Shown here: positions 1 through 64,000 of the stretch, in pieces
How the letters are laid out: every line of letters starts with the position of its first letter
Position numbering within the stretch: the stretch's first letter is position 1
NCBI GenBank assembly: GCA_033065855.1
Contig: JAVXUO010003221.1
Coordinates: 1 to 64,000, forward strand
Source: Escallonia rubra
Lineage: Eukaryota > Streptophyta > Magnoliopsida > Escalloniales > Escalloniaceae
DNA: 64,000 nucleotides
Direction of reading: 5' to 3'
Made by a program: the position numbers and the translations under genes
Notes under the pieces: generated by a model
Database searches by the model: none
The model's input: only the letters and a program-made list of their open reading frames with translations
Told to the model about the DNA's origin: nothing

Positions 1-87
1 CCTACGACCATCTTTCCTAGGACTTTCTCTTCACTACTATCAAAAAACACAGTTGTTCTTATGAGACCATAAATCTAATCATGAACT

Positions 88-417
88 GTGTCTCGACGGT
101 GCAATATGTGGTATCGTGGAGTGGAACCTTTGAATTTCTTTACTCCCTCGTGCGGGCACCGTCAAGGCGACCCACTCTCACCTTACCTATTTATTCTCTG
201 CCTAAATGAGTTGTCTATCCTTTTAAATCAGGCAGAGGATAGAAACTACATCCACCCCATCAAGGTGGCACGATCGGGAATGAGTGTATCCCACCTCTTT
301 TTTGCTAGCGATATCCTTCTATTTGGAAGAGCCACAAAGGAGAATGGTCGAAAGTTCATGCACATGCTAAATTACTTTAGCACATGTGCGGGTCTACATA
401 TTAATGTGTCTAAGTAA
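88..417 (+). pseudogene. LINE reverse-transcriptase core fragment
   Basis: The 109-residue frame holds the central palm of a LINE reverse transcriptase. GDPLSPYLFILCLNELSILL is the conserved motif before the catalytic box, and FASDILLF occupies the position of the usual F-A-D-D box, so the first catalytic aspartate is replaced by serine. HINVSK at the end matches the segment L-x-I-N-x-x-K that follows in this family. The frame stops right after it, so the enzyme cannot be made from this copy. Homology is clear from the motifs; activity is excluded by the serine and by the later frame breaks. Confidence 0.85.
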
Positions 418-1743
418 AAAATTCTCTTCTCCAAAAACACTAGGAGAGACATCAGACTCTTCTTTAAGCACACTACTTAACTCCCATTTACCGACAAATT
501 TGACGATTATATGGGAGTCCCGCTAACTCAGGGACGGATTATAAGGGATCAATTCTCTCACTTCTTGGAAAAAAACTCGCATGAAACTCGCCGCCTAGAA
601 AACAAAAAGCCTATCTTTTGCGTGTAGGTCTACCCTTATCAATTCAGTGTTAAACTCAATTTCTGATTTATACTATGCAAGCATACATGATCCCCTCCTC
701 AGTTGCAAACCAATTTGATACGATAAGCAAGAATTTTCTCTGGGGGCACACTGAAAATGAACATAAATGGCATGGCATATGTTGGAATACCATATCTTGT
801 CCTAAAAACCTGGGGGGACTGGGCATTCGCAAAACAAATACGATGAATCAAACTATGTTCATGAACCTTGTTTGGCGTCTCTAGGAAAAACCTGATACTT
901 TGTGGGCAAAAATCATCAAAGACAAGTACTTCCCTCATGGATCTATTTGGACGGCTATAGAAAAAAATTATGGGTTGCGTTTTTGGAAAAACCTCATTCA
1001 TACTAGAGATAGAATGAAAAAATTCATATGTTGGTGGGTGGGATACGAGACAGACATATTTTTTGGTATCATCAACGCCTGGCTAAGGCCACAATTAGGT
1101 CACAAATGATCGGACCCATACTTCGCCACATTGATATTTTGACAGTTAGCTCTTTCATCCAAGATCGGGCTTGGAATAGCCACTCTATTCATATGCTTGT
1201 GCCCCCGTACATTTTAAACTAGATATTAGACATCTCGATTCCTCTCCATCACAACCGTCCTGATAAAATCTTCTGGCCTTTCGATCAGGGTGAGTGTTTG
1301 GTCACCTCCGCTCACAAATTCTTTAATTCTCTACAAACTCTTACGACTCTCGTGAATCGCTAAAAAACCATGTCCCCACAATTGTGGTATGCTTGAAACT
1401 ATTGACCATGCCCTTCGCCGATGTCCAACAATCCACACGCTTTGGCAGAAATTAGCCCCAAAAAAGGCTCACCATCGCTATAGACACTTTCCGTTTCGTT
1501 TATGGTGTAAAGCCATGGCAAATCTCCTCTCCGCCACTATACCCAACAATATCCCCTGGCCCACTTTCTTCGGGTCCTCATGTCCGTGGTCTGGTACAAT
1601 AGAAACAAATTCACCATCCTCCAGACACCGTTCCCAACCCAGCAAAATATTATGCATGAGACTACGACCTTAGCACAAGATTACCTATTTTCCATTAACC
1701 GCGTGCACAATCATCCTCCCCGGACCCATATCAAACAAATTAA

Positions 1744-2155
1744 ATGGAACCCTCCCCCGGATGGGTGGGTCAAACTGAATACAGATGAAAGTGTAACCAA
1801 ATGCAAATATCGAGCCGGTGTGGCCGCTACCATTCGTGACTCGAGCGACAAATGGATCTTAGGCTGTTCTAGAAAGCTCACAACCCAAAACAGCCACATC
1901 GCTGAAGGGTGGGCACTTCGTGATGGTCTCAGTCTTGCTTGGCATAACAATCATCGACAAGTTATTTTGGAGGTTGACGACACAAGTGTGGTTCAGTTTT
2001 TGTTAAATGATAACACCCCCCCCCCCCCCCCGAGCTATTTGACATTTTTATTCTTGATTGTAGGGCTCTACTTAAACGTCCTTGGCAGTTCTTTTTTCTC
2101 ATGCCTATCGAGAAACAAACTTTTGTATGGACCAAGTGGCTAAGCAAGCAGTGAT
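1744..2155 (+). pseudogene. LINE RNase H domain fragment with poly-C interruption
   Basis: WNPPPDGWVKLNTDES starts a plant-type RNase H domain of the kind fused to L1-type ORF2. GVAATIRDSSDKWILG, AEGWALRDGLSLAW and LEVDDTSVVQFLL follow in one frame. A run of 16 C at 2016-2031 falls in the middle. Beyond it the domain continues in another frame (DCRALLKRPWQFFF, then a degraded REANxxADxLAKxA-like end near 2110-2150). The C-run is therefore the likely cause of the frame change, by slippage. This is LINE sequence, not a cellular RNase H gene. Confidence 0.82.
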
Positions 2156-2300
2156 TAGCAGCATGCATATCATATCTGGCAGCATGAGTTGATCTTTTTG
2201 TTAAATCTATTGCATAACAATATCAGTGGGAGAGTCACCCCCATGCTATGTGACTCAAGTATCTGTTAATTAAATAAAATCACCATGTTCTAAAAAAAAT

Positions 2301-2744
2301 AGGGGTATTCATCGAAATTATGGGAAATATGTTGTGAAAAAAAGACAGATATGAAAAGCATAACCCATAAAGATTATGAAAAAAAAACAATAAGTACTGT
2401 TCTGATGGTCTTTTCATTTCGAAACAAAAAACACATATCATAAAAACAAGTGACAACAGAAAATAAAGACAGAAAATTGAGAAGCCTAAAAGAACATGCC
2501 TTAGTACCTACAATACATCAAAGGACAATTATGCAAGCTCAGTTAATTGGTGGTGGAAAGCACAGGCAGGGAAACTCAAACATAAAGAATGAGATCATTT
2601 TTCGTCGAAGTTGCTGGTTCGTCTTAGGCAATAAAATGAAACTTTTTTCAATGGATTTTGTTAAAAATGCTACAGAAATCAGTTCTCGAGCTTTCCATTT
2701 CTGTAAGCACTACAAAGAGGCTTAAGAAAAAGCCAACTAAACCT
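2301..2744. other. AT-rich spacer between two LINE fragments
   Basis: AT-rich sequence with several A-runs. A short frame at 2450-2725 shows no recognisable motif. It could be LINE-derived, but I cannot support that. Confidence 0.4.
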
Positions 2745-3242
2745 CCACAATGAAGATTCCGTCAGTATGGCAACCAGCACCACCAGGTACATACAAGATT
2801 AACTTTGATGTCGCACTACTCTACTCTACCAAGGAGACCAAGCTACGGGGACAGGAGTCGTGGTTAGAGACATTTGTTGTAACTAAAGGCATAAAGGAAG
2901 GCAGAGTTTGTCAAGGCAATTGCAGCTGCGGAATCGTGGCACTTTGCACCTGAAATGGGATTTGGGAGTATGCAAATCGAAGTCAACCCGAGCAATGAGA
3001 GAGGAATCACTCCATCATGGGAAACATTATCGAGGAAGCCAAGCCGTCGATCAAAAACTTTTATTAAAGTCAGTTAGGCGTACACCAGTAATAAGGTTGC
3101 ACATGAACTAGCAAGGAATTCAAATTTTATTGAGTTCATGGTTTAGATGGGAGAGCCCCTTAATTAACTGTCATGGCATCCATCCTAAAAGATGTATCCC
3201 ACTGGATTGGATAAAGTGATCGCTTGTTCAAGAAAAAAAAAA
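2745..3242 (+). mobile_element. Second decayed LINE tail (RNase H end plus poly-A)
   Basis: WQPAPPGTYKINFDVAL (2762-2815) is the start of a LINE-type RNase H domain. TGTGVVVRD appears in another frame just downstream, and NKVAHELARNSNF-like sequence lies near 3090-3130, matching the domain's end. The pieces lie in different frames, so the copy is dead. It ends in an A-run at 3231-3242, as expected for a LINE 3' end. It is a separate insertion from the fragment to its left, because both contain the same domain. Confidence 0.75.
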
Positions 3243-3318
3243 TCAAAAAGAGCGTGGCGCTATAAACTTTAAATAACCAAAAGTGTATTTAATAAGACTA
3301 ATAGACTAGAAATCCTGA

Positions 3319-4730
3319 GTGTAGACACGTCATTTTGTAGGTTTTATTTGTTTAATTCTTGTAGGCTTTACTTAACTATTTAATCATTAGAAGCTTTATT
3401 TTTGTCCGGTCTAGTTGGCTCAGTCCAGTTGGTTCAGTCCGGTTAGTCAGTACAGTAACTATAGTCTGCCTAAGCTTAACTCAGGTCAGAGTTTACATAA
3501 AATAGAGAGTCTAATAGTTGAATCGATTTTAATATGGGTTTCTGTATGGATTTCTTTATTTATTTGCATTAAGTTAAGAGGTAGTTTTTCCTTCTATGAT
3601 TGGACTTAAAAGCAAATTAAGAAGGGGAAGAGTACGGGTTGGTTCCCCTTAGAAGCTTATTCTACCGGCTAATAAGGGTAATTTGGTTTTTCTGATACTT
3701 TTCACTCATCTCTATTTGAGGTGATGAGGATTACCTATTAGACTCCTATTATACTTGTTTTGCTCCATAGACCTCTACATAAACAGCCCCAAGTAGCCTA
3801 AAAAGGGAGATTCGGTTAGAGAGAGAACTTCCCCTAGATGTGACAGGTGTATAGTAGGAGGAGCGATTAGATTAGAAATCCCGACTTCCCGCATCGGGAA
3901 CATACCTGACACTTCAAACACCTCTAACTTTCTCATATCATATTTGATTTAGGCTACTTAAAAGCCTAAATCGTGAACTTTTCAAAGAGTTACAACTTTG
4001 TAAAAGAAGTGGAATCAGTCAAAGGTCATCTTCAGGGCCAAAACGGTAATTTTGTAATCGGGCAAGGCCTTTTGTTAGTTTGCAACTCTTGATCAACCTT
4101 TACATCATGCAATCAGGCAATTCGGATTAAAGGTATACCTTCCTACCCTTTTCTTTTAGTTCATAGATTGGATCATACTAGAATCCCCTCCCTACGATCA
4201 AATTTTGTTTCATGAAAAAAATTAAAAACAATTATTTATCATTCAACTGGATCAGTTGATTTAAATTAGATTTTAAAACCACGAATTGGATGAGTTGATT
4301 TAGAATCAGGTTTTTAAAACCACCAGTTTTTTTATTATTCAAGAAGTTAATTAAAATTATATTTTTAAAATCACATACCAAGATTTAGGCCGCTTCCTTT
4401 ATTGGTCGGAACTACAAGCTAGGTTTTGATTTCAATTTGTCCGATTGAGTATGCATGTCAATCAACCCATTGTTGATTTCAAACCAAATTTAGGTTTTAT
4501 AGTGAACAGCCTTGAAAAAAGTCCCAGAAGGATTTTAGGAATCGCAATCTTATTTATTTTAAAATACAGAAAATGAGATAAAAAAAATAAAGAAATCACT
4601 CTAAAATATCCAAAGCACAACTAATATATTGAAAATAGGAAGAAAGCCTCAAGAACTAAGTTATGTAGCGGGAATGTGTTAGGCACCCACCACAACCTTT
4701 CGGTCTCTACTTTATTTCTATTGAATTTTT
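3319..4730 (+). mobile_element. Old LTR-like repeat, copy X, split by a later retroelement
   Basis: The start (GTAGACACGTCATTTTGTAG) and the CCGGTCTAG/CAGTCCAGTTGG-rich stretch resemble the starts of the copies at 18245 and 20585 (the latter on the minus strand). Its end, with GGCACCCACCAC and GGTCTCTACTTTATTTC, matches the minus-strand copy near 19320-19360. The homology resumes across the gag-only element at 18206-18244, so that element inserted here. The sequence style suggests a Tat/Ogre-like Ty3 LTR, but the family call is tentative. It is a fossil, clearly broken, with no coding domain seen. Confidence 0.5.
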
Positions 4731-6000
4731 TGTAACATTCCGGAATTCTCGGAATGTTAACACTCGATCGAATCATTCACATACAGACGAAATTATCCTC
4801 ATAACCCAATGAACAACCATTATCAGAGTAGCTAAACCCTTAAATAATTGTAATACTCTTAATGTACAATCATACTTGGAAACTAAATTTAAACCTGAAT
4901 AATAAACTAGCAAAGTTCACCCACGCAGGGGTTCTAAAAGACCAATATGGTAACTAAATACTAATTCTCACGCTATGCTCTTAACCCAATCCCGAGCAAT
5001 CTATTGGTGAACATTACCAACAGAGAGGAAGTCAAACGGGAGTGAGTGAGCTTAGTAAGGTCGCCCAAATGAAGAAATTACTAAATAATTCACAATGCAA
5101 TCAATGATAAGTTTTCAAGAGTTTCAAAAGAATCATAACTAGTTTGATTAGATGTCACTATTATTTTTCAGATACGATGCAAACAATCACAGATACAATG
5201 ACTAGTTCGTCAAGGTACTAGCCCACACCAATACATCGGCTATTCCGTCAAGGTACTAGCCCACACCAATACACAGGCTAATCTATCGAGGTACTAGCCC
5301 ACACCAATACACCTAATATACACCAACTCCTGCCAAAACACACCAATGCATAATCTTATGTCAATATACAGAAGGACAACAATTCGCTAATGCAACATGT
5401 TATTCAATACTCGATGCACAATAATAACTGAGCACTGATAAGAGTTTCAATAAATGTTTTAAGGCTCAATGAAAGTTTTATAAGACAAAGAATGCGACTT
5501 TATCAAAATAACATAATCCAAAAGAATTGTGATAACAAATCAGAAGAACATATGAAACAATTATGAGGAGTTTTGTTCGGATGAAAATCCCTTACCACGA
5601 TCCAAGTGAGATGAAGCTAAAACGCCCTCGATCAAATACTCGGAATTAACCTAGGTTGACAAATCATTTATCAGAACACTATCCACACTAATGTATTATA
5701 AACCTAATATAACTATCCACAGCGTACCCATTTCTCTACTCAGAACGACGAAATTTGAAACGGTTCCACACACGGTCAACATATCCCGAAACTCGTCTCA
5801 CTCCTTGAGGCTCAGAAATACCCCATAAATATTTTTAATTTTAATTAAGCATTCTTAGCGAAAATTCGTGGTACACCCATGTAAGCATAGGGTACCACTG
5901 ATACAGCACTGAACTCAGCCCACTTCACTCTATTCTCTGCACGCAATCTCTCCTTCATTCACAAATCACTCATAAACTCACTCACACAGTGCATTCCCTC

Positions 6001-6026
6001 GAACACACACACACACACACACACCA
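6001..6026. repeat. CA microsatellite
   Basis: An uninterrupted CA-dinucleotide run inside the 3' LTR, with further CA-rich sequence on both sides. Confidence 0.9.
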
Positions 6027-6563
6027 TTACTTATATACACAATATATATACACAACACTTACACACACCCATTATTTACATTAAAACACACATTCACAAC
6101 ACTCTAGGGATGGAAATTTGATCCGCAACCAGTGGATATCCGCCTCGACTTGATCCTATAGGAGCGGGTTTTCTTGACTTTGACCGGGTTACGGGGCGGG
6201 TATGGTATCTAAATTTTAAACTCGCAGCGGGTACGGGTCGGATTTGGTATTTAGTCTAAGCGCCCCGCAGCCCCTGTATATGCTTTATATTTAGTTTTTA
6301 TCCTAACCCTAGATCTAGGCAATCTCAGCCGTCCATCTCATGGTATAAATAGTGGACAAAATCATCTCTTCCTCTGCCTTTCTTCTATGCCGCCCCATCT
6401 TCTCTCTGCTTTCTTCTCTCAATTCTCTTTGTTCTCTCAAAGCTCATACGCCGAACGGTCACGGCCTCCATGGACCAACCACCTCATGTCGCCTTCTCTC
6501 TGCCCCGCATGGTACAAACGTTTATCTCTGCCAGTCGTCACCCATCTCCAGTTCGGCGCCGAA

Positions 6564-6711
6564 GCTGTGGCTACACCGAACGGCGACGGCCGAAGCTCCC
6601 GCTGTGGCTACGCCGAACGGCGTCGGCCAAAGCTCCCGATGTGGCTACGCCGAACGGCGTCGGCCAAAGCTCCCGCTGTGGCTACGCCGAACGGCGAAGG
6701 CGCAACAGCAA
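6564..6711 (+). repeat. Four 37-bp tandem units inside the hAT element
   Basis: Units start at 6564, 6601, 6638 and 6675, each beginning GCTGTGGCTACGCCGAACGG or a close variant. Because 37 is not a multiple of three, the same three peptides (WLRRTA, CGYAERR, VATPNG) rotate through all three frames, giving three overlapping open frames between 6352 and 6922. I regard these as by-products of the repeat, not genes. Confidence 0.9.
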
Positions 6712-7017
6712 AGTAGTGGCGGTCGAGTTTGCCAAGTGCGACTACTACGGGCCTGCGTCTATGTCGCGTCTGTGTTATAGAAAAAATAGCTGTGATTTTC
6801 TACTCTCTCTAAATGGTGGATGGGACATAGTTTTCATAATCTGGATCTGTATATTTGCTGCACCAAGTTATATTATGCTCGTTGTCCAGTGTATTTTTAT
6901 GTCTTTGGCTGATCAGCGTTAACCTTTGCGATGAGGATTAGACGATGTTAGAGTTGCTTTTCGTGGTCTGTGATCTCTCTGAAATTCATCGATGGCTCAG
7001 ACTCTGGTTGTGCCCGC

Positions 7018-8286
7018 TAGGGGTGAGCGCGGTTCGGTTTGGGGGTCAAATCGTAAACCGAACAATAGACCTCGGTTCACAAATTTTTAAACCAAACCGA
7101 ACCAAGACACATCGGTTTGAACGGTTCAAACGGTTCAAATTGAACAGTTCGGATCGGTTCATGTCAAAATTCCAAAGCTAATTTCCCCAATCTTAAATCT
7201 TAATATCTAACATGAATTGTATCTTATCATTCTTGAATCTACTACAAAGTACGGAATACTGGATAAATCTTAATATCTAAGATGAATTGTATTTTAACAT
7301 GAGTTGTATCTTATCGTTCTTGAATCTTATCATGTTTACACTTTACACTACAGGAGCTATAATATAAATGATCCAATAGTTGGAAGACCCAATAGCTTAG
7401 AATTAGAAGAGTTTTTCCATTTATGCGAATACCAACAGAATATAAGAAGCTCAGTTTAACGATCTATCTTATGCCTCTAAAGGCTAAAATTTTCAAATTT
7501 GAAATCAGCAGCTAAAATTTAAATATCAAAATCAAAATCGAAATGGGTAAAAGCTAAAAAATTGAAATCAAAATTGAACTCACCTGCTCACTGTTCAGAA
7601 GCCGAAGACAACACTTCAATCCGAAAAAACCCAATTACAATTTGGGAAATAGAGTGAGAAAACTCTACTTCAATCCAAGAAAACTCGACCGCGGTGACCC
7701 TTAATCTTCCATGGCCAAGTCAGATGCAACAGATAGAGAGAGAGAGGGCGCGAGACCGCGAGCTAGGAAGAAAAGCGTAAAACTGCGAATAACTGAATCT
7801 TGAGTATCGATTAGTTTGGTTCCATCATCCGTGGCTTGCAATTTGTATTATTTTTGGGTTTTTTTTATCTCTAAAGAAGAAGATTGGAAGTATTATTTGT
7901 GGGTTTGTTGTCTCTGAAGAAGAAGATTGGAAGAGATCGAAGACCGAAGTAGCCATGGAAATTGGAAAGGAAAGAGGGGTGGCTGAAGACTGAAGTCAAA
8001 TCTGAAGGAGTTAGCCTTAGGGTGAGCCGTGAGCAGAGTTATTCTACCGTGGTTATTAAGTTAACCAGGGTAAGGTATATATATATTTTTAATAGTTATA
8101 TAACCTCGGTTCGGTTCGGTTTAACGACGGTTTGGAAATCCTGGACCGTGAACCGAACCGAACAGGCCTCGGTCTGAAAATCTCAATCCAAACCATTCAA
8201 ACTCATCAACGGCTCGGATTCGATCGGTTCGGTTCTATCAATTTGAACGATTCGGATCGGTTTTATCGGTTCGTTGCTCACCCCTA
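7018..8286. mobile_element. Nested hAT-like element, 1269 bp
   Basis: The ends are TAGGGGTGAGC and GCTCACCCCTA, an exact 11-bp inverted repeat. The flanking 8-mers GTGCCCGC and ATGGCCGC match at 6 of 8 positions and look like a decayed target duplication. Both ends are full of CGGTTCGGTT-type motifs, typical of hAT subterminal repeats. No transposase is visible. It inserted into the hAT at 6105-8466. A decayed relative lies at 57138-57821. Confidence 0.85.
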
Positions 8287-8576
8287 ATGGCCGCAAGTAA
8301 GGAAAGAGCGGGGTCGGGTTTCCTAAATTACCTTAGGATCGGGGATGGTATTCCATTCTTTTGACCCGCTGCCAGGGCGGGGCGGGGCGGAGTGGGGTTT
8401 CTGAACTAGCTGGGCGGGTTCGAATTTAACAAGATCCGCATCTGACCCGCCCCATTGCCATCCCTACAACACTCTCACTACACTCACCACCTTCCATCTC
8501 ACACCCACTGCCTCACGGCAGTGGGTCTCTCCCTTTTTTCTTCTTCTTTTCATTACACTCACTCCCATGCACTCAC

Positions 8577-8580
<4 letters not shown>

Positions 8581-8639
<59 letters not shown>

Positions 8640-8640
8640 A
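8581..8640. repeat. CT microsatellite followed by CA microsatellite
   Basis: A pure CT run gives way to a pure CA run, inside the 3' LTR. It makes the Ser/Leu- and His/Thr-rich open frames seen here; those frames are not genes. Confidence 0.95.
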
Positions 8641-10083
8641 CTCTTTCTATCACACTATACACAGAACTCTCACAAACCACTTTCACCCTCACTCACACAG
8701 GTTCACAAAATCCTCCCCATTCTTGCACACATGCCTCACACATCATGTCGTGGTCTTTTCTCCATCTTTTCTCTTTTTCCAACACCTTATACATTTCACC
8801 CACTCACACAAACCCATTGACACTCTTTTCACTCCCTGTCTCCCATGGCCAGAAACCCACAAGCTTCCATGATTTTCACACTATAACATATACACACCAC
8901 TGCACCACTTATACACAGCCACACTCACATTCAAATATATACACCAGTTGGTGCACAAACCCACACAATACACTCAAAAATATTAACCCACTCATTGGCA
9001 GAACCAAATAATATCATATACTTCATAAACACAAATCGACATGTACTAAGCCAACCACTGCCATACCCTAACACCACACATTTCATAGCCACGAAGCTGT
9101 TGGAAAATATATCTAGTCACTATGTCCTCGCCCATATCCACAATCACCGTAACCACTGACAATGAAGACCCTAAACATTTTTTTAGCTCAATTCTTAGTT
9201 AGCTTATCTTCCTCGACCAACTTACAACCAATCTCATCTTCCACATTGAGAAGTTTTGTAACTAACTTTTGCCATTTAGAAAACCCTCTCTCATACGACC
9301 CATGCGCCCACACAATCACACAATATACTCACACATATACACAACTTCTACACGACACCGTATACTCTTAACCTCACTTCGCGACAGCCACCAAACTCAC
9401 AGAACCCACTCTCACGGCTGAAATCCCATGCCTCCCCTTTTATTCTATAAACCATTAACTAACAAAGAGAAAAAGATTTAGAAAGTTTACCGAAAAACCC
9501 AAGACGATCGCCGAAAATCCTTGTCCCCGTCCTCTCTCTCTCTCTCTCTCAGGAGGTGAGTCTGGCGGCTTCAAGGGGTGCCTTGAACGGTTGCCCCAAA
9601 ACATGTGTTATATATTTCCTCTCTCTCTCTCTAATGTGAGTCTGGTGGCTTAAAGGGGTGCCTTGGACGGTTGCCCCAGAACATGTGTTATATATATATA
9701 TATAAACCCTAGCTAGAAAAAGAAATCCCTACTCATTCATTTGTCGCTAAATTTTTTTACCCGAATTTATTATTGCGAAATGGTCCAACAATAAAACTTT
9801 ATGATAATTTATGCGTTAAGAAAAATTATCAATGAGTTATTATGCTATCTCATTTGACAAATCGTCGCTATTATGTACACCGCTACTAAAGAATTTTTTT
9901 TTTGTTTCTAAAAGTATATCGAATGCTAAGGTAGATAGTTTGCCGCTAAAAATACACGTCGACATCAAGTATATATAAAAATATAACATCGCTAGAAATT
10001 GAATCTGTTAAGAAAAAATAAATTTGTCGGTAAAAATTCCCATTTAATTTGTGAAGAGTATTTTTAGGGTTCGGGGTATTACA

Positions 10084-10094
10084 CCTTCTCCACC
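10084..10094 (-). other. Polypurine tract of the gag-only element
   Basis: Read on the minus strand, GGTGGAGAAGG lies directly against the start of the 3' LTR (TGTAATACC), as a plus-strand primer should. It confirms the orientation of the element. Confidence 0.75.
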
Positions 10095-10439
10095 TTATAA
10101 AAATTCCGTCCTCAAAATTTCACATACTTATGATATCCAAGCACTACGCTTTCACTACGTAACTCTCAAGCAAAAGTGTCACCGAATGTTACACATATCC
10201 TCCAACTATTAATCAATAACATCAATAGTAGCCCTGACAATTCCACAACTTCAAATATTCTACCATTGTATAAGATTCAGATCATAACTTAGAATATAAT
10301 GCCTCAGAATCAGTCAATAAATAATTGCTTGAATGAAATAATTTGGAAGTGTACTGGCACTACATCATTGGATGTTGCAGTATCTTGGGTAGACATAGTA
10401 AACAGTCTGGCTGATGTCCTAGGCCTTTACCCCTGCTGA

Positions 10440-11700
10440 GTTTGGCATGTGGAGTCTAGACCTGTTGACTCTGACCTCCTCTCGAACGAGGTGCACTACT
10501 CAACCCTAAACTAACTGTAGGTACATGGCTGAAAGCTGATTGATTCTCCCATATTGAGGGACAATTTTTAACCTGATGCTCCACACTACCACACTTGAAA
10601 CGTCCCCCGGTAAGTCTATAGCATGGTTTCCACCATGGCTCATCCCACACGTAGGACACAGTACTGCCGAAAAAGCTGACTCTAAACTCTGAATTGGTCT
10701 AACTCCTGCGCTATGTGCTCTTCTGAATTTGATACTCTACTCTGACCTACTAATTCCCTGAGCATGCCCCATTTTTTTGACTTTGACCACCTTTTTGTGC
10801 TGAATAAGAGAACTTCATATGCTTTTCAGCCTCTAAAGCTCTACTATCCTCTATATCCCTCTCTTGGCCACCTTGTCGTTGTTTAAATCTCTTCTTGTTG
10901 TCTGACCTGGATTATTCCAATGCACAGCCAGATCGACGCACTCCACATAGCTCGATAACCTAGATAAGATCACTCCATCTCTCAAACTAGGCCTGAGTCC
11001 CCACTCAAACTTTCAGCATCTATCAGCCTTCATTGGTAGCATCTTACCCGCAAATCTTGCCAGCCGCGAGAACCTCATCTCATACTTATCTACTGTCTCC
11101 CGATCCGCCTGAATTACATTGGTGAACTCTCTCAACATCTACTGAAGGTAACTCACAGAGAAATATTGGTTGTTGAACAATTCCTTAAACCATTCCCAGG
11201 TCATCTCAGCCTTTTGTTGAGGAGTCATACCAGTCTCTAACCATCTTCCACCACTGGTCGACCTCACCCCTTAGCTTATACACCGTAAATTCCACCCTCT
11301 GCTTCTCACTGCATTTGATAGCCCAAAAGATCTTCTCCTTCTCAACTATCTAACCCTCTGCCTCTGTAGGATCCCCTAAAATTTGAAGCATTCTGCTTGT
11401 TAAACTCAGTCAGTGTACTTACCTCTTGAGGTTGTGGCTGTGGCTAAATAGGGTTTTGCATACCCTGCTATTGATTGACCAGATTCTGGGCCATGAACTC
11501 ATGGTATTCAGAGCTGCAACTATGGGTTCTGGGTTTTGCTCCTGTTGCAGTACATGGGGTACATCCCCCGCTGGGATCTCTTGATCTTCAGTACGACCCC
11601 CAGTGCTACCTTCCCAGCCCCTGCTTTGGCCTCCGCGACCCTTGGTACTAGCTCTACATGTACGGGCCATACTATAACAAACATACTACTATCAAGGTCA
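10440..11700 (-). pseudogene. Gag remnant of the LTR retroelement
   Basis: Minus-strand frames contain an RG-rich start (MARTCRASTKGRGGQSRG, from 11670), a central stretch of gag-like sequence around 10900-11400, and a zinc-knuckle-like segment (FKCGSVEHQVKNCP, near 10550-10610). This order is typical of Ty3-type plant gag. No polymerase domains follow before the 3' LTR. It is a broken fossil with several interruptions. Confidence 0.7.
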
Positions 11701-11813
11701 TGAAACATTTAAAAAGGACGAAATAATTTACAGTTCAACACATAAATTTTTTAACTCTACCATCATCATACCCCACTCTCATTAGTCTATGTACAAGTCT
11801 ACAGAATCATATA

Positions 11814-11832
11814 CCCATACTCTGATACCCAC
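11814..11832 (-). other. Primer-binding site, initiator tRNA-Met-like
   Basis: On the minus strand, directly after the 5' LTR end (TGTTACA), the sequence GTGGGTATCAGAGTATGGG contains GGTATCAGAG, the core of the common tRNA-Met primer site of plant LTR elements. Confidence 0.75.
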
Positions 11833-13274
11833 TGTAACATCCCAAAATTACTGGAACGTTACACTCGCTCAAACCATTCACATACAAACGAAATTATCCT
11901 CAGAACCCAATGAACCACCATTATCAAAGCAGCTAAACCCTTAAATAAATGTAATACTTTCAGTGTACAATCATACTTGGAGACAAAATTTAAACCTGAA
12001 TAATAAACTAGCAAAGTTCACCCACACAGGGGTTCTAAAAGCCAATACGGCAAGTAAATACTAACACTCACGCTCTCTAAACCCACTCCCGAGCAATCTA
12101 CTGGTGAAATTACCTGCAGAAAGGAAGTCAAATGAGAGTGAGCTTTTGAGAGCTCAGTAAGGTCGCTCAAATGAAAAAATTGCGAAAAAAATTCACAGAT
12201 GCAATTTAATTATAAATTTTCAAGCGTTTCAAAAGAATCATAACTAGTTCGGTTAGATGTCAATATGATTTTTTAGATACGATGCAAACAATCACATATA
12301 CACTTACTAGTCTGTCAAAGTACTAGCCCACACCAATACACCGGCTATTCCGTCAAGGTACTAGCCCACAACAATACACCGGCTAGTCCATCAAGGTACT
12401 AGCCCACACCAATATACCAAATACACACCAACTCCCGCCAAAACACACCAATGCAAAATCTCACGTCAATAAATAGAATGACAACAATTCAGTAATACAA
12501 CATGTTATTCAATGCTCGATGGACAATAATTAATGAGCACCGGTAAGAGTTTCAATAAACGTTTTAAGGCTCAATGAAAGGGTTTTAAGGCAAACAATGT
12601 GACTTTATCAAAATAACAGAATCTAAAAGAATAATGATAACAAATCAGAAGAACATACGAAATAATTATGAGGAGATTGGTTCGGATGAAAACTCCTTAC
12701 CACGATCCAAGTAAGATGAAGCTAAAACGCCATCGATCAAATACTCAGAATTAACCTAGGTTGACAAATCATTTATCAGAACACTATCCACACTGATATA
12801 TTATGAACCTAATATAACTATCCACAACGTACTCATTTCTCTACCTGGAATGATGAAATTTGAAACGGTTCCACACACGGTCAACCTATCCCGAAACTCT
12901 TCACACTCCTCGAGGCTCAGAAATACCCCATAAATATTTTTAATTTTCATTAAGTATTCTTTATAGCTTAATACATCATATGGAATAAAAGTATAATTTT
13001 TGAATATTTTCGAACAAAAATAATTTCTTTAAGGGCAAATTACACTTATATCCCTGAGGTTTGGGTATAATTACAGCCAAGGACAATAGTTTGGTATAAT
13101 TACACTTATGTCCTTTGACCAGACGGAATACAAAAATACATAACGGTTTTGATAAAAGACTATATTACCCTCAAGTTATAAATCTATTTATTCAAATGCC
13201 ATTATCTTAAATTTCTCTCTTAAATTCTCTTAATTCTCGCTCTCTCTCTATTAAATTATCTCTCTTAAATTAAT

Positions 13275-13279
<5 letters not shown>

Positions 13280-13329
<50 letters not shown>
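13280..13329. repeat. CT microsatellite
   Basis: A CT run with one interruption inside the Mutator-like element. The Glu/Arg-repeat frames on the minus strand come from it. Confidence 0.95.
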
Positions 13330-13330
<1 letters not shown>

Positions 13331-13449
13331 CCACCACCGCACACCACTCCACTGCTGCTACCACCTTCCCTCCACCCCTCCCGTTGTTGCGCCTCCCATT
13401 CCCCACCGCGACCAACCAGCCACGGCGAGGCAGCAACCAGTGGTGGCGG

Positions 13450-13597
13450 TGAGATCGGCGGGATTGTGGGTTTGCGAAGGGATTGTCGGGATCGGCGAGA
13501 TCGTGGGTTTGCAAAGTGATTGACGGGATCGGCGGGATCGTGGGTTTGCGAAGGGATTGACGGGATCGGCGGGATCATGGGTTTCCGAAATAGGGTT
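13450..13597. repeat. Four 37-bp tandem units in the Mutator-like element
   Basis: Units begin near 13450, 13487, 13524 and 13561 and share GGGATCGGCGGGATCGTGGG and GGTTTGCGAAGGGATTG. They occupy the cargo position of the element. Confidence 0.88.
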
Positions 13598-13877
13598 TTA
13601 GAGAGGGAGGGAGAGGTGTCGGCTGTGTGGGTTTGCGAAGGGATTGCCGGCAGCGTGGTGCAGGGAGGGGCTTGCCGGCGTGGTGGGGTGCTACGGGGAG
13701 AGGCTGTCGACATGGTGGCTGGTGCGAGGAGAGGCTGCTGGCATTGTGGGGTGGTGTGGACAGGGGCTGCCGGCGGCGAGGGGCCGGGGAAGGAGGGACT
13801 GCCGACAGCTGGGGCGGGCGAAGAAGGCGACGGCCGACGGGGACTTCAGATTCACCGGCAATGGGAGAGAGAACATA

Positions 13878-14030
13878 AAACCCTAATTTGCAAATTAGGG
13901 TTTTAAGAAAACCTAATTTGCAAATTAAAGTTTCAAGAAAACCCTAATTTGCAAATTAGGGTTTCAAGAAAATCCTAATTTGCAAATTAGGGTTTCAAGA
14001 ATATCATAATTTGCAAATTACAGTTTCAAG
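13878..14030. repeat. Palindromic subterminal array, about five units
   Basis: Repeats of about 31 bp, each containing the perfect palindrome CCCTAATTTGCAAATTAGGG or a variant, separated by TTTCAAGAAAA. The same array occurs at 26709-26915 in a related element. It could be transposase binding sites; that role is inferred. Confidence 0.88.
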
Positions 14031-15037
14031 AATATACTAAAACTAAAACTGATAAATAAATCATACACAGAACTCATTCTATCACACAATACACAGAACT
14101 CTCACAAACCACTTTCACCCTCAGTCACACATGTTCACAAAATCCCCATTCTTGCACACATGCCTAACACAAGATGGCGTGGTCTTTTCTCCATCTCTTC
14201 TCTTTTTCCAACACCTTATACATTTCACCCACTCACACAAACCCATTGACACTCTTTTCAACTCACTCCCTCTCTCCCATGGCCAGAAACCCACAAGCTT
14301 CCATGATTTTCACACTATAACATATACACACCACTGCACCACTTATACACAGCCACACTCACATTCAAATATATACACCAGTTGGCGCACAAACACACAC
14401 AATACACTCAAAAATATTAACCCACTCATTGGCAGAACCAAATAATATCATATACTTCATAAACACAAATCGACATGTACTAAGCCAACCACTGCCATAC
14501 CCTAACACCACACATTTCATAGCCACGAAGCTGTTGGAAAATATATCTAGTCACTATGTCCTCACCCATATCCACAATCACCGTAACCACTGACAATGAA
14601 GACCCTAAACATTTTTTTAGCTCAATTCGCAGTTAGCTTATCTTCCTCGGCCAACTTACAACCAATATCATCTTCCACATTGAGAAGTTCTGTGACTAAC
14701 TTTTGCCATTTATAAAACCCTCTCTCATACAACCCACGCGCCCACACAATCACACAATATACACTGCTTCTACGCGGCATCGTATACCCTTAAACTCACT
14801 TCGCGGCAGCCACCAAACTCACAGAGCCCACTCTCACAGCTGAAATCCCATGTCTCCCCCTTTTATTCTATAAACCATTAACTAACAAAGAGAAAAAGAT
14901 TTAGAAAACTTACCGAAAAATCCAAGACGATCGCCAAAAATCCTTGTCCAGTCCCCCCCCCCCCCCCTCTCTCTCCTCTCACAGGTGAGTTTGACGGCTT
15001 AAAGGGGTGCCTTGGACGGCTGTCCCAGAACATGTGT

Positions 15038-15041
<4 letters not shown>

Positions 15042-15074
<33 letters not shown>
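15042..15074. repeat. GT/TA microsatellite
   Basis: A GT run changing to a TA run. It forms one flank of the Helitron that follows; a long TA run (16316-16371) forms the other, so the Helitron landed in a microsatellite. Confidence 0.9.
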
Positions 15075-15075
<1 letters not shown>

Positions 15076-16289
15076 CTAGTATAGAGCACGTGCGTTGCAC
15101 GAGAATATAATCGAGAGAAATATTTGAGATGATATTATTATCTTACTTGAAATAAAAAATAATTTAATTGAATTATTTTCTCAACTTTTTGTGAATTTTT
15201 TAGAAGAAATGTTATTTGATGATCGCAATTGTAATCAATTCAATTTTTGAAAATATTCTTTGTAAGCTTTGGATTCANGANATGTTTGATAGTATTGTNG
15301 ATAATAAAAGCAAATAGAGAACTTAAAAGAATGAATCTACGTCTTTATTTTTGTAAATTATTAAATTGATTAATGGTTAAGATTTGTAATTTTTAAGACC
15401 AGGTCATTTATGTTTCATCAATAAGAAACACAAAACATTCAGTCTTCAACTGCAATAACCGAACATATTTTCAATTCAAAAGTTTGCACCATATTTGAGC
15501 CTTTTTTTTGTTTTCCTAACAATTTTCTGTTTCTTAATTGATTTTTCACTTATTTTAGTTTCTTTATGTTATTTTCGTTTTTCAGTTTTTCAATTGGTTA
15601 ATTGTTTACTAACCTAAAATAAAGAAAGAAAATTACAATTCTCATTAACCATGTCAATATCTAATATTTATTTTATTTTAACTAAATTAAAAGAATATAA
15701 TAAATGAACTTTTTTTTTTATTTTCTTTCTCATCATACTTTTCATTTTTCAATCAATGTATAAAATAGATTCATTACCCAATATTATTTTAATTTCATCA
15801 AAATTTTAAAAAAAATAATAAAAGAAAGGTGAGAATGTAATTAACATAAGACATAATCGTCAAAAAATAATTTATAAAAGTTATACTTTTAGAGGTAGTG
15901 CGCGCGCGCATACACCGACACACACGCATACATATATATAAATATATTTTTAACAATTACATATTTTGTTTTTCAATATGCAAATATTGATTTAGATTAA
16001 ATTTACAACATAATGTTTCTTAAACACAGTACAAAAAAACTAATTAGGAAAGGTAAAGTTGTTATTGAAATAACTAGCGGAGGGTAAAACCCAAAAATAA
16101 TTACACAATTAGTAATTAATAATAGTATTTATGAAAGGGTAGGGTAATAATGAAGTAGTATTTATGAAAGGGTGGGGTAATAATGGAGTAGTAATTATTA
16201 TAAGATAAGATTGTTATTAGAGTGATTAACGAAGGACAAAAATGGAATAAAAAGATTTACAAGATTCGTACTTTTATAGGTAGTATAGA
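15076..16289 (-). mobile_element. Non-autonomous Helitron, 1214 bp
   Basis: On the minus strand it starts TCTATACTACCTATAAAAG after an A and ends with a hairpin (CGTGCAACGCACG), a short spacer and CTAG before a T. That is the Helitron structure: insertion between A and T, no target duplication, 3' hairpin then CTRR. The body is AT-rich with no Rep/helicase sequence. It matches 25791-28012 on the opposite strand. Three undetermined bases (N) are present at 15278, 15281 and 15299. Confidence 0.85.
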
Positions 16290-16310
16290 TATAGATATAG
16301 ATATAGATAA

Positions 16311-16371
<61 letters not shown>
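16263..16371. repeat. GATATA and TA microsatellite
   Basis: Short AGATAT repeats overlap the Helitron 5' end and run into a TA tract of about 56 bp. Confidence 0.9.
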
Positions 16372-16372
<1 letters not shown>

Positions 16373-16647
16373 CCCTAGCTAGAAGAAGAAAACCCTACTC
16401 ATTCATTTGTCGCTAAATTTTCTTACCTGAATTTATTATCGCGAAATGGTCCAACAATAACATTTATGATAATTTATGCATTAAGAAAAATTATCAACGA
16501 GTTATTACGCTATCTCGTTTGACAAATCGATGGTATTATGTACATCATTATTAAAGAATTTTTTTGTCACTAAAAGTATATCGAATGCTAAGGTAGATAG
16601 TTCGCAGCTAAAAATACACGTCGACATCAAGTATATATAAAAATATA

Positions 16648-18100
16648 GGGATAATATCACTTATATCCCTCAGTTTAGGGGTAAATTACAGTCAAAGACG
16701 TAGGTTTCAAAATTTTGCAATCTTATCCAAAATATGAAAATTTTGTATCAGATATGCCCACCGTTACCGTGAACCTAACTAACGATTTTTGCTGATGTGG
16801 CAATACCGTACTTTAAAAATGGCAATACTACCCTCTCCTTCTTCCCATTTCCTCTATCCTCTCTCACAACCACTGGACCACCCAGCATTACCAACCAAAA
16901 CCACTACACAACCTAGTCACTTTGTCCCAAAAATCCCACCCCAACATCATAGTTGCACACAGATTCACAAACACACTCAAAGCACCACCCGCCCCATCAT
17001 TAATCTCCACCAGCACCACCCACCTCCATCACTTTGCCACAACCAATTCATATACAATTCAACTCCATTTTTCACATTGCTTATTTACCACTAGTTTCTA
17101 CCACAACAAATTATGGTGCTACCACCCAGATTATCTCTTAATTAGACCCTCCATCGCCTTGTTGGGCGTTGCAACAGAAGCCTCACCCCTTATTTTGCCA
17201 TCACCCATAATTTAGGCCCAGTTACTGTAGGCAACGTCCATAGTAACCACCCATAAATTAGGCCCAGTTACTATGGGCACCGTCCACCACCACCAAGATG
17301 GTTTCTACTATTTCTGCTGACCCACGTCTCTGGATCCGCTAATGTGAACGTGCGCCTCCCAATCCTCATCGCCACCGGTCGATGCACGGGCCAACAAGAC
17401 CATCGCTCACCGTCACTACAGTTGCGGCTGAGTTTTTACAGTTCCTGCTAACATGCGCCTCTCTGAAATTGTCGACCACCCACCATGACCCCCAGATGGT
17501 CGCGACGCCGAACAAGCCGCCGCAGAAGTTTCTGCCACCGTGTGGGACGTAGGAGGAAGCGTTGTCCCTGATCGAGGCCTACAGGGAGAGGTGGTACGAG
17601 CTCTGCCGCGGCTACCTCCGCACGACTGATTGGGACGCGATGGCCGCCATTGTGGGTATTCGCTACCCGGGGGCGAAGACCTCCGTGCAGTGCCACCACA
17701 AGATGGAGAAGCTACGGTAGCGCTAATTAATGGGGTTGTGTAGACGCCTAATTGGGGTTTAATGTCAAATTTTATGGGTGTGGGTGTGTGTCTATGTGTG
17801 TCATGTGAATGTGTGTTCTGTGGTGTAGGGGTGGGGTGTTGGAGAATAGGATAAGGGGAAGAAGAGAAAGGAGAAAAGAAAGAAAGAAAGAAAGGAGATA
17901 TGTTGATGCTGATGGAAGAAGAGAGACAAGAGGAAGAGAGAGAAGATGGTTTGCTCTTGAGAGGCAATCACGTCATTTAACACAAAATTTTAACACAATT
18001 AGTATTATGTCTGATCAACGGATATAAGTGATATAAACGCTAACTTGTGTCCTCGACCGTAATTTACCCCTAAACTGAGGGATATAAGTGATATTATCCC
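16648..18100. mobile_element. Pack-MULE carrying a trihelix gene fragment, 1453 bp
   Basis: The ends GGGATAATATCACTTATATC and its inverse, followed by CCTCAGTTTAGGGGTAAATT, form long terminal inverted repeats. The flanks are a perfect 9-bp duplication AAAAATATA (16639-16647 and 18101-18109), the Mutator size. The uninterrupted target is visible in the other LTR near 9980-9990. Instead of a transposase, the interior holds GC-rich sequence with a host gene fragment at 17496-17722. It inserted into the 5' LTR of the gag-only element. Confidence 0.93.
17496..17722 (+). pseudogene. Captured trihelix transcription-factor fragment
   Basis: From ATG 17496 the frame reads MVATPNKPPQKFLPPCGT, a stop, EEALSLIEAYRERWYEL, CRGYLRTTDWDAMAAIVG, KTSVQCHHKMEKLR, then a stop. 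This is the N-terminus and MYB/SANT-like trihelix DNA-binding domain of the plant family whose members carry CWT-x-EE-x-x-x-LI-x-AY, RG-L-R, W-x-x-VA and KT-x-VQCRHK-x-EKLR. It covers about 75 codons and is cut off inside the domain. Both stops are TAG where the family usually has a glutamine (CAG), and a conserved Trp is Gly. The source is a host gene elsewhere. The family is confident; the exact paralogue is not. Confidence 0.85.
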
Positions 18101-18205
18101 AAAAATATATCGTGGCTAGAAATTATATTGATGTTAAAAAAAAAATTGTCGCTAAAAATACCCATTTAATTTGTGACGATTATTTTTAGGGTTGAAAGTA
18201 TTACA

Positions 18206-18244
18206 TTTTTTGCCTTCAAAAGCACACAAACATGTAACCCTAGT
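18206..18244 (+). repeat. Continuation of old LTR-like repeat copy X
   Basis: TTTTTGCCTTCAAAAGCACA and CATGTAACC resemble sequence near 19275-19315 (minus strand) and continue the repeat interrupted at 4730. The first five bases are the target duplication of the gag-only element. Confidence 0.5.
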
Positions 18245-19260
18245 ATGGACACCCTATTTTTGTAGATTTTAATTAAATAAATAATGGGCTATATTATTTA
18301 TTAAAAGGCATTATTGAGTTCGGCTTAGTAATGTAGTTTCATTAATTAATCCAGTCCAATTTTATTTAATTTATTTTGTCTAGTTAATTGATCTAGTCCG
18401 GTCCAGTTAAATTGTCCAGTCTAGTCCATTGCATGTGCAGTCTAATTAGTAAGTCCAGTTCATTGCATTAGTCCAGTCCATATAGTTAAGTTTGGTTCAT
18501 GGTCTAGATTATTCTAAGTGATGTAATTTGTCTAGATAATTAGGAAAAATAATCCTTGATTATTCCTTGGTGAAAAAGTGACTTATCCCGAATCTGGTAT
18601 ATCCCATTTGTGTTATCAGAGATAATTACCAAAATTAGGATCATATAATGTCCCAAATTTTGGAAAAATATTTTTAATAAGTGGGGTGTACCGGCCGGTT
18701 AGTTGACTTTTGTCAATCTGTAATTTTATTACTTATTCTGACTTATTTTCAACAATGCACATTGGCATTATCTTATCAGATTCTGCAACCCTGAGCACTA
18801 TAAAAAAGAGTCTTGGCCTTCATTTTCAAGGATCGATCTCTTATAAGTCCATAAGCTTATTCTCTTTAGTGTTTCCACTCCATTTCTTTGTGAATTGACG
18901 TCCAACCTCTCTCGAGAATTTTAGTCATTCAAATCACTCTGAAAACGTCTTTTTGTTCTTTGCATCGTGGATCCAACAGAGAATATTTTTGAGTCATCCT
19001 GACAAGCTGCATTCTCGAGGTGACCTTTACCAGCTTTCCACGGGTAAAGAAATCATATATATTATTTCCCTTTCCAGTAGTCGCATTTCATTTCAAAATA
19101 ACAAAAAGAAGAGTTTTCATTTTCTTTGCCTAAGTCTAGTGTAGACTACTCGTAGGACTAGTGTCGAAATACGGTGGTTTTGATTTCGATTAGTTCTATC
19201 GAATACGTAGGTCACTTGACCCCTGTTGTCGAGTTAAGCCAAATAATCATAAAAAATATT
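18245..19260 (+). mobile_element. LTR-like repeat, copy Y (plus strand)
   Basis: It starts near GGACACCCTATTTTTGTAG and runs through GTCCAGT-rich, GATAATTACCAAAATTAGG and CCGGCCGGTTAG segments, then TCGTGGATCCAAC and GTAGGACTAGTGTCGAA. Each block has a counterpart in the same order on the minus strand at 20585-19590. No coding sequence is seen. It is a fossil LTR fragment of uncertain family (Tat/Ogre-like at best). Confidence 0.55.
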
Positions 19261-20585
19261 AGCTTAGGGTGAGTCTTGTTGTGTTTTACATGCTACACGT
19301 TTTTAGGCCAAAAATCATTAGAAACAAAGTAGAGACCAAAAGGGCGTGGCGGGTGCCGAGCAATTTCCCGTTGCATAACTTAGTCCCTGAACCCTTCTCC
19401 CGGTTTCGATAGGCTTGTTGTTCTTTTGGACACCTTCGAGTCTTTTTTCAGGGTTTTTTTTTCTTTTTTCTTTTTTCCTTTTCTTCAAATTAAATAAGAC
19501 GGCGACTCCTATATAAGTTTCTTTCATATATTTATTTTTTCGAGATGGTGTGCCACACCTAGGTTTATTTTTATATTTTTGGCTTGTACTCAACATCGGA
19601 GATCGAATTGCCTATGTATCCAGTCAGACAAACCGGAATCAAAACAACAGTAGTTCGACTCTAGTCCTACAGGAAGCAATCTACATTTTGGTCTTAGACT
19701 TAAATTGAGAAATGAAAAAGACTCTTTTTTATTTTTATAATAGAAATGTAATCATGGGAAATGGGAGACAATTCTATATTGATGAGCTAGACTAGAAAGC
19801 TACTAAAATTACCTCGGGAATTTTCTTGTCTTGATGACTCGGGAATGCCCTTCGAAGGATCCACGATGAAAGAAATTAAAGTGAGTATGAAGGGTTAAAT
19901 TCTCAGAAGAGATGATATACCACGTCACAGAGAAATGGTATAAAATCTCTAGGCAGAATAAGCTTAATTGAAACTGAGATCCAAGAACCAGATCCCTAAA
20001 AATTAAGGCCAATAGGCCTATTTATAGAGCTCTTGGGCGCCAAAACTAATAAGATTGGCTATGTCAATTTGTGAGCCGGAGATAAGTCAGAATATTTGAT
20101 AAAATTCGCAGAATGACAAAAGTCAATTGACCGGCCGGTTTGTCTAAAATCGGCCGGTTTATCTCATATTTTTTCCAAATGGTATTATCTGATCCTAATT
20201 TCGATAATTATCTCTGGTTTTGTAGATGTGATGTACCAGATTCGGCAGTTATCTTCCTAAACCATATAAATCAAGGATTTAATCCCTTACATCAAGGATA
20301 ATTCACATAACATTTTCCTAAATTATATAGAAAAAATAAAGTAAAATAAATCTAAACGCTTGGACTGGATTGACACAATTGGACTGTACTGAGCCTAATT
20401 TACTAACTGGACCATGTGACTGAACAATTAGACTTATGACCTTGATAATTGGACTGGATGAGACCAAATTAATTAATTAAGTTATATTAGTAGGCCTAAC
20501 CTTAATAGTAAACTCTAATTACTAATGAAGCCCAATATTTATTTAATTAATAATAACTACAAATATTGGGTGTCACTATGACTTC
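19261..20585 (-). mobile_element. LTR-like repeat, copy Z (minus strand), tail-to-tail with copy Y
   Basis: On the minus strand it starts GTGACACCCAATATTTGTAG at 20585 and runs leftward with the same blocks as copy Y. It goes further than Y, into GGAGTCGCCGTC and GCACCCGCCACGCCC near 19500-19340, which copy X also has in diverged form. A fossil with no coding domain seen. Confidence 0.55.
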
Positions 20586-22290
20586 TCGCACATAATGATG
20601 TCTACTACTGTCACTTAGGAAAATCCTCTTAGTAGTACTATAAGGGAGGTCATGTAGCTTTGCGCCAGACACCCTTACCCAAGAGTCCTTTGCTTTGTTT
20701 TAGCTTGCCTGTCTAGCTAGATTGCACACTGTGGATGCAAACAAAGCCTTTTGAGTTGTAATGATGCTATTGAAGTAATAAGAATATTTGGGACCGTTTT
20801 GCCCTTGTGTTAAAATTTACTCTTTGTGCACTATTTTATGCAATGTTGATGCACTGCTTGCTCTAAATTATTGGGATTAGTTGGCGGACTCTTTTTGTAA
20901 GCGGCAAGTCGAGTGCCACACACGGTTTCATTGTGCCATCAAGGGCCACCGTGTGTCACAAAGTCATGCAATGCATGAGAACCACAATAAATGCATTCGC
21001 TAGGAAGTTTGTCTATCTTTACAAGAATGATTGCAGCGAAAGCTCACAATCAAGGGGAAGGAATGAGTCATGAAATTGAGTTCGCACGAAGAAGAATGTA
21101 ATGCTCATAGATGTACCCCATATTGTAAAGCTTTGTTCAAAGGAAGACAAGCTAAGAGCAAAGAAAATGATTGTGTCTTCGAAAAAGATGGATCCCTACA
21201 GGAGAGAACAGTACCCACGGTAAAGCAATGACATTGCATTAGCTAAATGGATACGATGATTTATTTGACACGAGTTTGCAGGTGGGGGCGACTGTCGATT
21301 TTGGGTTTAACCTGATGCGAGAGCCACTTTTGTCGCTTAGAAATATATTAGAGACAAAACATTGACTTTGAAGCAACAAATTGAATTGTAAAGAAGTATA
21401 CGATAATGTGCAGAAAGAAAAACGTTTACTTGGATTAATTGCACAAGGGATGTTACTAGAAGAATGGAAGTGCCAATATGATTAACATATTTGGCTTCAA
21501 TCTTACTTTTGTCTTATATTTCAATTGATAGAGATTCGTTTGTTGTGTCGTTGGTTTTGCTTTTTGGGACATATTTTAGGAAAAATTTTCAGATGCAGCC
21601 CTGAATAAACACCCATGTGTATTGTGTAGCTGCAGCTTTCAATTCGAACCATTAACAAAGATTAGGGTACATGCAAGATAAACATAGAAAAACTCATAAT
21701 CCTCATGAGGTTGATAAATGCATCTCATATCACACCTTTTATTATTACTCTATATATGTGAGACGTATCTTGATATAGTTTTGGTACACAAAAGATACTC
21801 TATCCGTTTTATTCGATTTATTATTTAAAGTTTTGCAATATATATCTTGTTTATCAAACGACAATATAGTAACAAGCATTTAACAGAAAATGAATCCTTT
21901 ATCAAGTGGGTCAGCAAAATCTAAGAGCAATACATCAAAATCATGTCACAAACCTAAGAAGTAAATCGAACAAAAACCTTGTCTACTATGTAAATAATTC
22001 TGGCCAAATCAAAAACTTCTCCATATTTAATTCTCCATCGACTCATTTTCTCTCTTCGAACTCACTTTTTTATTCTATTTTTCTATTCACATTTAACACT
22101 TTACTAACTAATTTTCTCCCTTCTATCTTACTATTTTCTCCTTCTCTTTAAAAGGTAAAATATAAAACATACAATATATAATTTAAAATTTTAATATGTA
22201 TGTCAAGTCAAACGCGATTGAATTATGAGGCACAAAAAGACAAATTAATCTCCGAGTGAGCAGTAGAAATCTCAAGTGCCATGTGAGTGC
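20586..22290. other. Intergenic, unassigned
   Basis: No gene or complete element recognised. A purine-rich GGTGGGGGCGAC directly before TGTCG at 21284-21300 looks like a polypurine tract and LTR start, so old retroelement debris is possible. TTCTCT-rich sequence at 22020-22160 may be MITE debris. The last ~100 bases (to 22298) adjoined the MAM33 gene before the hAT insertion and may hold part of its promoter. Confidence 0.4.
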
Positions 22291-22573
22291 CCCCCACCTA
22301 GAGATTTCAAACGGGCCGGGCTTGGGCCGCCCGGCCCGGGCCCATCAGGCTTGAAGCGGGGCCGGGCCGGGGCCGGGCCAAGGGGATGCCAATCCGGGCC
22401 GGGCCGGGCCGGCTGAGGAGAAATGCTAGGCCCAATTTCTAGGGCCGGGCTTGGGCCGGGCCGGGCCCTTTTTTTTAAATTTTCTTGTTATTCAATTTTA
22501 AATTTCATCTTTAGTCATGTCCAATTTTCAAAATTTGACAAATCTAATTTTTATCATTTTATTTCATTATATG

Positions 22574-22576
<3 letters not shown>

Positions 22577-22614
<38 letters not shown>
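22577..22614. repeat. TA microsatellite in the hAT
   Basis: A TA-dinucleotide run within the left part of the hAT. Confidence 0.9.
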
Positions 22615-22621
<7 letters not shown>

Positions 22622-23060
22622 AGATATATTTATTTGTCTCTCATTTTATTTTTTGCTATATGTTAAATCTTTTCTATCTATTCTTACTCTTCTTGGTGAT
22701 CTTTATTAATAAAATCTGAACACATAACAATTATTACTATTTAAGAGAGACTGTTTCTACTATTTGATATTTTACTTCAAACTAATTGGCCGAAAACCCG
22801 GGATTGATACATGTTAATTCCCGAGACGATCTTAAGTAATAAGTATAGAAAAATAAATGTGTTCATAGGCCCTCCTCCTTTTATCCGGGCTTGGGACCGG
22901 CTGCTTGTAAACAAACAGGCGAAGTTACCTGTTTTTTTATATATACGAAAAAATATATATCTTGCTTGTAAAAATTTATTTTATATATATGGAAAAAAAG
23001 TATATTTTGTGAAAAAATTTATTCTTAAAACTTAAGAGAAGGAAAATAAAAAGAAATTAC

Positions 23061-25624
23061 CTAATCATCCGGAAGTACTTCAATATCCGAGTCACTGCTC
23101 TTCCTATCATCAATCGGTTTATCTTGCTCGCGGTATTTCGCATCAAGATAATCCTTCCAACATACACATAGCTCGAGCGACTCGGGGTTAAGACGACTCC
23201 TCCTGTCATCCAAAACCCTCCCGCTGGCTGAAAATGCCGACTCTGAAGCAACCGTGGAGGCTTGCACTGGCAGTACATCCCGTGCAATTTGGGATAAATT
23301 TTTATACATGTTTTGATTTTGTTTCCAAAAATTTAACAAATTAAAATTAACCTGTTCTTGCATTGATAAATCAGAATAATGATCAGTATTTGCATATACA
23401 CCAATCTCATTAAAAGAGGAAAAAGTATACGAACCTGCCGAATTAGAAGTACCTTCACCTGGTAGTTGTCTTGCTACTAGATGTTCAAAGCCCTGAAGGT
23501 ATGGCGCATAATACCTCTCAACAGTGGATGATGTAGCTCGCCCGCGCACGTCAGCAGAATTACGATAGAGGTTGAACAAGTCCTCAAACCTCTTGCTCAC
23601 TTTTGCTGTGAGTGCGGTTGTCTCCTCTGCTGTGTAGCACATTAATTTCGATATCTCTTGTATCAAGGCGTTCACGCCATGCAACTTTAACCTAGGATCT
23701 AAACAAGTAGCCACAGTAAAAATAACAGGCAGTTTACTCCAATATTTATTAAACTTTTCATCCATCACTTTTACTATTTCCCTAAAGGGTCCTATATATC
23801 TCCATTTTGTTAACATTGTAGCCATCTTGAGAATTTCTATTACAGCGAGAGAAGAGGTGGGATAGTACGTACCAGACAATAAATTGGTAGACGTGTAGAA
23901 TACCTTTAAAAATTCATCTAGGTATGTGGTCATCTGCCATTCCTCTTGAGTTGGCAAGCCGGCTGGGAACTGGGTTAGTAGAAAATGCGTATAAACTTCT
24001 CGGTATGCCAGAATGTGTAAAAGCATGTGGTATGTAGAGTTCCACCTGTGGACCACATCTGTAACTGCTCTCCTGCGAGGCATATTATATTCAACACACA
24101 ACGTTTTAAATTGTTGTGTTCTCGAACTCGAGCTATTAACATACGCTGTCATACCCCTCATTTTGACAAGAATATCTCCTGCAGCAGCTAAACCATCTTG
24201 AACAATTAAATTAATAATGTGACAAACACAGCGAACATGAAATAATTCACCATTAAGTACAGGTTGAAGCGTGTCCTTTAAAGCTGCAACAACAGCTTTA
24301 TTATTAGAAGCATTATCAAAACTAACACTCATAATCTTATCCTTTATTTTAAATGTGGTACATGATTTTAATATAAGAATAGCAATGTTCATTCCATCGT
24401 GCGGAAAAGGAAAGTGCTCGAAAGCGATGATTCTCTTGTGCATAACCCAATCTGCATCAATCCAATGAGCGGTCACACAAGAATAACTAACAAAAGTAAA
24501 TGGAGATTGCCAAATATCAGAAGTAAGACTAACTTTACCGTCAAATTTATCGAAATAATCGATAAGGCGTACTTTGGCAGCATTGTACTGTCGGAGTGCA
24601 TCGGATCTAGTTGTGTTTCTATGAACCTTTTTGTACAAAGGTTGAATGTATGTGTTCATATATCTAGAGTGCTTAGGATTATCGGCAAAAGAAAAGGCTT
24701 GTTCATCATGAATAACAAATTCAGCGAGACCGTCTCTTTGCTCTCGCTGATTATAAACAAATAACTTACCGTTAAAAGATTGCGTTTGGGTAGGTTCGAC
24801 GTGGCCTTGTCGAGGTGCACACTGAGGGTAATGCCTGTTAAGATGTCCATTACCACTACCAGACGAAAATAATTTAGAGCAGTACTTACATCGAGCTTTT
24901 CGGATGCCGTCCACCGTAACAAATTCAGCAAAGGTTGAACGTATGTGTTCATATATCTAGAGTGCTTAGGATTATCGGCAAAAGAAAAGGCTTGTTCATC
25001 ATGAATAACAAATTCAGCGAGACCGTCTCTTTGCTCTCGCTGATTATAAACAAATAACTTACCGTCAAAAGATAACTGCGTTTGGGTAGGTTCGACGTGG
25101 CCTTGTCGAGGTGCACACTGAGGGTAATGCCTGTTAAGATGTCCATTACCACTACCAGACGAAAATAATTTAGCGCAGTACTTATATCGAGCTTTTCGGA
25201 TGCCGTCCACCGTAACTACATCGAAATGATTCCAACACTCGGCTTTCTTTTTTTTTTTTCCCCTTTTGGACTTCTGGCACGTTACCAGAGGCATTGCTCG
25301 GCCCTTCTTCATCATGACCAGGCATAGGGTTGAGATTATACCACGGAGTAGTAGCTTCGCCAACCGAGCTGCGTCCTTGACTATAATGCGGGGGGTCTTC
25401 ATCAGGCGTGTATTCAAAATCTGGAATGTTTTGATTGAACTCCTAATTGGCTTGGGCATACAGCCTGTACTCATTCGTCCAGGAACGAATGGTTGTGTTG
25501 GTGCTTGGATTGGTGTTTGTGATGGCCGTGGCGCTGGCGCTTGTGCTGGTGGTGGTGCTTGCGATGATGATGATGTTTTTCGTGATGACGATGCACGCCT
25601 CATTTTCTTCAATAATCCAGCCAT
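23061..25624 (-). pseudogene. hAT transposase, frame broken by an internal duplication
   Basis: From the right: a Ser/Pro-rich start (MAGLLKKMRRASSS), a Lys-rich stretch, then a BED zinc finger (CWNHFDVV, YCAKLFSSGSGNGHLNRH). The RNase H-like catalytic region follows (LTSDIWQSP, SCVTAHWID, SVSFDNASNNK, VRCVCHIINLIVQDGL, RWNSTYHML, DPRLKLHG). It ends with the hAT C-terminal dimerisation domain (LNFWKQNQNMYKNLSQIARD, ASESAFSASGRVLDDRRSRL). The 617-residue frame 23061-24914 holds everything after the BED finger. The BED segment occurs twice: 24930-25216 is a tandem copy of 24637-24920, offset by 293-296 bp, not a multiple of three, so the upstream frame cannot read through. The region near 25300-25480 also reads better in another frame (EFNQNIPDFEYTPDEDPPHY), suggesting further frame changes. 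Confidence 0.9.
24637..25216 (-). repeat. Tandem duplication of the BED zinc-finger coding segment
   Basis: Two nearly identical copies of about 285-295 bp lie head to tail, sharing ATATATCTAGAGTGCTTAGG, CGTCTCTTTGCTCTCGCTGA and GGATGCCGTCCACCGTAAC. They differ by a few substitutions and a 3-bp indel, so the duplication is recent. Confidence 0.95.
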
Positions 25625-26224
25625 ATTTCACGCTAAACTTTGTAAGAGTAACTAAATACACAAGTATAAGAGTAGTAATAAGAAATAACAATTAAAAGAA
25701 TGAACGAGTAACAAATATTAATCACTGAGGGTAATTCTGATCCAATCTGGAAAGAGTTAGTAATTAAAAAGCATTTAGTAATAGTAATAATCTATACTAC
25801 CTATAAAAGTACGAATCTTGTAAATCTTTTTATTCCATTTTTGTCCTTCGTTAATCACTCTAATAACAATCTTATCCTTTAATAATTACTACTCCATTAT
25901 TACCCTACCCTTTCATAAATACTATTGTTCATTAGTAATTGTGTAATCATTTAGTTGGGCTAATTACACTTATATCCCTGAGGTTTGGGGGTAATTACAC
26001 GCGAGGACACAAAGTTTCAAAATGTAACACTTGTGTCCATTGACAAACGGAACCCTAAAAATCCTAACGGTTTTAACAAAATGACTTTATTGCCCTTATG
26101 TTAGAAAGTTAATTTTTTAAATGCCATTGTTTCTTTTTAGAAAAGAAAATCAGAAAAGAAAAACACCCCCCACCCCATCTGCATCCCCCTCGCCCTTCCC
26201 CGTCACCCACCCACCCCGCCTGCT

Positions 26225-26340
26225 TCCCTTCCCCGGCGCCGCACCTCGCCTGTTCCCCTTCCCCGGCGCCGCACCCCGCCTGCTCCCCTTCCCCGGCGCC
26301 GCACCCCGCCTGCTCCCCTTCCCCGACGCCGCACCCCGCA
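26225..26340. repeat. 30-bp GC-rich tandem array
   Basis: Four units of TTCCCCGGCGCCGCACCCCG plus CCTGCTCCCC, with small variations. It extends the captured minus-strand frame into Gly/Ala/Lys/Arg repeats (RRGAAPGKGS). Confidence 0.9.
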
Positions 26341-26350
26341 TGCCTCCTCC

Positions 26351-26515
26351 TTCTTCGACCAACCGGTCCACCTCTTGTTTCACTTTGGGGTCGCCGTAGT
26401 CGTCGTCGATGTACGGCAGTGCATCTATAACGTCTGCGGCTGCGGTGGACCACGTCGGTCGGTAGGAATGAGGAGCTTCTAGCATTCGGATCTCTTATTT
26501 GCTGTCCGTCGCCAT
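26351..26515 (-). pseudogene. Captured MOS4/SPF27 (BCAS2) first-exon fragment
   Basis: Reading leftward from ATG 26515: MATDSK, a stop, EIRMLEAPHSYRPTWS, TAAADVIDALPYIDDDYG, DPKVKQEVDRLVEE. This is the N-terminus of SPF27/BCAS2, called MOS4 in plants, a subunit of the PRP19/NTC spliceosome-activating complex; V-(I/V)-DALPY-x-D and the following VDRLVEEE are its hallmark. The fragment stops at VEE, where the family continues with EMRR, and runs into the 30-bp tandem array. The in-frame TAA at codon 7 means only the internal ATG (26485) opens a frame, a 111-residue chimera. About 50 of roughly 250 family residues are present, so it is not a functional gene. Confidence 0.87.
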
Positions 26516-26708
26516 CGCCTTTGTTTGCACAAGCACACCCAAAGCTCGTTTCCTCTGAATACCAGAAAGACTACCACTAAAATGGTGTGGACAGGGGCTG
26601 CCGGCGGTGAGGGGCCGGGGAAGGAGGGACTGCGACGGCGGGGGCGGGGGAGGGAGGCGACGGTCGGCGGGGACTTCAGATTTACCGGCAATGGGAGAGA
26701 GAACATAA

Positions 26709-26915
26709 AACCCTAATTTCCAAATTAGGGTTTTCTTGAAACCCTAATTTGCAAATTAGGGTTTCAAGAAAATCCTAATTTGCAAATTAGGGTTTCAAGA
26801 ATATCCTAATTTGCAAATTAGGGTTTCAAGAATATCCTAATTTGCAAATTAGGGTTTCAAGAATATCCTAATTTCTAAATTAAGGTTTCAATAAAATCCT
26901 AATTGTGACTTTAAA
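26709..26915. repeat. Palindromic subterminal array, six units
   Basis: About 31-bp units, each with CCTAATTTGCAAATTAGGG and a TTTCAAGAATA-type linker. The same design as 13878-14030. The outer units are more diverged than the inner ones. Confidence 0.9.
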
Positions 26916-28722
26916 TTAAGGCTTGAAATTTTAATTTAAATTTTTTAAAAATATTCAGTATATACAGTACAAGGGGTAGTATTGTCATTTTAAAAATACG
27001 TATTGATGACATCATACAAAAAGTACAATTTTTGGATGGAACCCTAACGGATGGACACGACTGATACATTTTAAAAGTGTTTGGTCACGGAATGTTACAT
27101 TTTGAAACTCGTTGTCCTTGACTGTAATTATACCCAAACCTCAGGGATATAAGTGTAATTAGCCCTTATTTCAATAACAACTTTACATTCCCTAATTAGT
27201 TTTTTTGTACTGTATTTAAGAAACATTATGTTATAAATTTAATCTAAATCAATATTTACATATTAAATTTTGATGAAATTAAAATAATATTGGGTAATGA
27301 ATCTATTTTATACATTGATTGAAAAATGAAAAGTGTGATGAGAAAGAAAAACATAACAAAAAAGTTCCTTTATTATATTCTTTTAATTTAGTTAAAATAA
27401 AATAAATATTAGATATTGACCTGGTTAATGAGAATTGTAATTTTCTTTCTTCATTTTAGGTTAGTAAACAATTAACCAATTGAAAAACTGAAAAACGAAA
27501 ACAACATAAAGAATCTAAAATACGTGAAAAATCAATTAAGAAACAGAAAATTGATAGGAAAACAAAAAAATGGTTAAATAAAAAAATAAGGCTCAAATAT
27601 GGTGCAAATTTGAATTAAAAATATGTTCGGTTATTACAGTTGAAGACTGGGTGTTTTGTGTTTCTTATTGATGAAACATAAATGACCTGATCTTGAAAAT
27701 TACAAATCTTAACCATTAACTAATATAATAATTTGTAAAAATAAAGACATAGATTCATTCTTTTAAGTTCTCTATTTGCTTTTATTTTCAACAATACCAT
27801 CACACATTTCTTCAATCCAAAGCTTACAAAGAATATTTTCAAACATTGAATTGATTACAATTGCGATCTTCAAATAACATTTCTTCTGAAAAAATCACAA
27901 AAAGTTGAGAACATAATTGAATTACATTATTTTTTATCCCAAGTATGATAATAAATCACCTCAAATATTTCTCTCGACTATATTCTCGTGCAACGCACGT
28001 GCTCTATACTAGTAAATAAAAATTCACTAATTACTAATTACTAGATAAAAGAATTAGAGAATAACAAATTAATAAGATGAGTAGTTAGTAATTACAATTT
28101 AGCAAGAGTAATAATTAGTAAACAAGAGTAATAATTATCAAGGCCACTAATTAGTAAAATAATAGTAGTAATTAGCAAGAGTAGTAATTGGAGAGGGAAA
28201 TAGTAGCAAAGCTTGTAGAAATGTAGAATGTTTAGATAAGAGAGAGTAAGAAGATTGGTGTGAAAAATTAAAGAGAACTAGTGTGAATTTATAGATTTTG
28301 GAAACTTCACAAAAGACCAAAATACCCCTAAAAACTATCCGTTTATAGTTGTTGGGGAGGGTAAGAGTGTAAAAACCCTTAAAAGAGTTGAAAAAATTAA
28401 GTTAGACTAAAATACCCCCCAAACTAGCCGTTATATTGCTGTTGGGGGGGTAAAAGTGGAATTTAGGGAAGTTATGGGGAATAAATCCGTTGGGGGGAAA
28501 AGGGGGGAAAATCAAATTTTCAAACCAGGTGGGGCCTGCTGAACCGGGCCGAAACCGAGCCGGGCCAGAACCGGGCTTTTCCGGGCCGGGCCTGGCCCGG
28601 GCTTTTTTCCGAGAAATCTTGGCCTGGTCCAAGCCCAGGCCCAAAGCCCACTACATTAGGGCCGCTACTGTTCACATACCGGGCCGGGCCAGCCCGCGCC
28701 GCGGGCTCTTTTGACGACTCTA

Positions 28723-28805
28723 CCCCCACCTCCGCCCCTGCGTTTCTCTCAAAACTCACAAAACCCCTTCTTGAACCCTGCAATTTCATAGTCGAACGCC
28801 CAGTG
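28723..28805 (+). promoter_or_regulatory. 5' leader of the MAM33 gene between the hAT end and ATG
   Basis: Only 83 bp separate the hAT right end from the start codon. They contain the 8-bp duplication and pyrimidine-rich sequence (CCGCCCCTGCGTTTCTCTC) of 5'-UTR character, with no TATA box. The native promoter was therefore displaced to beyond 22291, 6.4 kb away, or the hAT end now serves as promoter. Which one holds cannot be read from the sequence. Confidence 0.55.
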
Positions 28806-30965
28806 ATGGCTCGTTTCCTCCAAGCTTCAAGGAGAGCACTCTTCTCCTATTGCAAGACCCTAATAATTCCTCAACGCCACCAACACCAATTTTTTCCTCT
28901 AGCAAACACACCTCCTTCAGTCTTTTATCATCATTTTTCCTCCGCAGCTCCACACAAGTCCCGCATCGAATCCAACATCATTCGGATCCTTCGCGACGAG
29001 ATCGAATACCAGTCCGATTTCGCCCCTCCCCACCAGGTTATTACTCCCCTTTCCCTTCCCCTTATTTGGTAGTCTATGCTTTGAAGGAAAGTTATCTTTA
29101 ATTCCAGCCTTATGTTGGGCAATGCTAAGTGCTTTTACGATTTTTTCTTCGTTTTGAGATTGTGAAACTATCGACTCAAAGGGGTTATGTGTATTAGCCC
29201 TGATTTTTCGAAATAGTGTATGGTTCTGGACCATTGGTCCGTTTCTGCTTGTGTCACATCAGCCTCCTGGTTCAACAGTCCTAGATTTCAGGACCATGCA
29301 TTTGCTGCTTGATCTTGGATTACCCTTTATTTGTATGGAGAAAATTAAGGAAGAGAAAGTAATTTACCAAGTCTAATGTAATGCAAATTCTATTCCACGC
29401 TATTCTATGTCATTCATAGTAGAAATCCGAATTATCCGTCAAACTGGAAACCGATTTTTGAATGGAAAAGGGAAAAACTAAAATGAAAAAGCGTGACTCC
29501 AAAATGACATAGTTTGGATTAAAAATTGACGTGAAATGACAAAATTACCATGAATGAAATTACAACTCAGCCATTAATGATGTAATCAAAATTATATCGT
29601 TTTTTATTCATATAGCGTAGCAACATATTAGAACCCCCTTTAAAAATACTCGGATCCACTGCTTTAAAAATTTATTGCAGGATATGCCACATCATTTGTA
29701 GTTCAACTTTCTTTGATCGAATTTGGAATGTAGGATATAAAAAGGACTAACTATAACAAGTTATGACTCAGGCCATGTGATGAGTTTTAAGCATGAAGTG
29801 CCAATACGCCAAACCACCTGATGGATTCTGTTGAATGTTCATTGGATCCAATGTATTGGAGATATTGAGAGCTTGTTGTATTACAGTCTCTCACTAACCT
29901 AAGTATCCTTGTCTAGCCTAAACTTTTTTAGTGTCACAAACTTCAGTTCTATTGGGGTTTCCTTATATTCCTTATTCGCTTTGTTGACATTTTACAGCCT
30001 GATACAAAGTTTCATGCCTTTACCGTGGAAGATCGACCTGGGGAGCAGTGGGTAACATTGAAGGGCAAATCTGTATGGGATGAAAGTATCAAAATTGAAG
30101 CTACAGTGTTTGATGGATCGACTTTAGTTCCAAAAACCACGGGAGACAGTAGCGGTAAAGATATGCGGCTTCACATTAGCTTGCTAGTTGATATATCAAA
30201 GGGCGAAGGAAGCGATTTACTGGAGTTTGTATGCTCGGCGTGGCCGGACAGTTTGGAGATTCAGAAAGTCTACATGTTTCGACGTGATGGTTCACTGCCG
30301 TACTTGGGACCTGATTTCAAGTATGACTTTTTGCCATTCTTCTATTTGCTTCTTGCATTTCAGACTGATGGGCACATTATTGAATTTGCAAATGAATTAG
30401 ATGGTTTCTTCTTTATATTGTTCCTGAGTTTGACACATATGAATCACCGGCTTCAAATCTCTGGTAGGCAACCTGGAATGTCCATTTTTTGAAAACTTGC
30501 AGATTGTTTGTGGGAGCATTAATCTTTTTCCCATCAACATATTTCAAAAGCAAATAGATCTTTCAATTTTTTAATTCGATTATTAATAATCCACTTTACC
30601 CCATTTAAATCTGAGTGCTGCTTACTGCTGAATTACAAAATGTTTGGTCTTATGACAGGTAACTAGAAATTCTAAGCGTGAGTTATATGATCATTTCTCT
30701 CCCAACCTTTTCGGTGCCAAGATATAAGAATATTTTTCTGGTTGTTTATTGTCATGTTCTGCTTTCTCGATAACACTTTTTCTTGTGTTTTTGAAATGCT
30801 TCCAGGGACATGGATAGCGAGCTTCAGAGTTCATTTTGTGAGTTCCTGAAGGCGAGGGGGGTAAATGACGACCTTTCTGTTTTCTTACACGCATTTATGA
30901 ATAACAAGGATAGAACTGAGTTGATAAAATGGTTGGGAAAGATCAAGTCTTTTGTGGAGCTATAG
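28806..30965 (+). CDS. MAM33/p32-family mitochondrial matrix protein (three exons)
   Basis: CDS = join(28806-29036, 29998-30320, 30806-30965), 237 residues. Introns are GT-AG (CAG/GTTATT to TTACAG/CCT; CAA/GTATGA to TCCAG/GGACATGG) with phases 0 and 2. The N-terminus (MARFLQASRRALFSYCK) is Arg-rich without acids, a likely mitochondrial presequence. The p32 fold starts at about residue 52 (IESNIIRILRDEIEYQSDF). Family signatures are FTVEDRPGEQWVTLKGK (85-101), VDISKGEGSDLLEFVCSAWP, YLGPDFKDMDSELQSSFCEF and the C-terminal RTELIKWLGKIKSFVEL. Length fits the family (about 220-280). Plant members act in the mitochondrial matrix; p32 proteins form acidic trimers. The second exon also has a read-through frame past its donor, which I reject because exon 3 completes the domain. 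The frame is intact, so the gene is probably functional despite the hAT insertion 83 bp upstream. Confidence 0.95.
29037..29997 (+). other. Intron 1 of the MAM33-family gene
   Basis: 961 bp, GT-AG. AT-rich, with no recognisable element inside apart from a TTAGAACCCCC-type stretch near 29630 that I could not assign. Confidence 0.85.
30321..30805 (+). other. Intron 2 of the MAM33-family gene
   Basis: 485 bp, GT-AG, phase 2: the split Lys codon (AA/G) joins GPDF to DMDSEL. Confidence 0.85.
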
Positions 30966-31233
30966 AAGGATTTCTATAGATCAGTTAATATATTTCAACT
31001 TTTGCTTTGCTCATAGAATGTTTTGCACTAGATAGCAACTTTCTTACATTGTTTGCAACCGTGCATCATGTGCATTTCAAAAGCTGTTGGCTACGTGCAA
31101 ATATCTGATGTTATCACAAGATAAAAACTTAGGTGTCAGTTTTATGAATTAGTTGCTGCGTTTGAGTCTAATGAAAACGGGTTGTTTCAAACTTACAGTT
31201 ATGCAAATACTTGCTGAATCTGCTTGACTAGTC

Positions 31234-31617
31234 CTTAGTTGCACAAAGCGGGGGCGGGGACGGGAGCAGGAGCGGGAACGGGGGCGGGGGAGCGTAAGAA
31301 CCTGGAAGAATTTAAGGTTGGGAGCGGCTTGAATAAATAAATGCGTTAAAGTCAAAGAGTATTACCATTTCTTGAATATAGTTTGAGAGAGAGAGCAACA
31401 AACAAGGACTTGAAGGAAGAGAGAAACAAGGAATTGAGTTGAAAAGGGCTTGATTTTTAGGTACTCTCTCACTTGTTCCATGCATCTCTGTCCAGCTAAC
31501 GGGATGGAGTTCCCATATGAGCTTGGGACGAGATCCCATGGAGCTCCTAACTTGGGATCGCAAAAGCGAGTTTCCGAGAGAGAAGCGTCACCATATGAGG
31601 AGTTTCCTGCAACTAAG
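31234..31617. mobile_element. hAT-type MITE, 384 bp
   Basis: The ends CTTAGTTGCA and TGCAACTAAG are perfect inverted repeats, flanked by a perfect 8-bp duplication GACTAGTC (31226-31233 and 31618-31625). The left half has a GGGGCGGGGACGGGAGC-type GC-rich subterminal stretch. It lies about 270 bp beyond the MAM33 stop, perhaps in or just past the 3' UTR. Confidence 0.93.
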
Positions 31618-32054
31618 GACTAGTCATACAAGTGTTTTATTGTTTTTTTTTCTTTTCGAGTTGAATGTGATGAAATCGATGAATTGAACATACGAGGTTG
31701 CATTAACCGGGGATAGACAACAGACCAGATAATTGTGTCCATTTGTAGCAAATAATGAGTGTGGATTAAGATGGTAATTCACTATGAGATCCCAAAAACG
31801 TATTTTTGCAGTCAGTACACACTGTACATCATTCTTATAATTGAGAAGGGCTATATTGTTTGGACTGATAGTTAGTTGTGCTTCTTAACTTGATGAGAGT
31901 GATAGGCTTTCTCTATAGTTGAAGGGGAGATGTCGACAACTTGACACTTGGTTCTCTGCTTGGTTCATGTGGTGACACTGACTCTTCAGAAACTTCAGGC
32001 GTTTTTGAAGATCAACTGACTACCAGTTTAAAGTCTTGATTGATGACTGTCAGC

Positions 32055-32876
32055 CTATGAAGCACCGGTGCGGCACTTAGGGTGAAGCACCGGCATCGGG
32101 TACACGTCGGGTGCAGCACCGGTGTGTGTCCAACTTTTTTTTTTATTTCTTAAATCCCGGGTTCGGCTCGGGTGTGTATCGGCAATGTGAAAGGCAGATC
32201 TGTCACCACCGGCGACCACTGGCAATCTGAGAGAAGAAGTAGAAGCAGCAGCAGAAGAAGAAGAAGAAGAAGAAGAAGAAGAAGAATGAGAAGGAGAAGA
32301 AGAATGAGAAGGAGAAGGAGAAGGGGACTTACCGGAAACCCACTGCGGCGTGCGCCGTGCGCTTGCTTCCAGAGAAGAAGGAGAAGGAGTCGATCTCTGT
32401 CTGTCGATGTTCTCTATGTTTTGACGTTCTGACTTTTGAGTTTTTGACATCTAGTTTTGTTATATTATTTAAGGACCCCAATTGTTAAGTTATTACACAA
32501 ACCAACCCCAGTACTTCAAAGAAATAAAAGTAATACCACATAAAAAAATTATTATGTTCAGTTCTACAATTTTAATATTTGTAAAACAACCCATTAAACT
32601 TAACAAATTCTTACTAATTTGGTTGAAAGCTTTAAAATTTACAAAAGCACCCATTAAACTTAAAACTCACTACTTTGGTTGGAATATTAATATCTTTTCA
32701 CATATATCAAACACATATATTATGATCATTAAGATTTAAATTGTTTAAAAATTAAATACTAAGTATACATAATTAAAAAAATATTTATAAAATATGCCGT
32801 ATCCCTGCGCACCCATATCCTAAATTTTTAAAAAATGCCGTATCCGCGTATCTGCACCCGTGTCCGTGCTTCATAG
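32055..32876. mobile_element. Non-autonomous hAT element, 822 bp
   Basis: Ends CTATGAAGCACCGGTGCGG and, inverted, CTATGAAGCACGGACACGG with a perfect 8-bp duplication CTGTCAGC (32047-32054 and 32877-32884). A GAA-triplet run (32245-32330) inside makes Arg- and Ser-only frames, which are not genes. Confidence 0.93.
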
Positions 32877-33047
32877 CTGTCAGCATAGTCCTAGTTGTTT
32901 ACAAGGCAATACATCTGTGAACACCAACTGATACGAATTGAAGTGTCTAAAGCATCAGATTTGGAATTGGGATTCTACTTCTATTCCTGAATATTTTTAG
33001 TGCGAATGAGGACCCAAAAAAACTCTGATGCTGGTCAGAAGTAGGAG

Positions 33048-34343
33048 TAGGGATGGCAATTTGATCCGCACCGGGCGGATATCCGCCCCGCCCCAGTCCT
33101 ATAAGAGCGGGTATTTTTGACTTTGACCGGGTCATGGAGCGGATACGGTAACAAAAATCTAAACCCGCAGCAGATACGGGTCGAGTATGGTATTTAGTCT
33201 TATCCGCCCCGGTATCTGACCCGTACCTGCCCTATATATAATTTATCCTAACCCTAGATCAAATGCTATCATCTCAGCCGTCCATCTCCATATATATATA
33301 TATTCATAAAAACCTAAACACACTATTTTGTTTCTCTTCTTCTTCTCTCTCCCTTTCTCTCATGCCCGCCGCTCAGCTTTTCATCTCTCTGTGCCGCACT
33401 GTCATCCCCTACACATGCCGCCACACCACTAGCCACCGTCCTCCACTTGCCACCATCCACCACTAGCAACCCACTCCTTCACCGTCACCATCCATAAAGC
33501 GATTTCAGCGTCATGGACCGATTCACCATCAACGGTCCCAGCCCGGCGACGGATTCAAGCCACGCTGAGCGTTGTACTGTGTTGTCAATTGGATGCCCAT
33601 CGTATGGCTAGATTATTACTTTTGCAGAGAATGATTGAAATTCCTATTGTGGCCTAGATCTGGGGTGGCTGAAATGAAACAACGCCGGAAACAAGCGGCA
33701 TATACGGTACATAATGTTTATCTGCAAAGTGCAAATGGGGGATTGCATCTGCACTTGTATTGCAAAACAGTGATGCTGTACATATATCCCGGTCACGTGG
33801 TGCTTGAGTACAGTTGTTTAAAGTCATTTTGTTGTGAAGTGTGGTAGAACAGTAGCTTAGAATGGTACCCTGCTTCAATGGGGTTGCAACTATCATTTCT
33901 TGAGGGTTGAAGCATGTTGTTTTGATGTTACAAACCAGTTTGTCCATAGGTAATGCGAGACAGTTATGAATCTTTTTGCAAGTTGGGGAATTTTGAACAT
34001 GAAAAGGCCTTTGGATGGGTCTTTGCTCTTTATTCTGGAAAGTGGAAAGTGTCACCATGTCCTCATCTGCTTCCTTCTTAACCCCTTTAATCAGTAACAA
34101 TACCACAAAAGAAATGTATATACGTGTAGGAACAAATCATGTTTTTGATTCAAATCATGTTTCTGATTCTTGAGTGAGGTCGGGGCGGATCGGGGCGGGG
34201 TTGGGGTCTTTAATTGTCCTCCGAATCGAGGATGGTAGTTACCATTCTTGACCCGGTAGCGGGGCGGAGTCGTGTATAAATAATATCGGGGCGGGTACGG
34301 ATTTTATAAGATCCACATCCGACCCGCCCCATTGCCATCCCTA
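33048..34343. mobile_element. Non-autonomous hAT element, 1296 bp, same family as 6105
   Basis: TAGGGATGG and CCATCCCTA ends, perfect 8-bp duplication AGTAGGAG (33040-33047 and 34344-34351). The outer ~200 bp on each side match the element at 6105-8466, including GATATCCGCC and GACCCGCCCCATTGCCATCC. The interiors differ after the shared CTCAGCCGTCCATCTC. No transposase is present. Confidence 0.94.
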
Positions 34344-34351
34344 AGTAGGAG

Positions 34352-36885
34352 ATGGTAGCAGTGTTTAGATGCCCTTTTAGCTGAATTCTCAGGCTAGACT
34401 TTGATTCTCTCTCTCTCACACACACACAAACACACAGAAACACAGCTGAAAAGTTTACGGGTCAGCTTCTGTCGGTTGTGCCCCTCGGAGGTGTCATTGG
34501 CGCGTTAGTTTCATCCATGTAGAAATGTACCCTTCTACTAGAAAGCTAGATTGAAGGGAGTGGTTGCCTTAGTTTACTCAAAAGAGGAAGTTGACAATCA
34601 GTTGTGATTTAAAAGAGCATATTGAGCATATCTGAATTGAGCTTTGTTTCTTGATAGACAGTTGCATCAAATGATGTTTCGGATACTTTATGAACAGAAT
34701 TCCGTAGTTGTTTTGCATGAAGACAAACACTGGGAGATGAAAGAACAAGGAGCCTTGACACAATTTTGGAGCTGCATGGTTAATGAAGGGCATATCTTCG
34801 GAGAGGCAGCTTGGTGAAATTTATGCCAAATTTTCATCGCTTGTTTGAAATTTTGAGAGGACTCTAATATCTTACAAGGTTGATGAGGGGAGCAAAGTCT
34901 GAAATCCACGTTTTAGAGGCGGGGTCGATGATTTCTGAAACTAGCAAAAGTGCATTCACTGCATTGTGCTGAAGAGGTGAATGGGAAGATCCCATCCATT
35001 TGGCATCCCACAAGTCCACGTGACAAAAAGAAAAATTTATGAGTCTAATTGGTAGAGCAAGGCGAAGGTTAGAGCAAGGCGAAGGTTAGAGATTGACATT
35101 ATTGTTTTTGGGAGCAGCCGGCCAATGGAGCAATTTGACGTTCTTGATTTCACTTAAACTTCTTATTCTGGACCCATCCAATTTCTACTGCTCAGAGATT
35201 TCTTAACAAACCCTCCATAGTATTAATGTGAATTAAGTCTTAAGAACTCACAGATTAATATTGAGGGTTTGTGTGGCGAATGGCATCTACTCCTTTGCTT
35301 CTGCATGGCTTCAACACAGAATCAGGTGAAGAAGTTGACAGATCTCATCATCTGGATTTCTGGTTAACATATTAGACTGCTTCTATCTTACTTATTTAGA
35401 GCGATCGAGAAACACATGCTCTTGAGCTGGATAGGCATATATATAATGAGCTTTAGCTTGTTCAGCACAGTTTTTGTATATATTTAGAATGTCTAATCAG
35501 CTTGTTGTCTGCTTATGCATTTCTTTGATCTTTGTTTGGTGATTTTGTTTGATGGGCTAGTGCCTCATTGTCATATTGAGTTGTATTTGGGCTTCCTGAC
35601 CCTTCACCTCCACCCACTCGCATGAGGTCTCACAAATAAAAGAATAACCTGGGAACAAAGTCGATAGCGGGGAGAACAAGGTAGGCTCTAGAACTATTCT
35701 TGTTTGGACTTTTGAATGCCTAGTGATTCAAATATTTTCCATTTTGTTTTCTCAGTGGTGGAAAAAGAAAGGTAAGAGGTTACCGCAAGTATGGCGTAGA
35801 TTATTTTTGCAGGCCCAGTTAAAGAGTTAATCGCGTTTTGAATGGCAGCGTTGAGTTGGTTGTCCAGCCCATATTTGCACTAAAATATTGTGCTTCGATT
35901 TGCATGGGTTACATAGCCAATAACACCAGGAGAAAAATGCAGCAAAGCAAATAGGCTTCGTGCTGGTGACAGCAGCCTCGCTGAAATTCTTGGAAATCCA
36001 GTACTATTGCTGTGTGGAGCACTAGTGCACATACAAAGTGATTCCTGAAGCACAAACCGAGTTTGGGTCTAATGATCCACAAACCTCATGCCACCGCCTT
36101 CTGGAGCAGTAGCTATTATTTCCTACTAATTTCACAGCACATGCACAAACATCATGCCTGCATGGAATTTGTGTTTCCTTCTCTTGTCTTTCCTCAACTA
36201 TTACAAGCAAGGAATTCGACCGAAGGGGAACAAGAGGAGACCGAGCAAGTCCCTACTGTTGTGCCTCTCTCTACATAGTTACAAGTTTGACGAACTTTAC
36301 TGGTAAAGTAACATGATTCAAGATTGGGGCATAAACAAGGAGGCTTGTTATTTTCGTAGGAAACACATGAGCCAAGAGAGCGCGAGTCAAGTGAAAGTAC
36401 CGAACATATGCGAATTTTCACCTGCCCGAGTGCTTGATGTATCTGAACCCCATCGAGCAAAGCTCCGATATTCTTTTCACTTTTTTCCCTTAGGTAACAC
36501 GATTCTGTAGAAGGACAAACCCACCTTCAGTCAATGGAAACAACCCGAATTTCATTCTGGCACTCCCTATCGCCCTTTGAAGAAATGATGCCAAGCTTTG
36601 AGGGCCTTCTTTGTCCTATTGTGAGCTTCCATACCTGAAGTTCTTGGCATGACTTTCTGTTGGCTATGTTAAAATCATTTTTACTGTGACCAATAAAGTA
36701 TGGACACATGGATGACATAGAACCGCCCAGAAAAATGTATCTAGAAGGACACACGTTCATCAGGAAAGTGGGCATAATTGCTAGGCAGTTATTGAAGACG
36801 CCGCCAGTTGTCAAGTTAATATGACATGGTCAGGCAGTTTAACACGATTGCGCAGGAAATAAAGGTTTGTATGAAATTGTGTGAG
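34352..36885. other. Intergenic, no gene recognised
   Basis: Moderately AT-rich with only short frames and no family motifs. A 21-bp tandem duplication (AGAGCAAGGCGAAGGTT) sits at 35056-35090, and a CT/CA microsatellite at 34405-34440. I see no promoter or RNA gene I can support. Confidence 0.5.
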
Positions 36886-37078
36886 GAAAAATAACTGTTA
36901 GCAAAAACGGGGCAATCGGTAATAGTAGTTGACAAGCAGTTTCCAACGAAGGAAGACTGCATAAAGGAAGACAGTTGCCAACAACAGCGAGGCGATCGAT
37001 AGAAGCAGTTGACAAGCAGACTGCATGGAGGAAGACAACTGTCAGTAGAAACGAGGTGATCGATAGTGGTTGACAAGC
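36886..37078. repeat. Three diverged tandem units of about 65 bp
   Basis: Each unit contains GGAAGAC(A/T)(G/A)(T/C)TG, GCGATCGATAG or a variant, and AGTTGACAAGCAG. A TATA-like GAGTATAAAAG follows at 37140. This layout resembles the enhancer and promoter part of an LTR, but no matching partner LTR is visible. Confidence 0.55.
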
Positions 37079-37802
37079 ATTTTTCAGCAAATGATTGGAA
37101 TGAACGGTTATGGGCAATCGAGGGATGGGTACAAAAAGCGAGTATAAAAGAAAGAGAAGGGCAACATGAAAAGGGTTTTCAAATTCAGATATCAAACTTG
37201 ACTTGAAAAACTCAAGTCTGGATGAATCAGTTCTTGTTTTTCCTAGTATTTATCAAAGTGTTTACATGATTTGCCTTATATCAACATATAATCCTGTCCG
37301 TTATCATACATATTTTCAGTGCATTGTAAAAATATTATGTCTTTGTGGGCGCGGCGTTTGTAGATTTGTAAAGTATTTTATCTTTAGTAAGTTTCTATTT
37401 TTAGTGAAGTCCTTAGGGCCGAGAGGGAAAAAAGATCTCACACTTTTAATCAATTGTGCTACGGGTGCACAACTTGATTGTGAGTTTGCCCACAGCGCAA
37501 ACACTTCCATATAGTTTGAAATGCACACCATTAAATGATCAAAATATATTATCACATTACCAAAATTCCAAGTGTAATGTTTGCCAATTCATGGACGGTT
37601 TTACTAAATCTACTAGTGTTGTTCTTCATCTGATAGTAATTTATTGAGCATTTGGTAGCAAACAATAACAATTGGTGCAATTCAAATTAAACTACTAGAA
37701 TGCTCCATGAAACTTTTTCAAAACAAAAGCAGAGAATACATGTCATAAGTCATTTCTTAGTTATATTCAAAATGGGAGTCGACTTGCCCATAAAAAAAGG
37801 TC
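37079..37802. other. Unassigned, possible solo-LTR remnant
   Basis: Follows the tandem units and TATA-like motif. No coding motif and no second copy in the window. Confidence 0.3.
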
Positions 37803-38106
37803 TTATACAGTATTATAACATTGTTGGACTCATTTTTTAACAGCTTAAGTTTTCAGAGCAGATGTTAATTTAACATGATATCAAAACTTTGGTTTTGACA
37901 AGGTCTCGGGTTCGATTATTCTCGCTTGTAAATTTTGGTCCCCTTTTACTGCAGTGCAATTTACACTCATTTTATTTGTGCATTTCGACCTTGATTTGTT
38001 TCTCTACTTGCAATTGGGGTTTTGAGGGGGAGTGTTAAGCATGGTAACACTTTTGGCCTCATTTTCTAACAGCTTAAATTTTTAGAAATGATAACTATTC
38101 GAACCA
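37803..38106 (+). mobile_element. TRIM-like miniature LTR element, degenerate
   Basis: Two direct repeats of about 73 bp share CTCATTTT-TAACAGCTTAA (37830-37850 and 38061-38085). After the first comes TGATATCAAAAC, close to the tRNA-Met primer site TGGTATCAGAGC. Before the second lies the purine tract GAGGGGGAG followed by TGTTAAGC. That is the layout of a terminal-repeat retrotransposon in miniature. It has no coding capacity and is an old, eroded fossil. Confidence 0.7.
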
Positions 38107-41100
38107 AGAAAATTTGCAATATATCAGCATAAGCAAGACTGATCTAGAGGCATCAAGCATGCCACGTCATCTTTATGTGAGAATTCAGCCTGAGAACAAG
38201 TTCTCACTTATGGCCAATTCGTGCTAGTGCAAGTGAGACAAGTTTGTGGCTGTCAAACCACACTGCCGAATTGAAGACAACAATTGGCTAAACGACGGGT
38301 GGCAAGTTCTGAGTATGGAAAAAGCACATGACTACTTGACATAGGGCATAAAGTTTTACTATGCTACGTGTTATCAAGAAGAGAGTTGTAAAAAGAGGTG
38401 CAAAGAGCTAGATGAAATTTTAGTCAAGAAGGTAAAACAAGGTTCTCTCTAAGCTCAACACTTGGCAAGGTCAAATCAATCAAAGGACCTTAACGTGAAC
38501 TAAATAGTAGAACAAACACGATTAAACACGTGGTAGCTCCATATTGGGTCGCCCTGGGAGCTTGGCATAATTAGAGTAACAAAGCAAACACACATAAAAT
38601 GCGTGGTAGCTTCAGATTGGATTGACCAGAGGCAAATGTTACAACTTCGCTATAAAAGCCATAATTTGTCTCAATTGAGCTTCTTTAGCACCAAACACAA
38701 ACGATCTCATGACTTATGTTATCTCACCTTAGTTTTCCTTAAGTAAGTAGATTTATCTTATGCTAATATTAAACCATCAAACTAAGTGTTTGTCTTATGC
38801 ACAGTCTCCCAAAGCGTGTTCGGTCTTTGAATCAAGTGTTTTGTATACTTAGAGTGTGTCACTTGTATAAAACTGTTTATGTGCAAGCACTATGAAGGTA
38901 AACTGTCTTTTTTATTGTATTATTATGTTTGGTTTGGTCAGAAGTATGAGTAGATTAGATAGAAGAAATGGTAACATAAATAGCATTGAAAATGTCCTTA
39001 GACATTAGCCCAAAAGAACTCTGAGGATATTTTCAAGTCCTCATAGATCGTTAAAAGAAGTCAAATTAGGCACTTCCCCCCAAATGTTAGACCAGAATTT
39101 TGTTTCACATGTGGTCCCGTCAAGAACTGGCAAGCTCGGGCATAATAACTCATCTATTTTTTTGTACCCGTGTGGGTGTGTGAGCATTTCAAGAGCGAAC
39201 AATTTTTGGCACACCCACTGGGATATATTTGTGCTTTTTTCTGCAAACATGGTTGTTACTAGGATAGATCCTACTTAAAAGCCTGTAACACCAAACCCCC
39301 AAAATCCCAATATGGCCAGCACCTCTAACTCAGAAGGCTCTATAAGGATTGAAGAAGTGGGGAAGATTAGTTGAACCCGTTTGGAGATCAAGGGGAACCT
39401 TAAGGAGATCCTGAGCCATAACATGTCCCAGAGGATGATGAGCGTGTTCGAGAACATCCAAAGGAGTATGTGTGAGAGCACAGCCATTATTTAGAGACTT
39501 TCTAAGCAGGACTAGGAACTTTGAGTGGCAAAAAACATATCGCAGGGTCCCCTTACCATATAATATGGGACCCAGGTTGAATCTAGGAGCAAGTAGCCAG
39601 TGGGGGGCAAACCAAAATTATGGTGATTATCAAGCCCAAATCAACCCACAAGATAATCAGGTTAGGCAAGGAAACAACCAAGGTTGGAGGACCCAAGAAG
39701 AAAACAATCATAACATTCACATTGATATATTCGGGGGGCAATATGGGTTGAACCAACCTTACACTCAGGCGTATTATCCTTATATTTATCCCAACATTCC
39801 CAATTGATGGTTACTAGAGAACTCGTTGAAGGGAACCTATTATAAGGAACCTAACCCTGGGATTTATGCTATAGAAGATCGGTCTGAAGTTGAACCGAAA
39901 TAAATTATTGGCATGAAACCTTAATTCTCTAAAGCCGTAGTTTGGCCTGAGAAAGGGCCTAATCTAAGTTTGGCTAAAGAGAAAGCCAGAGACAAAGTTC
40001 ACACTATTGAAATTGCTAAGCCGATTAGATCTATTGCATGTATCATGATAAGTGGACTCATTTGACTAAACATTGCATTATGTTTCATAATTTGGTACAT
40101 GAAAAGATCGAGACTGGCCTGATCATGTTCACAGAAAAAGGCCAAAGAGCATAAGGTCGACAATAATCCATTCCACGCATCCATGAATGGCCTACATATT
40201 CCCATCAACACTATTAGAATTCTTACCCGTAAAGGATATTGTATAAAAAATAGAGAAACTCAATCGGCCCATGGCTCTCAAGGCTGAAATTGTCATCCAA
40301 CTATTACAGTGCATTTAAAATTTTCAATCAAAAGCATAGGAAAAAGCGCAAACGGCAAAAATGGTAACATGCATTTATGGCGAGGTTGCCTGACAGGGTG
40401 GAAGTCTAGCGTGTCACATACAACAGTTAAAATACCATGATGACATCATCTCGCTATTTTGGGGGGAAATTTTTTGCACCAAGAAAAAGGGCAACGCATC
40501 AGCTTAAGCATGGTATATCTAAGGGCATCGAGCATGCCACATCATCATTGGGTGAGCAATCGGCTAGAGAACAAGTCCCTACTAAAGGCCAGATTAGTAC
40601 TAGCGTTAGTGGGACATGTTGGTGGCTGTCAAATCCCATCGCATAAATTGAAGACTGTAACGGCTAAATGACATGTGGCAAGTTCTGAGCATAAAAAACA
40701 AATAACTCTTTCACATAGAGCCTAAAGTTTTTCTATTTTACGTGTCATCAAGAGAATAGTTGTAAAAAATGTGTCAAGGGCAAAAGCTACCAAGAAAGTA
40801 AAACGAGGTCCTCTCCAGCCTCAACACGTGACAAGGTTGGATCAATTATGGGAGCTTTATGTGACCATAAGAGTAAACCGAGTAAGCTTGAACACGTGAC
40901 AACTCCATATTGGATCGACTTGAAAGTTTGGCATAAATAGAGTAACAAAGCAGGCATGCCTAAAATGCGGGCATGTCCAGTTTGGATTGACCAGAGTTTA
41001 GATGATTACAACTCGGCTATAAACGCCATAAATGTAATCTTAATTGACCTTCTTCAGCACTAGACACAAACTATCCCATAGTTTATGTTATCACTCCTTA

Positions 41101-41530
41101 CTTTACCTTAAGTAAGCATATTTATCTTAGGTAGGATAGGACCATCAAACTAACTGTTTGTAATCCAGACAGTCTCCAAAGTATATTTACTGAATGAAGT
41201 GCTTTGTACACTTAGAGTGTAATCATTTCTATAAAGTCGTTCATTTGTAAGTACGATGAAGATAGACTGCCTTTATTGATGTTATTATTATGCTTGGGTT
41301 GATTAGGAATAGGAGTAGATTAGATAATATCGATAGCATCAATAGCACTAAAAAAAGTACTAAAGCATTAGGCCAAAAGAACTCTCTGGAATATTATCAA
41401 GTCCTTATAGATCGTTTAAGAGAAGTCAGATTAAGCACTTTCCCTACAAGTGGTCCCGTCAGGACCTAGCACATCACAACTCTCGCATCTTTCGCACCTA
41501 TGCGGGTGCCTGAACATTCCAAGAGCAAAA
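38100..41530 (+). mobile_element. Broken gag-bearing LTR retroelement (Ty3-like)
   Basis: Two direct repeats of about 1.1 kb (38100-39203 and about 40475-41530) share blocks such as ATCAGCATAAGCA, GGCATCAAGCATGCCAC and AGATCGTTAAAAGAAGTCA. The left one is followed by TTTTTGGCACACCCACTGGG, in the place of a primer site. Between them only gag-like frames are found (Gln/Asn-rich, NQNYGDYQAQ, YKEPNPGIYAIEDRSEVEPK), with no polymerase. The LTRs are well diverged by eye, so it is older than the element at 58031. It is broken in several places, and I could not fix a target duplication. Confidence 0.7.
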
Positions 41531-41618
41531 ATTAACTTGATATTTATCATATTGTGCATTGCTTTGCCTATTAAGCTTGATGCTTGATGGTTCCACTCAC
41601 TATCGGTCCTAGTAAATA

Positions 41619-41978
41619 CTGGCTCCGTCCCACATAATTTGATTAACTTTTTTCACGCAGATTAATGACTTAAGTGATATATTGTGTGTTTCTTATTTTA
41701 CCCTTTAGAGAGAGGACGAGAAGAAAGTGGGCCAGGAGAGAGCAAATGGATTAATGGAGTGTTAAATGTAGAGGGAAATGAATAAAAAAGTGTAAGAAAG
41801 TTGACCAAGAGAGAGAAAATGAGTTGGAGATTTATGTAGAGAGAGAAATAAAATAAAAAAAGTGTAAAAATGGTAAATAGGTAAGAGTACATACAAAATC
41901 TTTCTTAATTTTAAAATGAGCTACTTTTGTGGGACGACTCAAAAAGAAAAGTTGATCAAATTATGTGTGACAGATGAA
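41619..41978. mobile_element. Stowaway-like MITE, degraded right end
   Basis: Left end CTGGCTCCGTCCCACATAAT after TA; right end GTTGATCAAATTATGTGTGA is its imperfect inverse. The same structure as the well-preserved copy at 54182-54539. Confidence 0.7.
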
Positions 41979-43235
41979 ATAACATTTTTAAAAAGTTTAA
42001 AGTTACTGTAGCACCTGCATCATTAGGTTTGCATTTAGCAGCACATATATATCTATACTACTTATAAAAGTGTGGATAGATGCAAATCATTTTTTGGATA
42101 AAATTACCCTTATAAAAATTAAAAATACCATTAACACCCTTTTAATCTTGTTACATATTTATTTTTATTTTTTCTCACTTCCGATGCATGTTCATGTTCC
42201 ATCCATAATCTTTTGAAATTAATAGCTGGACTACTTCAACCTCACGACTATACATATTCATCGTATCAATCCTTAAAAACCTTCCTCTTCAACTTCCCAT
42301 TCCTCCGCTCCACTACACCAACAGGCTTCCACCCTATAGCAGTTTTCTTTTTACCTCCTTTAAATTAGAAAATTGCAAGATCTCTAATTGCTCAAATTGG
42401 GAAACTAATTATTTTTATGTTTTCATCCATGCAGGTATGAAGCAAAGATATGATCTCTTAGTTTCACGAAGTTCTAGACACTTGAAAGTGAGTACTAAGA
42501 TTCTTACTACTCCTTAAGGAATTAGAATTTTTTTTTCTTTCTGCAACTATTATTTGTCCTTTTTGAGGTATGGTTTTATAGAAAAGTTATCTACTGTCAA
42601 TTAACTTGATTATTATTCCGTGTCGCAGTTACTTTTGGTCTCATATTTATTTGTTTGGCTATTATATGACGGACACTACACAATTTGCTTATTTAAAATG
42701 GATAGATACTTTCACTATGTTTTTTGCCGTGTATATTTATCTTTCTTTTCCGCCAGTCATGTGAGTTCTCTAACTTCATATTCGAGGCACATAAATTTTA
42801 TTGTGTACTCGCAATTGATCTTAAGCAATATCTGGAGTAGTTTGCCATGAAAATGTAACTATGTGTTTGTGTGACGGATACTCTTGGGTTAAAGAAAATT
42901 GGTTTAGTTTAATAGAGCGCTGAGCGCATAACTTGATTTCAACCAACCATAAGCTTGTAGTGTGTATGAACACGAGACAAAATTTATAGTCTACACAATG
43001 TTTCATTTCTGAACAAAAGTAGAAATCATGAGTAGAGTTATACAACTAGGTCTTTAGAGTATCCTCCAGATTCATGACTTTTAGAATTTTTGTGTTAGCT
43101 ATAGCATGACCTTCCCTAGCTGTGTATTTTACAGCTGCTATTATTTATATTAAGTGGTCATTTTTGTAATTTTTTTTTCATGAAAGGACTCCTTTTTTAT
43201 TTTTCCTTAGTAATATGACCTCCAAATTTAATCTA

Positions 43236-44338
43236 GGGTTAATTACACTCATGTCCCTGAGGTTTGGGTGAAATTACACGCGTGTCCATAAGTTTGAAAA
43301 ATAGGCAGTTATGTCCTTTGACCTAACGGAATATCCAAATACTTAACGGTTTACATAAAAAGACCAGATTGCCCCTTTCTTCTTCCTCTTCAAAATCTTC
43401 CACCACCGCACGGCGTCGGCACCACCTCCACCACGCCGCCATCACGTAGCCACCCTTGACCCACCCACCAAATGCCTCCAAAACTTCCAAAATCTCAATC
43501 ACAAAAATTCTCACAGATTCCTCTCCACCAAATGCCTCTCAGATTCGTCTTCTCTCTTCCCCCCTCGCCCCACCATCCGGCAGACTTGCCCCACCATGCC
43601 GACAAGCCCTTGGCGAGGGAGGGAGGAAGACTGGATGGGAAGGAGACATATCTGGCCATTACAATGACGGTGATCACACCGGTGTGCGCGATGATGCAAG
43701 CCCATCGTGGTGGTGATGGCGCTGCCTTGCTGGTGGTCACGGTGGCGCGCATCTTAAAGGAGGAGGCTGGTGTCGTGAGGTAGCTCGGTAATGCTTGCGA
43801 TCTCGGACGGCGCGGGGTGCGGAGGTAGGTCGCGACGGTGATGGTGGCGACCGGTATGGCGACAGGCAGATCGAGAGTGAGACCGCGATCTTGCAGCACC
43901 GGAGGGCCTACTACTGCGCTGACGGTGATCGGGCCTGCTACTACGCTGGGTGGCGCAGATGGATTGCCTCGGGTTTGGTGACGGCATTGACTCGGTTGCC
44001 GCCGGGGAAGGGGGTTGTGGGCATGAGGGGGTGGGCGGGTGACGGGGAAGGGGGAGGCAGACGGGGTGAGGGCGGGGGGGGGGGGGGGTGTGGGGAGAGG
44101 AAGAGGCTTGACAAAATCTTAAAATTATTCAATATATTTTTCTACAAGGGCAGTTTTGTCATTTTGAAAATACGTAATGATGTCATCCTAAAAAAATACA
44201 CTTTTTGGACAGAACCCTGACGGATGGACATAAGTGTTACATTTTTAACGTTTGTGGTCACGGTGTGTTACTTTTTGAAACTTTGTGTCCTTGACTGTAA
44301 TTTTACCCAAACCTCAGGGACATAAGTGTAATTAACCC
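43236..44338. mobile_element. Mutator-like element with GC-rich cargo, 1103 bp
   Basis: Terminal repeats GGGTTAATTACACTCATGTC and GACATAAGTGTAATTAACCC, then CCTGAGGTTTGGG. The 9-bp flanks TTTAATCTA and TTCAATCTA match at 8 of 9. The interior is GC-rich, with a frame YLAITMTVITPVCAMMQ near 43645-43700 that I cannot assign; a captured exon is possible but unproven. No transposase. Confidence 0.88.
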
Positions 44339-45603
44339 TTCAATCTAACTCAATTGTTTTAATAGGCACGAATAGAATGTGTTATGATTATCCATTATAG
44401 CCGACATACCAGGATAGCAGTGCCACAGTAATTATGAAAATGCCAGGATAACAAGAAAAAGTTTTCAAAATGTTGGAGGTGCAACATGGAACCGTCATTA
44501 TGTCTCCCAAAAAAATTTCCTATAGGGCAAAAGTGCCTGATTTGGCTTTTTGTTGCTCTTTAAATTTATGGCCTCTGACGTTCGTCTCTTTCGACTCAAT
44601 AGTTAAAGAGTGATGCCAAGGAAAATGGGTTCGTACCTACGTGGAGGTGCCACAAAGGCTGCAGTCTGAGTCAACTTCCAAGTATGTTGATGTAGGACAC
44701 AACAAGGGTGGAACAAGGGTAGAGACCAAAGGCTTCCCAGACAGAGCTTGAGGGTGGCAGTGCTACAAGGGCGATAGCACAAGATGAATACACGACGATA
44801 GTCACAGTCCGATGCTTAGGTCCAGAGTCAATGTCCTCTATGTTTATCTCTCTAGGATTCTAGAGTGAGAAAGTGAAAATATGAGAGAGTGAAGAAGAAG
44901 TCCCCTAATGAATTCTCAAGACCTTTATTTACAGAGATTGAGATAATGATGTCATAAACCGACACGTGGCGCTCCTTGGGAGTGACACGTCACCGGGGGG
45001 TCCACGGGTGCCGGTGATTCACCCGGCTTGCCCCGCACAACGTCGCTCTGTCTGTTTGGAAAGACTGGCTCCCACAATGTCAGTGTGGCCAGAGAACCCC
45101 TTGATCTAGCCTCCAATCCAAGCCTTTGCGGAGTCCCACAGGCCTGGCAGCGGTGGGGAAGACCCGACGCCCAACTGCTAGGTAAACTAGGCGCGATGCC
45201 TTCTGAAGACATGCTCCCGTCTCGGAGTGACCAGGGGGTCATAGTCCCTAGGGGTGCCGACGTAAGCCCCCAGTGCCGAAGCACGTGGGCCAGTCACGCA
45301 GGCACCCTGACGAAGATAGTGTCCCTGAGGAGTCGCCTATTCCGTAGGCTGAAGTAGCATCCCGGAAGAGCCGTCTACCTGGCCGGCCAAGGTAGCATCC
45401 CAGAGGAGCCATCTACCTGGCAGAAGGGGAGTCTTCGTGCCGGAGCACTTAGAGCTCCCTGGCAGAGATAGTGTCCCAGAGGAGTCGCCTATCCCCGCAG
45501 GTCAGTCCTTGTGCCGGAGCACTTGGAGCATGTCAAGGTAGCATCCCGGAGGATCCATCTACCCTACTGGCCGAGGTAGCATCCCGGAGGAGCTGTCTAC
45601 CTG

Positions 45604-46010
45604 GCGAAAGGGGAGTTGAAGAGCTCCCTGGCAGAGATAGTGTCCCGGAGGAGTCGCCTATCCCCGCGGGTGAGTCCTTATGCCGGAGCACTCGGAGCGA
45701 GTCAAGGTAGCATCCCGGAGGAGCCGTCTACCCGACTGGCCGAGGTAGCATCCCGGAGGAGCCGTCTACCTGGCGGAAGGGGAGTTGAAGAGCTCCCTGG
45801 CAGAGATAGTGTCCCGGAGGAGTCGCCTATCCCCGCGGGTGAGTCCTTATGCCGGAGCACTCAGAGCGAGTCAAGGTAGCATCCCTTAGGAGCCGTCTAC
45901 CCGACTAGCCGAGGTAGCATCTCGGAGGAGCCGTCTACCTAGCGGAAGGGGAGTTGAAGAGCTCCATGGCAGAGATAGTGTCCCGGAGGAGTCGCATATC
46001 CCCGCGGGTG
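45604..46010. repeat. 169-bp minisatellite in the solo LTR
   Basis: GTTGAAGAGCTCC recurs at about 45613, 45782 and 45951, a 169-bp period. Each unit contains two copies of GGTAGCATCCCGGAGGAGCC and one of GATAGTGTCCCGGAGGAGTC, a higher-order repeat. More diverged units precede it from 45310. Confidence 0.9.
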
Positions 46011-46365
46011 ATGTACACTCTGGAGAGTGGGTTGAAGCATGTTCCATGACCAAGGCAAGGTGCGCATGGTGTGATGAATGAGTGTGGTGCCCGGGGGCAT
46101 GATGACATGATTGTGGCGCATGGGCGCGATGAAGTGAGTAAGGTCTCGGGGGCACGTTTGTGTTAGTGGCACGGCACATGGGCGAGATTGAGTGCGTAAG
46201 GTGCCGGGGGCACGTTTGTGTCAATGGTGGCGCATAGGCGCGACATAGTGCGTATGGTGTGCGGGAGCAAGGTGGTGTGACAGAGAGCCTGGGGGCACGG
46301 CTGTATCAGCGGTACAGCGCACGGGCGCGACGGAGTGTTAAAGTGCAGCGCCTGGACGCGGGCGA

Positions 46366-46545
46366 CAGGGGTCGCGGAGTTGTGTCCGGGCGAGGGGGTC
46401 GCGGAGTTGTGTCCGGGCGACGGGGTCGCGGAGTTGTGTCCGGGCGACCGGGGTCGCGGAGTTGTGTCCGGGCGACAGGGGTCGCGGAGTTGTGTCCGGG
46501 CGAGGGGGTCGCGGAGTTGTGTCCGGGCGACGGGGTCGCGGAGTG
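46366..46545. repeat. 27-28-bp tandem array in the solo LTR
   Basis: About seven units of GTCGCGGAGTTGTGTCCGGG. Matched by a similar array at 60035-60190 in the young LTR. Confidence 0.92.
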
Positions 46546-46584
46546 ATGTATGGTCCCTTGAAGAGTAGTGAAAATGCTAGGTAT

Positions 46585-46705
46585 GGAAGGCCAAGGCCAA
46601 CCCTTGGGGGAAGGCCAAGGCCAACCTCAAGGGGAGGCCGAGGCCGACCCCAAGGGGATGGCCAAGGCCGAGGCCGACCCCAAGGGGGAGGCCAAGGCCA
46701 ACCTC
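46585..46705. repeat. GGCCAAGGCC-type short repeats, unique to the solo LTR
   Basis: Alternating AAGGCCAACC/AGGCCGAGGCCGACC and CAAGGGG blocks of about 25-30 bp. The corresponding part of the LTR at 58031 has only a trace (AAGGCCATAGGCC). Confidence 0.8.
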
Positions 46706-47122
46706 CTTGGGCAAGTGCCATGGCGCGCCGACGGGTGATGTGCGACGGTAGGAGCGTGATGAGCAGTCGTGCAATGATGAGTTTCTTGGTGACGAAGTCA
46801 CGTAGAAGAAGTAAGAAGTGCACGTGACTTGAGCATGCATGCTTTGACCGGTTGTGAGCGTTGAATATGACTGTTGCTTGTGCGGATGTGTTATGGAAAA
46901 TGGGACCCCAGTGGGCCTTTGGGTGCGACCAGCATAGGTTGGGAACAAAGAGTACTAAAGAGAAAGTAGAAAAATCAGCTCAAAAGGAAACACATGCAAC
47001 TCAACTCGATCAACATGAACATGCAATAGCCTATTGTAACTCCCTCGATCATTGTAGTTATGTGTGACTTCTAAAATTATGTAATTATTATTATTATCCT
47101 ATGCAACTCCTTCGGTCAACTA

Positions 47123-47584
47123 GGCTCTGTTTGAAAATCATTTGGTTTTCAGTTTTCTCCAGTTTTGTAAACTAGAGGAAAAAAACGCGTTTGGTACACA
47201 ATTTTTATTTTTTTTCTTTTCAATTTTGAAAACCAGTTTTGAAAACAGGGCTGTTTTTGAAAACTATCATTTAGGAGTTTTGGTTTTTATTTTGAGATCA
47301 CCACCACCCTCCCACCGCTGGCAACCACCGCCGGCAACCACCGCCACTACCCACCGCACTGCCGGCGGGCGACAGCCACCGACGACCACCACCACCATCG
47401 GCGACTGCTGGTAACCGACAGCCATCACTGCCGGCCACTGCCACGTCAAACCACCACCAAAGAAAAAACCCAAAATAATAAGTAATTAAACACCCATTTG
47501 TTTTTGTAAAAAATAAAAAACTAAACTGGTTTTTGTTTTTTTTGAAACAGAAAATCAAAACTGGAAGTGATTTCAAACGCTACC
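47123..47584. mobile_element. Harbinger-like MITE, 462 bp
   Basis: The ends GGCTCTGTTTGAAAATCA and, inverted, GGTAGCGTTTGAAATCA are imperfect terminal repeats. The 3-bp flanks are CTA and TTA, close to the TTA/TAA target of PIF/Harbinger elements. The interior is CCACC-rich. Family assignment is tentative. Confidence 0.55.
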
Positions 47585-48289
47585 TTAGTTTCATATGTGA
47601 CTTTTGCATTGAAAGCTTTAACTGCACTTTTGCTTCTAGAATATCAATAATAAAGTACATGTGCTTGTTATATTTTAAAATTGTATATATAGTGGTTGAT
47701 TTGACTGGCCAGGTCAAGCATCCTTGAAGCCATGGCTGGAATTTATGAAAGGTTTACAATTGAATATTGGGTTCTTCTGCTATATATGAGACATGATCAT
47801 TTCTGATCAAACAAGTACATGATAAAAGTTATTGTAGTTAAGGAAGAATGAAATGCAATTTTAACTCAATTCGATGTGGCAGAAATGTTAATGGTCGGTA
47901 CGTGGCAAACTTTGATCCAGGAAATCACGTGAGACTTTTCCACATTTACAATCTGTGTTGTATGGCTTAGTAACATCTGACCTTGGAATACATATCGCAT
48001 ATGGAAGGAGTTACAAAATCTTGAGAAGGCTGAAATTAGGCAGAAGAAAATTTCATCACCAAGATGGATAAGAAAAAGGAATATGAGAGTGTTAAAGGAT
48101 GAATGGTTGTTGAAGAATTTTTTACACATGCACTTATGATTGATGGAGATGTTTGGTGGTGCTGAAGCCCTGTGAAATAATTAAAGTTGAGAAAGTTTTA
48201 GGACACTTTGGTTCTTAGTAATTTCTAGACTTGACGGAGTAAAACATTTTATGAACATGAACTAAGGTATGGGTTGAATTTAGGTTGTT

Positions 48290-48420
48290 AATGTTGTTGG
48301 TTGCGCTCTTGTGTGACTGACACATTGTGCCTTTTAAATAATTAAGATTCTTTGATTGTTAATATGTTTGGTTGCTTGTGTGTAGAGTGACACATTGTGC
48401 CTATTAAATAATTAAGATTC
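48290..48420. repeat. Tandem duplication of about 72 bp
   Basis: GACACATTGTGCC plus AAATAATTAAGATTC occurs at 48320-48352 and again at 48389-48421. Confidence 0.8.
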
Positions 48421-48667
48421 TTTTTTTTTTAAGGTAGAGACAAAAGGACACTTTTTTATTAGATTTCAGCTAATATTAACTTGTAGGATGATTCTACGCT
48501 TCGATATTATAGTTAAAGACTTTATTGATGTTTGTGTTTATGGAGAAATTGACTCGTATTTATGGAGGTCTTCACATAGTACGCAACCAAGTTATTTTCT
48601 TCTTTTTAGAAAGATATAAAAGGATTTAACGTGGATATTCACGTGCATCGCACGTGCTTTGAACTAG

Positions 48668-50477
48668 TGAAATTAAAAGGATGCGAATGTAATAGAATGT
48701 AACGTACATTAAACTTTTCCTACTGACTGTGTGTGTTCATTCCGTGTGACTAGACTTTTCCTTATGCCTTACGTATCTTCTTTTCGAAAAAGAAAAACTT
48801 TGACTGCTATCAAGATTGTAAAAGCATTCGTATAGTGATAATTAATAATCGTTAGATGCTTTTGTGGCTATTATTTAGTGAGGCTAAAAAAGTGCTCTTA
48901 AGTATTGTCGCTGAATGTAAAAAAATGCTACTAATTATATTTAGCAACCATTAATTATTGAAACACTAGGAGTTATAGGTATTTTCTTACAACCATGATA
49001 ACAACAAAAATTTATTCTTTTAAAAATTCGATTTATACTCTCTTGTATAATTTTTTGTCTCCTTTTTGTTGTTAAAAATATTTTTTAATTACAGTATTTA
49101 TCTTTAGGCGGTAACAAAGAAGCTGTATTAGCATTTCGAGATTAAAATTAAATAGTCGCTCCCTAGTTGTTCTCTTCACGATTCCATTAGTTTGCACCTA
49201 GTTAAGGGGAATTTTAGGTGAAAGAAAACAACAGATGCCTGTAGATTAAGGATTAAACAACATATAAATGTGAATGGAGGATGACAAGTGACAAGCAAAT
49301 ATATGTCAAAAGGGAATAAAGACAAAAGAAACCCACCTTTCAATACCCTCACCCCCAATATTATATGAATGAACTCGAGAAAAATGTTTAGCAAAAGCGA
49401 GTGACTATCAATCGTTAGGATTTAACATTAATATAACCAAATCTTTCCCAGATTTAGTGATCATATATATATATTAAGGAGCGCCGTTCAAGAATCATCA
49501 AAATCGACAAACATGATCTTCATTAATTAGTTCTATAAGTGCAACATCTCTCTACTTAAATTAAAGAACTTGGTGCATGATGACAAACTAAGCAAGTGTT
49601 TCTTATTTTTGTTGATACAGCTGAATTTTGTCCAACTCATTTCATTGTTTGGAATTTCATATTGATTATGTCGTTGACAGCTTCACATTTTTCATGTAAT
49701 CTCTCTGTGTATGGAGTTATAAACTTGATCCATGTTTTTCTTAGTGGCTCCTACGTACAAATAAGATAGTGAAAGCTAAAATTATGTAAATGAAGGAACA
49801 AGAACTGAACAATTCACTAACAACCAAACAGACCTTAATGCTATAAGGTGCAAATAATAGATACCTAACTTTCCATTCCATTGGCTGAAAAATAAAAAGA
49901 TTGAGAGAGAGGCTGCACATCTTCTTTATATTAAGGTCCTGTTTGGCTGCAATTTTCATTTTATTTTTTTTTCATTTTCATTCAAGTCCATTTAAGCCCA
50001 GGGTAACTAAATGGACAGCAGCGCTTATATTGGCCCTTGACCTTGGATAAGCATCATTTGCTGTAGCAATTTTATTGATTGTCACATAAAGTATTTTCTT
50101 GTTATTTCCTGATTTATCATGATGGTTTTCTATTACAGTAGACGTGCTTTACGGCAGAAGATCGTAGTCCCTTAACTCCCTTTATCCGGTGGTTCTAGTG
50201 ACAAGATTTTAGACATTTCGGTACCAAAACTTTGAAAGATTGGGTTAATTCTTGGGGGAGAAAAGAAATGCAAAAATCATGTTACACAGTGTAATTCATC
50301 ACGTCTTTTAATTGATACAGCAATATATTAAAAAAAAAATTGTTGAACATAAAAACTTTAAATAAAAAACATATGGAGATGGAAACTACTATATGTGCAT
50401 CTCTACCTTCAAATGTCGAAAGCATTATTCCACCAGAACAGAAAGAAAGGTGATTACCAAATATCAACTACATAAAC
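48668..50477. other. Intergenic, downstream of the zinc-finger gene
   Basis: AT-rich. A GGTCCTGTTTGGCTGCAATT fragment near 49934 looks like a single MITE end. No gene or RNA supported. The right end probably holds the 3' UTR of the minus-strand gene. Confidence 0.45.
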
Positions 50478-51194
50478 TTAAAGCTTGAGGGACAAATCAA
50501 GTTTTTGTGACTCAACCTGATACTTCTTCGAATAACCACCACTTTCCCACCAATATTCATCAGCCGGAGAAGCCATCGTCGTCCTTGCCATGTCGAACCT
50601 ACGGGCACTTGCTGGATGATTTTCAAGTACTAGCTTCCCTATAGCCGGTTGATGGTCCAAAGGGGTCCTTGACCACCCAGTTTGGCCGTAGATGCTCTTG
50701 TGGGAAGTTGGTGTATATGAAGGCTTATGGATCGTGGAATGTACCCGAATTCCAAGTGACCTACTATTGTTATAACCCCCATGAAGAGGAACTGCAGCCA
50801 TGCTAGAGTAGTAGAACTGTTGTTGATGATCAACTTGGTGCATGTAGGAGAATAGGGGCGTCCCTAATTTGTGTCCTCTTTTTACTAATGTTCTCTCTCT
50901 CTTGTGGGCATTTTGGTGCCCCCCTAGTGCTTGTGAGCTGTAGAACTTTCTTTGGCAAAAGTTGCAGGAGAAAACTCTTGGCTCGGGGTCGGATTCTTGT
51001 GGAACTTGTGACGAAGTTTTCGACGTATTCATATCGAAACAGTCAATAAGATTGAGTTCTGCTGTTCCATCTGCAGTGGTTTTTTCTGGGTTTTGGGGTG
51101 CTGAGGATTCTGGACAGGAAGTAGAGTTTTCTGGTGTGGAGATGGTGGTTGAAGCTTCTGATGAGGGATTTTGTTCTTCTCTTGGTGGTTCCAT
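50478..51194 (-). CDS. Single-C2H2 zinc-finger repressor, ZFP4/ZFP7-like
   Basis: Intronless, 238 residues. One plant-type C2H2 finger at 77-97 ([21 protein letters not shown]) with the QALGGH signature and C77, C80, H93, H97 all present, followed by a basic [11 protein letters not shown]. The C-terminus LDLSLKL is an EAR motif of the DLELRL/LxLxL type, which recruits TOPLESS co-repressors. A short hydrophobic/acidic box ELNLIDCFD (46-54) precedes the finger. Finger sequence and layout match the Arabidopsis ZFP1/3/4/7 group of nuclear repressors in hormone and developmental signalling. The start is the first Met, with MEPPREEQ giving a typical acidic, Ser-rich lead. No neighbouring gene shares its strand; it lies between transposon clusters. 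The frame is intact. The subgroup is confident; the exact orthologue is not. Confidence 0.94.
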
Positions 51195-51242
51195 CAGATA
51201 CTTCAGGGGATTGTCCTCCTCTAAAGTGGGTTATAAGATCGT

Positions 51243-51250
51243 GTTTATAG
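51243..51250 (-). promoter_or_regulatory. Candidate TATA box of the zinc-finger gene
   Basis: On the minus strand CTATAAAC lies about 50 bp before the start codon, which would leave a 5' leader of only about 20 bp. Position and sequence are plausible, but other AT-rich sites further upstream could serve. Confidence 0.4.
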
Positions 51251-51666
51251 GAAACATGTGAGAAACTTGTTGACATAAGAAGTAAAGACTTTATGCTATA
51301 TCTAGGTAAATATTCTATTACAAGAAGTCTGTGAGCGTGGTTTTGGGGTGAGGGACAGACTGAAAGACGACAGAGTGTTTGGTAGGTACACACTAACTTT
51401 ACACAATGGAAGGAATAGGGCAAAGATAAGGGTTGAGAACGAGCCTAAGACCCTCATTCAAAGTTGAAATATAGCGTTAATGTTTACATCTATCTAATCA
51501 TGGAGCTTAGCAGCAAGCTGTTTACTTTATAGTCATGTTGCAAGGCAAAAAAGGGTTACACCTGGCTACTACTAAAGTAATTGTTGCTTTTATCAATGCA
51601 TTATCTGGTGTAAGCAGTTATATAATCCGCTTCAATTTTGTTATACATTATAAACGTTATATGCAA
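51251..51666. other. Upstream region of the zinc-finger gene
   Basis: Presumed promoter region on the minus strand; no transposon until the Helitron end at 51667. No regulatory motif beyond the TATA candidate is supported. Confidence 0.4.
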
Positions 51667-51802
51667 CTAGTTTTTATGGCACACGTGGTGCGCGTGAAAA
51701 AATAAAGTTCTTAAATTATGATTTGATAAAAATCAAGCATAATATATAAGTAAATTGAAGTGTGAAAGAAAACCAAACATGTGCTTAAGGTAGTTATATA
51801 TA

Positions 51803-52080
51803 TGCTCTCTCTGCTCATAATTAATTGATCGTGTTTGACTTGTATGTTTATTTATGATATAAGTCATATTTTAGGAGTTTCTCATTCTACTCCAGGAGAC
51901 AGAAAGAAAGAGGGAGGGAAGAAAGTGGGTCAGGAAAGAGACAACTGAGTTGCTGAAGGATTAAATGTGGAGAGAAAAATGGAATAACAAAAGTGTAAGA
52001 AGGGTAAACATGAAAAAGAACTTATTGAATCTTTTTTTATTTGAAAATTGATCAATTTTTTTTTGGGACGGAAGGAATGC
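51803..52080. mobile_element. Stowaway-like MITE, diverged
   Basis: TGCTCTCTCTGCTCATAATT at the left and TTTTGGGACGGAAGGAATGC at the right are imperfect inverses of the Stowaway end CTCCCTCCGTCCC; TA lies on both sides. Confidence 0.65.
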
Positions 52081-52488
52081 TATTTAGTGATTTTGTTTTG
52101 CGTTTTACTTTAAGAATTTTTTTTATAATGCAAAGTGTAATGATTTTAAATAGGTAGTTATGTAACACCAAAAAATAGTTTTATACCAAAAGGATCATTT
52201 TCTTTATAAGTAATATAGATTCACAATTGTGCCTGCTAAAACAAAAGAACAATACCTATTGAATTTTTCTTAATTTGAAAATTGGTCAATTTTTTGGGAC
52301 GGAGGAAATACTATTTAGTGATTTTGTTTTGCGTTATACTTTAGGAATTTTTTCATAATACGAAGTGTCATTATTTTAAATAGGTATTTATGTAACACCA
52401 AAAAATATGTTATATCAAAAGGATTATTTTCTTTATAAGCAGTAGAGATTTGTAATTGTGCTTGCTAAAACGAATGAAAATTTTTCTT

Positions 52489-53570
52489 AGGTAAATTACA
52501 CAAGGCACCCCTGAGATTTGCCCTAAATTACACACGACTCTTAATAAGTATTTTTATTACTCCCCTTCCCAAGTCGTTTGTCATTGTGTAACATAAGACT
52601 CATTTCCGTCAGAGCACCGTCAGAAAATATTAGGGCAACATTGTTTTATTACGATATACCAAAAATGCCCTCCAGTCTTCTTCTTTCTCACCGCAAAAAG
52701 CCTAGCTACCTCCGCCATTGATACCTGCCATCGTCGCCAGAAGGCCAGTCACTGCCCCCACACACAGGCCCATACACAGGGAAATTCGTGGGAGAAAATT
52801 CGTGAGGGATTGGAGGCAAATAAAAAAGAAAAAAAAGATTGTGGTTAGGAGAGAAAGAAACAGAGGGGGACGGGATGGGGACGGCAAGGGAAGGGGAAGG
52901 GAGAAAGAGAGTAGATTGGCGTCCTCCACCGGCAGTGGACGTTGACCAAGGATGACCGGCGAACGGGCGATCTACCCAGATGACCGCCGGCATCGAAGGC
53001 AACAAAAGTCGGCAACAAGTTGCATCCATCAGCGACGATCGGTGACCACCGGCGATGATGGATCTCGAGGCGAAGAAGATTTTCGGGAGAGTTTGACCGA
53101 AATTGTGTGTCGGTTGAGTTGCGCAGGTGATCGACGGTGCAGATTGGTGATTAGGCATACGGTGGTGCTGCGGCGGTGATTATGGTCTTGGCGCTGGTGG
53201 CCACTGTTGGAGCCGGCAGTGCTGTGATGTGGTAATTTGGTGGTGTTGATTTGGTTGTGTAGGTGGTACCAGAGAAGCTGACTGGAAATTAATCCGGTGG
53301 AAGTGCAGTTATGGCGCCAGCGGTGATTGGGGTTATGAAGTAAAACCGTGGGATGGTGGTGATTTGGTTGGGTTAGTGGTGCTGGAGAAGGTGACCGAAA
53401 ATTGATCCGGTGGAAGTACAGTTATGGCGCTGGTGGTGATTTGGGTGAAGCCCAGGGGTTGAGAATTGAAGCCGTGGGGCGGTGGTAGTTTGGTGATGAT
53501 GATGTGGGTGAGTTGATGGTGCTGGAGAAGGTGATCAGATATTGATTTCCGGGGGAGTTTAACCGGCAGT

Positions 53571-53605
<35 letters not shown>

Positions 53606-53810
53606 AAGAGAGTGAGAAAGATGTGCGGTGGGGATGAGATGATGTTTGGGTAAATTTATTTATTTATGAGGGGTATTAACGTCTTTTTATCAATTATGTT
53701 GACTCTGTTAATAGAAAAATAAAAATGTGTAGTTTACTATAGTAAAAATATTTAGTATGAGCCGTGTGAAGTTTATGGCAAACTTCAGGGGTGTCCTGTG
53801 TAATTAACCT
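52489..53810. mobile_element. Mutator-like element with repetitive cargo, 1322 bp
   Basis: The terminal repeats AGGTAAATTACACAAGGCAC and, inverted, AGGTTAATTACACAGGACAC are flanked by a perfect 9-bp duplication ATTTTTCTT (52480-52488 and 53811-53819). The interior has GC-rich sequence, then three degenerate units of about 130 bp (53262-53570, sharing GGTGCTGGAGAAGGTGA and TCCGGTGGAAGT), and a GT/GA microsatellite at 53571-53605. No transposase or recognisable captured gene. Confidence 0.92.
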
Positions 53811-53937
53811 ATTTTTCTTTATAAGTAGTATAGATTTGCGAAGTGTCATTATTTTAGATAGATAGTTATCTAACACTAAAAAATAGTGTTATACCAAAAG
53901 GATCATTTTCTTTATAAGGAGTATAGATTTGCAACTG

Positions 53938-54181
53938 TGCCCACTAAAACAAAAGAAAATTTTCCTATTTCCATTCAGAGGTTGTAAGACTTTTGGCCAG
54001 TAAGAGGAACCGCCTTCGGTACGACTGCTCTAATTGGATAGGTGTAGCTCAAGTGACTCACTTTAAATAGTTTTGATCGATAGGATCATTCAACTTTTAT
54101 GCACCTTAATTATGCACGGACTATGTTTGACTCCCCATGGGTTTATGTACATTTAGTTTGAGAGAACAATGTTAAGTTATA
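53938..54181. other. Spacer between Helitron and MITE
   Basis: No feature recognised. Confidence 0.5.
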
Positions 54182-54539
54182 CTCCCTCAGTGCCACATAA
54201 TTTAATTAACTTTTTTTGCACTCAGATTAATGATTTAAATGATATATTGTGTGTTTAAAGAGAGGAGAGGAAGAAAGTGGATCAGGAGAGAGAGAAAATG
54301 AGTTAGTGAAATATTAAATGTGGAGAGAGAAATGAGTAGAAAAGTGTAGGGAAGTGAGTCGGGAAAGAGAAAATGAGTTGATGGAGATTTAAATATAAAG
54401 AGAAAAACAGAATTAAAAAAAAGTGTAAAAGGTAAATATATAAAAGAGAGAAATAAAATATTTCATGATTTGGAAATAAGCAATATTTGTGGGACAGCCT
54501 AAAAAAGAAAGTTGATCAAATTATATGGGACGGAGGGAG
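54182..54539. mobile_element. Stowaway MITE, 358 bp
   Basis: The ends CTCCCTCAGTGCCACATAAT and ATTATATGGGACGGAGGGAG are inverted repeats with TA target duplications (54180-54181 and 54540-54541), the Tc1/Mariner-Stowaway signature. No coding capacity. Confidence 0.93.
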
Positions 54540-54770
54540 TATGAAGAAAATATTACAACGTATTTCTTCTTTGTAATTAAAATTGACTTTCATAATTTTG
54601 GGAGTAATGTATTATTATTCTTATATAAATGTTTACACAATGTAATGGAAAAGCTGTAGCCTTTCCCACATGTTTTTCTCTCTATTCATGGTATCAGCGA
54701 AACCTTAATTTATGGGCCTCTTTTTTACCGTGGCTATTGGTCGATCCCCAGTTATGGCTATCACTCCTGG

Positions 54771-56658
54771 CAGGGGCGGAACCAGGAATTTTTTTTAGGG
54801 GGTGCAAAAATTATATCGAATTCACCAAAAACATTTATTTAAATAATATTAAAAACAAAGTGCACTTAAAAAGCATACAAAAAGTATTATTAAGTTTCAC
54901 GAGAGCCATTAACACACACGCATTCTGAAAAAAAAATCTTTCCATTCTGAAAAAAAAAAAAACACGCATATTGGAATAAAATCTCAATATCTCAAGTTCT
55001 GAACACAACTTCACATAGTCATATAACTGTACATATTAATATATTATTATATTAATATATTATTATATTAACATATTACACTAAAATTAGCATATTAAAC
55101 TATAACATATTACCATATTAAACTAAAATTTACTTATTAAACTAAAATTAAAGTATTACCTCAGAGACAGAGAGTCACAACAGTTGATGAGGAGTAATGA
55201 TAAGTAGTTGGAGTCACCAATGCAGGTGTTGGTCTAAACCTCCATGTGCCTGCATTAATTTGATAAAAAGAGAGAAAAAAAAATGAGGAAACAATGAGAA
55301 ATTAAAATATGTCAATTGCCTTAATATTTCACTTTTGTTGCCAATATTATTACTATTTTTTCCCCTAAATTAGTACTTCTAAACGTGCTTAGTTAGAGTT
55401 ATTTTTTCATGTGAACTCCACTTTTGTCATCAATCGCATTAATGATTATACAGTGATAATATTGAAGCCGAGGTGGCTAAAAATGAAGCTCAAATCATTC
55501 CACCTTTACTCACAATATTTAATTTGTGTTTCTCATACCATTAGGAATTTCTTTCTTGTATAGGGTTTTAATAAGGTTTGATGCCTAATCAGTCAAATTT
55601 ATTGATGTGGTAAAGTGCTAAAAGGTTGTGAATTTATAATGTCTTGCTTACTGAAGGGGTAACGGTTGAGGGTTGTCTTACAGTTTGCATCTTACTTGGT
55701 TAATCTTAATTTTAGTTTTGATAGTTGTTTTTTCAATTTGCGCCATTAATATTATTGGAACAGTAATAATCAATTAGCAATATTCCTTGTTGGCAAAAGT
55801 AATTAATTTTAGTCGGCAACAGACAGATAGCTACAAATTAATAATAAATTTATTTAATTAAGATGGTGTGATAAAATTAATCAATTAATAATAATTTACA
55901 ATAAAATTAATCAAGGCAACATATAACAGTAATAAAGTTAACATTAAGTCATTAACCATAAATTAACATTACCAAAGCAGTGGCACACTAGCACTCCGTC
56001 GTCAAGCACTCAAGCAGACAACAGACAATGACAGACAAGCACTCTGCACTCAAGCAGTCAAGCGGCCAACAGCCCAGCGCGGCAGCGCCCAGCAGCAAAT
56101 CAGCAATCGTCCGTCACCGCCCACCGGTCACTCCGTCGTAGGCGTCAACATGTGGCACTGCAGCAGCTCGTGGTCGCCGGCAGGGAAGGGTGAGGCACTC
56201 CATCAAGCAGATCTGGTCGCTTGGTCGGACGGCGTCAAACATATCTGGTCACCGGCGTTTCTTCAAGATCTGCTTGCCGATCGAAGTTTCTTCAAGGTCT
56301 GGTCGCCGGTCGAAGATCAACAAGGTGGGTTCAGTCGGTCGTGTCACCGGCGATGGCTAGCTCTTGTCGCCGATCGTTTGTACAGAGGTGGGTTCAGTCG
56401 GTCGCGTCACCGGCAATGGCTAAATCTAGTCGCCGGTCATTTGTACTAACTGTCCACCGATGAAAGAGAGAGAGAGCCGAGTGTGGTCTCGGGGAACGGG
56501 GTATCGGGGATTGGGGAACGGCGTCTCGAGGAAGTGGGGGAACGTGATCTCGGGAACGGGGTGTGCGATTCCCGAGAAACCCAAAAAAAAAATATTTGTT
56601 TTTTCAGAATTCTGGGGGTGCTTCAGCCCCCCCTTGCCACAAGGTAGGTCTGCCCCTG
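54771..56658. mobile_element. Non-autonomous hAT element, 1888 bp
   Basis: The ends CAGGGGCGGA and CTGCCCCTG are imperfect inverted repeats, flanked by a perfect 8-bp duplication ACTCCTGG (54763-54770 and 56659-56666). Inside, AGGGGGTGCAAAAATTA near the left end and GGGGGTGCTTCAGCCCCCCC near the right are the usual subterminal motifs of this family. The region 56300-56450 has a roughly 70-bp duplication (GGTGGGTTCAGTCGGTCG). No transposase. Confidence 0.92.
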
Positions 56659-56666
56659 ACTCCTGG

Positions 56667-57137
56667 TGATATTGTTCCTCTCACATTTTGTTCTGTAACC
56701 CTTCCATAATCGTCTGAAACGTGGATCATTAATTTATTGCTACCGATCAAATTTTTTTTTTTTTTTAACTTTATATTTCTGCTACCCAAAATCTACAAAA
56801 TCGTGTTCAAGTCGATTGTCTTATCAATCATCTCTTAGCGTTTCTCATGTTGCCATCGTTCCATAAATTCACGAAATTTCCATTATTGATGTGTTGTATT
56901 TCCCTGCTTCGATTTTAATTTACTATCTCTTAGTAAATTCAGAGCAGGTTCTAATGTTTACCTTGTTTTGTCTTTTGATACATGTGAGTTTTCAAAATCA
57001 TTGATTGGACAAAGAAGACTATTGCAATGGGTATATGACATGGTGGTCTTCATTATTTCGAGTTACTTTTCCCACCTTTTCTATTCATGTCCAATCACCG
57101 GTCTCACTTTAATCATTGGCCGTTAGGTCAGTACACC
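56667..57137. other. Spacer between two hAT elements
   Basis: AT-rich; no gene or element recognised. Confidence 0.5.
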
Positions 57138-57821
57138 TAGAGGCGAGGAGGATTCAATTTGGTTTGGCTTAAATGTCAAACCGCTAATCGAATCGTGTAA
57201 CCCTTGGATTTGATAATTTTTTACCTGAACACCGTCGCTTTGAACACTTCAATTTAATCGGTTTAAACAGTTCAGTTTGAATCAATTTTTTGCGTATTTA
57301 AAAAAATTGTCCCTTTGCACACATGCTTTTTTGGATCTAATTATTATTGAAAATTAAAATTATATTTTTTCAAAATTGCACATAATCTTGTAAATTAAAT
57401 ATCTAAGTGCTCGTGTTCCATATTTGTAGTATAATCAGAACACCATTATGCCTTTTTCATTGATGTAGTAGAAAGAATGAGTAAATGCTTATAGAAGAGA
57501 CATTCGTACTCAACTTTTGTATTATAACTGCTCTCATAATCTTTTTTTCTTTTAACTTTTAATATTTTATTTTTTTGAATTTGATTAGTACCATGTATAT
57601 GAAAATTATCAATGAATATCACTAGAAATGAAATACTATATCATAGGCCGATTCAGTTCGGTTTGTGATTGGTTTCAAAAAAGTGAACGGTGAACGAACC
57701 AAATGATGTTTGTTTTGAGAAAATATAAAACTAAATCATTAAGGCCTTTGGATGGTTTGGATTAGATTGATTCAGTTTGAACGGTTCAGATCGATTTAAA
57801 CAGTTTGTTGCTCATCCCCCA
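57138..57821. mobile_element. Decayed hAT-like element related to 7018-8286
   Basis: Ends TAGAGGCGAGGAGGATTC and TTGCTCATCCCCCA are diverged forms of TAGGGGTGAGC and its inverse. Subterminal GGTTTGAACGG-like motifs are shared. No target duplication is left. Confidence 0.65.
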
Positions 57822-58995
57822 TTCTTACTTTCAAAGCTAAATGTTTTAGATATACTAGTGACCTTTTCAATTAATTGTACTTGCACAATTTTGTCTCCTT
57901 GCTAAACAAACATGTTCACCATTTCTAAGTGCATTAGATCTACAACTTTTTGTTTTGAGGTTGCCCATTTTGATTTTTGAGATCCTTATGGCACTCCCTC
58001 TTTATCTCGTGCATGATATGTTTGACGATTTGATGCCAAGGAAAGTGGGTTCTTACTTACGTGGAGGTGCCACAAAGGCTGCAGTCCGAGTCAGCTTCCA
58101 AGTATGTTGATGTGAGACACAGCAAGGGTGGAACAAGGGCAGAGACCAAGGGCTTCCCAGACAGAACTCGAGGGTGGCAGTGCTGCGAGGGCGATAGCGC
58201 GAGATGAATACACGATGACAGTCACAGTCCGATGCTTAGGTCCAGAGTCAGGGTACTGTATGTTTCTCTCTCTAGAATTCTAGAGTGAGAAAGTGAAATG
58301 TGTTCTGAAAATGTCCAACCTCCTCAAATGAATTCTCAAGACCTCTATTTATAGAGATTGAGATGATGGTGTCATAAACCGACACGTGGCGCTCCCCGGG
58401 AGTGACACGTCACCGGGGGGTCCACGGGTGCCGGTGCTCCATGGACTGTCAGATCGCATATTCAACCGGCCTGCTCCTCACAGCGTCGCTCTGTCTGTCT
58501 GGAAAGACTGGCTCCCACCGCATCGGTGTGGCCAGAGAACCCCCTTGATCTAGCCTCCAATCCAAGCCCTTGCGGAGTCCCACAGGCCTGGCAGCGGTGG
58601 GGAAGACCCGACGCCCAACTGCCAGGTGAACTAGGCGCGATGCCCTCCGAAGACCTGCTCCCGTCTCGGAGTGACCCGGGGGTCATAGTCCCTAGGGGTG
58701 CCGACGCAAGCCCCCAGTGCCGGAGCACGTAGGCCAGTCACGCAGGCACCCTGACGGAGATAGTGTCCCGGAGGAGTCGCCTATTCCGCAGGCCGAGGTA
58801 GCATCCCGGAGGAGCCGTCTACCTGGCCGGCCAAGGTAGCATCCCGGAGGAGCCGTCTACCTGGCAGAAGGGGAGTCTTCGTGCCGGAGCACTTGGAGCT
58901 CCCTGGCAGAGATAGTGTCCCGGAGGAGTCGCCTATCCCCGCGAGTGAGTCCTTGTGCCGGAGCACTCGGAGCATGTCAAGGTAGCATCCCGGAG

Positions 58996-59590
58996 GAGCC
59001 GTCTACCTGGCGGAAGGGGAGTTGAAGAGCTCCCTGGCAGAGATAGTGTCCCGGAGGAGTCGCCTATCCCCGCGGGTGAGTCCTTATGCCGGAGCACTCG
59101 GAGCGAGTCAAGGTAGCATCCCGGAGGAGCCGTCTACCCGACTGGCCGAGGTAGCATCCCGGAGGAGCCGTCTACCTGGCGGAAGGGGAGTTGAAGAGCT
59201 CCCTGGCAGAGATAGTGTCCCGGAGGAGTCGCCTATCCCCGCGGGTGAGTCCTTATGCCGGAGCACTCGGAGCATGTCAAGGTAGCATCCCGGAGGAGCC
59301 GTCTACCCGACTGGCCGAGGTAGCATCCCGGAGGAGCCGTCTACCTGGCGGAAGGGGAGTTGAAGAGCTCCCTGGCAGAGATAGTGTCCCGGAGGAGTCG
59401 CCTATCCCCGCGGGTGAGTCCTTGTGCCGGAGCACTCGGAGCATGTCAAGGTAGCATCCCGGAGGAGCCGTCTACCCGACTGGCCGAGGTAGCATCCCGG
59501 AGGAGCCGTCTACCTGGCGGAAGGGGAGTTGAAGAGCTCCCTGGTAGAGATAGTGTCCCGGAGGAGTCGCCTATCCCCGCGGATGATGTA
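58996..59590. repeat. 169-bp higher-order minisatellite in the LTR
   Basis: GTTGAAGAGCTCCCTGG recurs at about 59019, 59188, 59357 and 59526 with near-identical units. Each unit holds three related ~28-bp subunits ending GGAGGAGCCGTCTACC or GGAGGAGTCGCCTATCC. Diverged units start at 58755. Confidence 0.95.
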
Positions 59591-60034
59591 CACTCCGGAG
59601 AGTGGGTTGAAGCATGTTCCATGACCAAGGCAAGGTGCGCATGGTGTGATGAATGAGTGTGGTGCCCGGGGGCATGATGATATGATTGTGGCGCATGGGC
59701 GCGATGAAGTGAGTAAGGTGCCAGGAGCACGTCTATGTCAATGGCGCGGCGCATGGGCGCGACGGAGTGCGTAAGGTGCCGGGGGCATGCTTGTGTCAAT
59801 GGTGGCGCATGGGCGCGACAGAGTGTGTAAGGTGCCGGGGGCACGTTGGTGTCAATGGTGGCGCATGGGCGCGACATAGTGCGTATAGTGCCGGGGGCAC
59901 GGTAGTGTGACAGAGAGCCGGGGGCACGGCTGTATCAGCGGCGCGGCGCACGGGCGCGGCGAAGTGTTGGAGTGTGACGCCCGGACGTCGGTGACGGGGG
60001 TCACGGAGACGACGTCCGGGCGACGGATGATGAG

Positions 60035-60190
60035 CGTCGTGGAGTTGTGTCTGGGCGACGAGGTCGCGGAGTTGTGTCCGGGCGACGGGGGTCGCAGAGT
60101 TGTGTCCGGGCGACGGGGTCGCGGAGTTGTGTCCGGGCGACGGGGGTCGCGGAGTTGTGTCCGGGCGACGGGGGTCGCGGAGTTGATAGA
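60035..60190. repeat. 27-28-bp tandem array in the LTR
   Basis: About six units of GTCGCGGAGTTGTGTCCGGG followed by CGACGG(G). Same array as in the solo LTR at 46366. Confidence 0.92.
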
Positions 60191-60615
60191 CGACCGGACG
60201 TCGGGAGGTGATGCACGACGGACGTCGCGAGGTTGATGTACGAACGTCCGTAAGGTGATGCACGACGGACGTCGCGAGGTTGATGTACGAACGTCCGTAA
60301 ACATCGCGGAGGTGCAAAGACTCGGGAAAACAAGTGCGCGCAGGAGGGAAGGCCATAGGCCAAACATTGGGGGGAAGTGTGATGGCGCATCGACGGACAA
60401 CGTGTGAAGTGCGACGGTCGAAGCGTGATGCGGCGTCGCACGATGATGAGTTTCTTGGCGACGAAGTCGCGTAGAAGAAGTAAGAAGTGCACGTGACTTG
60501 AGCGTGCACGCTTTGACCGGTTGTGAGCGTTGAAAATGTCTGTTGCTTGTGCGGACGTGTCATGAAAAATGGGACCGTAGTGGGCTTTGAGTGTGACCAG
60601 AATAGGTTGGGAACA

Positions 60616-60627
60616 TAAGCCCCCTGC
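60616..60627 (-). other. Polypurine tract of the LARD element
   Basis: Minus strand GCAGGGGGCTTA directly before the LTR start TGTTCC. Confidence 0.75.
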
Positions 60628-63184
60628 GTGTGGTAAGTGCGGAGGGGCAACCCGAGCGAGCACCACACGCATAAACACTTAGGAAGATTTTATGTTGTTT
60701 GGCTGGAGTGTTGTTGAGGTCGTCTGCATGATGATGATGAAGAGTAGGTGGCTCGAGCCACCTCGTGCACCACCTACGAAAGCTTGGAATGCTTGGGGGT
60801 TGAGACCAAGGCACGATGACAGAGCGCAGGGGCGCAAGCATGTAAACGGCGCCCGGGCGACGGACGACGAGTGTCGCGGAAACGTCACCCGGGCGACGAG
60901 GGTCGCGGAGACGGCGCACGGGCGCTGGCGAATAGGGTCGCGTAGACGACGTCCGGGCGACGGTCGACGGACGACGAGCTTCGAACAAAGAGTAGGAGTA
61001 AGTGGTTCGAGCTACCTCGCGCACCACCTACCATGGATGTTGATGTCGGAGGGCGTTGTCACATGGGATGTGATCAAATTTGCAAAAAAATCTAAGTGTA
61101 AAAAGTATGAAATGTGTAGGGGCGCGATGTGCGCGATCGGGCGTCGCGATGCGCGGGCAGTCCACGACGGGCGCAGGGGCGCGAGCAAGGGAAGGCGGTC
61201 AATGTTGTAAAAAAAAAAATTTTTTTTAATGTTGCCGGCCTTGGATGTCGGCATGATGTGAAGGTGAGAAGGTCGAAGGTGGCGGGGTGGACTTGGGTGT
61301 GGTGACCGAAGGGAAGAGGTTAGACGCGAGGCGCGCGTTGGTCGTCATGATGGGTTTTTTTTTTTTTTTGTGCATGCTTGGTGTGGTATGAAGCCGAAGA
61401 GTGGCCTTGGTGGTGGAGGCCGAAGGGGGCAGGGAGGATTGTCATGCGTTAGAGTTGAAGGTTGGCCGCGGATGATGGAAAGAAGGTGAAGGTTGAAGGT
61501 GGTGTTACCTTGGTTTTGAGAAGGCCAAAATGGGTACCTTGATGGTGGCCGAAGGTGAAGGGATGGGGAGGAGGATGAAGGCCGAAGGTTGAAGAGGGGG
61601 AAGGGTCGGCCTTGGGTGTGGCGGGAGGGTCGGCCTAGGGGAGGGCGGCCTCGACCTCGGCAGGGGCGGCCTCGGCCTTGGAAGGGGCAGCCTTGGCGCG
61701 GTCAGCCTCGGCCTTGGCAGGGGCGGCCTCGGCGTTGGCAGGGGGGCGAGGGGGGAGAAGGAGGGGTTGGTGAGGCCGAAGGGGAATGGGGGATGAAGGG
61801 GGAAGGTAGGCGGCGGCGGCCTGCCGCGGGTGGGCAAGGGGCGGGGGGAAGAGGAGAGGGAGGGAAGGGGGGCGGCCTAGGAAAGGGCGTGGGGAAGCCG
61901 AGGTTGGGTTGGCCATGGAGGAAAAGGAGAAGGGAAGGGGAAGAAGGGGGGCGGCGGTGGCGGGTGGCCGCGGGTGGGCGAGGGGAAGGAGGGGAGGGGA
62001 GGGGGGAGAGAGAGTAGTAGGGGGCGGCCTAGGGAAGGGCGTGGGGAAGAGGGAAGGGGAGGGTGAGGGGGAAGATGGAGGGGAGAAAGGAAGGGGAAAG
62101 AAGGTGGCGGCGGCGGCGGCGGGGTGCCGCGGGTGGCCGGTGGCGGGGGAAGAAGGGCGGGGGAGAGAAGGAGGTGCGGCGGGGGTGGTCGTCGCCGGCG
62201 AGGGAGATGCTCGGCAGGAGGCCGAAGGGGGCGCCGCAAGGAGAAGAGGGCGGCGGCTGCGCATGAAGAGAAAAGAAGGAGAAAGAGATGGGGAAATTAG
62301 GTTTAGGGTTTTGGGAGGGACGCGGGTCGGGTGGTTCGGGTTCGGGTCCGGGTCGGGGAGCTGGGCGCAGAGAGAGAAAGCGCGGGTCACGGGTCGGAGC
62401 GGTCTGGGCGCGCGGGTCAGCTGGTTCGCGGGTAGGGTTTCCAGATTTTTTTTGAAATTCAAATAAAATAATAAAATAATAAAAATAATAATTTTAAATT
62501 AAATTTTTTTTTTTGGGCAGCCCTAAGGAAGGAGCCCCCAAGAAGATTTTCACAATGCGCAAGATGAGAATGAGAGAAAATGGAATGGGAGAAGAATGAA
62601 GCTTTTCCATGAGAAAGAGAGAAGTTGTTTATGAAGTGGGGAAATTGTGATGGGGTGTTGGATGGTGAGGGAGGAGAGGAAAGTGTGAGAGGGAGAGTGA
62701 TGAGAGCATGAATGTGGGGAGCATGTGGGGAGATGAAAAACTTGAAAATTTTTCTAAGTGTTGAAATTTTTTTTTTTGAGTTCGGGCAAGGATGCTAAGG
62801 GGAGGCCGTTGAGGGTGGTCATTGATGACCGGTTGCGAAAAAAATGAAAATTTTTCTAAGTGTTGAAAAAAGTTAATGCAGGATGATATTGCGACCGTAG
62901 CAGCGCGGCTCGAGCCACCCCGCGCACCACGTACCAAGTCATTGCAATGTGAGGCCGAAGGGATTGGGAAGGGGTGAAGCCCCCAAGGAAGTGGGTGATG
63001 GCATGAAGGGTGATATCAATAAACTTGTGCAAGATCAATGTAGCTTGAAAATTTTCTAAGTCTGGAAAATGACGGCCTCTTGGATGGCTGGGTTGAGGTT
63101 GTGACTGTTAGTCCTGGTAGCCCTTCGTTGCTAAGGCATGGTTGCTGAGTGTGGAAGATAGGCAGACTGCAATACGATGCTCAC

Positions 63185-63206
63185 CTCCCCAGCGGAGTCG
63201 CCAAAA
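63185..63206 (-). other. Primer-binding site of the LARD element
   Basis: Minus strand TTTTGGCGACTCCGCTGGGG directly after the LTR end GGCATCA. TGGCGACTCCGCTGGGGA is a known start of plant Ty3 (Tat-like) internal regions, which hints at the autonomous partner. Confidence 0.75.
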
Positions 63207-64000
63207 TGATGCCAAGGAAAGTGGGTTCTTACTTACGTGGAGGTGCCACAAAGGCTGCAGTCCGAGTCAGCTTCCAAGTATGTTGATGTGAGACACAGCA
63301 AGGGTGGAACAAGGGCAGAGACCAAGGGCTTCCCAGACAGAACTCGAGGGTGGCAGTGCTGCGAGGGCGATAGCGCGAGATGAATACACGATGACAGTCA
63401 CAGTCCGATGCTTAGGTCCAGAGTCAGGGTACTGTATGTTTCTCTCTCTAGAATTCTAGAGTGAGAAAGTGAAATGTGTTCTGAAAATGTCCAACCTCCC
63501 TCTAATGAATTCTCAAGACCTCTATTTATAGAGATTGAGATGATGATGTCATTAACCGACACGTGGCGCTCCCCGGGAGTGACACGTCACCGGGGGGGTC
63601 CACGAGTGCCGGTGCTCCATGGACTGTCAGATCGCATATTCAACCGGCCTGCTCCTCACAGCGTCGCTCTGTCTGTCTGGAAAGACTGGCTCCCACCGCA
63701 TCGGTGTGGCCAGAGAACCCCCTTGATCTAGCCTCCAATCCAAGCCCTTGCGGAGTCCCACAGGCCTGGCAGCGGTGGGGAAGACCCGACGCCCAACTGC
63801 CAGGTGAACTAGGCGCGATGCCCTCCGAAGACCTGCTCCCGTCTCGGAGTGACCCGGGGGTCATAGTCCCTAGGGGTGCCGACGCAAGCCCCCAATGCCG
63901 GAGCACGTAGGCCAGTCACGCAGGCACCCTGACGGAGATAGTGTCCCGGAGGAGTCGCCTATTCCGCAGGCCGAGGTAGCATCCCGGAGGAGCCGTCTAC
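63207..64000 (-). repeat. 5' LTR of the young LARD element, cut by the window edge
   Basis: Nearly identical to 58031-58826. It continues past position 64000 and enters the minisatellite part just at the edge. Confidence 0.92.

Follow-up and report, generated by a model that had tools for sequence, protein, structure and literature searches.

Constant ends combined with unrelated interiors are typical of the Mutator family, as stated in passages of one source (PMC3276141), and the same passages describe the maize Mu elements (Mu1-Mu19, with MuDR) as having long terminal inverted repeats that are conserved around unrelated interiors, several of these derived from host genes, and a 9-bp target duplication. 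Rice Pack-MULEs are presented in excerpts of PMC8277862, partly by citing earlier work, as host gene fragments inside Mutator-like ends, with sources unlinked to the elements, partly multicopy and with high-GC pieces; these excerpts also state that the pickup of host sequence by Mutator elements is still debated. Pack-CACTA and Pack-TYPE elements likewise shuffle host DNA between conserved ends, according to sections of PMC8903248.

The elements analysed here behave like classical Mutator elements, and their kind is well known and ordinary. Compared with maize Mu, they are apparently another sequence family from another genome, with distinguishable A and B ends and, in the main backbone, a palindromic array of 31-bp units. 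They differ from Pack-CACTA and Pack-TYPE elements in the Mutator-type transposase, the 9-bp duplication and the absence of nested ends in the seven elements tested. Taken for the present family on its own, rather than against the rice literature, its features are a readable before-and-after pair for one capture and an interior that, in another end lineage, stands in the opposite orientation to its ends. Earlier work on rice Pack-MULEs includes Jiang 2004 and Jiang 2011.

The window, meaning the whole stretch of 64,000 nucleotides that was analysed, contains five copies:

13033..14061, forward strand: Mutator-like element, truncated on the right side (end comparison)
16648..18100, forward strand: Pack-MULE with trihelix cargo, ends moderately like those of the other copies
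16639..16647, second copy at 18101-18109: 9-bp target duplication AAAAATATA (flank comparison)
25957..27165, forward strand: Pack-MULE with MOS4 cargo, no 9-bp duplication (end and flank comparison)
25957-26029 and 27093-27165: terminal inverted repeats of the 25957 element, 73 bp, 89% alike
43236..44338, forward strand: Mutator-like element, 9-bp duplication matching at 8/9 positions (43227-43235, 44339-44347)
52489..53810, forward strand: element assigned to a separate family, duplication ATTTTTCTT at 52480-52488 and 53811-53819

The elements belong to the Mutator-like (MULE) DNA transposons, with several Pack-MULEs among them; the MULE identity follows from the large end family, the 9-bp duplications and the MuDR-type transposase in same-ended copies. 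When as many as 3 mismatches are allowed, the 25957 ends have 3336 matches in the 566-Mb assembly, probably that of a plant (0 for the reversed-pattern control); this would correspond to perhaps 1,700 elements. The exact 32-bp end, with 1 free position, occurs 70 times, compared with 0 for the reversed pattern. The copy set was entered through this exact end and is biased toward young copies. Among its 58 paired copies, a count that leaves out 4 duplicate loci and 9 unpaired end sites, 56 have a 9-bp target duplication with 0-2 mismatches, and the flanks are identical in 44/58, compared with a mean of 0.8 after random re-pairing of flanks. In L031 and L043, alone among the paired copies, the flanks do not match (5 mismatches each), and L031 fits an alternative end with 1 mismatch. 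Six of the nine unpaired end sites were re-read at greater length, which gave partners for 4 and none for L086 and L087 even in the longer stretches; L026, L048 and L052 were kept as unpaired, with one end seen in L048 and L052, both MOS4 copies. Most elements combine an A end with a B end (57/60, 53 of them clearly so).

An earlier note on this DNA had reported perfect duplications at 16648 and 52489 and an 8 of 9 bp duplication at 43236, and all three were confirmed: AAAAATATA flanks 16648-18100, ATTTTTCTT stands on both sides of 52489-53810, and the imperfect one encloses 43236-44338. Its claim that all five copies have related ends stands for 13033, 25957 and 43236, is intermediate for 16648 and fails for 52489. 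This last element can be assigned to another family: judged by eye, its ends resemble those of the other copies roughly in the outer 35 bp alone, their identity to other ends over 140 bp is 57-69% (shuffled baseline mean 60%, maximum 66%). It has 10 other near full-length copies, which are more diverged. The idea that end likeness reflects chance or convergence of unrelated elements holds partly here, as the 140-bp ends of 52489 lie near the shuffled baseline; it is opposed by the exact 32-bp ends and their empty control, together with the paired 9-bp duplications, so that we regard it as extremely improbable overall and judge it refuted for 13033, 25957 and 43236.

Two relatives with perfect 9-bp duplications code for transposases with the MuDR-type domains PF03108, PF10551, PF00872 and SWIM, spread across two open frames in the 5863-bp L085 and in a single frame of 960 codons in the 9050-bp L088+L089. 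Over 140 bp, the left end of 13033 agrees at 95% with one end of L085 and at 96% with one end of L088; the second L088 end is 96% identical to the right end of 25957, to which the second L085 end is only 76% identical, and the latter is not near any window end. MuDR-type elements that share these ends very probably mobilised the non-autonomous copies; this cross-mobilisation is a deduction from sequence, and the family may be active at the present day.

We consider it highly probable that these are MULEs, mostly non-autonomous, whose interiors change by capture of host sequence and by exchange between lineages and are then amplified. A piece of a host gene would be copied in at the expense of some interior sequence; the most likely occasion is the repair of an internal break or gap, during which synthesis switches to the host gene as template. 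Recombination or template switching would also carry interiors or blocks from one element lineage to another, and a successful version would multiply through transposition. The underlying observation of the earlier note, one Mutator-like family that keeps its ends while its interiors vary, was borne out, as the interiors are not constant: 61 elements, leaving out the two copies with 5-mismatch duplications, fall into 10 clusters at 60% mutual coverage and 15 at 80%.

The copies at 13033 and 25957 show what is common and what is exchanged:

13453..13589, forward strand: 37-bp tandem repeats, interior of the 13033 subfamily (repeat detection)
13752..14040, forward strand: GC-rich block and palindromic telobox array, 92% identical to 26583-26871 (alignment)
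26212..26353, forward strand: GC-rich 30-bp tandem repeats, found also in copies without MOS4
26350..26582, reverse strand: 233 bp like MOS4/SPF27 exon 1, with leader, start codon and about 49 codons; stop at codon 7
26712..26904, forward strand: array of 31-bp units with palindrome CCTAATTTGCAAATTAGG

As had been proposed, both share the left terminal repeat (79.5% identity across 176 aligned columns) as well as the GC-rich block with the palindromic array (92.1% over 290 columns), and they differ in having 37-bp repeats (13453-13589) in one and the MOS4/SPF27 exon fragment (26350-26582) in the other. The block and array are best read as a common backbone, not cargo; the array was rejected as cargo, since the backbone group holds 47/61 elements at the 60% threshold. 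The 13033 copy is not whole: it joins another repeat at 14062, and its right end was looked for and not found. It was rejected as a solo end, since the match continues into its interior at 34 other scored places, with the 37-bp repeats inside the aligned stretch.

Around 25957 itself no 9-bp duplication was found. In a by-eye comparison with 98 homologous unoccupied sites, about 25 bp appear to be absent directly left of the element, which points to loss of flank; insertion with a 2-bp duplication was rejected on the same sites.

The MOS4 fragment gives the clearest view of a capture. All 17 matches scored comprise 16 element copies and a sole match outside elements, the host copy on C1105, which is 95% identical over the 233 bp and whose exon is open and reads on beyond the captured segment. 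The interval at the MOS4 position measures 80-203 bp in 9 copies without MOS4 (104-121 in 7/9) and 232-235 bp in 3 MOS4 copies, and the ancestral right junction is kept in 13033, so the segment apparently took the place of a short backbone stretch in one event, and the MOS4 state derives from a backbone without MOS4 and without the 37-bp repeats. A single capture is indicated by the stop at codon 7, common to 14/14 copies in an ungapped count that excluded two indel-bearing ones. Among the 14 paired MOS4 copies, the 9-bp duplication is perfect in 10, has 1 mismatch in 2 and 2 mismatches in L004, and is lacking in 25957; on the basis of these duplications, we can take the fragment to be amplified by transposition. 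Microhomology is 4 bp at the left junction and 0 at the right; at least 4 bp is expected in about 2% of random junctions, and this one of two junctions, from one event, is weak support for template switching.

If the interiors were instead pieces of one longer ancestral element, differing through internal deletion, a backbone common to so many elements would be explained. We find this very unlikely, as the host exon matched by the MOS4 segment reads on past the captured part, the backbone holds a different sequence of its own in this position, with the right junction common with 13033, and none of the 61 elements carries two of the five cargoes tested (MOS4, trihelix, PB1, dehydrogenase and 37-bp repeats, the last in 1/61). 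MOS4 and the 37-bp repeats do not occur together in any of them, which speaks against their being parts of one ancestral element.

Other cargoes match host genes as well, namely trihelix, PB1 and 2-hydroxyacid dehydrogenase, the first of them in the window:

17424..17725, forward strand: trihelix transcription factor gene fragment; host copy on C1562, 84.6% DNA identity over 311 columns

The 16648 element shares 441 bp with 40/40 scored places, its own included. When 123 stretches from 13 elements, each open for at least 55 codons, were scanned with Pfam (E <=0.01), BCAS2 and Myb_DNA-bind_4 alone came up; Pfam gave no host source for the interiors of 13033, 43236, 52489, L018, L027, L053 and L054 or the private piece of cluster 2. 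Two further cargoes, PB1 and dehydrogenase, were spotted by eye from their protein motifs and confirmed on host genes, although the stretch of L033 that bears PB1 had no Pfam match itself. The four source genes lack element ends in 0.5-3.5 kb (MOS4 3.5 kb, read at <=10 mismatches; dehydrogenase 1.1 kb; PB1 0.8 kb; trihelix 0.5 kb), which marks their carriers as Pack-MULEs. Movement of two neighbouring elements and the intervening host DNA as one unit is the published model for Pack-TYPE elements, as parts of PMC8903248 describe. It is improbable here, given these end-free host stretches, the lack of internal end remnants (<=11/32 mismatches) in 25957, L002, L003, L033, L049, 16648 and 43236, and the fact that MOS4 replaced backbone and was not added to it.

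Five cargo variants in 64 kb had been taken as a sign of efficient acquisition, which is not supported: the window interiors are all present elsewhere in the assembly in many copies, so that they represent subfamilies that were amplified and not five recent acquisitions. Amplification looks more frequent than capture.

Exchange between lineages is best seen at 43236, which has 9 full-length copies, its own included:

43560..44107, forward strand: interior common to another end lineage, inverted relative to the ends

Compared with L009, this interior is 90.4% identical but inverted, and the ends are 78.5-79.8% identical (Fisher p 2e-5). A long match to an end accompanies 30/31 partial matches to 43236, and in 30/30 the end and the interior match on opposite strands. 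It seems that certain interiors have passed from one end lineage to another.

Two caveats concern these patterns. Faster-evolving ends could mimic part of the discordance between end and interior identity, but not the inversion, and the opposite-strand pattern could arise if the interior had simply been inverted inside a single lineage.

The backbone has structural features of its own: the 25957 element contains 7 telobox-type 9-mers, the array palindromes fold as single strand at -62.4 kcal/mol (z -13.6), and perfect 18-bp palindromes number 0 to 7 per backbone copy, the array copy number being strongly variable. It is conceivable, if doubtful, that the backbone is a built-in cargo exchanger, with GC-rich 30-bp repeats and telobox palindromes that would stall repair synthesis inside the element and promote template switches; if true, the switches would reach host genes and other elements, including inversion of the interior between fixed A and B ends, and a variable array copy number would fit such a site.

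For the family, the inverted interior suggests exchange among elements besides capture from genes. As a large family of near-identical copies, a traceable source gene, the uncaptured ancestral backbone and same-ended transposase elements occur together in one assembly, the capture step can be read base by base.

The window covers positions 1-64000 of contig C2210 in a 566-Mb assembly of 3222 contigs, and its gene fragments and repeats resemble those of flowering plants. When the window was searched with the first 32 bp of the 25957 element, allowing up to 8 mismatches, ends of the Mutator-like family were found at 13033, 16648/18100, 25957/27165 and 43236/44338, and the element at 52489 was detected only by reading the sequence. 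The window copies, named by their start coordinates, are as follows.

13033, left end; right end not found in the window at up to 8 mismatches
16648-18100, perfect 9-bp duplication, AAAAATATA
25957-27165, no 9-bp duplication at its two ends in the window
43236-44338, duplication alike at 8 of 9 bp
52489-53810, perfect duplication, ATTTTTCTT

Identities near 60% carry no meaning here, because shuffled sequence of the same make-up aligns at 60% (maximum, 66%) under the same scoring; the ends of 52489 are 57 to 69% identical to other ends, at or just above this baseline, and those of 16648, at 59 to 75%, are somewhat above those of 52489.

Two of the window copies are damaged. Element 13033 is broken off at 14062, the start of a repeat that is also present on contigs C474 (twice), C743, and C2209, in C474 and C2209 in the same order and about 4.4 kb apart. 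A several-kb tandem duplication (88 to 92% identical), with parallels on C474 and C2209, comprises the following.

4731-5856 and 11833-12961, 88.5% identical
8629-9609 and 14062-15038, 91.9% identical

Tandem duplication followed by deletion would fit as the source of the 13033 truncation. Element 25957 is inserted in a repeat that was found in unoccupied form at 98 places, including one within the window; compared by eye with these sites, about 25 bp are missing to its left, and only two bases remain of the left duplication expected there. This repeat has two copies in the window (15077-16283, minus strand, and about 25790-28018, plus strand, the latter containing the 25957 element), both beginning with TC and carrying a hairpin that precedes CTAG, as Helitrons do. 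Elsewhere in the window, 169-bp, 27/28-bp, and other GC-rich tandem arrays form two sets that resemble each other (45451-46703 and 58766-60300) and probably represent one large repeat present twice.

Across the assembly there are 70 matches to the end GGGNTAATTACACTTATATCCCTGAGGTTTGG and none to the reversed control; allowing two free positions and at most 3 mismatches raises the number to 1688 + 1648 (control, 0). Of 71 loci, made up of exact-end sites and the best full-length matches, 4 duplicates and 9 unpaired sites were set aside, which left 58 unique paired elements of 769 to 1436 bp. Their 9-bp flanks have 0 mismatches in 44 elements, 1 in 10, 2 in 2, and 5 in 2, while random re-pairing of the flanks gives 0.8 perfect pairs of 58 on average, and the duplications are 91% A+T in the 56 elements with 0 to 2 mismatches. 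When the ends of the 9050-bp element described below serve as references, 57 of 60 elements are classified as having one end of each of the two terminal types, A and B. Exceptions and near-ties occupy seven rows (L016, L035, L059, L018, L069, 16648, and 52489); in L016, L035, and L059 both ends are called B, with one of the two calls tied or within 0.01.

Six unpaired sites were refetched at greater length and yielded four further paired elements, of 1582 bp (1 duplication mismatch), 7378 bp (0), 5863 bp (0; TATAAACAA), and 9050 bp (0; TTATTAAAA; completed with the neighboring stretch); at the other two no partner end was found within about 8 kb. MuDR DNA-binding, MULE transposase, and SWIM domains are encoded by both the 5863-bp element, in stop-free frames of 589 and 209 codons, and the 9050-bp element, in one of 960 codons. 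Over 140 bp, their A ends are 95% and 96% identical, respectively, to the left end of 13033. The right end of 25957 is 96% identical to the B end of the 9050-bp element but only 76% to that of the 5863-bp element. The 7378-bp copy (L084:623-8000) shares the ends of the family and is flanked by a perfect 9-bp duplication, but has no stop-free frame above 149 codons.

Interiors were compared in 61 elements, namely the 56 with 0 to 2 duplication mismatches and all five window copies, and form 15 clusters at 80% mutual coverage (18, 14, 12, 4, 2, 2, and nine singles) or 10 at 60% (47, 5, 2, and seven singles). Judged from one representative each, cluster 0 (18 elements) lacks private sequence, cluster 1 (14 elements) has 205 private bp inside a MOS4/SPF27 (MOS4) piece, and cluster 2 (12 elements) has a private stretch of 207 bp; by this pattern, the GC-rich repeats and the palindromic array belong to the backbone. 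Telobox-type palindrome arrays (AAACCCTAA/TTAGGGTTT) lie at 26712-26904 and 13877-14040, and telobox-type 9-mers number 1 to 15 per copy in clusters 0, 1, 2, and 4 versus 1 in 10.2 kb of flanks; such arrays are a possible platform for telobox-binding proteins.

Copy numbers of the window interiors are lower bounds, as at most 40 candidates were scored per DNA search. The 13033 interior recurs in at least 34 other places (40 scored of 3409), at 80 to 90% identity over most of positions 1-1033, and 5 further scored places match just the adjoining repeat. For 16648 the search covered 17300-17740 alone, which was matched in all 40 scored of 62 candidates, itself included. Element 43236 has at least 9 full-length copies including itself, and 31 more scored matches share part of its positions 325-872 (40 scored of 3983), while 52489 has at least 10 other near full-length copies at 77 to 86% (40 scored of 1688).

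Among the 61 elements the tested cargoes occur in 14 (MOS4) or in 1 each (trihelix, PB1, 2-hydroxyacid dehydrogenase, and 37-bp repeats), and no element holds two of these five. With window 26340-26600 as the MOS4 query, all 17 candidates were scored and 16 matches lie inside elements, with both ends seen in 14 and one in 2. The remaining match, C1105:42195-42427, covers only 233 bp (95%) of an exon that remains open beyond the captured segment and encodes a BCAS2 domain (E, 1.8e-14); no element end (up to 10 mismatches) was found in the 3.5 kb read around it. GC-rich sequence upstream of this host exon (L039:2900-3501) resembles, by eye, a stretch near window 44960-45300. The captured part comprises the leader, the start codon, and about 49 codons. 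Each of the 14 copies examined has the same stop at codon 7; a single capture is therefore their simplest origin, and from that start codon they cannot make the normal N terminus. Ungapped differences from the host copy number 7 to 13 of 233 in 12 copies, two indel-bearing copies being outside this count. The interval between the two flanks measures 80, 104 (three), 120 to 121 (four), or 203 bp in nine copies without MOS4 and 232 to 235 bp in three with it. At the left junction CTTC is shared with the gene, and at the right junction nothing is; microhomology of at least 4 bp is expected in 1.8 to 1.9% of random junctions. Because 13033 carries backbone sequence at the right junction, the backbone state is taken as ancestral.

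Three other cargoes match host genes. Element 16648 contains a Myb_DNA-bind_4 (trihelix) fragment (E, 8e-5; 23.4 bits, below the Pfam cut-off of 27); all 68 candidates were scored, giving 59 matches, and the host copy on C1562 has a 486-codon stop-free frame (85% protein identity; DNA, 84.6% over 311 columns). Locus L033 matches a PB1 gene on C1389 (94% over 442 columns; PB1 E, 2e-14), and L049 a 2-hydroxyacid dehydrogenase gene on C2819 (81% over 283 columns; E, 7e-13). From the reading frames, the captured MOS4, PB1, and dehydrogenase pieces each include a likely start codon, and G+C exceeds both flanks read in all three (0.54 versus 0.41 and 0.30; 0.61 versus 0.44 and 0.58; 0.66 versus 0.58 and 0.51), which, with n = 3, is consistent with a published tendency. 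The main idea of the earlier note, one Mutator-like family that keeps its ends and exchanges its cargo, holds; its claim of efficient acquisition, drawn from five cargo variants in 64 kb, is not supported.

Ends and interiors also differ in their relationships. The interiors of 43236 and L009 are 90.4% identical over 561 columns, and their A and B ends 78.5% and 79.8%, with the ends matching on the other strand; counting substitutions only, the interior has 39 of 546 versus 57 of 344 in the ends (Fisher p, 2e-5). Ends more similar to those of 43236 are found in L033 (86% and 91%) and L053 (89% and 86%), which carry different interiors. Between 13033 and 25957, differences number 21 of 288 in the GC-rich block with the array and 27 of 167 in the left end (p, 0.004). 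Inverted repeats necessarily give matches on both strands, and short outer matches of 65 to 74 bp are on either strand among the matches listed. A long end match (1-141 or 887-1103, whole or part) is listed for 30 of the 31 partial matches to 43236, and in each of these 30 the end and the interior match opposite strands. Inversion combined with unequal rates could lie behind some of this discordance, but would hardly explain how ends and interiors are re-paired; some interiors seem to have passed between end lineages.

Literature searches, not made by family name, found no description of this family. Published accounts describe the Mutator family as typically having conserved ends around unrelated interiors, with 9-bp duplications (PMC3276141), and propose gap filling, fork switching, and co-mobilization as models of capture (PMC8277862, PMC8903248). 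The Mutator-like family is well documented here and is of a known kind.
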